NCBI RefSeq assembly: GCF_937616625.2
Contig: NC_065575.1
Span: 7,013,501-7,077,500, forward strand
Length of the DNA stretch: 64,000 nt
From: Mercurialis annua
Lineage: Eukaryota > Streptophyta > Magnoliopsida > Malpighiales > Euphorbiaceae
Direction: 5' to 3'
In this document: piece by piece, positions 1 to 64,000 of the stretch
Position numbering within the stretch: position 1 is the stretch's first letter
Layout of the letters: each line of letters starts with the position of its first letter
Position numbers and translations under genes: made by a program
The notes under the pieces: model-generated
What the model saw: only the letters and a program-made list of their open reading frames with translations
What the model was told of the DNA's origin: nothing
Databases searched by the model: none

Positions 1-59
1 TCACAACAAATCTCTTAACAAAAACCTAAATTCCATTCAAAACGACACGAATTCAACAA

Positions 60-3000
60 ATGAAAGGCGGTGAATTCAGCGACGACAGTCAGTTATTAAG
101 ATCAACAGACGACGTCAATGAGAATCACCACAACATTGTAATAGACGACGATATCAACGACGACCGCCCCCACGACGACGTTTTAGACGGTCAACTAGTA
201 ACCGTCGCCAGTCCAGGAGGTCATAGAAGAAATATTATTAAAGACGTGTTTCTTAAACATTTAGATCGGGGGTTCTCCGGCCGCCGTCTCAATTCCCCTA
301 GTTATAATAATAAGCGGAGTAGCCCTAGAACTTATCATAATAATCATAGTAATCGGAGGGATGACGAGGATGAAGATGTTCTCGGTGATAGTGCGCCGCC
401 GGAATGGGTGTTGCTTCTTCTCGGTTGTCTTCTTGGCCTTGCCTCCGGTCTCTGTGTGGCGGTCTTTAATAAAGGGGTTTGTATTTCTTTTTTTCTTTGA
501 TTTTGGATCTGTATGTTACTTACAATTTTAATTCAAATTTCATTTAATTTTATGTTTAGGAAATGTTATTCGAATGTAAATTAAATTGACATTTTGATAC
601 TGATTATAATCTGTAGGTTCATGTTATACATGATTGGGCGTGGGCAGGTACTCCGAATGAAGGTGCTGCGTGGCTGCGACTACAGAAACTTGGGGACACT
701 TGGCATCGGATTCTTTTGATTCCGGTTACTGGAGGAGTTATTGTTGGAATGATGCATGGTTTAGTTGAGATTTTAGATCAAATAAGGCAGAGTAGCTCTT
801 CACCGCGACAGGGTGTTGATTTGGTGGCGGGAGTGTTTCCTGCGATTAAGGCTATTCAGGCTGCTATTACTCTTGGTACGGGTTGTTCTTTGGGTCCTGA
901 AGGGCCTAGTGTAGATATCGGAAAATCCTGTGCAAATGGATTGTTATTAATGATGGAAAACAACAGGGAAAGAGAGATAACTCTTGTTGCGGCTGGTGCG
1001 GCTGCTGGCATTGCTTCTGGTACCTATGCTTTTCTTGTTTTTGATTTCTTATTCAGTTATTGGCTTTCTGTTTACTAAGAATATTGTGGTTTTTGCTTTT
1101 GTGCAAGATTACATGCTCTTCCTATTTGTTCCTCTTTCTTTTTTTAATGTGCCATTATATGCTTATTTAGATTTCAATTGCATCCTAAAGCACCTAACAA
1201 TCTAACATTAGAGTCCCTTATATACCTTACATAGGAGTCCCTCATATACCTTACACTGAAGCCCTTCTTGTTTCCAAAAAAAAACAACATTAGAGTCCCT
1301 CATGTTTAGATTGAGTAGTGATTGCAGGAGCTCTGTATTTGTTCACAGTGGATCTTGTAAATATGAGGGCATGGGCTTTTTCATCGATATAGATTATTAT
1401 AGATGAAATCCTGCATGGCCATAAAATAATGAAATTTATGCATACGAAAGTCTTGAGGACCCATTTTTAATACATGTATTTATCACTTAAAAAGGAAGAT
1501 AGAAGTTCACTTCTCTTATTAAATGAGAGTATTGATGTAAAGAATGTCCCTTGAAATAATTAATCATATCTTTGAAAGACCTGAGATAGCAGGTGGAAGT
1601 GTTCAAGCATTCTGTGGACATCATCCAATGGCAATGAATTGACAAAAGAACATACAGATTGTTTGGACTAATTATCAGTATGTCAAGCGGGAGGGAAAGA
1701 CACAATTTCACCAAGTTTTAGTCTTAGACTAGTTAGAGTTGCTACAAGGATCATTTTCTTCTTGTACTCAGCAGTATAGAGTCAAGTGTTTATAAGCTTT
1801 GTTTAAAAGTGGATGTAGCACCAAACGACTTTTCTGAGGGCTAATTGTTCAAAGTCTTAAGCTTTCTTAGATTCTCTATATTGTACATTTTAGTATCTCT
1901 TGTTTCAAGCTGAGCATTATTTTAGTCCTTATACCATGTTAGTGAACATTATAAGATTTTACAATAAAAAAAAACGTTATTAGATTTTGGGGGGACTGAA
2001 GTAGGTCATACTACAACAAATTTTGATTTAAATTGCAGTTTTATTATTAAATGTTAGGCGCCAAATTGCAAGACAGTTTTAAGGATAAGCTTCAGTAAAA
2101 ATATCAATAATCTTATAATTATAGCAAGCTGACAAGTTTTGAATCGTTTATTCTTAGAAAGTGTATATTACACAGTGTAAGTTACCTTTTTACTAACTTC
2201 TGTCTTTGCCATTTTTTTGTCTAACCTTAAAAGAAAAGCTTACTAGAAGGTTCTATATGCAGCTAGAGTTGCATCTAAGCTTGGGGCAGGTGCATTTTTG
2301 TCTTTCTTATGGTTTTATTTGGATTAGTAGGCATTGCCCTCTTCTCTTAAAGGATCTCAAAGGTCTTAGGTTATATATGTTAAGCTGTATCAAAAAGAGA
2401 TGGTTCTTGTTTCTCTTGTCAGTAATCCTCTTTACCACTTAAGTGCTTGGTATGATTCACTCATTTTGTTGATCTGTACCTCTTCTTCCCCTTCAGGTTT
2501 CAATGCAGCTGTTGCTGGTTGTTTTTTTGCTATTGAAACTGTGTTAAGGCCTCGTCGTGCTGAAAATTCGCCTCCATTTACAACTGCAATGATAATATTG
2601 GCTTCTGTCATATCATCAACTGTTTCAAATGTTTTACTTGGTACACAATCTGCTTTTACGGTGCCACCATATGATTTGAAGTCTGCTGCTGGTATGATTC
2701 TCTCTTTTTTTCCTTAGGTTCTGCATCTCACATTTTTTTAATATTCCTGGTTTCAGTCACATGTGCATATGTGATTTTTAGACTTCCTAGTGTCTTGCAT
2801 ATTTTTGATTAATTTATTCAAGGATTAGGTTGCTTTTCAACATTTAGTTGGCATTTCTCTACAACTACGTTATTATGTTACTTTGAGGACATAGACTATC
2901 TGCTATTTGTTATGGACTTAGAAGTGCGGGAAGTTGTATTTGCATCAGTGATAACAGTAGGGATCTTGATTTACTTTCTGAATCATGGAAGACATCGGTA

Positions 3001-6000
3001 GATGCTAATATTTTACTTCTTTCATTCTGCTCGCTTTCCTCTAATATTTTACTACTTTCATTCTGCTCGCTTTCCTCGTCTTCATTTGGTCCAAGAAAAA
3101 TAAAAATAAGAATTAAGAACTGAGTTCCTTGTTTATGAAACCTATATAGCTAGAAATTTGGAAGTTTAACATTTGATGTTAATGCATTTGCTGTTTATTT
3201 GTTTTAAATTTTCTAAAAAGATTTTTCTATGATTGCTGTGCAGAATTACCTTTGTACCTTATCTTGGGCATGCTATGTGGCGTTGTAAGTGTGGCCTTCA
3301 GTCGCTTGGTGACTTGGTTCACCAAGTTATTTGAATTTATTAAGGAAAGATTTGGTCTTCCTCCTGTTGTGTGTCCTGCTTTAGGTGGTTTAGGAGCTGG
3401 GATAATTGCTCTCAGGTATCCTGGGATACTATACTGGGGTTTTACTAATGTTGAAGAGATTTTACGTACTGGGAAAAGTGCTTCAGCTCCAGGAATCTGG
3501 TTATTAGCTCAACTAGCTGTAGCCAAAGTTGTGGCTACAGCTCTATGCAAAGGTTCAGGACTCGTAGGTGGGCTTTATGCACCAAGTTTGATGATTGGTG
3601 CTGCTATTGGTGCTGTTTTTGGGGGTTCAGCAGCAGAAATTATCAATTCAGCCATTCCTGGAAATGCTGCTGTTGCTCAGCCACAAGCATATGCCCTGGT
3701 AAGCATTATTGTAATCTTCCTAATCTATTTTGAGTTTAGTCATCTCTCGCTTGGTTTACCTACCCTTTTTTTGGTTCTTGTTAAGTTGATAAAAAAATAT
3801 ATTTTTACATTGATTGTGTAGGTAGGAATGGCTGCCACCTTAGCCTCAGTTTGTTCAGTGCCATTGACATCAGTTCTGCTTCTCTTTGAGTTGACAAAAG
3901 ATTACAGGATAATCCTTCCCCTCATGGTAATTTTTCCAGATTTGGAGTTTTTTTTGCTAATATATGATATGCGCAGGCTGTAACTTATTATAACAAAATA
4001 GATCGAGGAAGTCTGCAAATTCTTATGCTCGTTGAATTTCATTGTACAATTACAATCCGCCATTCCAACTTGCTTAGCATTTAGCAATACTGCTGCTGGA
4101 TATTCCCATACATTAATTAGCAATTCCAAACAAGATTGGAATTTTTGTTAATGTTTATTAAAATGTATCTTATGTCAGTAACTGTATTTTGGGATTTAAA
4201 AAATAAACAGTTAGAGAAGGGTCATACGCAATGGACCTTTCTGGAGATGACCTTACTTGCACCTATGATGACTTGATTAGAAAGGATATTGTAGTTATTT
4301 TCTTTTGGGTTAAAGTCATAAAAATACACCAACTTTCACTTTTTCTCAAATCCATACACGGTGCTGAGGTGGCACTCATTTATTGGTGTAATTTGCTGAG
4401 GTGAAGGTCATTTTCAACCAATGAATGAGTGCCATGTCAACACCATGTATGAATTTGGGAAAAATGAAAGTTGATGTTTTTTTTATGTCAATATCTAAAA
4501 GGGGTGATTAAATTGAGAAAACGTGTAAAGTTGGTGAATTTTTAGACATTACTCCTTTTCTTTTTGCATCATACATCTAAAGCATTACATAAAAATCTGT
4601 TCTTTTGACGATAAAAAAAAATCTGTTCTTTTGACAATAAAAAAAAAATCTGTTCTTTTTATTCTTTGACGAGAGTTTGCTCCCATTGTTGTTACTGTTC
4701 TCTAGTTTCTGTTGGGTAAGTTTCGTTAACTATATGTTAATACATATGACATCTGAAAATTAAATCTCTTTTTCCTGTTAAATTTTTCCTTTAGGGTGCT
4801 GTTGGATTAGCAATATGGGTTCCTTCTGTGACCAACCAGCCAAAGGAGACTGAAGTATCTGATTCACGTACTTTGACGAGGGGATATTCTTCTCTTTCAA
4901 ATTCTGAAGACAAGAATGAAAGCTGGAGAAGAATTGACGATGGAGATGATCTAGAACTCTCTGTCATCGGAAATGCTTCTGAGCATGAAGCAATCAATGA
5001 AGATTTGGTTTTGGAAGATTTAAAGGTTTGAATATTTCCTCCTTATCACTATTTGTATTTCCTTTTTCTAGAGTTAATGTTATTGTCTTTGAGGCCTAAT
5101 TTGTACTTAAATGTCTTTTCTTGCCAAATCCAGGTTTCTAGGGCCATGTCTAAAAACTATGTGAAGGTCGTAGGAGCTTCAACAGTAAAAGAAGCTGTTG
5201 ATTGTATGCATAACAGCAAGCAGAATTGCGTGCTTGTGGTGGATGATGAAGATTTATTGGAGGGAATTCTAACATATGGTGACATTAGACGGATTTCTAA
5301 GAAGTCTGATGAGACCAATATAGGTGATTCAGCAATTAAAGATGTAAGGATGGAGGCTAAATTTTTATGGTTGTTAACTTACATCCTTGCTGTGTTACTA
5401 AATATGACAGTGTTGTTCTATTGTTATATCCAACTCTCCATGATCAGCTTCCTTTCTTTTTTTCTGCATTTGTACCTCCTTCACGTGAAACTTATACAGT
5501 CCTACCAATCCAATATGGACCTGCATTGTGTAATTTTTAATCAATGTGATACTTTTGAGACTGATATCTTGCTTTGAATTTATATTGTATCATTGTATAT
5601 CTTTTTCTGCCTAAGGTTATATTTTTACCATATTATTAATGCTACAGGTGGTTTTATTTTTCCTGATGTGCAAGTTCGTCATTGTTGAATACAGGTAAAC
5701 ACTTGTCTTGTTTCTGCTGTATGTACCCGAGGGATAAGCTACCGAGGGCAAAGTCGTGGACTTTTAACCTGCTATCCAGATACTGATTTAGCAACTTCCA
5801 AAGAACTTATGGAGGCCAAAGGGATCAAACAGTTGCCTGTAGTTAAGCACAGTAGAGGCTCTTGGAAAGAAAGAAAGCGACGACTTGTAGCTATTCTTCA
5901 TTATGATTCAATTCATAGTTGTCTCAGGTGCTTACTTTCTTATTTTCTCAAGTAAACATCTTTTTTTCTTTCCATAATTGATGCATGCCACTTGATTCCA

Positions 6001-7068
6001 AATTTCTGATAACACAATTACTCTGACTTCGTCTTATTTTTCTTTAGAGTTGCATTTTTGATTTTTGTTCTCTTTTCTTTATTTTCTCTTGATGTCACGA
6101 CTCTCTTAAGGAAGTTGGAAGTTGTCTCTTTTCTAATTCTGATTAGTTCATAACTTCATATATATCAAGTGAAGCCAGCAAGGTTGACATATTTCAGCAC
6201 TATCGGTTGCATAGTGCTGTTTGTTATTATTAGTAGGCTTAATCATCCAAACATACCCTCTCTACTTTTTTCTTTTATACCACAAACTTTCAAAATTATC
6301 AATTTTACCCCATTTTCCAATTTTCAATTTCTGTTGCACCCATTTATTAAATTGGAGTTTTTTACTTGAAAAATGTTTAAATACTTGTAGTCTCAATTTT
6401 TTTAGTACTTTTTAAAATATTAAGGGCTGATTTGGACTACATGATAAATATGAAGGACATATTTGAAACTTTTTCAGAGTGAAAAAATCTGTAAAATTGA
6501 CAATTGTAAAAGTTTGGGAAATAAACGAAAAAAATTGAAAATATGAGGCAGTTTGAATGATTAGGCCTTAATAATATTATTGTTGTTTTCCTCTTTTTGG
6601 AGAGAACAAGAGGGCATGCCCTGGAACAGTGAGAAAGTTGCTCATATGGTTCAAAATGAAAGGGAAAGGCTGCATACAAATGTGCCTACCCAGAAACAGT
6701 TGTACCCCAATACACATCAAGTATACATGTCACATTTAAAATCAAAAAGTTCACACTTCTCCAATATTTTGTAGGAATTTTTCGTATTGTTGATCTCTCT
6801 CTCTCAAAGACAGGAAAATAGATCTCTGCTTTTTATTATTTATTATATTTTTTTATCAATTGGATAGCATTTGGTTCAACACGCATGCTGCATGAAATTG
6901 CGTTTAAATGTTGTCGACTGGCAGAGTTTGAACAATTTTTGAGGTCATATTGCATTCGCATTTTCGACTTTATGGTTATGTTATGTTTTCTGTTTCTGCA
7001 GAGAGGAGATATCTCGCAGGAAGTCTATCTATAGAAAGGAGAGCAAGATGGTAGAAAGTAGCCACTAA
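60..7068 (+). CDS. CLC-f: CLC-f type chloride channel/anion transporter, nine exons
   Basis: Exons by GT-AG reading: 60-476, 617-1019, 2497-2691, 3244-3698, 3822-3926, 4795-5025, 5134-5343, 5695-5927, 7002-7068. Phases agree throughout and give 771 aa, close to the usual plant CLC-f length. The N-terminus is Asp/Asn-rich and cytosolic, followed by a multi-span CLC core. The motif GPEGP at about 232-236 contains the gating-glutamate position, and GGLYAP at about 447-452 matches the third CLC selectivity motif. Two CBS domains follow, at about 603-672 and 695-750. Plant CLC-e/f proteins form the branch nearest bacterial CLCs; Arabidopsis CLC-f is reported on Golgi-type endomembranes. Transport mode (channel or exchanger) cannot be read from sequence. 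The ATG at 60 is only 59 nt into the window, so an upstream UTR is cut. The last exon codes a short basic tail that fits the family's C-terminus. Confidence 0.93.
3006..3077. repeat. 36-bp tandem duplication in CLC-f intron 3
   Basis: Two adjacent copies of a 36-bp unit starting TAATATTTTACT and ending in GCTTTCCTC, with one base differing. They sit in the intron between exons 3 and 4. Probably a simple slippage duplication with no visible effect on splicing. Confidence 0.8.
4307..4555. mobile_element. Mutator-type MITE in CLC-f intron 5
   Basis: A 249-bp foldback element. The left end reads GGGTTAAAGTC and the right end ACATTACTCC; the arms pair imperfectly, around CACCAACTTT and AAGTTGGTG. 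It is flanked by a perfect 9-bp duplication TTTTCTTTT (4298-4306 and 4556-4564). The 9-bp duplication is the Mutator-superfamily signature. It has no coding capacity. Its arms resemble the elements at 53603 and 54476, so the three appear to be one family. Confidence 0.75.
4591..4672. repeat. Short tandem repeat in CLC-f intron 5
   Basis: Three imperfect copies of a unit of about 22-34 bp built on AAAAATCTGTTCTTTTGAC. They lie immediately after the intronic MITE and about 120 bp before exon 6. Confidence 0.7.
6236..6567. mobile_element. Mutator-type MITE in CLC-f last intron
   Basis: A 332-bp foldback element with ends GGCTTAATCATCCAAAC and, on the other strand, GGCCTAATCATTCAAAC. The flanks TTATTAGTA (6227-6235) and TTAATAATA (6568-6576) agree at 7 of 9 positions, as expected for an aged 9-bp duplication. 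The interior is AT-rich and noncoding. The insertion accounts for much of the last intron's length. Confidence 0.65.
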
Positions 7069-7455
7069 TATAGTAATGAAAGTACTCGTCGGATTCCAAG
7101 TTTGTTTGGACCTGCTCTCGGGAAAGGCAGGTTAAAGGTGAGAGATCATGAATTTAAATGCCGACTTCATCACACAAGTAGATCTGCATATTTTTTGATG
7201 GCCAGTTATATTATTATTATACATCTCTTCTTTTGAGGGTTTAGATATGAAAATACCCTTCTGATGGGTTTTGCAAACTGTGCAAAGATCGGCCTAGAAA
7301 TTTGCATTTTGTACATGTAAATTTTGTAGTTACATTTCGATGTTAGTGGAAAAAGAAAGAAAAGAAGAGAAAATACATGTTGATAGTTGAATGAATTCAA
7401 GCCAGAGTCCTTTTCCTTTTCCTTTTTTGGGGTTATCTTTTTTTTTTATATATAA

Positions 7456-7486
7456 CTAGTACGGAACCCTCGCGTTGCTTCGGGTG
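7456..7486 (-). mobile_element. Possible Helitron 3' terminus
   Basis: Read on the minus strand, a GC-rich imperfect hairpin (ACCCGAAGCAACGCGAGGGT) is followed after a few bases by CTAG and then T, matching the Helitron rule of a subterminal hairpin plus CTRR inserted between A and T. It stands out sharply from the AT-rich surroundings. I could not find the matching 5' TC end or any Rep/helicase coding, so this is at most a non-autonomous or truncated copy. Confidence 0.35.
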
Positions 7487-9599
7487 AAATATTTTTTTTT
7501 ATTTATAGACAACTTGAACATTATAATAATTAGTTATGCAGTTTTCGAATAACAAAAACACAAATATTTTTAATAAAACTATTAGAATTGCAATTAAAAT
7601 TTGTAACATTATGCTGATGCAAATGTTTAACTCGCATTGTTTTCATTACAATATTAAAAAGTACTTCAAACTAAATGCTACTTTCAAAGGAAATTCATCA
7701 TCAGTAAATTAAAAAGATTGACAGATTTCATAAAATATTGCAAAAAGAAGTCGACTACAATTGAAAAACTGTCAAAGTTACAAAGAAATTGGACTCGTAG
7801 CGTATTTCTTACTAATTCTTGAACTTTTAAATAGATAAAATTGCGCCATTATAAAAGCCAAACTCGATTCTCGTTTCTTTCTGTCTCTAAATTTTAAGGA
7901 AATAATGCTTTTATTCTAATCACTTGTAACTCAGAAAATGGTTTAGGCAAATGAAATGAAATTTGTAATAAAAAAAGAAATTAATAAATCTCCTAATTAT
8001 GTAGTAAAAAAATAAAAATGCGTTATTAATTCTCATATTTATAATCTGTAATTAGTAAATATTGCAAGAGCTAATAAAGATAGAACCAAAAATATAAAAT
8101 AACCTAAAAAGAAATAAAATTCTTTTAATGACAGATTAAACATACTAATGAATAATAAAATTATAATTATAATAATTAAAACTAAAATTGATTTCATTTT
8201 GAATTTTTTTAAAGACTATAATTTTTTTATAAAAAAAATGAAAAAAAATTGTGCAATGGAAACAAATAATAAAACATATAGCCGTTTTATGATCGTTATA
8301 TAGCCGTTTATTATTTTGAATTTTGTCAGTTTGTTAGATAAAAAAACAGTGAAGTTAATTGTAGAAAATCAAAATATAAATATTATTTATTTTATTCTAA
8401 TAAAAAAATTATTAAAAAATGACTTAAATTAATAAGTGAAATAATCAGTAATTTATTATGTGAAAAATACAAAAATTATTTTTTAAAATAATGTCATCTG
8501 CCAAGATAATTTTTAGTGTATTATTTTAGTGTAAAATTTACTTCCACCTAATATCTAGTGATGAAAATAATACAGGAGCAAAATATTTTATATAAATCGT
8601 TATAAGAGCTTTGATTATTAAACATAATTAAATATTTTAATTTGAATAAAAATATTTAACCAACAATGTAAATTAAACCTAGCAAGAGAACATTTTTAGC
8701 AAAAAAATAACAGTCTTTTTCTAACATTTATATGGAAAGGCAATTATGAAAAAACTCAAATTTAATAACTATATTTAAAACCAAATTAGAAAGATTTTGA
8801 AAAAAAAGAGAATTGGGGCCAATTTTATACAAATCCAAACCTAATAATCAATATTATTTTATAAATATTACGCTCAAAAAATATTTTCTATAATAACCAT
8901 ACACTGTTTAATATTCAAAAGACACACTCAAACATAACTTAAAACATTTATTTTTAAATATATTTAATTTTAAATTTTATCTAGTAATTTATTAGTTCTA
9001 TTTAATATAAAATTTGATAATATATTGTTCCTGCATCTATATTGATGAGTATTATGTAGTATGATGTTATTTATCATTTTTTTTATTTTCTTTTATGTTA
9101 TAAGATGAGTTTCTCACCTAACTGATAGTCCATGACGTTTTGAGTGACATTGCTTTACCACAGCGTTAAATTATTGCATGGTGGCAGTTTGTAAAATAGT
9201 AATGAAGTAAAAGTCCTTTAAGGACTAAATGACTTGCAAATTAACTTTAAAATCTAATATCTTCCTATTCACAGCAATAAAATAGTGAAGGACTAAAGGG
9301 GTACTATAGATCTTAGTGGCTGTTTGGTAAATAGAAAAGCAAAGACAATGATTATATAAAGACAAACTTGTAAAAAATCGTAAATTTATATTGGTTTTTT
9401 AGAAATTAAGTATCAAGGAGCTGGGCATTTGTATGATAAATAGCTGGAAATTACTAAAAGGCCAACATAAATATAAAGTAAGAAGAGAAATTAAAAGGAC
9501 TTAAAAGGGAAGTGAAATTACTGTACAATGTACAGTGTTTTTCACTTCTCTTTTATATGTTTTATATAGATTTGGGGTTATCTTGTACTGTTCTACTAT

Positions 9600-9810
9600 A
9601 ACATATTTGAAATTATGAATAATTATCCAACGCAACGGTTGCGTCACGTCATTCGTGCAACAAACCAATAAGACGTTAGCCATGCGCAAATGTTTAATGA
9701 TAAAAAAATAAACAATAAATAAAGATTCTCTATCGCAAATGATTATTGGCTTGTTGTAAAAATGACGTGGCACATCCGTTATATGGGATAAACACTCTAA
9801 AATTAGAGTA
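9600..9810. repeat. Dispersed repeat, copy 1
   Basis: Shares ordered blocks with 51960-52130: ATTCGTG followed by CAACAAA-like sequence, TTTAATGATAAAAAAAT, GACTTGTTGTAAA-like sequence, GTGGC and GATAAACACTC. The copies differ a great deal but keep order and spacing, which suggests an old mobile or foldback repeat family. No coding content seen. Confidence 0.45.
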
Positions 9811-10797
9811 TCCAAAGTCGTTAGTTTAGAGGTTAAATAATGAGTTAAGCTTATAGAAAATTGTCCTTAGTTAAGGATTTGACTATTGGCTTCTCAATAA
9901 ACAAAAACAATTAAACACGGGATTTGACTATTGGTGTATTATCTCATTCCCATATTGATTGTGCGATGTCCTTTTTAGTTTTATAAAAAGCTAAACAAAT
10001 TCATTAATTATAATAAAAATTACATAAAAAAATAATTTGTCAATAAATTGAGTGAACTGTTTTAGAATAGATGATGTTCGAATAAAGCTAATTTAACCAC
10101 CAAGGTTAGAGGTGTGCGATTTATTCAAATCAAATCTAACTAAATTTTAACTTTTAATTAATCAAATTATATTTTAAATTCTTTTAATTTGGTTTGATAA
10201 TTTATTAGTTTGTAATAAAAGTGAACTGCAATATTTTACTTTTCACATTCAATTAAATTAAAAATTTAATTTTTTATAATTTCAAATGGAGTCTAAAAAT
10301 TAATCAGTTGCATTCAGTTTCGTCACGCAGTATGCTGCTTATGCAAGACTTGGTTCTTCGACATTATTATCTGCATCTCTCGTCTTATTTTATTATTTTG
10401 TTAAATTTTGATTTATATTTGTATAAATGTTAAATTACTTTAATACTCTTTCTGTCATATTTTAAAAATTAAAAAGCTTACACTTTTAGAGAAAAAAAAG
10501 TTATTTAATTATTGTTAGTTTATTATGATAGAATAAGCCTACCTGTGTGTTGAGGCTGCCACAACACAGAGTAGTGATTTTTTTTTGAAGTGGTTAATTC
10601 ACCAGTTCAATATTGATTTATTAACCATTTCAGTCTTTAGATTTTAACGCAAGCTATTATGTGAATTGAATTACTAAAGGTAAAATTAATGGTAAATTTA
10701 CATGCTAAATGCAAGCGATCTCATGTGTGTTTGATCATAATTAAGCTGTTATATATGTTGATATTTTTTTTTGATAATTATATGTAGATATTAATTA

Positions 10798-10998
10798 GGG
10801 CTGATTACTATTATCCCATGAGGTTTCGTCTGAAATATTATTTTTCCCATGAGTTTAAAAAAATAATTATTTTTCCTTTCAATATTATGTTTCAGCTAAC
10901 TAAAACTTCTTATGCAGAGGGGTGGGTGGGTTTACAGTCGTTTATACTAAAACAGTAGTATTTCATACGGAATTTCATGGGGTAATAGTAATTATCCC
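10798..10998. mobile_element. Small Mutator-type MITE
   Basis: A 201-bp foldback element. The left end begins GGGCTGATTACTATTATC; the right end read inward is GGGATAATTACTATTACC. The flanks TATTAATTA (10789-10797) and TGTTAATTA (10999-11007) match at 8 of 9 positions. A related fragment, without clear ends, is seen near 25510-25600. Confidence 0.65.
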
Positions 10999-11311
10999 TG
11001 TTAATTATTGCTGCAAATGATGGTATCCATCATTATGAAAGTTGCTACACTTTCATTTTAATTTATAATCTGTTTGTTTTAATTCATATCTAATTGAAAA
11101 TGAGAGATTATAGAAATATTGATAATTATTATTTTGATCATTAGGAATATTAACTATTAATTCTACATAAAAGGTATTTGAGGAAAGAATTAAAAACTAA
11201 ACAAATACTAATTTTTATATAAAAAATGGAATGAATGACTTTTATTAATATCCAAATCTCATATTATCATTTTCATTCTCATACTTCCATAGTTCAATAA
11301 ACAGTTTTTTA

Positions 11312-11705
11312 GGCAAAAAGTATAAAAAAAAACCTCGTAGTTTTCACAAAAGTACAAATCAGTCTTTTTATTTTTTTGGTATAATTAAGCTCTCTTTATT
11401 TTTAAATAGAACAAATGAAACCTTTCGTCCAACGCCATTAGAAACACTCGTTAATGGTTGAAATGTCTCCTATAATCATATAGAAAAAAATTCAAAAATA
11501 ATTTTAATGTTTAAAATATTTACCGAAAATTTGAGAGGTAAGTATCCCAAAAGTAAACTAAAATGGTTTATTTGTTCGATTTTAAAAAAATGAGGTTTAA
11601 TTATTCAATTTTAAAAACATGAAGGCTTAATTGTGTTCCAAAAAAAATCAAAGGACTGATTTGTACTTTTAAAAAAAAGTCGGGAATTTTTTTATACCTT
11701 CTGTC
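11312..11705 (+). mobile_element. MITE, same family as 57080-57474, opposite orientation
   Basis: A 394-bp element with inward-reading ends GGCAAAAAGTATAAAAAA and GACAGAAGGTATAAAAAA. The order of internal blocks (AATTAAGCTCTC, then a central ACTCGTTAATG-type block, then TTTACC...AAATTTG...CCCAAAAGTAAACTA) is the reverse complement of the 395-bp element at 57080, with nearly the same length. The flanking duplication here is not clear because both flanks are T-runs. Confidence 0.6.
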
Positions 11706-12995
11706 TTTTTTTTTATATATATAAATTTACGACTTTGCTCTGGTCATTACCGTCAAAACCATGAGCTCCACAGCTTTAATAGTACAATACCTGGTTTTTG
11801 GCCATCCAAGTTGAATTTAGTAAAATATTTATTACCATTGGTTATTCATTTTGAATAGTGGTTTGTGTTAAAGTGTAGGGACTGAAGTGGTTAATTAATC
11901 AGTCTTGAACTAGTTAATTAACCACTTCATTAAACAATTATACCATTGTGATGTGGCAGCCTGAGAGGCTGAAATTTTATTCATTTATAATATTCTTAAA
12001 ACATCCTTTTAATTTGATACAAACTGTTATTAATTAATAATTTATAAATAATAAAGCCATTGTATTAAATATTATATGTATTTGCAATTCATTTGATTTA
12101 AAATTTCATTTTGTGTACATTGATAAACACTTTATCTAACAAACATTCATATTTAATGAATTTTAAATACAAATATAAATTTAATTTTCATATGATAAGA
12201 CTTATAATAGTATTATAATAGTTTTATCTTTTTTTTAATACTAAAGCTTTTTTTTTTAAAATGGAACACTGACAATAGCAATATTTTTATTCTGTTTTTT
12301 AGAATATTTAGGAAAGTAAAAATGAGTATTTCATTCTTTAAGACTAATTATTTTCTTCTCTATGTAAGTATTTCACTTCATGAATCAAATACAATTAAGG
12401 TATTGTACCTTTCCGGTTGATAAAATAATTTGTTAAGAATGCATGTTAGATCTCTTTTTTGTGTTTTTCTTTATTTTTTATTTTTGTAATGAAACGTAAT
12501 ATTTATTATATATATACATTAATAAATTATGGTGAACTGGATTTAAGCTTGATTTGTATGCATATTTTAAAAAAATTGAAGAAATACCAATTACTATTTT
12601 TTTACTTCCTTTTAAAAAAAAAATTGATGCCTCACACATAAAGGCCAGAGCAGATTATAAAAAATAATTAATTAAATAGCACTACTTTGACATTTATATG
12701 TTATGCATCATTTTTCAGCAACATTTTTTTTCTCCTCAGTGTTGATTATATGAAGAGATTAGCTGATTGGGTGGATGGCTAGAAATTCTCTGTATAGGAA
12801 AATATCTTAATGATTGCATTTGAAACTATGCCCTCTCAACTCAGAAAACTTCGTAATAAAAGAAATATGCCAATCTATATATAAAGAAGTATAAAAATGT
12901 ACTGTATCTATTTTCAACACAATTAACAGAAGTAAATAAGTATTACCAATGATAAATAAATATTTAGATGCTAATGAAGAAAAAATAATAATAAT

Positions 12996-15900
12996 TTACA
13001 TGTGCGGTCCAAGCGGCAGCCTATTCATGATTTGCTGATAAACTGATGGATTATTGGATAGATTGAGACTTGGTTCAGACATAGGCTCCACCTTAGGTTC
13101 TCCTTTGGGCAACATATACCCCATTTCATTCATGGGACGTTGGTGGTGTGCTAAGTAGGGGTGAACCGACATAACCGGCATCTTCGGTTGGCCCGGACCC
13201 AGTCCAGCCATTGCCAGATTAGCTAGCCCTGGTGGATGCATTCCAAATGAGAAGTTAGGGATATGACCCATTTGTTGTCTTCCATGATGGCTGAAGTTTC
13301 CGTACGCTGCAGACCTATCGAACCTTGACATACCGTTATGAACTTGAGATGGCTCTGGTCTATGAAGAACAGCTGCACCGGCTTGTGAGTGAATGGCATT
13401 AGATGCAGAGTTAGCATGGCTGCTGTTGCGTGCAGCCGGAACGTCATGATTGTGTTTTCCCTCGTATGTAGTGATCACTGACTTAAGGTCATGTGATGCC
13501 CTCTCAACATGCTTCCTCACCGTGCAGCCTGCATTAGTGCATTTGTAGTAACTCCTGCAGTAGACCATGCCATAAAGAGTTTTAATTTACAGATATGAAG
13601 AGAATGTTGATTTCTAATGTAATCTATATAGCACGGAAACAATGCAATGGAAAGATGCGGAAAATTATGTTCTTTTTAGAATCATAGGTTATAAATATGG
13701 AGTATCAGAAATTTCTCTAAAAACAAAAGATGAAATACCGAAACATAGGAGTTGATAAGTTTTCGTGTAACAAAGTATGTAACCGACAGGGTTGATGAAA
13801 AATGACGAGATTCCCAATCAATTCATAATTTAAATCACCTGGGATTTGGATTTCCTTTCACAACTTTTTGCCCATATTTGCGCCAGCGATATCCATCGTC
13901 CAGGATATCCACCTCGCTGGTAGTCTGGACCACAACTCTAGGCTCCCGAATAGCTCTTGTAGCTCCTGCAATCTCTGTGGGGTATGTTGTTTCAATCTTC
14001 CTGAGTTGTCAAAAAACGTGTTCAAGTTATTTCACATATAATAATTAAGATACGAGGAAATAGTCGTAAAAACCATCAATAAAATGTAGCAACCTTCTCT
14101 TTGACTCGGATTCATCTCCTTCGCCATCATAACCTACGCTTCCATGTGTGGCGCGATCATCTTCATCTTCATCATTAGAAAAGGTAGATGAGGCATCAAC
14201 AGCATCACCTGCTTCACCGTTAGCAGCATTCTGAGCCTGCACTGCGGAAGATGGATTGCCAAATTCAGGCGCTACAGATGCTGAAGAAGTCACCTCAATG
14301 TTGTCGTGCCTCCAATCGGGTGTCCCAGCAGCATTTTTACTCAGCGCACTTGCCCAAATAGGATCATTTTCTGTTCCGCGCTGTAATCCAGCTTGCTCAG
14401 GGACATCTAGTTGCATATCCACGAGGGGATTTGACGATCCGATGGCTGAACGTCGATTAAGCGTAGGTTTAGGATGGTTGTGGGCCCCCTTGTAGATGAT
14501 CTCTGTTATATGGCCCTCGTGAGAGCGCTCTACTTTCTTCTTAACCAAGCAATTTGGATGCGTGCATTTGTAATAACTCCGCGGGTACTCACTTCCCTTT
14601 ACTTGTTTCTGTCCGTATTTTCTCCAGTTATATCCATCTTCAGATGGTGTACCACCACCGCCACCCGCCACGGAATCTCCACTGGCTCTCTGGTCTCCTA
14701 CTTCATCCTGGTGCTCATCAAGAGGTGGAGAATGTTCGGCACTGCCACCAACATTATCGAAGACCCTCCTATCACTCCTCATAGTCTGGAGACTGTTGTT
14801 CCGATGCTGAGATTGGACTTTGGCTGGTTCTGCACCATGAAGAGAATTCTCTGACTGAACTGAGACTTCAATGCTCGGAAATGATTGCTACATAAGAACA
14901 ATTAAAATTATCTACATGCAGATGGAAAACAACAAATGCTTAACAAATTAATCAATCACCGATTCCTTCCATTTTAAAAGCAACATTCACCTCTGCTCGA
15001 CATTTACGAGGCATGACAGATCATCAGCATTTGAAATATACCGAGTCATGAAGAAAAAGAAAATTAAGCATAGTTGCTAAAGCAAGACTTGAGCAAATAC
15101 TTACTTTGCTTGTTGGAGCGAGGAAAAAACCAGATGCAGAATCTGGAATTGGCTTGAATGCAAAAGAAGAATCATTGATGTCCTCAAAGAAATTTTCTTT
15201 ATTTTTATCAGAAGGTTCAGACATCAACATAGAGCCCTTACTATTACCATTTAGGACAAACGAGAATTTTCCAGTTGTTGGAGATGGCTGTGCCTAAGGA
15301 GTGACAGGTTCAGAAGCAGAATTTAGAACATTGAAGAACAACTAAACAAAGATCAATTTCTGTTTTCAGGGTTTTATTTCTACACTATGGTAATCACCTT
15401 AAATATAACGAAAAGGAGCTTAGAGATTCAAGACATGTTATAAGCTTAGAGATGCTTATCCAAAAATAACAACTTTCATTTCAATATTCGTGAAGCTTTT
15501 CCGCATAAGACTTTTTGAGGTTTAGGCATGTAGTTGATTAACAGATCTCAGTTCGAAGAAAATAGATAAAAACTGAAAACCAGAACTATATAAAATGCAG
15601 TAAAAGATCATTAACTAGACACTTCATTCAATAAACGTTTCCCGTTTCAGACATGTGTTGGAAACTTGGGATTTTGGACACGGAACTTCATTTATAACAT
15701 ATGAAATCTTAAAAGAACACTCTTTAGTCCAATTCATGTTTCCCTGTGTCCGCATCCTTGCTACCTAGATGACCTAAAAGTATTTCCAAGCCATCACAGC
15801 CATCATTAACAATCTCACACATTCCATTGGTTATTGATAATGTAGCACAGTTATCAAATAAGTACTTCAAAAGCTAATGGAAAAGGCCAAATGATGCTAA

Positions 15901-16378
15901 AGGACTTTCAAGATTGTAAACTTACCAAATAATTTGAAAGGAATACTGGAGAATCTAACAAGGTTGTTGGGCTGAGACCGGGAGGGATTGTCAGATAAGG
16001 AGATCGAATCTCAGGATTAAGTGAAAGGTCAGCAGATTTTATGCTTTCTGTATTTAACCTTGGAGCATTAAATCCCGCTCTTGCCGCCATTCTTTCTACA
16101 AGACCACCGCGTGAACTAGATTTCTGCTCGGAATATGTAGTTAGTTCTGTAAACTGAGCACCATAATTTTGTGCCCCATCCTTTTTGCCATTGTTTCCTG
16201 TTGTTGCCTGTTCTCTCGATCCCAGAAATAGCTCTTCAGTTTTATTCTCTCGAGAAGATTCTGGAGTAGTTTTGGAGCTATTATCATCACCTCCAATAGC
16301 TGAGAAAAACGTTCGTTGGTTTGAGCGAGGAGGCACCCAATCTCCAATTATAGCAACATTATCATCAATCCCAGACAT
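12996..16378 (-). CDS. WRKY2: WRKY2-like group I WRKY transcription factor
   Basis: Minus-strand exons: 16378-15926, 15293-15105, 14887-14094, 14000-13839, 13554-12996, phases consistent, 718 aa. There are two WRKY domains, each with WRKYGQK: at about 302-308 with a following C2H2-type finger ending HNH, and at about 518-524 with its finger split by the intron after NPNPR, the conserved position in this family. The N-terminal blocks [33 protein letters not shown] and the acidic [19 protein letters not shown] match the WRKY2/WRKY34/WRKY20 subgroup, with WRKY2 best by overall layout. SP clusters near the start are typical MAPK sites. WRKY2-type proteins are nuclear W-box (TTGAC) binders; Arabidopsis WRKY2 acts in ABA/seed responses and in zygote and pollen development. 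Start chosen at MSGIDDNV because homology begins there; an in-frame upstream ATG lies at 16468 but the intervening 30 residues look like UTR. Confidence 0.93.
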
Positions 16379-17301
16379 ACTTAAGAACTTCGGCTGCAGG
16401 TCTGGACAGCTTGCAGTCGAGTTGTTGGCTATCGTTGAATTCCTGAAATGTATACAACAACGATTCAATTAGATACAACAACTTGATGCACTTTAGAACT
16501 ATATTCTTGCTTTTTCAAGCAACAAAACCAAACCAATAACTTCCACTCAACTGACTAACAAAAATTATTGATCTTAGCTAAGCTTAGCTTTAAACCCAAA
16601 TCAGAACCACAAAATTCAAATTGTATGCTTCAAGTTACCAGAAATAGATTTAGGAATAAAGTGAAAATTTCCCCTTATAATGTACAAGAACAAAAAAACA
16701 CAATCCAACTCAAACTTGTTCCCAACTAAATAGGTATCATCCAACTATGCACTAGTTCAACAGAATATATTCAGAAAAAAGAAAGCTTGAAAAGGATATG
16801 AATAAAGATGTTACAAAGAAGAGCTAATAAAATGCATAGCTTTACAAAATCAAAATTTACCTGTACAAACAACATTACAGTTTGATGATGATTTTAATCA
16901 AGAAAGCTAATCAAGGATAAAACTGTACAAACTTTATAACTAATGTTCAAGCTCATAACTTTTTCCAATCAAGATCCAATTACAAGAAACTCAATAATTG
17001 CAAAACAAAAAGAACAAGATTTCATATGATAAATGAATTATAGCCATGAAAAACAAATACAACTACCTTAAATTGGCAGAAAAGATATGAATGTCAGAAC
17101 ATTCATTAAAAAAAAGATTCAAAATTTAGCCCAAAACAAAACAAAAAGAAAAAAGAAACTAGAGATAGAAAGAGAAAAAAGAATGATTAAAAATGATTAC
17201 CTGATTGATTATAGAGTCAAGGCTAATATGATGGCAAATATTAACAAAGACCCACCACCACCTCCTCCACCACCACCACCACCACCATCACCATCAAACT
17301 G
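16379..17301 (-). other. WRKY2-like 5' leader with probable UTR intron
   Basis: On the minus strand a donor CAG/GTAATC at 17201/17200 and an acceptor TTTCAG/GA at 16443/16442 would remove about 760 nt of leader, leaving a short noncoding first exon upstream. This first exon contains a W-box-like TTGACT (minus strand, 17215-17220), which could allow self-regulation, but this is only inference. The intron is AT-rich with no feature of note. Confidence 0.5.
17250..17297. repeat. CCA/CCT microsatellite near the WRKY2-like first exon
   Basis: A run of CCA triplets with a few CCT and TCA interruptions on the plus strand (TGG on the WRKY sense strand). It lies in the presumed 5' UTR or promoter of the WRKY gene and is likely polymorphic. 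The plus-strand poly-proline reading frame through it is not a gene. Confidence 0.85.
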
Positions 17302-19739
17302 AACCCAAAAACAAATTTAAAAAAGATCAAATCTTTAATAAATTTCCCTTCAATTCAACCAAATTTGGAAATGACCCACTTCTTTTTCCTTTGTTTTAGC
17401 CCAACAAAAAAATGAAATGATGATGTTTTAATTTGGATTTGAGAAAATTACAAAAAGTAGAATAATTTCAATTATTCTATTACTATTACTATCATTAACA
17501 TTACCAATTCCTCAATAATAAAACAAAACAAGGTTAAAAGCAAAAGAAAAATGTATAGAATCTTTGAAGAATGAAATAAAATTTTGATATATATATAAAA
17601 GAAACAAAGAAAAGTTCTTTATTTCTTTCTAAAAAAACACAACAAAAGCTTACACATTTCTTGATTCTACACTCCTATTTAACTAATAAATCTAATATTG
17701 TTTTGGACTAGAATGGTATCTTTTTTTTAATTTTGAACCAAATCTATAACAAACAAAAAAACAGTAAAAACTCCATTTGGGTATTGCATCATTGGTTTTC
17801 ATTCATCATCCAATCAAATTTTGCCACTTGGTATTAAGTGGGTAGTGCAGTTTGTAATAGTGTTGCTTTTTTTGATTAAGAAAATGAAGTTATTAAATAT
17901 TAAATTAGGAATAATGAATGATTAATTAGTTTAAATTATTATGGTAAATATGTGTAGCCTTTGGGTGGCAAGTTAGATGGGTGCCTAACACCTGTTGTTT
18001 GAATGTGAAAGATGTTATAACCAACTCTTTTTGTTGTTGTTTTTTGCCATTCTTACTTGAGACCCATTTTTTAAGTTCACCTTCTCTTCAGTTTTGTTTG
18101 TTATACTCCTAATTAATTAATCTTCTATTAATTACCTTTTCTAATTTTAGGGTTTTCTTTTTTTGATGACTTTGTTTGTGTACTTCTCATATTATATCTT
18201 ATGCTCACACAAACTTGTTTACTCCATTCATTTCAAGATAATACTTTCTTTCCAAAAAAAAAAAACAATTGTCACTAAATAAAAAGATCATTTAAATATC
18301 GTGTTTATAATATTATTTTATTAAAATGTGTGTCGAAGACCTGTTCATAAATATGACTATCCATTTTCTGTTCAAATACAGCCATTCTGAATCGGGATGG
18401 GTACTTATTTTAAGGTTCAAGTTTGGCCCATCTGAATCCATAGAAAATTTAAAATTATATAGACCGGTTTGAATTTTTATTTTAAAATAAAGATAAGACT
18501 CCATAAATGTGCTTAGTCTTGTATAACTTCGATTACTGAATATGTCGGCTGATGAAAAAGAATTTAGTTTTTTATATAATTTTTTTTATCATTTGGAGAT
18601 TAAAAAAATTTAATGTTTATGGGATAATTTAATTTTATGAACTTAGTAGACTGCTTTTCAGCATATATATCATTTTAGCTATAACTTATTGGTTGATTTT
18701 ATATTTAGACTTTCAATTTGATTGTGTTCAAATCTGATTCATGAACGGATCTTGTTATACGATATTATTGTTTAATATAATTATCATTAAATTAAGAAGA
18801 AAGGTTTATTTTTAAATCTAGAAAATGTAAGTACTTAGAAATCGAAATATCTCTAAAGTAGTAATTATTGGTTTAAAAGAGAATGAGTAGCAATGGTCGG
18901 CTAACCACTGATCATCATAACTCAAATATTATAAGCATCGGGTAACAAATTGTTATTCGTGGATTTAAATTCTCCCATAAACGCTCTCACAAAAAAAAAT
19001 AATGGTCAATTAAAATTAATATATTAGTTTTTTAGGTAAATTTTACTAATTTATGTTCTACTCTTTTAAATTATAATTCATTTAAATCTAGCGAAATGTT
19101 ATCACATCCGCTCAATCTTACTCATCTTACTAGCTTTTACCAATACAATATTCAATTTTTAGTGTAAAATACTGATATCATTCTTCTAATAGTATTATAG
19201 TGTAATGTAACGGAAGTGAATTATTATTATTATTGATGCATATTATCTTTAACCGATCAATCAAATTACGTTTATAAATTACATTGTTAACTAACGGAGA
19301 TTCCAAAGAGAATGAGAATGAAGAATTTTGCACCAATCTTATAGTATTCTTTTATTATTTCTTTTATCCCAAGAAACAAGAAATTTTATGGACTACCGTC
19401 TAACTTACGTCAAAATGAAACAGATTAAGACTAAGACAAAGCTTAATTATTTTTTATTTCTTTTGTATAGTTGGAATTGTTCTTGCATGAGTGGTAGCAA
19501 TAATAATAATAAAACCCAAATTTTTATAAGATAAAAATACAGCTAGCTGACAAGGAAACGGATAAAATATTGATATACTCTCTAATTTTTATTCAAAAAA
19601 TATTTAATGAAATTTAAAGATATATCATTTCGTGATAACTTGTTTATTCAAAGATATCTATATTGAATATTAATTAATTGTATAAAGACTTTGTGCAGAC
19701 TCCGACCCTGACCAAATTTAATGTAAAAAATTAGTGTTT

Positions 19740-19765
19740 AAGTCCGGTCTAAACACACCGGACTT
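19740..19765. repeat. Perfect 9-bp inverted repeat with 8-nt loop
   Basis: AAGTCCGGT, eight bases, then ACCGGACTT: a GC-rich stem in an AT-rich setting, with a further CCGG a few bases downstream. Could be a remnant of a transposon end; no neighbouring gene makes it a terminator. Confidence 0.5.
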
Positions 19766-20539
19766 GGACAAGCCGGATGCATATACCGTCCTCTTTTCTC
19801 TAATATAATTTTTAAAAATATTGTAGAGCTTTCTTTATATATATTTTATTTTGAAAACACATATAATTATGTCTTTAAAAATCTGGTTTCTAAACACATT
19901 CATTTTCTTTTGTTTCAAATAAACTTATTAAAGATTTCTTAAAAATATTTTTTTGTTACTTCAACAATTCCCTTTTCATATTAACTCCTTTATTTTCAAT
20001 TCTTATCTTCTTACTCTCCAAGAAAAAGAAAACCCTAATATAATAGAAAAGGAAATCCAGCAAGCATGTTAAGCAAATCTAATTTGGATTTGATAAGAAT
20101 GTGCCAATTGGATGGATAAATGCAAGGCTATAAAATACTAACAATTATTTAATATTTTTGCTGACTGGCTTTAATGTTCACATTTATTAAAATTAGACAA
20201 GTTAGATGTATTATATAAATATTCAAAAGCCTAAATTAAAATAATGCCAGTCTGAAGTTTATCCAAAAACAAAAGTAATTGCTTCATCTTGGCAAACATA
20301 TTTATATTTTTATACAAAATTAAATACTGTGCTGCAAACCCAAATTAAATAGGAGATGGGGCAATCCTTTTTCACAACCCAGTCAAAAAGATATTATTTG
20401 ACCAATTCTTTGTCTTTTTTATAATTGAAAAATAATACTGCAAATTTCTTTATTTTTTTCCTAAAACCCATAAAACAAAAAGAAATAACATGTGGAACCA
20501 TATGCAGTAACTGATTCACCATTCCACTTGTAACACAAA

Positions 20540-21112
20540 TAGAGGTATACAAAAACCAAATCAAAGTACTGTATAACCAAATTAAATTCGATATGTTTTT
20601 ATTTTAATTTGGTTTAATGTTATTCATCAAAAAAAAATTTGGTTTAATGTTTATAATCTTTTTTTAATTTTTTTAGTGGAATTTGATTTTTGATATTTTT
20701 TTTAATAATTGAAAAGGGGAAACATTTATAAAAGAAATTGAACTCACGACCTTGACAATTTGCTGCCTAATATTTATAATATTTGAACTACGACTCATCA
20801 GTAAAATATAGTATAATATATCAGTTAATTTTTAGTGCAAATGAAACTGACTCAAAAAAACAAAGGTAATTCTATGTAGTTCGGTTTGTTATTGTAATTT
20901 GAATTTACAGTTTATTTTGGCTTTAAACATAAAAACATCGGCTAGATTTTAGTATAAATCAAGCTAAAGTATTCTAACCGAATAACAAAAATTAATCAAA
21001 CTAATTAATTATATTAAATTTAATTTTAAAAAGTCTATTATTTAATTTAATTTGATTTAGAAAACATCATTTTAATTCGATTTGGTTTAAACCAAATACG
21101 TACCCCTCAACA
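20540..21112. repeat. Degenerate foldback element
   Basis: Begins AGAGGTATACAAAAACCAA and ends, read inward from the right, GAGGGGTACGTATTTGGTT. The arms are rich in AACCAAAT/ATTTGGTTT motifs. The layout is that of a common plant foldback class whose ends start GAGGTGTNC; similar but less clear examples lie near 10100-10330 and 42655-42960. No coding capacity. Confidence 0.4.
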
Positions 21113-21834
21113 CACTTTCATGCCAGCAAGCGGACGACTCTAAAAGACAGAGGTCACTGACAATCCAAAAGGACCAAAACCATAATCTTAAATAAAAAGA
21201 AAGAAATGCCAAATAAATTATTAATATAGTCCTTATTTAAAAGAGACAGATAAGTACTAATATTTGTATAAATAATTATTTTAATTATATGATTAATTTA
21301 TTTTAGACCCGACCCTATGTCTAGGACATTACACATAAGATTGTGTGGCATTTTCTGCCACGTCAATTTTCATTTCCTTTTTAATTATTTTTTTTAAAAA
21401 AACATCTATAGAAAAATTTAAATTCACGATCTAATAATTTACTGTTTAAATTTTATATCAATATATATTAAATTAAAATTTAATTATCAAAATGTATCAT
21501 TAAACAACCATCACTATATATGAAACCTAAAAATAATAACGAACTAATCTAACTTCAATTAAAACAAAATAAAAATAATTAAATTTTATAGTTGTAATAT
21601 ACATAAAATTTAAGTGTTAGAGAAATCTTCGCATTATAATACCAGTAGTTCTATTTTAAATATATTTTGATAATATAACCTTTCATGAAGAGATTTACTA
21701 TCTAAATTTGAACAAACACTAAATAATTTTGGACAAATTTAAACAATTAAGATCATTCACAAAATACACCAAAACACAAGCAGGCAGTATTAGATTTGAG
21801 AGAATTCGGTCGAGAATTTTTAGAGAGCTAAACG

Positions 21835-21965
21835 AGAGAGATTTTATTCTGCCATAAAACTGACTTCTCCTTGGCATATCTCCTCTCGGCTCTCGCACTA
21901 TCGACCACCGCTGCTGCCGCCGCCGCCATTTTACGCGCCACCCATTTCATTTTGACCGACTCTTA
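21835..21965. other. GC-rich patch of unknown origin
   Basis: About 130 bp much richer in GC than either side, with GAGAGAG at its left edge and a GCTGCTGCCGCCGCCGCC run. It looks like the 5' leader and start of a plant gene but no continuing reading frame is present. Likely a gene fragment or a captured/relic piece. Confidence 0.3.
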
Positions 21966-22425
21966 ATTTCAACCAGTGCAATGCAATGATGGTTGCTAGT
22001 GACCGTTATGCTAAAACCAATAGTTTATAGTTTAAATTTCTTGAATGTAAATAATTTCCCAAAATGTACGTAAGAACCCAGTGAACAATTAATGGATAAA
22101 AGATGGATGATATGTATAAAAGGTTGACTGCTATACTGATTTTGGATTGACGATGTGCGTAAGGTTGACTCGTAAACTGTTTTTTGGTCTGGTTCTGATA
22201 CTGAAAATTGATGATTACAAGGCTGTTGTCGAGTCTTATGAAATACAAAACAAAGATGCTGTCGTTCTTGTTGTTGTTATTTAAATGAAATTAAATATTA
22301 AATAAGATTAGACCTCATTCTTGTTTTTGGTTTACATGACACGCCGTCGTAGAATATAATTTTCACGGTGGTTCGGTGGTGGGTATTCAGGAGATGCCGT
22401 GGAAGTTGGAATGTTCAGCAGTTAC

Positions 22426-22850
22426 GGGTGTAAACGAGCCAGGCCAGGACGAACCCTAGGTAAGCTCGAACTTGAGTGTGTTTTATAGGCTCGAGCTCGA
22501 ACGGGCTTAAATTTTTAAGCTCGAGTTTAAATAATATCTGAACTGTTCGAGCTCGATTTGAATTTAATAAAATTAAAAATTAATCATATTTGATAAATTT
22601 TAATTATTTTTCACTATATAATATGTAATTTAATCCATTTATATAATACACATCTAAATTGAAAAGTATAAAAATCTAATATATTTATAATAGATTACTA
22701 TTATTTTTTTAATAATAAGCTCGTTTAGACCTGTTTAAACTCGAAAGTCTCTGTAATTGATACTCGATCTCGGCTTCAATTTTCTGAGCTTATTTTTGAA
22801 TTGATGTCGAGTAACTCACGAATAGCCCAACTTGTTTATACTTCTAGTGG
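22426..22850. repeat. Foldback element rich in GAGCTCG motifs
   Basis: Left end ACGGGTGTAAACGAGCC, right end read inward AGAAGTATAAACAAGTTGGG, with many internal GAGCTCG, AAGCTCG and CTCGAGC blocks forming imperfect arms. This is a familiar dispersed plant foldback pattern; I could not identify a target duplication. Confidence 0.45.
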
Positions 22851-23399
22851 CGGTTGTTTTTTATTTAAGAGACATATTAGACCTAGATGAGCTACCCGTA
22901 TTGTCCTGACTAAAAAAAATAAAATTATCTAAATTGAGTACGAGTTAGAGCTGTTTAAATTTAATTACGATCAAATTTCAGTATTAAAAATCTTTCACGA
23001 ATACATTAGACATTGACAAAATCATAAAATTTTAAAATTTAAAACTGATTCGCTCAAGAGTGTACATTGCTATTGTTAAATTTCTCGATTTGTAAAAATA
23101 TTTTTATTTACAACCAATGTCACTGTTACTAAATTATTAATTTATGTTTTTACAACTTAAAAAAAGAAAATATATTAAAAGTAGAATGAAATACTAACTG
23201 GAAATAACAATAAACTGGCATAAAAAAAACGGAAGCAGTGGGATAACCGGTAAAATCAAAAAACATACATTCATAATCATGCATATTTTAGTCTTCATTT
23301 TTATCATTTAGTCAATTAAACTCCATTTTTTAAAAATTATATGCATAAAATCTAAAATCTGATACAAATATAAAAATTATTTTTAATCATTAATGTTTT

Positions 23400-23717
23400 G
23401 GGTTACTTCCATAAAAAAATCATGAACTTTAGACGAAATTTCATTTTAATCACAACTTTTAAAAGTTGCCATATAAAACCATGGACTTTCATTTTTTTTC
23501 AAATCTATCATCAAATTAATTTTCAGTGTATTTTTGCTGACGTGGCAACTGGAATCCGGCTGATTTGAAAAAAAAATGAACGGTAAAAATACACTAGAAA
23601 ACAATCGATGATAGATTTGAAAAATATGAAAGGCCATGGTTTTATATGGCAACTTTTAAAAGTCGTGATTAAAATAAAATTCCGTGTACATTTTATGATT
23701 TTTTATGAAATTAACCC
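23400..23717. mobile_element. Mutator-type MITE with long arms
   Basis: A 318-bp near-palindrome. Ends GGGTTACTTCCATAAAAAA and, inward from the right, GGGTTAATTTCATAAAAAA. The arms also pair through TTTTAAAAGTTGCCATATAAAACCATGG. The flanks TAATGTTTT (23391-23399) and TAACGTCTT (23718-23726) match at 7 of 9 positions. A minus-strand reading frame inside it is a by-product of the palindrome. Confidence 0.7.
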
Positions 23718-24467
23718 TAACGTCTTCAATAAGTAATACCTTTACTTATTTTTTTATATTTAGTATTGAATTAACTAAACTGGATCAAATTATTATTAAC
23801 ATTTATTGATTTTATGGACTACAAATTTGAATTTATATTCGTAGTACCGGTTTTAGAAACAGGAATATCATACAAAGCACTTTAAACAAATCAACATGAC
23901 CAACCAACCTTTTAAACATACAAGGTAAGAAACATTTTCAAACTGATTGATTAATCCTTATGAACTAGCATATAACAAGATTATAAAGTCATGAAACATA
24001 TCTAAACATCACATACAATAAGGTATGCAGATTCTAAAACCGAAATATATCAAAACCGGAGTTGAAAAAATAAATTTATGCTCATTTACAACAGAAGTGA
24101 CATGATGTGCATAAGGGAGTAGCGTGTCGCCCTACATATATACCTCTAGTTAATGTTCCGATTAATGGTTTGATTCGATTTTTATTCGGCTATCCTGCAT
24201 ATGCCTCTAGCTATGTCCTAATTGTTTTTGATCCTAACACTTTAAACATTGCTTCTTTGTTTTTGTTTGAAAAATAAAGGGGGAAAAGGCTAGTATTAGT
24301 GGGACCATCAACCGAAAATTTGGGAATTGAATGAATGCAAGAAAAAAAAAGCATAGCTCTTTCAAGTTATAAAAGAAAAAAATATAAACCTTTTTAGTCA
24401 CAAAGAAAAACCAATTTTCCTTCCTTGTCAATGGGACCTCTCCTTGGACTGAATTTCATGTATAATA

Positions 24468-24739
24468 CTCCCTCCGTCCCAATAGAATTGTCCATTTTGC
24501 CTTTATCACACAGTTTAAGAAAAGCAATTATGGTTCATGGGTTTTATAAAATTTTCCTTACTTTTCTTTTCATACCCCTATTTAATATAGGGTCCACTTT
24601 CAATTTACTCATTAGTGTATTTTAAATAGGGGTAATATAGAAAAATTGAATGTAAAAATTAATTACTTTTTGAAAGTGGACAAGTATTTTGGGACAAATT
24701 TTTTTCTCAAAGTGGACAACTCTATTGGGACGGAGGGAG
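24468..24739. mobile_element. Stowaway MITE
   Basis: A 272-bp element with terminal inverted repeats CTCCCTCCGTCCC...GGGACGGAGGGAG, extending inward through CAATAGA and TGTCCA. Flanked by TA on both sides (24466-24467, 24740-24741). Terminal sequence and TA target identify Stowaway, mobilised by Tc1/mariner-type transposases, unlike the 9-bp Mutator-type elements around it. Confidence 0.92.
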
Positions 24740-26905
24740 TATGATTTTTTTCTTAGCTTTTTCTTTAATTGTGGGCCATTGTGGGCCCTACTTCTTGGAC
24801 ATGCTCTTTGGATTTTCAATGGCCCATATTCTAAGCCTACTTGATGTTAGCCCTTTTGTTTTTATCATTGCCTTTTTTACTATTGCCAAGCAATAGATTT
24901 AGCTAAATTTAAAGGAGATTGCACAAAAAAAAATTTATCTTTTTATATTTACTCTCTCTATCTTAATTTTTAGAATATCTTCTTTTCTTTTTTCATATAA
25001 TTAAAGTAAAATTACCATGTCATACATAAAGACTCAATTATGTGAAGAATGTAAACCATGTCCCACACTAACATGTAAAGTTTTTATTTTCCTTTTAATT
25101 TGATAAAGAAAGAAAGGGAATTGATTGGGAGAGGCTAAAACTAGTAAGAAAAATTTAGTGTATGTAATGAACGGATAATCAAGTACATGAATTGTGTCAA
25201 GAAAATAACATAATGGGAGCATGTTTGATGAGTAAAGACAGATTGTTGTTGGTACTATAACCATATTATATATTCCTAATCAAGCAAATCATAATCAAAC
25301 TAATTATCATATCAAAGAAAATGACATTATTTATGCAACAAACATGTAGATGATGGCACTAGCATAAAGAAAATGATTCTTTACTAAATGGGTATCACTA
25401 ATAACACTAATGATAATATTTTGTGCACTATATTCATATTATTTAAATATAAAAATCTCAAATTTAAATTTCCTATACTCATATTATTTGAATATATAAT
25501 AATTGTAATAATTAGGGTTAATTGCTATTACACTATAAAATTATGTTCAAATAAATTAGAGTAATAATTAGGTTAATTACTATTTTTCTCATAATTTTTT
25601 AAGATAATAATAATTGATGAAAGTTAAAATTCCAAAATAAAGTAGAGTATCAATCAAACCATATTCGGATTTGGAGTGTGTTTATATTTTTCAATTTAAT
25701 GGTAGATGCTAGATTTTGTCTAGGAATTGGGCACAAGATTCTTCACTTTCTCTTTTGACACAAGAATATAGTGATAATGCATCAAGTCTCAAGTTCATTT
25801 GTGCTAAATTTATGAAAAAATAAACCATAAATGTTTAAATTTTTTAAAGAAAGTTCACATCTACCCTTAAAAAAAAACTTAGTTTTCAACTTTGGAGGAA
25901 AAACCCCACTCTAAACTTGTCATTTTATATCAGTTTTCTCTTTTTGATTTATAAAACTTGCGTCAGATTAGAGTATAACTGACTCAAAATTGACAAGTTG
26001 ATGAATTATTTTCTAAAACTACAGACATAGTGTTTTTTTTTATTTATTTTTTTCGAGTTAGAAAATTTGTATGAACCTTTTTTGATTAATTTTTTTTATT
26101 GACATGTATAAGGGAGAGAGCTTCGAATTTTTAACTACGAATTCAAATGAAATATTTTTAACACAATAGAGTATCATATTTATCTTTTGAAATAAAATTC
26201 ATCATTTTTATTGTATATATTAAAAAATAAAATATTGTCTATTATGTAGCTCGCGGAATCCGATGCATATTATAAATATAGCAAGGACACGATGTCAATG
26301 AATAATTGCTGAAAACATGTCTCCATTGAACATTTTCTATATATCAACCAAAAGTTAAATCTAGCTTGAAAAATAACACAAGAATAATAAACAAGTAGGT
26401 CACATTTTATTCCCATCAATCTTTCACTTTTGGAATCAAATGAAAATTCAGTAAATGATGTGATATTCACTATGAATATTGATCCAACTTGCTTCAACTT
26501 CATGCTTTCTCCAGTTGACTTGAATCAATTCTCTGCTCACTAAAATTGCATTATAGCAAAGTATCCAATTAAGAATAAAAAAAATCATATTCCATTTATA
26601 ATTTCTGTTCAAAGAACATCTAAATTTAATTACTAGCATCAACTACAAGAATATGCATTGAATAAAAGCTAAACTAGCTATTTTGTACGGAAATGAAAAA
26701 TACGGTAAATAAAATTTTTTACGAGAATATATTATGAATATAAATTTTTCGGAGTTTCATAAACATTTTCAGAAACCCTAAAACGTGGAATTCAATAAAA
26801 CAGGATACAGTTTGCATTGGCAAGTTTCACTAAATGCAAGTTATGAAATTGTCATTGCTATCACTACAACTTTGCAGGATACTGTTCTACATGTATCTTG
26901 CTTCT
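24740..26905. other. AT-rich intergenic DNA left of the MULE
   Basis: No gene recognised. The last 150 bp or so before the MULE (about 26760-26905) are less AT-rich and read on the minus strand like gene flank or UTR. Since the MULE interrupted a continuous sequence, this stretch was once directly next to 36132 onward, downstream of the BRL receptor gene. Confidence 0.5.
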
Positions 26906-26914
26906 AAACTCCTA
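26906..26914. repeat. MULE target-site duplication, left copy
   Basis: AAACTCCTA, identical to 36123-36131. The length of 9 bp is the Mutator signature and the perfect match indicates a recent insertion. Confidence 0.95.
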
Positions 26915-27255
26915 GGCTAATAATCACCCACGGACCCTGACTTTAGGGGTACCTTACGCTAAACCCCCTGATAAAAAAAAACGATCAGTAAACCCCCTAT
27001 TCTTTGTGACGGCTGCACGTAAACCCCCTGAGCCCATTTCTCGCCGATATTTTGGCAAAATGATGACGTGGCACGATATATTCACTGACGGCTCTGCAAG
27101 CCACTCTGCATGCATGTCAGACATGTGTAAGAATGTGTAAGGCTGTGTAAGGTTGTGTCGGTTGACTTTTTTCAAAAAAAAAAAAAAAAAAAAATCATTT
27201 TTACCGCTCGGTTAAAAATCACTTTCTCTCTCTAACATTTTTAACTTTTCCCTCT
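26915..27255 (+). repeat. Left terminal inverted repeat of the MULE
   Basis: Starts GGCTAATAATCACCCACGGA. Compared with the right TIR I see one substitution (C at 27101) and a poly-A run of 21 versus 24. It contains three AAACCCCCT motifs (26961, 26990, 27021) spaced 29 and 31 bp apart, a TGACGTGGCA element (27064-27073) of the bZIP-binding type, and about three 10-bp repeats of TGTGTAAGnn (27125-27157). These are candidate transposase-binding and promoter elements, by inference only. Confidence 0.95.
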
Positions 27256-27571
27256 TCTTCTCCCTTAGTTTATTTGATTTTATTTCTGTCCCAAAAAAAA
27301 ACGTCCTTTCTGTTCTTTTCGTGTACCTACTTCGTTTCTTCTTCGCCTTGATCGTTTCTTCGTCGCCTTCTTAGTTTCCTGTTAGGGTTTGGTTTCTTGA
27401 TCGTCTTCTTGGGTTTTCTTCGTTTCTTAGCAACTGGGTATGTAACATTTTATAATTTCTTGAAAATGGAAATTTTTTTGAATTTTTGAAAATGGGTTTG
27501 TGTTTATGTTATTTGGTTCGTGTAATGTATAACTTTAACAGGCTTGTGGTTGGCAGGTGTAAAGGGAAAAA

Positions 27572-30500
27572 ATGGGGAAAAGAAAACGAGAGCGAAGGGA
27601 GCGGGAAAGGCAAAGTGAAAGAGACAAGAGATGGGAAAAAGGGTCAAATAGTCGAGATAACCCTTTACAACTCCATGATACTGATAGTGAAAGCAGTCAA
27701 GAAGTAGTCGAAGGTACGAAACTTGTGTAAATGTTGACCTCATAACCTCTAGGACCACTTATGTTGAACTGGTGTGCTGAAAATGAAGTATGATTTTTGT
27801 GGGTCCATTTGTGATAATATTTCTTTATATGCTTGCTTTTGGTGAAAATTTGGATTTTGTGTTGGCTTTGTGAATACTTTATTGTGGTGTGTTGGTTTTA
27901 TGAATAGTTTATTGTTGGTCTGTTCCTGTTTAAAATTAAATATTGTTGCTGTGTTGGTTGTTTAGGATATAGAGAATTTATTGTCGTTGTTATGTTGGTG
28001 GGCGTATCCAATTGTGCGGTTTGTTGGTTTGCTTTAGAAATGAATGCATTGGTTATTTTCTCTTTTTGCAGTTTCACCAGGAGGGGGCAAATTATTCCAG
28101 ATTAATTTACATCACCATGGGGATCTTGGTGACTTGGCCTATTATGGTGGGGAAGTTCAAAGAAGGATATACCATATTGGTGAGATTGAAATGTCCAACC
28201 TTGACACATGGTGTAGGAGGCTATACGGCGGAAAAGCCATTGTTGATTACCATTGGTGTCCGAAGGGAATCGAATACCGGGATGGGATAAAGGCGATAAA
28301 CCATGAACAAGATTTCAGGGAAATGGCTGTGACAGGATTAAAGGCAGGGTCTGTTGAGGTATACGTAAGGGAGTATTCTGTCAAGGACATTAAAGAGTTA
28401 CATGAAAAGATTAAGCTTGACTTGGAGCCTCCTCCTCTCCCCCCTAGTACTGTTGTTATTGAGGAGCTTGTGGACCCGGAGGCTGGGCCAGGGGTAGAGG
28501 TGAATATACCAGTTCAAGATCAGGGGCCACCTGTGATTTTACCAGAAATTGAGGGGGTTTTGTTGATTGAGTGGCACGGCAACAATGTGCAGGCACCAGT
28601 TATAGATGCATTAGAGCCGGAGGATGCAGTAGCGGGGCTGGAAGAGGGTGTGCAGGCTGCAGTTGTAGATGTGGTGCAAGAGGGGCTGGATGAGGTTCAG
28701 GAGGGGCTGGATGAGGTTCAGGAGGGGCTGGATGAGGCGCAGGAGGGGCTGGCAGAGGGTTTAAATTTAAATGAACATGAAGAAGTGGTTGGGACAGAGA
28801 AAGAGTCTGAGGCCAGATTGGAAGAGGTTACTGAAGAGGGGGAGGTGCCAGAAGGGGGGCCAGATTGTCCCCCTTCAACTCTAGAGAGGATGGCACAGGG
28901 TCTATTTGATCATATGGCTGAGGAGCTAGAGGGCATGGAGGGGCTGTTTGATGACGATGACCAAAATGAGGTTCAAGCAGAGGAACACTCCGGTCAAAGG
29001 GGGAAGAATGAGGGTGAGAAGCCAACTCTTGACGACGTCGAGCTAAATGTCGAAGATTACATCGTCGACCCAGACTACGACATATGGGACGACGATGACG
29101 ATTTGATAACGGAGCTTAGATCGACGGGCCAATATTTTGAAGAGGGACCAGATGCCCAACATGAGGATGATGTAGATGTTGGATCTTCACAGAGATCTGG
29201 TGGGAGACCAAGGGGAGAGAGTCAGGCAGAATTTCGCCCGGGGGGCGTTGATAGAACTATACATCCAGAAGCTGACGAGCAGGAGGAGGAGGTAGACTCG
29301 GACTACATTGCTTCAGATGATAACAACACGGCTTCCGAGTCTGACGGTGACGGTCGGGTGAAGTTCAGGATGTTCAACGAGGAGAAAGAGATGGAAAATC
29401 CAACCTTCAAGAATGGATTGCAATTTGTGAACAGAGAGCAATTCAAGAAAGCATGTAGGCAGTGGGGCATCAAACACAGGTATCAACTGCATTTTCCTGT
29501 CAACGAGAAGACCCGTGTCAGGGCTAAGTGCTTTGACAAGAGTGACAATGTACCTAAGTGTCGGTTTGAAATATTTGCATCCAAGCAAAACATGTCAGAT
29601 CCGGATGATGAAACATTCCTAGTGAAGACCCTGAACTTGGTACACACTTGCCCGAAGAGAAGATCGAATTTCCACATGACCAGTGCCTATCTGGCTGAGA
29701 GTTTCTTGGAGGAGTTTAGGGCCAATCCAGATTACAACCCTGAGCAGTTTGTTGCTAAGATTGCACGGGAGCTGAAGCAGAAGATCAGTGTGCAGACGGC
29801 ACGAAGAGCACGACTCAGGGCTGTAAGAAAATTGGAGGGGGATGAGGATGGGCAGTATGCTAAGTTGTATGACTACCGAAGGGAGGTCCTTCGAACCAAT
29901 CCGGGGAGCACAGTGGATTTTAAAGAGCCTCGAGGAAAGTTTGCGGGTATGTACATGTGCTTGGCTGGAATGAAGAATGCCTTCCGGAATGGGCTGAGGC
30001 AGATCGTTTGTCTGGACGGTTGCTGGTTGAAGGGGAAGTATGGGGGTCAGTTGCTATCTGCAACTGGGATTGACCCCAATGATTGCATGTATCCTCTGGC
30101 TATGGCATGGGTGAAGGTTGAGAATACTGAAAACTGGACGTGGTTTTTGGAGCTATTGAAGGCTGATTTGCATCTGGGCAACAGGACAACCTTCATGTCA
30201 GACAAACAGAAGGTAATTGCTTTCCATAACAGAACATTCATTATATAAGCTGGTAATTGCTTTCCATAGTTGTGCATTTTTATGAGTAAGGTCCATAGTT
30301 GATCATTTAGTAAACGTTAGGGTCCACAGTTGATCATCTGTTAAACGTTAGGGTCCACAGTTGATCATTTGTTAATGTCTTTAACTTGTGCTTCTACAGG
30401 GCCTCATACATGCACTGGACGCGCTTTTTCCACATTCAGAGCACAGGTATTGCTGGAGGCATCTGTGGGCAAATTTCAGAACCACCTTCCACTTGCAACA

Positions 30501-31302
30501 TTTAAAGCCGCTTATATGGAACATTGGGATTGCAACCTACACATCCAAATTGAATGCTGCCATGAAAGTTTTGGAGAATACTCATACGGCGGGCTACAAC
30601 TGGATTGAGGAGAGATCTAGGGAGCATTGGTCCAGGGCACATTTCAGGCCGCAAGTCAAGTGTGACATATTGCTGAACAATTTAGCGGAGGCCTTCAATA
30701 AATATGTACTGACTTCGAGGACGAGACCTATCTTGACGATGTTTGAAATGATTAGGACTCAGCTGATGAGGCGGATCCATGACAAACAGATTTTTGGGAG
30801 CAAGATTAATTCGCGGTTGTGCCCTAAAATTAGGAAAAAACTGGACAAGATAATTGAAGAGGGTTGGAATTACACCGCACACCCTGCCGGCAGTCCTCAA
30901 GTGCAAGTTATAGGTCCCGGAGGTCAGTTCGTGGTAAATTTGGATGAAAGGACTTGCACATGTAGGCGTTGGGACCTCACTGGGATTCCATGCGTTCACG
31001 CATGCCCCTGTATTTATGAGAACAATGAGGTCCCAGAGAACTATGTGGACGACTGCTACACAAAAGCCACCTACCAAAAAGTGTACAGCTATGTTATCAA
31101 CCCTTTGAATGGGGCTGATATGTGGGAAACCGATCCAAATCCATTCCATATCATAGTTCCTCCCTCGCCTGTGCAAACAAAGAAGCGGGGTAGAAAATCG
31201 ACGGTAAGACGAAAGGAAGCGGAAGAGCTAGAGCAGCAACATGAACAGACTGTACAGGAGGCCCATGCAAAGAGGGCAAAGTTAGGACGTAAGGGGCTTT
31301 AG
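27572..31302 (+). CDS. MURA-type transposase with N-terminal PB1-like domain, truncated by in-frame TAG
   Basis: Exons 27572-27713, 28072-30212, 30400-31302; 1061 aa to the TAG at 31300-31302. Exon 1 codes a basic, probably nuclear-targeting start (MGKRKRERRERERQ), then a phase-1 intron. PB1-like domain about 53-150 (NLHHHGD...YYGGEV). Long acidic linker with four copies of VQEGLDE-type heptads (249-276). MuDR-type N-terminal DNA-binding region about 488-598. MULE transposase core: D696 in CLDGCWLKGKYGG, D758 in MSDKQKG, candidate E858 in NNLAEAFNKY. SWIM finger C947, C949, C959, H961. The frame stays open for 130 codons after the TAG to 31695 and codes a CCHC knuckle, so the normal product would be about 1192 aa. 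It cuts and joins DNA at the TIRs in the nucleus. A 5'UTR intron seems likely, ending just before TGGCAG/GTG near 27556. Confidence 0.88.
28674..28757 (+). repeat. 21-bp in-frame tandem repeat in the transposase linker
   Basis: Four copies of a 21-bp unit coding VQEGLDE (last copies AQEGLAE). Units 2 and 3 are identical, so the expansion is recent. It lies in the acidic linker between the PB1-like domain and the DNA-binding region, where length change is probably tolerated. Confidence 0.9.
30291..30377 (+). repeat. 31-bp tandem repeat in transposase intron 2
   Basis: Three copies (the last partial) of a unit beginning GTCCACAGTTGATCAT and ending GTTAGG. The unit resembles the outermost bases of the MULE TIR (GGGTCCGTGGGTGATTATTA), so it may be a terminal-like motif copied into the intron. 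Confidence 0.85.
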
Positions 31303-31695
31303 AAGGTTAAATGCAGTGAATGTAACCGATTTGGCCACAACAAACGGACGTGCAAAAAGGACAATGACCAAGCTGCATGTGGGGGTGACACTCAGCCAGA
31401 AGCAAGAGCTGCAGGGGATGAAACAGGGGGAGAAGCACCAGATGCAGGGGAGGTTCCAGGTGGGGAGTTTGGAACTGGAGAGCAGGCCCCAACAGGAGAG
31501 TCTGGCGTACACCTAAGTGGAGCCTATTCTGCAACAGAACAAGCCTCGGTTGAACAGCAAGGTGCAGGGGAACCCAGTCATGACACTTCTACACAAGCTG
31601 CTCGAGCTGCTAAGAGAAAAGGAAAGAGGCCTGCTGGTCGAGAAGTCCCTTCGCGATACAGGGACTGTTTGAGGAAACGAACAACGAACAAGTAG
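31303..31695 (+). pseudogene. In-frame C-terminal extension of the transposase after the TAG, with CCHC zinc knuckle
   Basis: Starting directly after the stop at 31300-31302, the same frame is open for 130 codons to TAG at 31693-31695. It begins KVKCSECNRFGHNKRTCKK, a CX2CX4HX4C knuckle that plant MULE transposases normally carry after the SWIM finger, then a Gly/Glu-rich stretch and a basic tail (AAKRKGKRPAGREVP...). Such a long open, conserved segment shows the TAG is a recent nonsense change, or less likely a read-through site. A 14-nt GT-AG segment spans the stop but is far too short to be an intron and would break frame. Confidence 0.8.
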
Positions 31696-31959
31696 TGCAA
31701 CAAAACAGATGGATGTATATTTTGTACCATGTGCTTTTTGTTAAGGAACGTTTTTTGTTTTGGGCAACACATGGATATATTTTACTAGATGCCCCAACTT
31801 TGTTGTGTTTAGAAGCGTACGGTGGTGTATGTGCAAATGTAAATGGTTGGAAATGTTATTCTGAATGGTTTTTATTTGTGTAAATGAAGTTCGTTTATGA
31901 TTGTCTTTAATTGTGCCAGATTATGGTTGTCTTTTATTGTCATACGCTTGAGTGAAAGT

Positions 31960-32060
31960 ATAATATCTCCTACGGCCCTCCATGTATTAGCAATAATCAA
32001 TCATGGACCCTTTTGTTTTCTTATATGATCAATCATGGACCCTAATATTTCATTATTATA
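31960..32060. other. Spacer between transposase and GRF gene with terminal-like motifs
   Basis: Contains two copies of a motif close to the MULE end: AATAATCAATCATGGACCC (31992-32010) and TGATCAATCATGGACCC just after (32026-32042), in the orientation of the left TIR. No coding content. It probably contains the transposase 3' region and the promoter of the next gene. Confidence 0.55.
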
Positions 32061-32198
32061 ACAGACCTAGCCCCTATGAAAAACAACCCAATCATCCTTG
32101 GCCCACAGTGTGGCCCATAAATATCCGCCTACAACTCATCCAGCCCCACTCATCCAGTGTTTAACGCTTACAACTCAACTCAAAAATTACAACCAAAA

Positions 32199-32830
32199 AT
32201 GGAAGGAGTAGCTGCACAAGTGGTTTGCGATTGCGGAATCCCATGTCGCCTAGACATTTCTTCAACGGATAGGAACCCCACTCGAAGATTTTACGCTTGT
32301 TCAAAGCGAACTGTAAGTAATTCATGTGCTTTACAAAAAAATTCAAACTGTAAGTAATTTACATTAATTTTTTGACCTTACTTCGCCTTTTATTTTTTCG
32401 AACTAAATTTGTCCAGAATCAGTGTAATTTTTTTGCCTGGCTAGAGAATGACATGCCTTACCAAATGTCGGTGGTCCGAAACTTGAAACTTGACCTCCAT
32501 GTCATGACTGTTGAACTGGAGGAGGCCAAAAGTTTGCTTGCTGCTAAAAAGGACGAGTTCCAGGGATTGAAGGAGTCCCATGAAATGTACATAGACGAAA
32601 ATCAGGGATTGAAGGAGTCCATTGAGATGTATCGCGATGAAAATGGAATCTTGTTTGAGGAAAGCGGTCTACTTTTTATGGAGATAGACATACTGAAGGG
32701 CCAGATCAAGGACATGGAGGTCAAGTGTGCAGACTTGGAGAGGTCAACCAGGAACATGAAGTTTGGTTTTTGTGCTGCTTGTGCAGTTGCAGGATGCAGT
32801 GTAGGCTTGCATTGCATGAGGAAAAATTGA
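32199..32830 (+). CDS. GRF zinc finger plus coiled-coil protein carried by the MULE
   Basis: Two exons, 32199-32312 and 32417-32830, 175 aa. The GRF-type finger spans the intron: CDCG at 10-13, RRFYACSKR, C at 34, then NQCNFFAWLEND, the usual C-C-C-C plus FY and FFxW pattern. Residues about 60-135 form a charged coiled coil containing a repeated QGLKES...MY.DEN block. The C-terminus is a short Cys/Ala-rich hydrophobic stretch (FCAACAVAGCSVGL) before a basic end. GRF fingers bind single-stranded nucleic acid in some nucleases and topoisomerases; short GRF/coiled-coil proteins are abundant in plants and often lie near transposons. The role here is unknown. Same strand as the transposase, about 500 bp downstream, with its own start codon and room for a promoter. 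Confidence 0.75.
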
Positions 32831-33252
32831 ATAATTATTAAATGATGTTGCTTCATTATTATTATGGGTTGTAATGCTACATATTTTAATTAAATAATTT
32901 TTAATTTCAGACAGTGTTTTTTTAATTATGATAGAGCAATTAATTAAATATGCTAGAGTAATTATTAATGATGTTTTACAGCCCAATATCGCTAATTATA
33001 CATACTGACTTGTCTTATCAGCATTAATGTTGTTTAAGGGGCTTCAGAAGAACCCTTTCATTAACCAAAATCGTCATTAATGACATCCACTCACTTGGGA
33101 AACAACACACCGCTTAAGTGAAGAATATGAAAAGACATCTATCCAACTTCTTTAAATATGTAATCATGCTTACTTACTAACACACACAAAGACACTTATC
33201 ATTCATACTTAAAGTGATCCACTTTCGCCTTCATCTTCAAAACAACGCAGCA

Positions 33253-34094
33253 ATGCCTGAAAATAGAGTCCGTTCGTTTGATCTTGAACTCATGGACTGT
33301 GCCGTATGCTGTGAACCTCTACGCCCTCCCATTATTCAGGTTTGACCCCACATCATTTATATATTTATTCACTTTAGGTTATTCTTAATTTTCTAACTTT
33401 TCCTTTTCTTCAGTGTCAGAATGGACATGCAACATGCAACTCCTGCTCTGTAAAGATGGGTAAATGTCATGCTTGCACTTTGCCAATCGGACCGATGCGC
33501 TGTCGGATAATGGAAGCAGTCGTGGAGTCTTTAACGGTTTACTGCCAGAACAGAGTATATGGTTGCCAAGAAAGCTTCAATTACGACGAGAAGACAGATC
33601 ACGAGAAATACTGCTCTTTTATAGAGTGTTCATGCCCGATTCCAGAGTGCAATGTGAAGGGCTCGTCCGAAACCATTTATGCTCACTGCAAAGAGTTGCA
33701 TCAAGATATTCTCACACTATTTAACTTTGGACGTAAATTTGCAGTTTCTGTGGACATGCATGATAGGGGTTTGCTTCTCCAAGAAGAACAATCAGACGTT
33801 GTGTTTGTTCTGAACAACACGAAGTGCTCTTATGGGAATATTATAACAGTGTTTTGTCTCGGCCCATTGTCAAACGGAAGCTGCCCTTATGACATCGAAG
33901 TGAAGTTTGATGAATCGTCAGTGCACAGGTTTCATTCTTCTACCAAGAATTTTCAAGACACCAACAAGTATTACCGTTCATTGACAGGATTCCTTCTTGA
34001 TAGTAGCGACCAAGAGTTTTTTGCTGACGGGTTGATCAAGATGGAAATTTCGGTATATCGATCGTTGGAGCTTGGTTCTGCAGATGATGTTTAA
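33253..34094 (+). CDS. SINA-like RING E3 ubiquitin ligase carried by the MULE
   Basis: Exons 33253-33339 and 33414-34094, 255 aa. All eight C3HC4 RING ligands are present: C16, C19, C30, H34, C37, C40, C47, C50. A SIAH-type zinc-finger region follows (about 60-125, with CQNRVYGC, DHEKYC, CPIPEC, HCKELH), then a TRAF-like substrate-binding domain to the end. This matches the plant SINA-like (SINL) group rather than true SINA. The intron falls just before the third RING cysteine. Family role: homodimeric E3 ligases that mark substrates for the proteasome. No stop or frameshift is seen, so it may be functional. Its presence within the TIRs suggests capture of a host gene with its intron. Alternative: a long-standing element gene. 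Substrate unknown. Confidence 0.85.
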
Positions 34095-34703
34095 CGCTGC
34101 CCTTAGTCAACATGTTTTCTGGTTTTCTGTTGTAATTTGGAATATTCTAGTATAGGTTTTATTTTTTTGCTTGATGAATATTGTAGTATCGTTGACGAAT
34201 ATTATAGTTGTAATTCGTAGTTGTTTTATTTTGGAAATTTGTTTATATAATGGTTGATTGATATATGTTGTATCTTTATGGTTGACTAATTTTCATTATT
34301 GATAGGGGTTAATGTTGTTTTAATAAATTTCAAAAGTGCGTATTTATTGAAGGGTCCACAGATGATCAGTAAGAATACATGAGGGTCCATGGCGGATTAT
34401 AAAATAAAAGTATAGGGTCCATATGTAATTATCAGTTTCATGGAACATGTAGGTCGTTTCAAACGAACCGAACGACGATAACTACAAACTTTACTCAATT
34501 TCAATAACAATAACAACCAATATTAAAAACAAAACAGCAATAACATAAGCAAACAATACATTCCAAGTTTGTAATCAACATTCATTTTGATCTAAAATCC
34601 AAATTGTCACTAATAATATAAAATGCAACATACATATTAACCTAAAAGGTTACAAATGTTGTTTCATATGGCCCAAAAATAGGTCAATCTAGTGTCTCGG
34701 CCT
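34095..34703. other. Convergent spacer between SINA-like and PB1-like genes
   Basis: AT-rich 3' regions of two converging genes. Contains three further GGGTCC...GAT motifs (34352, 34383, 34415), in the orientation of the right TIR end. No reading frame of note. Confidence 0.55.
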
Positions 34704-35551
34704 TCAGTCTGACCCACCAATCTGCTGCTGCTCCTCCGAGGGTTCTTCAACTGCTTCAATTTGCAGCAAATCCAGTGGTTCACCTTTTTCTTGACCTTCA
34801 ATATGCAGGACCTCCACTGGTTCACCGGGACCTTCAATCTGCGGCACCTCCACTGCTTCCACAGGACCTTCAATCTGCAGCACCCCCACCGGTTCAGCCT
34901 CACCAACACCCTGTTGCTCCAATGCATCATCCCCATCTTCAAGTTCTTTCAACTCAAATAATGTGTGTCCAAATACAGGCCTTAGGTTGCACACGTCAAC
35001 ACAGCTTAACTTCCTAACATACACATCAACACTACCATCTTGTGTCCCAGCCAGTGCCATGTCCATGACATGGTCATCATTTTCCATGGGAATTAATTCT
35101 TCAGTATACATGCCAGCCCGCCTCCAATAATACATTAACAATCCCTCAACCTTCAATTCAAGTAACCACTTATCTAGACTATTTAATCCTATATCCTCAA
35201 TATGAAATTTTCTAACAGCCAAATCCTCATTAAAATAACCAAAGTCTTCAAACTGTCCATTGTAGTTCAGAATAATTTCAAAGACCTCAAAAAGACAATC
35301 TTCAGTACAAGCTGCTCAAACCAACAAATAAACAAAGACCAATTTTTAATTAATGAACCAGTGAAAACCAAACCAAAACAACAGGCAATGACGAACAAGA
35401 AATAAAATACCAATAAAATTCAAAAACAATCACCAACGAACCAAACACAACTCAAAAAAAATTTCTTCCGGCGAAAAAAAACACACATACCTTTTCGTTT
35501 CTTCCCTTTTCTGTCTTCTTTTCCCATTTTTTTCATTTCTGTGGATCCCAT
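34704..35551 (-). CDS. PB1-like domain protein with acidic repeats, convergent partner gene of the MULE
   Basis: Minus-strand exons 35551-35491 and 35311-34704, 222 aa. Exon 1 is short and basic (MGSTEMKKMGKEDRKGKKRK), a probable nuclear signal, and ends in phase 1 just as the transposase exon 1 does. Residues about 24-125 align with the transposase PB1-like domain: FHIEDIGLNSLDKWL versus YHIGEIEMSNLDTWC, and GSVDVYVRKLSCVDV versus GSVEVYVREYSVKDI. The rest (160-211) is about four 12-aa acidic repeats built on EVLQIEGP. There is no catalytic domain. It starts just inside the right TIR, so each TIR probably drives one PB1-like gene. A partner or regulator of the transposase through PB1-PB1 contact is a reasonable inference, not shown. 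ATG at 35551 chosen because frame, phase and basic composition match the sister gene. Confidence 0.78.
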
Positions 35552-35778
35552 TTTCTGTTAAAGAACAGAGACCTCGAAAAATATTTAAACGAAGAAAAAC
35601 GAAGAACTGAATAGGGGCGAAATAACACACAAGATGGAAGAGAAGAAGATGAAGACGATGGACGGCGATAAGAGTGCAGGAGTAGTAGACCTAGGGTAAG
35701 GAACGAAAAAAAAAGGAACAAGACGAAGACAGGATGAAATATTTGAAAATATGACAATTAAAGAGAATGAGGGGGAAC

Positions 35779-36122
35779 AGAGGGAAAAGTTAAAAATGTT
35801 AGAGAGAGAAAGTGATTTTTAACCGAGCGGTAAAAATGATTTTTTTTTTTTTTTTTTTTTTTTGAAAAAAGTCAACCGACACAACCTTACACAGCCTTAC
35901 ACATTCTTACACATGTCTGACATGCATGCAGAGTGACTTGCAGAGCCGTCAGTGAATATATCGTGCCACGTCATCATTTTGCCAAAATATCGGCGAGAAA
36001 TGGGCTCAGGGGGTTTACGTGCAGCCGTCACAAAGAATAGGGGGTTTACTGATCGTTTTTTTTTATCAGGGGGTTTAGCGTAAGGTACCCCTAAAGTCAG
36101 GGTCCGTGGGTGATTATTAGCC
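35779..36122 (-). repeat. Right terminal inverted repeat of the MULE
   Basis: Reverse complement of 26915-27255 with one substitution (35936) and a poly-T run of 24 instead of 21. Carries the same motif set. It faces the BRL receptor gene, about 350 bp away. Confidence 0.95.
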
Positions 36123-36131
36123 AAACTCCTA
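36123..36131. repeat. MULE target-site duplication, right copy
   Basis: AAACTCCTA, identical to 26906-26914. Confidence 0.95.
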
Positions 36132-36475
36132 TCAACGGCAGTAATTGAATTTCTTTTTGTCGAATAAATATCGAAACATGGGTTAGCAAAACTGTGACAG
36201 GCTATGAAAGTAGGTAATGGAATCGAAACAAAGTTTTAAGCCTCAAGTAACAGACATGATAGTGAAATGAAAGCGAAAATGTAAGTTACCAATTGTTGAG
36301 CAAGAGTGCATTGCTTTGTTCTCTTCACATTTCCTGCAAGGTTCTGTCTAGTTGAGTGTTCTATAATATTTACATTGTGAAGGAAAAAATCCGGTATACT
36401 ATCCGTGGCAGAGGCAAATGCAAGTTGCCCCCGGAAAAACAAAATCTTCTAGCTACTCCAATCAAAATTTGATTA

Positions 36476-39400
36476 TCATGAACTAGATTCTTTCTCTCTG
36501 AATTCATCAATAAATGCATCTTTAAGTGACAAACCGTCTAGGATATCGTTTTCGGAGTCCATCTGAAGCTCTTTGAACATGGCCATTACCTGTACCATGG
36601 TCGGTCTCTTGTAAGGCCTATCGTCGAGGCATTCAAAAGCGATTCTCAGATACTGATGCAATTCAGCATCACAAGATTTCTGCATTGTTAACTCCGGATC
36701 CAGTATCTCGTTGTTTCTCTTTTCTCTATGAAGCTGCTTTGCCCATCCAACAAGGTTATTGTCATCACCAAACACAGATGGGTCTATCGGCTTCTTGCCC
36801 GACAGGAGTTCAAGAAGTATGACACCATAGCTGTAAACGTCGCCTTTTGTTGTGCACCTGAAGCTCTGATAATACTCGGGCGGAACATAACCTGGAGTTC
36901 CTGCGAGTGTACTTACACTGAGATGTGTGTCCAGAGCATTTACCAATCTCGCCATGCCAAAATCAGACACCCGGGCCTCAAAATTTTCATCTAGAAGAAC
37001 ATTGCTGGACTTCATGTCGCGGTGGATAATATGCGGTATGCAGCTGTGATGAAGGAATGCAAGACCTCTCGCTGATCCTATGGCAATCTTCTTTCTTGCT
37101 ACCCAGTCAAGTCCTTTGGATCTGCCATGAAGTACAGACTCTAGACTTCCCCATTTCATGTACTCGTATACAAGCAGCCTCTCGTCTCCAACTTTACAGT
37201 AGCCCAGTAACGGAACCAGATTCCGGTGCTTGATTTTTCCGATAGTTTCCATTTCCGCCATAAATTCTCTGTCTCCTTGACCTGTAACATGAATAAGTTT
37301 CTTAATTGCAACAACGCATCCATCTTTTAGTTGCGCCTTGTAGACCTCTCCAAACCCTCCGGACCCTATCAAGCTGTCAGCACTAAAACCATTGGTTGCC
37401 TCGAGCAGATGGGCAAAGGTCAGCTTACGAAGAGGTTTCTCAAATGTGGCAATGTTAATGCTAAGAGGCTGATGAACACCCGAAAGTTTCCAGCTGCTGC
37501 TTCCTGAAGTCGGAAGGCTTTCGATATACTTCTCTCTCTGTTCCTCCTTTTGCTGAGACTTCTTAACTCGGTATAATGCTAATGTGAGGCCTGATATGCA
37601 CAAGAGGAAAAATGTGATGCCGATGACCATACCTGCTGCTATAGACTGCTTTGTTCCATGATGATAAGAGCTCGGGGGACGGCCCCCTGACCCACAAGGT
37701 GACAATGGTACCCCACAAAGGCCGGAATTGTTTTCATATCTCGATGCTGGAAAAGTAGTAAGCTGACCGCCAGAAGGGATGATACCGGAAAGATTGTTAT
37801 TCGACACATCCATATCACTTAGAAATGAGAGACTCCCTAATGACGACGGGATAAATCCTTCGAGATGATTGTGAGAGAGATCAAGAACTCCAATTGCTTT
37901 CAAACCTCCAAAACTGTCGGGAATAATTCCCGTTAACTTGTTGTGCCCCAAGTTCAGAACCTGCACATAGTTCATCAAACCAAAATTTTCTGGGATGGTT
38001 CCTGATATCGAATTGTAAGAGAGATCAAGGTATATCAAGCTACCATTGCTGGTAAATGTGTAAACAGTCTTGCCAGAATATATTCTGGTTGTTGGACATG
38101 AGTGGACCATTGGGAAATTTTCAAGCCTCTCAGGTCGAATCCCCTCAAATTCAACAAGTCCTCCGGCTCCTCTGCAAGAAGTCCCGCCCTCATTTCTTAC
38201 AAAAGCAAACTGCTTTCCTGACACAATTCCAGGAACTATTAAACCAGTTTGATCTGCAAGCTCAGGTGGTAGCGAGCCAGAAAGGTCATTGCTGTTCAAA
38301 TCAAGCCAGATGAGGCTTCTGCACTTACCAAGCGCGGATGGAATTTTTCCAGAGAGTGAATTGTTACCCATTTGAAGTATAGCTAGGTTATCAAGATTTC
38401 CGATACTATGAGGGATTTCTCCAGTAAGCTGGTTGCTTGAAAGTGAGATCCAAATCATATTGGTGCAACTGCCAAGTGACTGTGGAAGACTACCAGTGAG
38501 GAGATTATTGTTGAGAATCAAAGTCTCAAGATTTCCTCCTTTTGTACAAATGCCTTCTGGAATTTCTCCGGTGAGGTTGTTGGCCCACATAACCATATCA
38601 GAAAGATCCGGCAAGGTCCAAATCTCGGTAGGAATCGGGCCATCCAGATTGTTGAAGCTAAAATCAATTCTCCTTAGGTTTTTGCAGCTTCCAAGCTCTG
38701 AGGGAACCTTCCCTGACAAGTAGTTGTTAGCTAGAAGCAACTTCTGCAGAGCAGACGGGTTTGACGTCAAGCAGAACTCAGAAGGAACATTCCCTGTGAA
38801 GTGATTAGAACTAAGGTCCAGCACTTGAAGCTTAGTACAGTTTGTCAGAGACAAAGGGACAGGACCACTTATGTTGTTGAATGGTGCATACAGAAATTTC
38901 AGATTCTGCATCTTACTGACAACAGTAGTAAGAAAATCTCCTGAAAGCAGATTGTTCCCAAGGTTTAGGCTCTGCAAAGAATAAGAGCATGACAAAAAAC
39001 TCACCGGGAAGCCACCAGTGAGTCTGTTTCCTGATAGATCCAATTCTTGAAGAGTTCCACAGGCCTGTCCTAACTCGGGTGGAATCTCACCGAACAACTG
39101 ATTACCCGCTAACGAAAGCTGCCTCAAATTCCTGAAACTTCCCAACATAGCACCAGGGATCTTTAATTGCAACTCATTACGGGAGAGATCAAGCGTCTCC
39201 AAAACCTGACAGTTGCCCATACTACTAGGAAAAACATTTCCAGAAAGCCTATTCGCCGAAAATCCAAGAAAACTCAGGTTCTTACAGTCACCAAAATCCA
39301 TACTAGAGAAACTACCAGACAAGTTATTATGGGAGAGATCCAGATGCTTGAGAGAAGCTGCAACAAAGTTCAGTGGTATATCCCCAGATAGAGAATTATA

Positions 39401-40123
39401 AGAAAGGTCTAAAACTGACAGATTCTTACAAGATACAGGAGTAACATCAAGTTTTCCTGACAACTTATTATCAGAAATATTGAAGTAATTCAAATTCTGA
39501 CAGCTAGAAAGAGAATGAACTAACAAAGCAGAATCAGAAATAAGATTAACAGAAAGATCAAGCTGCAACAAAGAACCACCAAACTGAAGAACACCACCAG
39601 GAATTGAATTATGAGACAGATTAACAAAAGTCAGATGATTACAAGAAGAAATAAAAGACTTTACTGTAAGAGGGACAGAGATATTGTTAGATGAAAGGTC
39701 AACAGTCTCAAGAACACAAGGAATATTAGAAGATACAGAAAGATCACCAGCAGAGAACAAATTGCCTCTTAAACTAATATGCTTTAAAGATGGCAAAACA
39801 GTCAGGTCAGGAAGGTGGAGACTACCAACTAGGGCAGAGTTGCTGAGATTAAGAGAGGTTACTTGATTATCAAAACAAGTGACACCAAACCAAGAACATG
39901 GAGAAGCTGAATTTGAAGTCCAGTTTGCTAATAAGTTATGTGGATCAGATTGAACAGAGGATTTCTTGAAAGCTAATAGCCTCACAACTTCATCATTGCT
40001 GCTGCTACTCAATTGTCTAGCATGTAATGGTGTAATTAGCAGCAGAAACAATATGTAATAGTAATAACCAAAGCTGAAAGTTCCCATGATCTTGCTGTAC
40101 TTTTCTGATAATACCATCATCAT
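36476..40123 (-). CDS. BRL1: BRI1-like brassinosteroid receptor kinase (BRL1/BRL3 type)
   Basis: A single uninterrupted frame of 1215 aa, as in BRI1 and BRLs, which lack coding introns. Signal peptide near 13-35 (after [11 protein letters not shown]), LRR N-cap with a paired-Cys motif, then about two dozen LRRs of the LxxLxLxxNxLxGxIP type. An island domain at about 627-695 ([11 protein letters not shown]...FEGIRPERL) sits between LRRs; this is the brassinolide-binding feature of BRI1/BRL1/BRL3. A second LRR block and Cys pair ([10 protein letters not shown]) follow, then a membrane span about 828-852. The RD-type Ser/Thr kinase has GSGGFG 920-925, K941, HRD 1034-1036, DFG 1054-1056. Plasma-membrane hormone receptor signalling with BAK1-type co-receptors; BRLs act mainly in vascular tissue in Arabidopsis. 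BRL1 versus BRL3 cannot be decided by eye. A second ATG 12 codons in (MGTF) could be the real start, since it leads straight into the signal peptide. Confidence 0.94.
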
Positions 40124-40273
40124 CTTGGTTCATCCATTGTTATGAGTATGAGTAAAGCCAGAGTCTTTTTCTTCTGCTCTACTACTCCATATCAGTTTTA
40201 GATCTGTTACCAATCAAAACTCCATCTGGGTATCATTTCTCCAAGATTCTAGCCATTTTTCTTGCTTCAAAAT

Positions 40274-40412
40274 CTGAAATTTATGGAAAAAAACAATAAG
40301 AAAAAACCCAACAAAGTTAAGAAAAGTGGCAGAACAAAAAAAAAGACCAAGAAACAACAAAAGTGATCCAAGAAATCATGGGCAAGAAAGAAAAAGAAAA
40401 TAAAGACAATAC
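40274..40412 (-). other. Probable 5'UTR intron of the BRL gene
   Basis: On the minus strand a donor ACCAG/GTATTG at 40413/40412 and an acceptor AATTTCAG/AT at 40274/40273 bracket 139 nt of U-rich sequence. This fits a leader intron upstream of the intronless coding region. Upstream lie GAGAGAGAAA runs and a small TTATGACTTATGA tandem repeat (40558-40590), typical of plant leaders and core promoters. Confidence 0.55.
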
Positions 40413-40479
40413 CTGGTGTTATACAAATGATGTAATAGGCAGTTGTAAACAAGTTGGAGTGTAAGTCCAAGAATTTATC

Positions 40480-43400
40480 TCAGAAATCCGTTATAAAGTT
40501 CTAGAGAGAGAAAATTAGTTAGAGAGAGAAAGCTGATATACGAGGTGGTGGTGGGTTATGACTTATGAGTTATGACTTATGACTTATGATTCTGCTGCTA
40601 CTGCTGCAGAATTGTCGGCTCATGAACATCAAAGAACAGAAGAAGAAAAAAAAACTTACAGAATTTATGTAATAAAACAAATTTGAGAGTGGAGTTGGAC
40701 CCAGTTAAGGAAATGACTTGGTCTGACTGAAAGTTGGTTACTTTTTGCAGTGGCAGTGAGTTTGAGAGGAGAAGAAGTGGTTTAGGTAAAAGGGTAAGGA
40801 ATGTGAAGAAGAAGAAGAAGGAGAAAAAAATGGCATAAACTAAGGGAAAAAGTGAGATGAAATAGAAAAATGATAAAGAATTAAGAGGGAATTGAGGAAG
40901 AAATTTGCAGAAATCTGTATTTTCTTTTTTCTTAAATTTTGGGTCCAGTCAAACTTTGGATTTGATTCTTTTATACTACTACTATTATTTCTGTTTTTTA
41001 TTTTCTAATTTCTATCTCTTTCTTCTATAAACTTGCCTTTTGGCTCTTTTATGGGTGGTAGCTTCTTTTGTCTTGTTTGAACTCTACTCTCATACCTTTT
41101 TTTTGTTAAATTTCTATTTTCACACTTAATTTTGAAAATTCATTAATTAGCACTTCTTAGTAAAAGTAAGGGTGCTAAAAATCGCACTTAAATAGCAATG
41201 GAAAAATGCTATTTAACCCACCATATTATACCACTTTCATTGTCCCTATTTACGTGACAGCATTTAATTCGTCTAATCCATCTCCAAAAGTGTATATTTT
41301 AAATACCAACTTTTGATTCATCCACTCTTTTGATGACACGTAAGGTGAGTTAAAGAAGATGAGTTAAAAATGAGGGTTATATAGCATTACTCAATAGCAA
41401 TTTACCTCCTCAACTTATCAGTAATTGATAATTAATAAATAAATGGACAAATCAGTTATAAACTTACTAAGTATGAGCAATTAGTCTTGTTTTAATAATT
41501 TATTTTCTCACCTTGTAAATTAATTGTTTTCACAATTAACAATTTTTCTCTTAATTTGTACGCTAATTTGCCAAAATAGAGATAATTGTTCATAATTAAC
41601 AAGTTCATGACTGATTTATTTATTAAAAATAATGCATGTGTTAATTGCTCATTACTTACACGTTGAAGGGATAAATTAATATCTAGACTATAAAATGGAT
41701 ATTGATTAACTATGTTGATATCACTGGTTTAAAAAAAATAGAAAAACTATTTTAATTTTATTAGAAATTATATAATTGTTCTTAAAAAATTTCCAGCAGA
41801 TTAAATTTTAGATGAAATATTAATTTAATATAATGTCATAATTTTTATAAGAAAAACGGAAAATAATTTCTATCATATTCAATTGTAATAGACATTTAAA
41901 TACAAGAACGAGTTAGATATTACCAAATTATTTTAATAGAAAATCACATATAAAAATTATGAATTAATTATTATTGAAAGTTTATCTAATAATTTAAATT
42001 TTTTTTTAATTTAGTAATTATTTAATATAATAAAAGAAAAATTAAAATTTAGTGAGATCAAAATGATTCTAAATGTATAGCAAAGTCACTATAATTCCAA
42101 TTTCTCCTTAGATGAAATTAAAAGTGGGAGTTGGACTCGAAAGGGTGACAAGAACAATTTCTTGTTCTTGAGTTACTAAATTGTGCGTACATCAAATAAT
42201 ACTGTAACTCTTTAACCCAACATTTGCACAAGACACAAACTGAGCTTATAAAATATATGCCAAAATTTATGCAAATATTTTGGTGAATTTGGATACATAA
42301 GCACAAACCACAATACATTATTTTAATTTCTTTATTACTTTAAGGCAATTATTCCATTTAATTGCCTAACAACTAGCCTTTTAATGCATTCTTCTATGAT
42401 TTTGCTTTATCTTTAATTTTGTTTGGTAGTACTAGTACAATTTATTTAGTCACCAAATACTAGTACGTTCTTTCAAATATATTAAGGTCGGCATTTGGAA
42501 TTATTTAAGAATTCCTATATCAAACTAATACAATTTCAATTTTTTTAGAACGGAGGAATTAAGATTTAGATTGGATAATCGATGTGAATGTCAAAAGATC
42601 ATCTTGACAAGACTCAAACTTAACAAGTAGCTAAAATGTTAATTATTATCTTCTACGGGTATGAAAAAAATCAAATCTAACTAAATAATCGAATTGAACT
42701 GGTAAATTTAATTCAATTCAATTTAATATTATAAATAAAAATTTGATTATTTTTTGTTCAGTTCGATTTTAGACAAAATAAATTTAGTTATAATTTAAAA
42801 CAAAGTGAACCAAAATAATTGTAACTAAAGAAATCAATTGAAACGATTAGTTTGATTTGAAATATTTGATGTTTTGAACTTTTTACTCAATTTCTAAAAT
42901 AAATAATAAAATTTCAATTTTCTTCGATTCAAACCGAATGTACATTCTTATTTATAAATGTTCTATATAAACAATTTTTGTGAAAATAATCTCTATTTTT
43001 TAGAAAAATATGAATCATAAAAAATATAGTTGTTGTAGAGTATCACCCTTGCACTTATCTATAGTCCCAAAGAAAGTTGTTGAGGCATGGAGTGCTGGTG
43101 AGGCAATTTAGACTTTCACTTTTTTGTCATTATATAAATTTATTATCATTATTTTCTTGTACATAATACTATATATTATGTAAAGGAGACAAATTCATCA
43201 TCAATTGGATTGATCTTTTAATAATATAATATGCATATTGTTTTTGTAAAGAAACTAAATAAAAGCCTCATTTTCCTTAAGCTTTACTTTTGCTTCCTTG
43301 AGTGACTTGCTTTCTCCATTGGAATAGCAAATGCAATGTAAATTGTCCCCATGATGACAGTTTTTTTTTATTTGTATTGTTTTTTTTTATGAATATTTAT

Positions 43401-46110
43401 TTGTATTGTTAATTGGTCTTTTCAATTCGTACTACATATACAAATGGAGGGTTGTGCTTGAAAATACACTCATTAATCCCGTAATAAATTACATAATCGT
43501 AGGCTGGGTGCTATATCAAATCCAAAATTTTAAAATAATAAGTTAGATAATTGATTTCACTTATATGTTCTACATTCTATTATTCATATCTATCAAATTC
43601 TGGAATTTCTATCACACTTAATATTTAACAAATAAGTGTTAAAATATACAATTAAAAATATAATAAATTCCTTATAAGATAATTTGAAGTACAGAGTAAA
43701 ATTATAATGAATGAAATTTCACTTAATGTTTCATAATTTATTAATAAAATAATAGTCAAAATATTAATATAATTTTTTTCTCTTTAACTTTTTTGATTTT
43801 TTTCTCTCTCTAAAAAATTATTTTCTATTTTGATTTTGTAGGTTGGGAAAATGTGGTTTGTCAGTTTTAATCGGAAAACCAAATTCTCTCTGCCCATATT
43901 AATGTTTATTAACATTCATTTCTTGTTTTTTAGTCTAATAATTCTGCTTCGATATAAAATGTATTTTGTATAAATATGTCTTTTTAATTTTATTTTGGTT
44001 TTCATGCGTTAAATGTTAAATTATTTAAAAAAATATGTTTGTTCGAATTTTAAATTCAAGTTCTTCATGAGTCAAATAATAAATTGAAATATACTATGAA
44101 ATGAAAGAAAGTATGTAAGTTTTTTCCGAAAAATATAAGTTTTTCAGGTGTAAATAACAAATAAGTTCATCTCGATTATTGTTCTTGAAATAATTTCCCC
44201 TGTTATTTTATGTTGGTTTTTTTTTTCTTAAAGCATATCAAGTGTCAGGATTACTTTGTCTTTCTTTTGTAGCATTTATTTTATTGGGAGAAACTTCAAT
44301 TTTATTCAACATAATCTACCTTTTATCTTGGAGAAACACAATTATTTTAAAATTAATATATACTTTATTATAACATAATGCTTTTATAGCATAATTTTTT
44401 AAAAAAACTAATCAATTAATACTTAATAAAATGTAAATAAAATTATAAATTAAAGAGTTCATTATATTCAAACTAAAAAAAATATTCTTTATATTTAAGA
44501 TGTTTATTTATTTTATATAAATATCTTTTTACTATAAAAATATCATTAGAGATGCCTTTAAACATTAATATCCATACTCATTTTAGTTAAACTAATTATA
44601 TAGTTGTTAAATAGAATAAAGCTCATAAAATTAAAAATCTAAACTCTTACATCTCATGATTTCTGTATTTTTATGCAATCACATCAGTAAAGTAACCTAC
44701 TTAATTATTATAAAATTCAATTGTTTAGGAAAAACAATTTGATATCTAGCCTATCAAAGATATTTATTTTCTAAATATGATTCCCGAAAAAACAGTAATA
44801 TTAACCAATTTTACAATTTATAAACAACAAAATGTACATGAAATAAATTATATAATTAAAGCTCTAAACAATATCAAGCTTTAAGTGCATGTAATTTATT
44901 TTGTACTTTTATTTATACATCAAATTTATGTCTCTAGTAGCTTTTATATATTTCTATTTTTTTAAATTATAGAGATTCACTTTTATTTAAATAATTAATT
45001 ATTTTGTGTATATCTTTATTAGACTTGAATGCATTAAAATAATAAAAAATAATTATTATTATTTTAATTAAGTAAAAATGTAATAATGTTTTTTAAAATA
45101 ATCTATTTTGTCTTAATAAATTAAATATTAATATTAATATTTGTCTTAAACTACTTAAAATTTTAAGATAACTGGAATATAATAATGTAACAGAAATAAT
45201 GTCATTTGATATAAAAAAAATTAATTTCTAACCTTATTACAATAAAAGAATATGATAATAAATTCCAATATATTTTTAAAATTTTCATTAGACTTGTACG
45301 CAAAAACGAATAAATAAACACTATATATGACTACCAAAGACTAAAATGAAGACAACCCAAGATTTGTTGGTTATTGTTTGGATTTTCTAATTGTGTGAAA
45401 GAAATGGAAGACCTAACCACAAATTTGTGTAGTTAGGTAGGATAGACCCAAAAACAATTAATTGCGAGCAATGCATTTTATTTAGGTCAATGCATTTAAA
45501 TTAAATTATAAATCTTACATCATGATTTTGAAAGAAAACCATAAAAAAATTGCAATTCAAGGTTGAATTTTGAAACAAAATGACAACAATGAAGGAATCT
45601 TAGCGTTGGATATAATGGGGAAGTGATGGCTCCCAATTCATACAATTTTTTATTTGAAAATTTGTTAGATTGCATATTATGATCTTATATCGTGATACAT
45701 GTATCCCACTTCTTGTTTTTCTTTCTTCCATTAATAAAGAAAAATGACTCGTTTTTTTTTATTACTTATTATCATTATTCTTGATATTGATATCAAAAAA
45801 TAATTAATTAAATAAGAGTCTTAATTTGGTATTTGCATCGAATGTATGATAATTAAGTAATTGATTAGAATGACTTATATGAGATTTTTCTACTTAATTA
45901 CTTATAAGTAAAAATTTTAGACCAATAAAATTATAGCACTCCATAATTTGTAATTTATACTTTTCTTTAATTTTAAGCAATTAAATTTTTTTCTTGTTTT
46001 GTAAAATTTTCAACAAAATTTCTATTTTTAAGATAATATACATGATGAATTATATCAATCTATACTAGTTACAAATTCAAAAAAAAAACATAACATCTTT
46101 AAAGACAAAT
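40480..46110. other. BRL upstream region and AT-rich intergenic DNA
   Basis: The first few hundred bases should carry the BRL promoter, including a GAAGAAGAAGAAG run near 40808. Past about 41100 it is strongly AT-rich with no gene. A weak foldback with GGTATG and CATTC ends is seen at about 42655-42960. Nothing else of note was identified. Confidence 0.5.
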
Positions 46111-46254
46111 GGCCTCGTACAAGATGTTTATGCTATAACATACACAAACTTATCAAACTGATGGAATATACAACTAAAACAAGAGAAAACGGAAGAACTA
46201 TAAATCCCACACATCGACTAGAAAAGAAGATAAGACAATGCACGTCACAAATAC

Positions 46255-46263
46255 TATAAAAGG
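46255..46263 (+). promoter_or_regulatory. TATA box of the putative LTR
   Basis: TATAAAAGG, about 140 bp before the LTR/leader junction, a normal distance for the U3-R boundary of a plant LTR. Composition around it is more GC-rich than the neighbourhood. Confidence 0.45.
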
Positions 46264-46402
46264 GCCACAAACCCATAAGTTCAAGACACGCGATATGAAC
46301 AAACAAACGCCCATACGCTAAGCCATTTACCACTAAAACTGATACCCAGTACCGATACTCTAATCTCAAAGTCGCAAACCACATCCGACTTTTGGATCTA
46401 TC

Positions 46403-46423
46403 ATTTGGTGTCGTCTGTGAGAA
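46403..46423 (+). other. Leader/primer-binding-site-like motif
   Basis: TTTGGTGTCGTCTGTGAGAA resembles the TTTGGCGCCGTCTGTGGGAA sequence seen just after the 5' LTR in many plant gypsy-type elements, with two transitions in the GC core. It lies 35 bp before the gag-like start codon. Confidence 0.45.
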
Positions 46424-46457
46424 CTCCTAAAACAAATTTCATTGATCAGATTCGACA

Positions 46458-46919
46458 ATGGCAGATATAAGTAAAGATGCAACGGGGCAAGCGGCCAAGA
46501 AAAAAGACACCTTGCCCGGCGGTTATGGAGTATCGAACGAAAACAGTCCCCAGACCCCAATAGCTCCAGGGGCAACCGAGAGGTCAGCAATCTTCTTTCA
46601 GGGATTCAGAAGTCTGACGCCCGCTTCGGGAGACGAACTCGGTCAGGACTTTCAAGAATCTTTTGGTCGAACGATGGATGGGGCAATGAGGCGTTTCAGA
46701 GAGGAAGTAGCCATGATGGTCGAAGAAGCGACCGAATCAATCAGGTCACAAATGCCGAACAACAAGAGTCGAAGCGCCATTGAAAAACGGACGAGCGGGA
46801 CAGAAATAACGCCTAACGCGGTCGACGATTTGGAGGGAAAGGATCTGAAAGTAGCCACAGTGGAAGATAATGATAGGGAAGAAGCGGATTTACCCACTCC
46901 TAGACGTTTAGAGATATAA
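46458..46919 (+). CDS. Gag-like ORF fragment of an LTR retroelement
   Basis: 153 aa from ATG to TAA. Charged, with no membrane or catalytic motif; the centre (EEVAMMVEEATESIRSQM) looks like the N-terminal helix region of plant gypsy Gag proteins. Full Gag proteins are several times longer and end in a zinc knuckle, which is missing. The following sequence has stops and then the second LTR copy, so this is a remnant of a deleted element. Identification rests mainly on context. Confidence 0.45.
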   Translation: MADISKDATGQAAKKKDTLPGGYGVSNENSPQTPIAPGATERSAIFFQGFRSLTPASGDELGQDFQESFGRTMDGAMRRFREEVAMMVEEATESIRSQMPNNKSRSAIEKRTSGTEITPNAVDDLEGKDLKVATVEDNDREEADLPTPRRLEI

Positions 46920-47150
46920 ACGGACAGCGTGGATTTGAAGGAAGTTTAGAGACTCATTTCAGAGCCGATGCAGAAAGCGGCTGAAGAACAATCAAGAGAG
47001 CACGTTCAAACCAGCAGTAGGACAAATGGGAAGTCACCCCTAGCAGTAAGTGTGATGTCCGAGAAGTGGCCAGAGAGGCTCATACAAGATATTCATAACA
47101 TACACAAACTTATCGAACATATTAATTTACACTCCTAAATAGAATTTTCC

Positions 47151-48515
47151 ACAATCGCTTAACCAAAATAACCTGATTGTTCAAGAAATTTACAATATTC
47201 AAGCTCGATCATCATAATTATCTTTTTGAAATAAAACTCTACAACATGCAAGCATGTGCAATCACGAGGAAGATTTGATAAGATCAAGAGACATACCAAA
47301 TAATATAATTCATCAAAATTTGGTATCGGTGAAGTTTAAATTATCAGTATCTCCATCCAAATCATAAAAAAATACACATATAATACATAATATCATAGCA
47401 AAAAACACATCAAAACTCCATGATAAAGCATTTTATTTGAAAATCGAATAATATGTGTACATATGAATAATACTTATGGGGGGTTAATGATGAAAACCGA
47501 ATTCCAGCATAATTATAATAGAACCGAGTCGTATAGGATCCACTCACTTAAGTGAAACCAAAAACTTGCTCGAGGTGAAAGCCCAACGATAATGGCATCC
47601 GAGACCTAAAGACCTCGCCATGCCGAAAAACCAAAGATAGAATTTGCACGAATCCTCAGCTATGCCGAACCCGTCAGGATTCAGTAAGATCCGAGACCAA
47701 GTCCAAAGCGCATTGCCATAGACATGATCACATAGAATTGGAATAATATATAGAAGATTAGATATTCGGGATTATCTTTCTTAACGGAAGTAAACTCATA
47801 TTTAGAAAGATAAATCTATTTAAAAAAACACTCCTAAAATAGGATTTTAGTTGAACAAATAATTATTTTTCTATTCAAAATCCTACCAAATAGAAATCGC
47901 ATTTCTAATTAAATTCATATAAGATATTCATTATGCACTATATAAGTACGTAAGGTATTGCCTACAAACATGATTAATTGACTAAGAAAATACATGATAT
48001 TTGAGCTTCGACTGACATAAATATGGAAGTGCTAATTGGAAAACCACCATTCAATTAGTCTTTTATTCTGTTTTACATGTTCATCCATTAATTAAGAATC
48101 CAAATTCCACCAATTATAGCTTTGAAAATAGTACCGGCCTAAATTAATATTGTCCGTCCCTAATTGTGATTAGCAATTTTACAAAGAATGAACTAAAATA
48201 TACTTTTATGAAATGGCACGGGGCGCGGGACTTGGGGCAGTGTAGATCTTTAATTTATTTTTAAGTAACGATGATAATATTTTTTTATAAATAAAATTAA
48301 TGTTTAAAAATAAAAACATTTTGTCACTTAGCAGTAGCACTCCACACGAGCGTATCCTATTCTCATCTTCCTCTAGATTCCCACTTTCATCCCTTCTTTT
48401 GACAATTAAAGAAAAATAAAAGAAAGTAAAATATACAGTAAAGTGCATTATTTATTTTATACACTTTTTTAGAAGTTTATTTTATACATTTCAAATAAAT
48501 CTATGTAACATTGAC
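47151..48515. other. Retroelement debris and AT-rich sequence
   Basis: No gene. 47520-47720 is more GC-rich and repetitive in style (CGAGACC and GCCGA blocks), probably LTR-derived. The remainder is AT-rich. A minus-strand frame at 48206-48448 has no recognisable content. Confidence 0.45.
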
Positions 48516-48524
48516 AAAAAAAAT

Positions 48525-48863
48525 GGCTGAATACATAGTTTGACCCTTGAACTTGTACCCTTTTACCCATCTAACATCCAAACTTAACGTCTCACCTATC
48601 GAACCCCTGAACTTGTTAAATAACCCGATTTGACCCCTGAACTTGATAAATACGTAAACATTTAACCCCTCCGTACACAATTTCTTCTAGAACGTTTCAA
48701 GTGACAGGTGGACACGAAGGGTTCAATACTTACATATTTATCAAGTTCAGGGGTTAAATCGGATTATTTAACAACTTCAGAGGTTCGATAGGTGAGACGT
48801 TAAATTTAGGGGTTAGATAGGTAAAAGGGTACAAGTTCAGGAGTCAAACTATGTATTAAACCC
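48525..48863. mobile_element. Mutator-type MITE with long terminal inverted repeats
   Basis: A 339-bp near-palindrome with arms of about 150 bp. Left end GGCTGAATACATAGTTTGAC, right end inward GGGTTTAATACATAGTTTGA. The flanks are a perfect 9-bp AAAAAAAAT (48516-48524 and 48864-48872). The arms carry repeated ACCCCTGAACTTG blocks. Noncoding. Confidence 0.85.
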
Positions 48864-48872
48864 AAAAAAAAT

Positions 48873-51800
48873 AGATATATGTAACACGTACATGGTATGG
48901 GAAAACTTAATACTAAGACCAAGACGACAAAATTTTTATAAAAAAATGATATTAAAATAATTTGTGTCTAAAATATTAAATTTTCAAACACATTTTTTAA
49001 AATGAAAGTATTAAATGAAGTATTCACACTTTTTAATAAATAGTTCATTACACATATTTAATTATTATTTTCCTTTCATTCTACAAATTATTCTTTCTTC
49101 ACATATCGTATTTTATATGTCGTTTTTTTATATTTATAGTCTGTTAAGTTAAATTTAGTTTTTATTTTTTTATTATATTTTCTGAACATATTACTAATAT
49201 TTTAAATTAGAAGTGTGCACCGGTCGGTTCAGTCAGCGGTCGGGACTAATGAATTAATCAAAATTAATTTTTTCTAATTTTTCTTAATGAATTGTAATTG
49301 AAATATATATAAACCAATATAATTGGACCAAAATATATATTTAGGTCAGGCAATTATTTAGTTAGCCAAACAATCAAATTTCATTAATATTATACTAATC
49401 ATAAAAATAATAAATTAATTATAATATAAAATTCTCATTATATTTAAGGTGCAAATAGATATTTAAATCCTAAAAAAATTAAAAATATCTCTTAAACCTT
49501 TATAAAATTACAACAATAACTTTGTACATAAATAAATAATTTAATTAATTCAGTTGACTCAAAAAATATAGATTAAAAAATAAACCAATTTAATAAATGG
49601 TTTATAATTTCTTAACTATAATTAAATTAAATTAACAAAGCACTAAATAAAAATTAATTTTTAATTTAATTTGACCAGTTAATCTAATTATATCTTAATA
49701 CTAAAGATTCTTACTTTGAACATAGTTTATAAGATGATCAATAATAAAAACAAAAAAAATAAAATTTTAAAAAATGAATTATATATTATTTAAAGTTCAA
49801 CCTAATTTATTACTCTCTTTCAATCAATTTATTAGTTTGAAAAGATCCAATTATTAAAAATAAAAATTAAGTTTTTTTTATAAAAGCTCATAAGAATAAA
49901 TTAAATATAAAAACATCTTATATTCATATAGAATTAATTATTTTTTAACTAAATCTGTAATTATGATTAATCTAAATTTATGATAGGCGTAGAATTATAT
50001 TTATTTTTAATATTTTTAAGTGTAAGATAAATTTATATAAAAATAAATTAAAATACTAAATTTAGTTTATTTTTATCATTTAAATCATGTGATGATATTA
50101 ACATTTTATTTATTTAGATATATATTTAAATGGTTTCATTATATACATGCGCCTTTTAGAAACTGAATTGATTGTTGAACCGCTAAGTCTTTTTTTTTTG
50201 GTTCATTTAGGTCAATCATCGGTTGAACTGACTAAGTAAAATTTCATAAAATACATTTTGGACAAGATAATGATTCAATTTATGGTTCAATCAGTTCTAT
50301 CGTCAGTTCAACAGTTCTACTTCAGTTAAATCGACTTAATCACCATTTCAATCCAGTTTTGTTGCTCTAAGCCGGTCAAATTGAATTTAAACTCCAATTT
50401 TTCAGTTCTCTTGAATAAAATGCTGGTTTTTGGTTTACCTGATTAAACCGCTGATCCGATCTAATTTTTTTAATCACGTACATATGCAGTTCATTACAAA
50501 AACTATTATAGTCTATCCATTTTTCTAAGAGAATATAAGATCTATTGATTAGGAGCAAAACAAAGACATTAGAAGCTCATTAGCAGACTATATAAGACTA
50601 ATAATTCTATTTATGTTTTATAAATCACTAATTATATTATCTTGAATTAAATAAGCAGGAAAAATAAGCGGCAAACAACGGAATCCTCGCAAAGAAAGAA
50701 GGCACATTTTTGGACCGTTGCTTTTATTAAGCTAGTTTTTAAATGTATACAAGAAAAGTATTTTATCCGGTGGGGTCCATAGCTTTTAATAAAGCCGAAA
50801 ATTTGATACGTGGGGCCCACCTTCAACATCACTTTTGCTGCCACACGAGTGTGTATGTTATTATCCATTCGTGGCCCATTCTTTTAACGTTTTCCTTTTG
50901 TTTTTGTTTAGGATTAGGGTTGAATTTTATTTTTTTTAAATGCAAATAAGAGCTGAATTAGCTTAATTTTTTTTTTAGAACAATCAATAAATAGTTTTAC
51001 ATCATTTTTGTAATATTACTAAATGTTATAATTATAAATACTGGTTGTATCGCGTATGCATATAACTAACATCCGCCATAAAATAATTTTATTTAAGTCT
51101 ATACTGACCTAGCAATGTCAAGAAAATAGTTTATTTTGGCAGTTTGGTTCGAAATTGTCCTGGTCAAGTGATTGTACTAGCACTTAGGTAGCACGGAAAC
51201 GAAAACGGAAAAAGAAAACAACACGAAACGGACACGCGCAAACGACATTTGTTAAAATTAAAGACATGAAACGTGGAAAAACGTGTAAATGATAAAAATA
51301 TAGAGATATACTTATAAAATTAGAAATTATAAAATATTATATATAATAAATTTTATTTATACATTTATGCTAATTAATAAAATAAATCAAATATAATTAA
51401 ATCCAACAAAAATAAAAGGTTAAGTTTTATTGTAGATAATGTGAATAATAAAAATTATGGGTAATTGATTCAAAAATATTATTTGTTGAGATCTTTTATA
51501 ATTTTTTTTACAATTTTTTATTTTTTTTATTTACGGAAACAGCCCGAAAAGTTTCCTTAAAAATTTTCAAGAGTTTCTAAAAAAATTCGGTTTTTTAAAC
51601 GTTTTCGAAACGGAATACACAATTTTATCGAAATTTTCGTGATCGTTAGGCTAGCAGGTTATCATAGGAAATCTCAGTTGGCGTCAAGCAAGTATAAACC
51701 ACAAGTATAAACCACACTTGTTAATTTATTGCTAATTACTAATTAAAATTAAAATAATAATTTAATTATTAAAAATAAAGTTTTATTTAATTAAAAAAAT

Positions 51801-52247
51801 ATATTTAATTAGAATAAAAAAATAAATATTAACCTCTGATTAGAAAACTTGGTTATCTGTAAATAAATTATTTAAAAGGTACACTTTTAGATTTAAATAT
51901 GATAACTTTTAAATTGAAAATTTATGAATATCTGTTTGAAAAGATAAGATAAAGAAAATTCTACAATACAACTGCTGTATTATTATCATTCGTGTAACAA
52001 ATTAATAGTATAACCATGTAGAGAATTTAATGATAAAAAAATTAATTAAAAAATTTATTTGCGGAAGCTCATTGACTTGTTGTAAATTAATGTGGCGCAA
52101 CAATTGTATGAGATAAACACTCCTAATATAAATATAAAATTATATTATTTTTGTTTAATATAATTATAAATTTATATAATATTTTTTATATATTTTACTA
52201 TAATTAATAAAATATATATAATTATTATTATTTTTAAAAAAATGAAA
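48873..52247. other. AT-rich intergenic DNA with foldback remnants
   Basis: No gene. A degenerate foldback built on GGTTCAATC/GATTGAACC-type motifs appears to span about 49215-50450. A second foldback with CACGGAAACGAAAACGG on the left and CACGAAAATTTCG-type sequence inward from the right lies at about 51190-51650. Copy 2 of the dispersed repeat is at 51960-52130. Confidence 0.4.
51960..52130. repeat. Dispersed repeat, copy 2
   Basis: Ordered similarity to 9600-9810 (ATTCGTGTAACAAA, TTTAATGATAAAAAAAT, TTGACTTGTTGTAAAT, GATAAACACTC). Shorter than copy 1 through internal loss. Confidence 0.45.
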
Positions 52248-52249
52248 TA

Positions 52250-52523
52250 CTCCCTCCGTCCCAAAACAATAGTCCACTTTATTTATTTATTTTGTCCCAA
52301 AACAATAGTCCACTTTTCTTGTAAATTACAATTTAGAGTGTTTATTTTTCATATTGTCCTAATTTAAAGTGTATCATTTATTGCTATTAGCCTATAATCA
52401 TAATATTTAAAAAGGGTATGATAGGAAAAATGAAGATAAATTTGTGAAAAATTAGAGCATTAATTGTGTTTATTAAACTGTGTGAAAAGGAGAAAGTAAA
52501 CTATTGTTTTAGGACGGAGGGAG
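52250..52523. mobile_element. Stowaway MITE
   Basis: A 274-bp element with ends CTCCCTCCGTCC...GGACGGAGGGAG and TA on both sides (52248-52249, 52524-52525). Its left arm holds a tandem duplication of GTCCCAAAACAATAGTCCAC, absent from the copy at 24468. Same superfamily as that copy. Confidence 0.92.
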
Positions 52524-52800
52524 TAGTAGTTTAAAGGATTTGAAATGGAGGAAGTAATTAATATTAATAATCCCGTTTAAAAGTTGGTATAAATATTAAT
52601 TAGTTTTCGGTAATAACGTAGAATAAATCTGACTCCAATAAGAAAGGGAAAAGTTGAAAAATACTTGATATTGTTAAAATAATCTCAAAAATATTTATGT
52701 TCGTTTTTATTTGCGGACAATACTTACAAAAGAAAATAAATTGCACCTAGCACTTGATTTAATAAAAATATTAAACCTAACACTTAAAATTTTATTTTTC

Positions 52801-53005
52801 TAAACCCTAAACCATACTAAACCCTAAACCCTAAATCATGCTAAATCCTAAACTCCAAACCATGTTAAACCCTAAATCATAAATCATGATAAACCTTAAA
52901 CCCTAAACACTAAATCATGTTAAACCCTATATCCTAAATTTTAAACTCTAAATCTTAAATCATGCTAAACCGTAACCCTAAAATCATAAATCCTAAACCC
53001 TAAAA
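52801..53005. repeat. Degenerate telomere-like repeat tract
   Basis: Many TAAACCCTAAA and CCTAAATCATG variants over about 200 bp. The plant telomere unit is CCCTAAA; here it is interspersed with a longer unit of the form AAACCCTAAATCATGCT. Could be an old interstitial telomeric insertion or a minisatellite of similar sequence. Confidence 0.7.
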
Positions 53006-53030
53006 TTTTAAAATCTAAATTCTAAATCTT

Positions 53031-53207
53031 AAAAAAATGGAGTTAAATGTTGGATGAATAAAAAATGGAGTTAAATGTTGAATGAAATAAAAAGGTTGGG
53101 TTAAGTGTTGGATGAAATAAAAAGGTGGAATCAAGTGCCGGATGAAATAAAAAAGTGAAATCAAGTGCCAAATGAAATAAAAAGGTGTGATCAAGTGTTG
53201 ACAGAAA
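53031..53207. repeat. 30-bp tandem repeat, six copies
   Basis: Six copies of a 29-30 bp unit of the form AAAAAGGTGGAATCAAGTG plus CCGGATGAAAT, with substitutions. The 30-bp period keeps a minus-strand frame open as a 10-residue repeat, which is an artefact of the array. It directly abuts the telomere-like tract. Confidence 0.8.
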
Positions 53208-53602
53208 AAAGAAAAGATGCTCAAATATTTTTAAAATTATTTTTGATAATCAAGTGTTGAGTGTAATTTCCTCATAAAAAAAATGGAAGAAATACGTACA
53301 TGTACAATAATAAAGAATAGAAATAAAGAAGTAAAATAAATAAAGGAAAATAAAAAGTCTATTCTAAGCTAACCAATCCCAACTAACATAAAGGAGGAGA
53401 TGACACGTTTATGTAAGAAACCAATATTACATTTCCCCTTTTAGAAGCAATTGTCCCTATTAAAGTCAAATATTTCGGATGGGCCAGCATGGCCTAGTCC
53501 AGTTCATCAAGCAAACTAAAACAAAGAACAAAAGAATTCAACAAATGAGGTTTAATTAAAACAAAACAAATAAGATTTAAATTACACGCATCAATAAAAT
53601 AA

Positions 53603-53923
53603 GGAATAATATTATAAAAATTTATAAATTTTATATATTTAAATATTTTAATCACGCCATTTTACAATTATTATTATTTTACACCAACTATCAATTTTTT
53701 TTCAAATGCATACACCGTTTAAAGATCCGGTAAAAATTACAGACGTGTCACTATCTGATTTGTTATACCATTATTTGGTTGCCAACTCAGCAATTTTTAC
53801 AGATTTTTTAACAGTGTATGAATTAAAAAAAACTGATAGTTCGTGTATGGAAATGGCGATTTTTAGACGATGCGATTAGAATGAAAAAACGTGCAAATTT
53901 GGTGAATTTTTATGACGTAACCC
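53603..53923. mobile_element. Mutator-type MITE
   Basis: A 321-bp foldback with left end GGAATAATATTATAAAAATT and right end inward GGGTTACGTCATAAAAATTC. The flanks ATAAAATAA (53594-53602) and ATAATATAA (53924-53932) match at 8 of 9 positions. Arms share ACCAACTATCA and GCATACACCGT-type blocks with 4307 and 54476. Confidence 0.65.
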
Positions 53924-54475
53924 ATAATATAATGATATAAGTTCATCAATTTTTTACTAGTTTCGCTCTGTGCTTTGTACGTAACCCGTAACGTGGTTCG
54001 TCGATATTTATTTTAATTATTCTCATTTAAAATTTATTGTCCAGTTTATTTTAAATTATTTTTGAGCCTTTGGCGAGTCTTTTATAAATTATATTTTCAA
54101 TTATATACCAAATGATATACAAATACATATGCCGTATGCAAAAAAATTATGATTTTTCAATTAATTATTATAATTAAAAGTCGCCCATTTTAAAATATGT
54201 GATCCTAATATAATTAAAACATAGTAAAAAAATCTAATATTATTATTGTTCAGAGATCATTGTGGCATCTCTTTTAAATGATCGTTTTATATGGTAGAAA
54301 ACGAGGATTTGATAATAATATTTACATTTTTATATGTCTATTTTAATAAGTTATTGCAAATTTTAGTTAATTAAGAAAATAAAAAATGAAAAAATGTACA
54401 TAGCTTTGTCACATGGTACAATATATGGACATAATTAAGCTTTATTTTTAACATCTATGATATAATTTTTTAAAA

Positions 54476-54784
54476 AAGTTAATGTCAAAAAAAATCACGA
54501 ACTTTACACGTTTTCTCATTTTAATCACGCAGTTTAAATTTTCTCATTTTCATGCACGAACTAGCACTTTTTCTCAAATTCATGCACGGTGTTGAGGTGA
54601 CACTCATTTATTGGTGTAAAATAACCTCCACCTCAGCGAATTACATCAATGGAGTCATGACACCTCAGCACCGTGCATGAATTTGAGAAAAAGTGATAGT
54701 TTGTGCATGAAAATGAGAAAAATTAAACTGTGTGATTAAAATGAGAAAACATGTAAAATTGGTAAATTTTTATAACATTAACTT
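54476..54784. mobile_element. Mutator-type MITE, well preserved
   Basis: A 309-bp near-palindrome with ends AAGTTAATGT and ACATTAACTT. Arms pair through GTTTTCTCATTTTAATCAC and CTCAAATTCATGCACGGTG. The flanks TTTTTAAAA (54467-54475 and 54785-54793) match perfectly, though an A/T-rich flank leaves one or two bases of doubt in the ends. Confidence 0.75.
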
Positions 54785-55012
54785 TTTTTAAAATAGCCAA
54801 AAACGCTACGTAGAAAAGAGTAATAGTATATTACCCATCTATTTGATACATTTTATTGTTCTATCTGTAGCAATACAAAAAATAAAGGGGTTAAAATTTG
54901 ATTTTGAGCTATACACTTTTGTGGTTGGATCAAATTATAAAAAAGAAAATTATATGGTTATCCTAATTTTTTAACTTTGGATAAACTTAAATAATGATAA
55001 AAAAAATTGATT

Positions 55013-55243
55013 GCAATGAGGTGTCCGTGACCGGGTTGAACTATTGATCGACACAAATCAGGTCCGGTCAAATCCATTTTGAAATTGGTCAAACACCAAA
55101 CCATGTCTAAATAGGCTCAAAAATCGAAGCAATAAGGTGGCCGTGACCGGGTTGAACTATTGATCGACCCAAATCAGGTCCGGTCAAATCCATTTTGAAA
55201 TTGGTCAAACATCAAACCATGTCTAAATAGGCTCAAAATCAAA
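55013..55243. repeat. 116-bp tandem duplication
   Basis: Two adjacent copies (55013-55128, 55129-55243) starting GCAATGAGGTGTCCGTGACC and GCAATAAGGTGGCCGTGACC, with about five differences. More GC-rich than the neighbourhood. Function unknown; probably part of a dispersed repeat. Confidence 0.85.
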
Positions 55244-56801
55244 GGGAAGTCGGATTTGGGCCGGTTTTACATTTATTTAGAACAGATACAGTCAGTTATT
55301 ATTTAAACTAGTAGTTCTGGTTTCGATCCGTATATTTTTAAAAGTAAAAATTTTAAATTATTTATTGTATATGTCTTCTTTTCTATTTTAGTTTAGAGAA
55401 GAATTCTTTCAAACCATCATCGCTCGTGTATCATTTCATAGGCCGACATTGACTATCCCTTTCTTTCTTGGTGCAGATCTCTCGCTTCACTCAATTGATT
55501 ACATACCTTAAACTTCGCTAAAACGACTACATTACTCTACTTAAAGTCTATCCGCATTTGTTGCACAATGGGCCTCTTTCATTCTCCTTTTCGTTTGAAG
55601 ATAGGAATAAGAGCAAAGAAACTCTTACAGGAATAGTGCTATAATTTCAATAGTTTTAATTTTTTTTGATGAAAATAGTTTTAATATTAGTCGCGGTAGT
55701 AGCTTTAATAGCATTGATAGACTATTAATAGATTTTTTTAAAAATAGACTCTGAGATAGAAGATATTTTATAGAGGGAATTAATTATTAATATATCATAC
55801 TATATTTATTCATAATATATATAATTATAAATAAAATATTTATTTGTATTTAATATATTTTAATACTTGTTTAAATACTAACCATTAATTTTATAATTTT
55901 ATAACTATATTTACCATATAAAATTTATTGATTATCAAAATTTATGGTAAATGAATAATTTTTAATTTAAAATCATTTATATTAAATTTGATTTTAATTT
56001 TAACTTATTTTAAAATATTTAAATTTAATTTTTATAAAATATTTTTTTAACTTTTCAAAACGACGAAAACATTAACCATGAACTAGAACTGATCAGTTTT
56101 GATTTAGAGCTAGTTCAATAGTTTCTTGAATTGTGAACTAACTCTTTCGAATCAAAACTGCCGGTTTATGAGCCGTGGACATCCTATTACAATCAAACAA
56201 TAAATCGCCTCTTTCCAAAATATTAATTATGGTATGTAAAATTATCAAATACAATTGATGTGCCATATTATTTACAATAAATTTCTCATATTTATAAATA
56301 TAAAATTAATATATTTGACATATATTAATTATTTAAATAATAGAAAGTAAAATATATCAATACAAGCGATGTTTATTGTAAAATAATATGACACATTTAT
56401 TTTTCTTATTTTAATTTAGGAGGAAACTTTTTAATGTTTGTAAAAATATTTATCTCATGATCTCAATAGATTTCTATCCAATACATATACCATTTAAATT
56501 AGGCTAAAAGTTTCAAAAATTACTAACTTTAAACTTTTTTCAATTGTGCCATGACGTTGAAAATCGGTCAATTTTACCATATTTCATATTTTCGGCTCTC
56601 AATTGCACCCTGGATTGAAAAATTTACTCGATTTTATTATTATAAAGATGAAAACATTCAAAACAACTAAATTTAAATATATTCTTTTCTAGTTGGACAA
56701 ATTCAAACAAGTCCTTTATCATTAAAGAAATCAAATAAATTCTAAGTAAATATTTAATTAGATATATAATTAATTTTTTTAAATATATTTAAATCCGACA
56801 T

Positions 56802-56942
56802 ATGTCAACTTCCGACTCTGAATCCGCTACCTCCTTGCTCAAACCCGCCACCGCCCTCCTTCGAACTCACCGCCGCTCGTCTTCCATGGAACACGAGGAG
56901 CTCGTCTGCCTCATGGAACACGAGCGTCGATGGGTCCGATAG
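56802..56942 (+). pseudogene. Short ORF in the GC-rich segment of the Pack-MULE-like element
   Basis: 46 codons from ATG to TAG, starting MSTSDSESATSLLKP and containing a duplicated MEHE motif. Rich in Arg, Ser and Leu. I do not recognise the parent gene. Sequence after the stop (about 50 bp) is also GC-rich, so the captured piece probably extends beyond the frame. Most likely a truncated fragment rather than a working gene. Confidence 0.35.
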
Positions 56943-57079
56943 CGTTGGTGGGGAAGGCGGCGACGAAGTCGGAAGCGTTCAAATTTTAGAGGTGTTAAAA
57001 TATCAGATTGTATAAAAAAAGTATTAACATTATTTTTTAAATTTTTTGGGGGAAATATTTTTTTGTTATATTTATAATA

Positions 57080-57474
57080 GGCAGAAGGTACAAAAAACCC
57101 TCGAATTTTTTTTCAGAAGTTTAAATCAACCCTTTTATTTATTTTGGGCACAATTAAGCTCTCGTGTTTTTAAAATTTAACAATTAAATCCTTGTTGTTT
57201 TAAAATCGAACACATAAACTCTTTTAGTTTACTTTTGGGACACTTATCCCTCAAATTTTTGGTAAATATTTTAAACATTAAAATTATTTTTTCTAACTCT
57301 TTTCCTATATGATTATGAGAGATATGTCAGTGATTAACGAGTGTTTCTAACGATACTGGATAAAAGGGGTATTTGTTTTATTTTAAAATAAATAGGGTTT
57401 AATTGTATTCCAAAATAAAAGGATTGATTTGTATTTGTATGAAAACTGTAAGGGTTTTTTTTATACCTTTAGCC
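57080..57474 (-). mobile_element. MITE nested in the Pack-MULE-like element
   Basis: A 395-bp element with ends GGCAGAAGGTACAAAAAA and, inward from the right, GGCTAAAGGTATAAAAAAAA. Perfect 9-bp duplication TTTATAATA (57071-57079, 57475-57483). Same family as 11312-11705 in inverted orientation. Being inside 56502-57678 it is the younger of the two insertions. Confidence 0.82.
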
Positions 57475-57687
57475 TTTATAATATTAAAAACTATTTTAAA
57501 TATATGTTAAATATGAAGGATTTGTTTTGAATTTTATTCAAGTGAAAAGAGTTTAATTTGATAATTTAAAATGTAACTGAAAGTTAAAAAAAAATATAAA
57601 ATAAAATAAAATTGACCGGTTTTTAAAATTGTATACAATTAAAAAAATTAAAATCACTAATTTTTGAGATATTAAACCTTTAAATTA

Positions 57688-59707
57688 CTATAAGTTAGAG
57701 GTACGTGGTACAATTGTTGCATGATCTACTCTCATGATATTAGTGATGAACTTTATTACCAATCCAAATCTTTGTAGGATCAAATAGTATTGATTATCTA
57801 TCAATTGTGATAATGGAAGTGGGAAAGTAATATGATTTGAAGGAAAGAGACTTATATAGTAGGAGCCCACTTTGTCTTTTCTAGCCATAAATATTTTTCC
57901 TCCTTAAACCTACCAACCAACCATTTTTTGATTTTATGGGTTTGCTTTCCTTTTGCCTTTCAAATTTAGGTTTTTTTTTCCCTTTGACATTAGAAACCGA
58001 CCAAATCATTAGTGAAAGAAATTGCAATTTATGCAATCAATCAAATAGTATTCTTAGTGGATTTTTCCATTATGGCAATGTAGCTTATTCAAAAAGTTAA
58101 AGTTCTACTTCAATTTGATGGCGATGATGGGGTTTAGATACAATATAGTAATTCATATTAATAATAGGATTTTTAGACTATATCTATAACTACCTTAAGC
58201 ATCGATTTAAAATAAGATGAAGCCTAAATTCATTCGAAAAAAATCATATCATAAACTTCTGTTTCATTTAGTCTTTATCAAATAATTTATTTGAAAAACT
58301 TTTTTATACTTTTTATTTTATATTTGTGAATTTTCTTGTTAACAGAATTTTGAGCGTGATATCAAATGCCTTCATTTAAAAGATAGTTTTAACCATAATT
58401 TATTTGAAGACTAGTATACATGCATATATCATGCTCCAAATTCCGTCAACACAAGGACTCACGAGCTTACAAATAAGAAGTTGTGGAAACACAATTATGA
58501 AAATCCAAAATAAAAAGGTGACACAGTTACAAATTAGGTCGTTCTATTTTAGACATTTCGTGGCTCTGCTTGAAGGTCAAACTCAACAACAGTATATGGA
58601 ATTTGGAAAATGATAAAATTGATAAGAACTAAATAAAATAAAAAGTTAATTGTACGAGTACTTCTGAATGGATATGATTTCAAATCGATGAAAAAATGCA
58701 TAATTATAGATAACAAATGTTCGATTAACTTTTTAACAAAAAATATTTTTTGATATTTTCTAGAATATGTAAATGCTTTTAAGTTGTTAGAAGTTGATAA
58801 AGTTTGAATAATTTTTGTCATGCATTATTTTTGTTTGTCAATGTATATTTTTTAATGAGATAAGTGAAAATTTTATTAGACATTTTAAAAAACGATAATT
58901 AGAGGAATGAGGGCGTTTATGGAAGGAATTAACGTTTATACCAATTTTGAGCTATAATTCATCGGTAGAAATGCAAATTTTAAAATTAGGGAAATTAAAT
59001 TTAATTACACTTGTATGTTTGTTATTCTTGTTGTGGGTTTTCTCTTCTAACATGATATGAAACTTGAGTTAATTAGACAAATTACTATAATTTATAAACT
59101 TAATTAGATAAATACGGTGATATCTTTCTCTTTTGAAAAATACAATTTGTTCTTTTTTTTTTGATTTTTATACTTTTGATTTTACACAAATATCAAATGC
59201 TCCTCTAATCTTTTTATAACCAAATTTCATATTTATTACCCTAAAAGCTATGATCAGCTCCTCCGCCGCCTCTCACAAGGTAAAATAGATGCTTTGATTT
59301 TCATTCAATTGGGTCAATTTAAATTTGAGTTTGTTGTTTGATGAAGGCAATCAACCCTCCTTCTTGTTTCAAAACATAAATTCACTGATAATCTTCAAAT
59401 GTTTTTTCTTTTTTCTTTCATTCTATTCAGTTTACCAATTAAACCAACAAATCTGGTTGGAGAGGGAACAATTCCGATTCGGCGGAGTCCTATTCTAAAC
59501 ACCATCATCGACGTTAAATTGAAACTAACGGAAGTCGTACTTTTCTGGTTGTGGGTGTTGGAGATGGGAGGATGATGTTGATGTTGATGTTGATGTTAAT
59601 GTATCAAGTGTCAGCCAGATCTAGTTTTAATTTTGTTGCGTATGTTTGGATTTTTGAATTTTAGTGAAAATAAGAGAAATTTTGGTCAAGAACAGAGCAA
59701 TACTTAT
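57688..59707. other. Gene-poor region
   Basis: No gene recognised. Near 59250-59280 a short ATG-led GC-rich stretch ends in AAG/GTAAAA, resembling a first exon with a donor site, and 59455-59530 is again GC-richer. No continuing exons were found, so it is at best a gene relic. A GATGTT repeat lies at 59573-59597. Confidence 0.4.
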
Positions 59708-60345
59708 TTATGCGAGACTGCGAGAAGCGAAATTGATGATCAGCCTGCACTCTAGGTGTTTGAAGAAATGCTTATGAGAATTGTAATATTTTTAGGTGTT
59801 GGGTAGCTAATGGTTACTATTGGGTAACCAGTTGGATAACTTTATAATAAATTTTATTTTGAATATATTACTCATAGTTATGCGAGACTGCGAGAAGCGA
59901 AATTGATGATCAGCCCGCACTCTAGGTGTTTGAAGAAACGCTTATGAGAATTGTAATGTTTTTAGGTGTTGGATAACTAATGGTTACTATTGGGTAAATC
60001 ATTGGGTAACTTTGTAATAAATTTTATTTTGAATATATTATTCATAAAATCGTTAGTTAACTGGTTGTCATCGTCGGAGGTGGCGGATCTGTTGTGATAA
60101 AATTTATTTTGTTGCTATTTTACCAATCGTTAGTTAACTAATTTTTCTTTTATGAACGATTGTGGTGATGTGGTGGTGGTTTGATTTTTGCTGTTGCACT
60201 GCCTGCACTTTAACTGTTTGAAAAAATGCTTATGAGAATTGTACTGTTTTTGGGTGTTAGGTAACCAATGGTTAACATTAGGTACACCGTTGAGTAACAT
60301 GTAATCAATGTTATCTTGAATATATTATTAATAAAAACGTTAGTT
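59708..60345. repeat. 170-bp tandem repeat with a displaced third copy
   Basis: Copies 1 (59708-59877) and 2 (59878-60047) begin TTATGCGAGACTGCGAGAAG and are about 93% alike by eye. A diverged third copy (about 60199-60345: CTGCACTTTAACTGTTTGAA and onward) follows after about 150 bp. Each contains a GGTTACTATTGGGTAA-type block that itself recurs. The length is close to that of plant centromeric or subtelomeric satellites, but with only three copies this is not a satellite array. Confidence 0.8.
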
Positions 60346-62204
60346 AACTGTTCTTGAATTTTATTTTGTTGCTATTTAACTAATGGTGTACTAAAAGTAC
60401 ATCAATGACCTTGTTTTTAGTACAATGTTGGTTAACAAATGGTTAATCAATAATTTTAAATTTTAAAAAAGACGATTTAGATTTTATTTGATGGTTGATG
60501 TTGCGGTGATGAAGATGGAGGGATTTGTAATAGGATTTTCAACTAGTTTAATGAAAATGGAGATTTGAATTTGTAATAGTTTTGTTTGTTGGTTAACCAA
60601 CAGTGTTAGTATACCGTTGGGTAACCAAAATCGTATTTTTGAGATTAAAAAAATATTTTTGAGAATAACAAAAGTCGTTTTTGCAAAAAAAAAGTTCAGA
60701 TTGTATTTTTCAAAAAAAACCTTTGAGGTAGTATTCTTGAGAATATTTTATCCTTTTTTGGTATTTATCTAAAAAACCCATGAAACTTAGTGGGCTTAGG
60801 AGGATAGCGCACACAGCCCAACAGTCTAAGCCTAACGCAAACAGCCCAAACATATAGAGTAAGGTTGTCCTACAGTTTTCCACTGTGGCGTTGTACCTTG
60901 AGGTCAAATTTTGACATATTGATAATACTCCATAATTTTGGATTTTTGTTTTTCTTTGAATTCAATTTTGGATTTTTTTTAGGAATAGAAAAATTATTCA
61001 GTTTAATGTAACTTTTATAATTTCCTTACTATATTTCAGAAATTTTTACTATTTCATACTAATCATATTAGGCTGATATTTTTTATTTTATATCAAGTTT
61101 TATTCCCCCACATTTTATTTTTTTATTATTTTTCTTTTAAGTTCTCTACACTAATAATGTACCAAATATTTTTTTTATAAATATATAATTTTGTGCGAGT
61201 ACAATATCCCCTTTTTTCATCAATTTTACATATTAACAACGTTTTTTACTGTATTTGAATTTATTTATAATTCTAGATCAACTAAAAATAAACTAAATGA
61301 CAATGTATCAATATTTTATCTCTATATAAATTAACCAGATCAACAAAATGTCAATTGATATCAACATAAGATCAACATGCATACAAAATCAAACATTATA
61401 AATATTTATAAATCAACCTTAATAATATAAAATCAATGAGTTGATGTGAAATTGAAAAAAAAAAACACAATAACACAGGAAAGTTTAGTTAAAAAACAAA
61501 AATAACATAATATAACTCTAAAAATTTACAATCATCATAAACAAAAAATTTAAAAATGCATAAAAGTGTTAATATGAAAAGATAGTATTATGGTATTTGA
61601 TTTTCTATACACGCTAATAAAAAAATGATTGTAAAGAAAAAAAACAACATAAAAGAAAAAAGAAAAAAAATTAAAAACAAGATGAATAAGAAAGATAAAC
61701 AACAAAAAGAGAAAGAGAAGAGACGAAGGGTCTTTTCTGTAAGGAAGATGCCCGAGGAGGCGAGTTAGCGATCAAGCGGAAAAGGACTAATAAAAACAGG
61801 CAAAAGGCTAGAAAATCAAGGCGCTGTAAAATAAGCGATTGTTTAATTACCTTTGGTCCTACCATCTTTAATAAAGAAGAAGATAGAGGCGGTAACGTAG
61901 CGATGAACGGCAACAACGGTGATGGACAAAAATTATGATAATAACATATTTGCAAAATTATAATATTGATGATGGAGATAACGAAGATAACGACAACAAC
62001 AATAACAATGATCCATGAACGACAGTGATAGGAGGAAGATTTTTAGAAATCTGAAAATAAAATAAAAAAAGAAGCAAAAAAATAATGGAAAATGAAGCGT
62101 TTATTAAAAAAAAAAAAGTTGACTCGCGTATTGGTTAGTTTTTATAAATGATTAAAAGGTGGATTATTTTTTAAAAGATCATTTGAATGTTGGTTGGTTA
62201 TGTA
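60346..62204. other. AT-rich intergenic DNA
   Basis: No gene recognised. 61680-61960 on the minus strand is richer in purine/pyrimidine triplets and has a 94-residue frame with a hydrophobic stretch, but no known domain and no supporting start context. AAC/AAT-type triplets occur at 61980-62010. Confidence 0.4.
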
Positions 62205-62212
62205 AAAATTTA

Positions 62213-62517
62213 GGCATAACCCTTATACTTTTCACTTTTGTTTACTTAGTCTCTCATCTATTTTGTTTTTTTAGTTAGTTCTTATACTTATGTTGGTTAG
62301 TTATGTAAATTTATTATTGATTAAATCATTTTTAAAATTTTATCTTTTATTTACTTCGTTCATAATCTAACTTTGACTAAATCATTGCAAAATTTAATTG
62401 TAGAGAGATCAAATAAACAGCACTGAAAAGTATAAGGACTAACTAAAAAAATAAAGTAAATCAGAGATCAAATAAATAAAAAGTGAAAAATATAGGAACC
62501 TGAGGATGGTTTAAGCC
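62213..62517. mobile_element. Mutator-type MITE
   Basis: A 305-bp element with ends GGCATAACCCTTATACTTTT and, inward from the right, GGCTTAAACCATCCTCAGG. Perfect 9-bp duplication AAAAATTTA (62204-62212, 62518-62526). The arms carry ACTTAGTCTCTC and ATTTGATCTCTG-type matching blocks. Confidence 0.78.
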
Positions 62518-62526
62518 AAAAATTTA

Positions 62527-64000
62527 TATAAAATTTTGATTATAACTTGTACAAGAAAACATTATAACCCTGTTATAAAAGTAATTTTAATGTTCTTTGA
62601 CGAAAAAAGAAGTAATTTTAATGTTATCTAAGAAAAATGTCAAAAATAAATCTCGCCCAAATTTGATTAAATTTTAAAAATAAAAATGCAGCTGTGATTT
62701 TGTTTAAACTTGTTTTTACTTACTATATTTTTGAATGTTTATTGTAATAAAATATACAATTTAAACTATTTCTCTTGCACACAATTTTAATTCTGACCAA
62801 AATATTAGTATGCTTTGTTCTATTAACTAAATTTTTCATAGTTTACTTACTGTGGTGTACATAATAAAAAAATAAAGACATTATTTCTGGTCATAAAAAA
62901 AAGGAGAGGCCTACCATAGGAAGAATTTAAGATTCTCGGTAAGCCTTTGATAGTGCATGTTTACATGTTTACTTGGAAAAATGGTGTGTGACTTCAAATT
63001 AGATCAAGGAGAGGTTGGATAGGATCCTAATTTTAGACTAGAGTGATGGTTGGATATGTATCTAGATAAATAAAGGGTCACTTCAAATTATAAAAAAATA
63101 CAAAATAAATCGAATCACTTATATCCTGAATTTGTGTAAATCGAATTAAAAACTCTTTTTTGCTGACGTGTCATCTTAATTGAAGAATGAGTTTCATAAA
63201 AATTACAATATATTCTTATTAATAATACTTAAATACTAATTAATCATAATTAAACACTAATTAATCAATCAAACAAAATCAAATCAACCTCCAACCTATC
63301 TTCTTGAACCTTCACTCTGACAACAGCTTCGGCGTCGTTTTTAATCTTTTTTTTATTTTTCCTTTTATTCCTTTTCCCCGTTTTCGGAGAAACTTGCTCG
63401 TCTGAGACATGCTCATCTCAAACGAGCAAAGATCTGCTCGTCTGAGACGAGCATATCTCAATAGAACTCAAGATCTGCTCGTCTTAGACGAGCAAATCGA
63501 GCCCTGGCGACTTCGTCTGGGTACGTATGAAGACATATTTTTTTTGGATTTATTATTTATTATTTTTAATTATTTTTAAGCCTCTTTATTAAAAAATACA
63601 AAAAAGTCCTCTATATTTTTAGTTGATATTAAAATTGACCTATATAGTATTAAACTTAAAAAGATTAATTGTTTATTTTTAGTTATTATGTGCTAAAATA
63701 AAAAATAAAAAAATATTGAGAACTTTTTTAAATCTTTTACCATCTAAAACCACTTTGTCAAAAAAACACCTTCAAAAACTGGAGAGTGTGCCTCACTCTT
63801 TGGGATGAGAGTGGGGAAAGAGTTTTTTTTGACCAAATTTATACAAGTTTAGGCTATAAGTGATTTCATTTTAAAATTTTGGAGTTTTTTTATACTTCGA
63901 TGGAAGTTTGGAAGGGTAAGTGATCCTTTGCTCGTCTCTAGACACTCCTACAATCATTTCAAACTAACTTTCGTTGTTTTAAATACGTAAGGAATCAAAC
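62527..64000. other. AT-rich right end of the window
   Basis: No gene recognised. The only notable structure is a cluster of short palindromes at 63395-63494. The part after 63500 is AT-rich, and nothing indicates a gene entering from the right. Confidence 0.4.
63395..63494. repeat. Cluster of TGCTCGTCT/AGACGAGCA palindromes
   Basis: Two near-perfect palindromes, TGCTCGTCTGAGACGAGCA (63435-63453) and TGCTCGTCTTAGACGAGCA (63476-63494), with two related half or imperfect copies to the left (63395-63428). The spacing between the two full copies is 41 bp and they share the upstream AGATC. Each has 9-bp arms around one central base. Could be a repeated protein-binding site or a hairpin-prone minisatellite. 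Confidence 0.8.

Follow-up and report, generated by a model that had tools for sequence, protein, structure and literature searches.

This locus in Mercurialis annua raises the question of whether four spliced genes enclosed by the inverted repeats of a Mutator-like element (MULE) form a set that defines a transposon family or were brought together once, by capture. The analysis covers a 64,000-nt stretch of DNA (hereafter, the window), and all coordinates are positions within it. Probably, the answer is a MULE family whose full-length members share four genes that are found in the same order and have been retained; this estimate applies to the element, the family and the retention of the genes.

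The element and its transposase

The element spans 9,208 bp (26915-36122; Table 1), and its structure is as an earlier note on this DNA had described it: the two terminal inverted repeats (TIRs) are near-identical, differing by one substitution and a 3-base difference in a run of A; a perfect 9-bp target site duplication (TSD) is present on both sides; and the interior contains four spliced genes, which encode a transposase, a GRF zinc finger protein, a predicted SINA-type E3 ligase and an acidic-tailed protein (hereafter, gene 4). The Mutator-like identity proposed there is likewise supported by the combination of MULE transposase domains, TIRs and the 9-bp TSD.

Table 1. Positions of the element's ends, genes and internal motif arrays in the window
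Feature	Positions	Strand	Details
Left TSD	26906..26914		AAACTCCTA
Left TIR	26915..27255	+	341 bp, terminus GGCTAATAATCACCCACGGACCCT
Transposase gene	27572..31302	+	exons 27572-27713, 28072-30212, 30400-31302
Terminal-motif array, 3 copies	30288..30368	+	spacing 31 bp, transposase intron 2
Transposase frame beyond TAG	31303..31695	+	zinc-knuckle-like motif and tail
Terminal-motif pair	31993..32043	-	spacing 32 bp, between transposase and GRF genes
GRF gene	32199..32830	+	exons 32199-32312, 32417-32830; product of 175 aa with a GRF zinc finger
SINA-type E3 ligase gene (predicted)	33253..34094	+	exons 33253-33339, 33414-34094; product of 255 aa with a RING and a Sina zinc finger
Terminal-motif array, 3 copies	34351..34432	+	copies 31 and 32 bp apart, in the spacer that separates the SINA gene from gene 4
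Gene 4 (predicted PB1 fold)	34704..35551	-	exon 1 35491-35551, exon 2 34704-35311; 222 aa, acidic repeat tail
Right TIR	35779..36122	-	344 bp
Right TSD	36123..36131		AAACTCCTA

The transposase consists of a gene 4-like (PB1-like) N-terminal domain, an acidic linker, DBD_Tnp_Mut, the MULE catalytic domain and a SWIM finger. A search against the Pfam profiles identifies the MULE domain PF10551 with 68.6 bits (cut-off 27.6), and PF03108 and SWIM exceed their cut-offs as well. Given that the transposase N-terminus is paralogous to gene 4, which is modelled as PB1 (see below), the domain order is likely to be PB1-MuDR-MULE-SWIM; PF00564 (PB1) was not matched in the Pfam search, so that the PB1 part of the transposase is assigned through homology to gene 4.

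An in-frame TAG at 31300-31302 cuts the transposase at residue 1061 of about 1192. The frame stays open beyond this codon and includes a zinc-knuckle-like motif, CSECNRFGHNKRTC, with a weak Pfam match (E 0.13, below the cut-off). At the position of the TAG, all 11 other copies that hold it have a sense codon, and the region is absent in the remaining 5 of 16; the continuation is open in 6 of the 17 copies. The TAG is private to the window copy, which is structurally complete yet has a truncated transposase. Thus, the word 'complete' in the earlier note is appropriate for the structure and inappropriate for the transposase, and the designation of the window element as a complete autonomous copy was dropped. 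If the lost tail of the transposase is essential, the window copy would need its sister copies.

Family, subfamilies and recent movement

The M. annua genome contains at least 16 TIR-paired copies, with perfect TSDs in 14 of 16 and a single mismatch in the other 2. The earlier note had suggested searching for further full-length copies with the same four genes, and had held that the set would be a one-off capture if no other copy had the GRF and E3 genes between such TIRs; the search was run, and the set is present in other copies. Gene order and the GGCTAATAATCA ends are kept in subfamilies down to ~45% protein identity, the inverted repeats in the lineage (the window family together with the divergent subfamilies) are ~340-549 bp long, and 9-bp TSDs were found in all three of the subfamilies A', B1 and B2 (read by eye in B1). 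On this sequence evidence, the four-gene set defines the family and the wider lineage. Pieces have been exchanged between subfamilies. Protein searches of limited reach found no relative outside M. annua. The genome also contains another TIR pair, the members of which are ~26 kb apart (C54).

For MULEs, TIR similarity is a poor clock, and the likeness of the TIRs, from which recent movement had originally been proposed, is weaker evidence than copy-to-copy identity. Recent movement fits this identity: two sister copies differ by 13 and 14 mismatches across 9.2 kb, and the copies L025-L027 show a piecewise match at 99.90-99.98%. The TSDs differ among dispersed near-identical copies. All four genes are open in 4 of the 17 copies and at least one gene is not open in the other 13, so that single copies seem to be mobile without all genes in cis.

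Accessory genes and internal motif arrays

The SINA gene model is identical to a RefSeq protein (P0001). All eight zinc ligands of its RING align to those of SIAH1 (9g0l, E 7e-17), and the Pfam scores exceed the respective cut-offs for both Sina_RING (40.2 bits against 29.3) and Sina_ZnF (56 bits against 32); beyond residue 130, where the C-terminal substrate-binding domain of such ligases would be expected, the protein has no Pfam match. The element SINAs form a single clade (support 97/99), apart from the sampled host SINAs, which suggests that, for the sample taken, the E3 gene likely stems from a single capture of a host gene. In a survey of linkage among SINA, GRF and gene 4, which was measured outward from the accessory genes only and with identity bins chosen once the hit lists had been seen, GRF lies upstream at 75 of the 90 SINA loci of element type, and gene 4 lies downstream at 76 of them; neither neighbour is found at any of the 20 host-type loci. 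Nine of the ten proteins found in a search with the element SINA bear the plain name 'SINA-like 10', which is a warning for annotation. The GRF protein combines a zinc finger scoring above the Pfam cut-off, a middle part that is likely coiled and a hydrophobic tail with basic residues at its end.

The 222-aa product of gene 4 is also identical to a RefSeq protein (P0011). Sequence comparison identifies it as a paralogue of the N-terminal domain of the transposase; it likely arose through duplication of that N-terminus, and this paralogy replaces its interpretation as an unrelated acidic protein. A Pfam search with gene 4 yields no significant match, and even with the E limit raised to 5 no PB1 family is matched; PF26130 is present only as a precomputed accession on three relatives. 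In the AlphaFold model built from 5 sequences, the whole-chain pLDDT is 58 and the block means for residues 51-130 are 74-91 (a model without alignment, with a pLDDT of 36, was set aside). PB1 structures head both the Foldseek and the VIA lists obtained with this model. Gene 4 thus models as a PB1 (ubiquitin-like) fold; in the comparison with known PB1 domains (NBR1, PKC iota, Par6), the top-ranked structures share 4-12% identity with it.

Copies of the terminal motif are found inside the element at three non-coding places (Table 1), which are the same in two subfamilies; this test was not blind because the motif pattern was derived from repeats already seen. In B1 and B2, a search with the terminal motif of each found no copy of it inside the element.

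Between subfamilies, most dN/dS values of each of the four genes lie well below 1. The value of 1 is not excluded for gene 4 in the pairs A-A' (0.68, 0.40-1.30), B1-C1 (0.51, 0.26-1.00) and B2-C1 (0.59, 0.29-1.16), for GRF in A-A' (0.33, 0.12-1.14), for transposase exon 2 in B2-C1 (0.87, 0.48-1.73) or for the B1-B2 pairs, which have few differences; many of the transposase pairs are saturated. In the comparison of A with A', exons are more similar than introns and spacers, which is weaker evidence than dN/dS because this likeness is partly due to conversion. The pattern of change in these genes suggests that the accessory genes help the element spread.

Possible roles, rival explanations and known systems

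In the mechanism that we propose, the transposase would bind the ends of the TIRs, perhaps along with the internal arrays, and would mobilize the element through a cut-and-paste reaction. The gene 4 protein would pair with the transposase via a PB1-PB1 contact and tune the assembly of the complex, and the GRF protein would act as a partner that binds nucleic acids and is possibly anchored in a membrane. The E3 ligase would tag a restraining host protein, most likely one that acts in silencing or DNA repair, for degradation, and would make the element the bearer of its own counter-defence, by analogy with VANC in VANDAL. Anti-silencing genes (VANC) and genes with a Ulp1 domain (KIU) are known from plant transposons. 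We regard the host-directed E3 step as tentative, its chance being somewhat short of even. The full combination, in which the captured SINA E3 eliminates a silencing factor of the host, a stand-alone PB1 protein scaffolds the transposition complex on the TIR ends and on the internal TIR-like arrays, and the element is a living PB1-transposase transposon of the architecture that the lost MUSTANG B ancestor is inferred to have had, is doubtful as a whole.

Alternatively, the accessory genes might be self-regulators, with gene 4 capping or poisoning transposase assembly and the E3 degrading the transposase, so that damage is limited. Gene 4 has the layout expected of a dominant-negative partner, namely, the N-terminal domain of the transposase without the catalytic core, and it is the gene most often open (14 of 17 copies), even where the transposase is deleted. 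However, gene 4 adjoins the right TIR, and therefore its retention may only mirror that of the indispensable ends; furthermore, on general grounds, selection would hardly maintain self-limitation in a multi-copy family. We consider self-regulation unlikely. It is quite improbable that the three extra genes are neutral, Pack-MULE-like passengers of no use to the element. Capture of host genes by MULEs is indeed frequent (PMC13317346), several copies with deleted cargo retain near-identical TIRs and TSDs, and some of the dN/dS pairs listed above are compatible with 1; nevertheless, the spliced genes are intact, most of the dN/dS values are low, the single-clade E3 is retained across deep divergence and, with the reservation about conversion, exons of A and A' are the better conserved part.

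A domesticated cluster, with genes in the service of the plant and incidental TIRs, would account for the RefSeq annotation, in which SINA and gene 4 both appear as ordinary genes, and MUSTANG B is a precedent for the domestication of MULE transposases with a PB1 domain, but the dispersed copies with different TSDs and the many decayed copies make this explanation very improbable. The probability of a one-off capture or nested insertion confined to the window is negligible: the 16 TIR-paired copies and a gene order shared by divergent subfamilies rule out the former, and a composite of nested elements is rejected because both gene order and orientation recur in these subfamilies. The reading that we prefer is thus a MULE family with four retained genes. 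With an E3 of host type that was apparently acquired once and kept at low dN/dS, a ubiquitin-based transposon counter-defence becomes directly testable, and the stand-alone paralogue of the transposase PB1-like domain is a concrete, testable candidate regulator.

Among the known systems, the element resembles MuDR of maize, and the MULE superfamily generally, in the MULE transposase domain, the SWIM finger, the long TIRs, the 9-bp TSD and the presence of a further gene in reverse orientation; MuDR itself has two genes, which are read in opposite directions (PMC9168764), and the element is set apart by its four. Abermu, from barley and other plants, is likewise a long multi-gene MULE with one reversed gene (more than 8 kb, with two genes in the transposase orientation; PMC9168764). 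Compared by description, it has three ORFs, and that paper assigns no function to the extra two, whereas the four genes here include one for a SINA-type E3 and one that is paralogous to the transposase N-terminus. Pack-MULEs are non-autonomous and contain fragments of host genes; in contrast, this family has a transposase and whole genes, the full set being open in some copies.

VANDAL and KIU elements are multi-gene MULEs too, and the internal arrays resemble in layout the VANC-binding motifs, which are tandem repeats in non-coding parts (PMC5735166). However, VANDAL and KIU are described as non-TIR MULEs, unlike the present lineage with its long inverted repeats, and a Pfam search at E up to 0.1 found neither DUF1985/DUF287 (VANC) nor an Ulp1 domain in the four proteins. 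In the KAONASHI (KIU) elements of Arabidopsis, an Ulp1-domain gene is one of three genes (PMC13317346); here, a predicted ubiquitin ligase is present instead. This protein shares with the SINA/SIAH E3 ligases the RING with the eight zinc ligands of SIAH1 and the Sina zinc finger, and differs in being element-borne, in belonging to a clade separate from the sampled host SINAs and in its C-terminal part without a Pfam match. A C3HC4 RING finger is entered for one Phytophthora MULE in a survey table (PMC6446971). Among the papers listed in literature searches that lay largely outside subscription journals, none describes this gene set or places a SINA or GRF gene in a MULE.

The PB1 domain in MULE-derived genes is already published, for MUSTANG B (MUGB), which contains MuDR DNA-binding, MULE and SWIM domains together with PB1 in a 5' exon (PMC3435246). 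The element transposase is likened to it by domain order only, the PB1 part being assigned by gene 4 homology. According to a review, PB1 is usually not associated with transposable elements, and its entry probably preceded the exaptation of the MUGB precursor (PMC8616336). MUG genes are devoid of transposon ends, whereas the transposase gene described here belongs to a TIR-bounded multi-copy element with TSDs. A domain order that the same review considers atypical of transposons, and whose acquisition it places prior to MUSTANG B domestication, appears here in the likely architecture of a transposase that is still enclosed by its inverted repeats.

Anatomy of the element and its copies in the genome

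For the Mutator-like element (MULE) of the window, the earlier note claimed terminal inverted repeats (TIRs) of about 341 and 344 bp, a perfect 9-bp target site duplication (TSD) and four spliced genes, all of which are recovered here. The TIRs, 341 and 344 bp long, differ by one substitution and a 3-base A-run, and both copies of the TSD, AAACTCCTA, are perfect. Above the Pfam cut-off, the transposase matches MULE, SWIM and DBD_Tnp_Mut, the GRF protein matches the GRF finger, and the product of the SINA gene, a predicted SINA-type E3 ligase, matches the Sina RING and the Sina zinc finger; gene 4, a paralog of the transposase N-terminus with a predicted PB1 fold, has no Pfam match above the cut-off. 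RefSeq contains Mercurialis annua (Euphorbiaceae) proteins identical to the SINA and gene 4 models. The description of the element as complete holds for the ends and the four genes, but the transposase frame is cut by an in-frame TAG, beyond which it is open to 31695 and contains a zinc-knuckle-like motif (a weak Pfam match); the MULE and SWIM matches both precede the TAG. The stop occurs in the window copy alone: of the 16 other copies, the 11 that retain the position all have a sense codon, and 5 lack the region.

Coordinates of the element, its genes and neighboring features in the window
Feature	Position	Strand	Length	Remarks
Element	26915-36122		9,208 bp	
Transposase	exons 27572-27713, 28072-30212, 30400-31302			spliced gene model
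Transposase TAG	31300-31302			in frame
GRF gene	exons 32199-32312, 32417-32830		175 aa	spliced gene model
GRF exon 2 tract	32418-32841		~425 bp	compared with L030, a locus of subfamily A'; likely conversion
SINA gene	exons 33253-33339, 33414-34094		255 aa	spliced gene model
Gene 4	exons 35491-35551, 34704-35311	minus	222 aa	spliced gene model
BRI1-like receptor kinase frame	36476-40123	minus		named by eye; end ~350 bp from right TIR
Hairpin-like inverted repeats	4324-4464, 54467-54793			related, 82-88% alike; look like a small MITE family
WRKY transcription factor frames	12996-14782	minus		named by eye
Chloride-channel-like frame	3252-3821			

The search of the same genome with the TIR that the earlier note called for identifies several full-length multi-gene copies, so that a family exists. 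The left TIR has at least 41 matches, since scoring was confined to the best candidates. Among 16 further loci fetched, 15 are TIR-paired copies and L028 has one end within the fetched stretch; including the window copy, the 9-bp TSD is perfect in 14 of the 16 TIR-paired copies and has one mismatch in 2. Pieces of at least 500 bp are 89% to 99.98% identical to the window copy, and two full-length sister copies show 13 and 14 mismatches to it across 9.2 kb. Across the 17 copies (the window copy and the fetched loci), the transposase is open to its natural end in 6, GRF in 11, SINA in 11 and gene 4 in 14, with all four genes open in 4; several copies have internal deletions with the ends retained. 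Gene 4 is the gene most often open, transposase-deleted copies included. The copy at C2:52949830-52971701 (L025-L027), 99.90-99.98% alike, has transposase exon 3 interrupted by about 12.7 kb of inserted DNA with a short target duplication; L011 ends on the right in two tandem TIRs, and L024 has, at its left end, a partial TIR copy beside another.

Gene linkage, selection and exchange in the wider lineage

Protein searches of the genome yield 164 GRF, 151 gene 4 and 152 SINA matches in several identity tiers, of which 86, 146 and 110, respectively, were sorted by position. With identity bins chosen after the lists had been seen, the 90 SINA loci of at least 53% identity have, at distances of up to 3 kb, a same-strand GRF gene upstream in 75 cases and an opposite-strand gene 4 downstream in 76 (both in 65, neither in 4), and none of the 20 SINA loci below 47% has either neighbor; likewise, SINA lies within 3 kb downstream of 75 of the 81 GRF loci at 40% or higher and downstream of none of the 5 below 40%. 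The gene 4 search also matched transposase N-termini of divergent tiers; among the matches listed, such N-termini lie within 12 kb upstream at 44 of 71 SINA loci in the 53-85% range and at none of the 19 closest, probably because the closest family's own N-termini scored too low to be among them. A one-off capture, which the earlier note named as the refuting outcome, does not fit the recurrence of GRF and SINA in the same order at divergent loci: the order transposase, GRF, SINA, gene 4 is present in all five fetched (L029-L033); L033 has a shortened transposase, and the SINA frame is broken in L031 and L032. Three of them, A' (L030 and L034), B1 (L029 with flanks) and B2 (L033 with flanks), are delimited fully, and all have the ends GGCTAATAATCA and a 9-bp TSD, which in B1 is palindromic and was read by eye. 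A second, distant MULE family of this genome (L047, about 4048-8794, and L050) has a GRF gene convergent with the transposase, and no SINA or gene 4 match within the fetched stretch.

For subfamily pairs (A being that of the window copy), dN/dS by NG86, with bootstrap limits in brackets and in a set that omits the GRF and SINA models of L031 and has no SINA model from L032, is 0.27 (0.17-0.39) for A-A', 0.23 (0.14-0.35) for A-B1 and 0.39 (0.26-0.59) for A'-B1 in SINA, 0.25 (0.13-0.42) for A-B1 in GRF, and 0.095 (0.05-0.15) for A-A' in transposase exon 3. For gene 4, the first exon of which is doubtful in B1 and B2, the values are 0.45 (0.24-0.66) for A-B1 and 0.30 (0.18-0.47) for B1-D1, with limits spanning 1 for A-A' (0.68, 0.40-1.30), B1-C1 (0.51, 0.26-1.00) and B2-C1 (0.59, 0.29-1.16). 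The limits also include 1 for GRF A-A' (0.33, 0.12-1.14) and transposase exon 2 B2-C1 (0.87, 0.48-1.73), as well as for the B1-B2 pairs, where differences are few; saturation affects many of the transposase comparisons.

Synonymous divergence between A and A' is about 1.8-2.8 in the transposase, 0.64 in SINA, 0.14 in gene 4 and 0.08 in GRF. GRF exon 2 is 99.3% alike between the two, compared with 48-66% for the GRF intron and flanking spacers; the high-identity tract begins at exon 2, stops about 11 bases beyond the stop codon and looks like a short conversion tract. Sequence comparison indicates that the subfamilies exchange pieces.

Arrays of the terminal motif

The extreme TIR motif, AGGGTCC....TGATNAT, repeats within the element: three copies are found in transposase intron 2, two in the transposase-GRF interval and three in the SINA-gene 4 interval, at a spacing of 31-32 bp, or roughly three turns of the helix. 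The window contains 13 matches with at most 3 mismatches versus 2.0 expected, a count equalled in none of 100 shuffles, with a pattern derived from repeats already seen in the window and thus tested with the same data; 12 of these lie inside the element: the arrays account for 8 and the ends for 2, with one more in intron 1 and another in coding sequence. In A', the count is 10, of which 7, three of them with 3 mismatches, fall in the same three intervals as positioned by hand; inside B1 and B2, the search for their own terminal motif found none. The internal arrays look like putative binding sites of an element protein. The VANC-binding motifs of VANDAL elements are also tandemly repeated in non-coding DNA (PMC5735166), a similarity of layout alone.

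Predicted roles and comparison with known systems

Element anatomy, family, gene linkage and dN/dS are established at the sequence level; in the proposed mechanism, the transposase would move the element by cut-and-paste, and gene 4 would pair with it via PB1-PB1 contact. The GRF protein would provide a nucleic-acid-binding finger, with NEIL3 as the nearest solved relative (E 7e-7), and its hydrophobic tail (17-residue hydropathy 1.7-2.3 across five relatives) may act as an anchor. Every RING ligand is present in the SINA protein, which, if directed at the host, would likely target a restraint factor; such a host-directed role is possible and put forward tentatively. Self-regulation of the element appears unlikely, and the remaining probability falls to an E3 with other targets or no function.

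A MULE survey mentions as extras PMD, DUF and FAR1 and, for a single Phytophthora element, a RING finger; its main text has no words beginning with 'GRF', 'ubiquitin' or 'PB1' (PMC6446971). The main text of a wheat SINA paper, which attributes SINA expansion to local duplication, has no word beginning with 'transpos' (PMC10734943). The domain order of the window transposase resembles that of MUSTANG B, a group of domesticated MULE genes in which a 5' exon encodes a PB1 domain (PMC3435246); according to a review, PB1 usually occurs without TE association and was likely gained before MUSTANG B domestication (PMC8616336). The closest multi-gene MULEs found in the literature, as described in the portions accessible, are MuDR, with two genes, KIU, with three including Ulp1 (PMC13317346), and Abermu, with three ORFs (PMC9168764), whereas the window element has four genes. 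The four-gene elements form a lineage within the MULEs, and their gene set is conserved and, against the literature covered, new.
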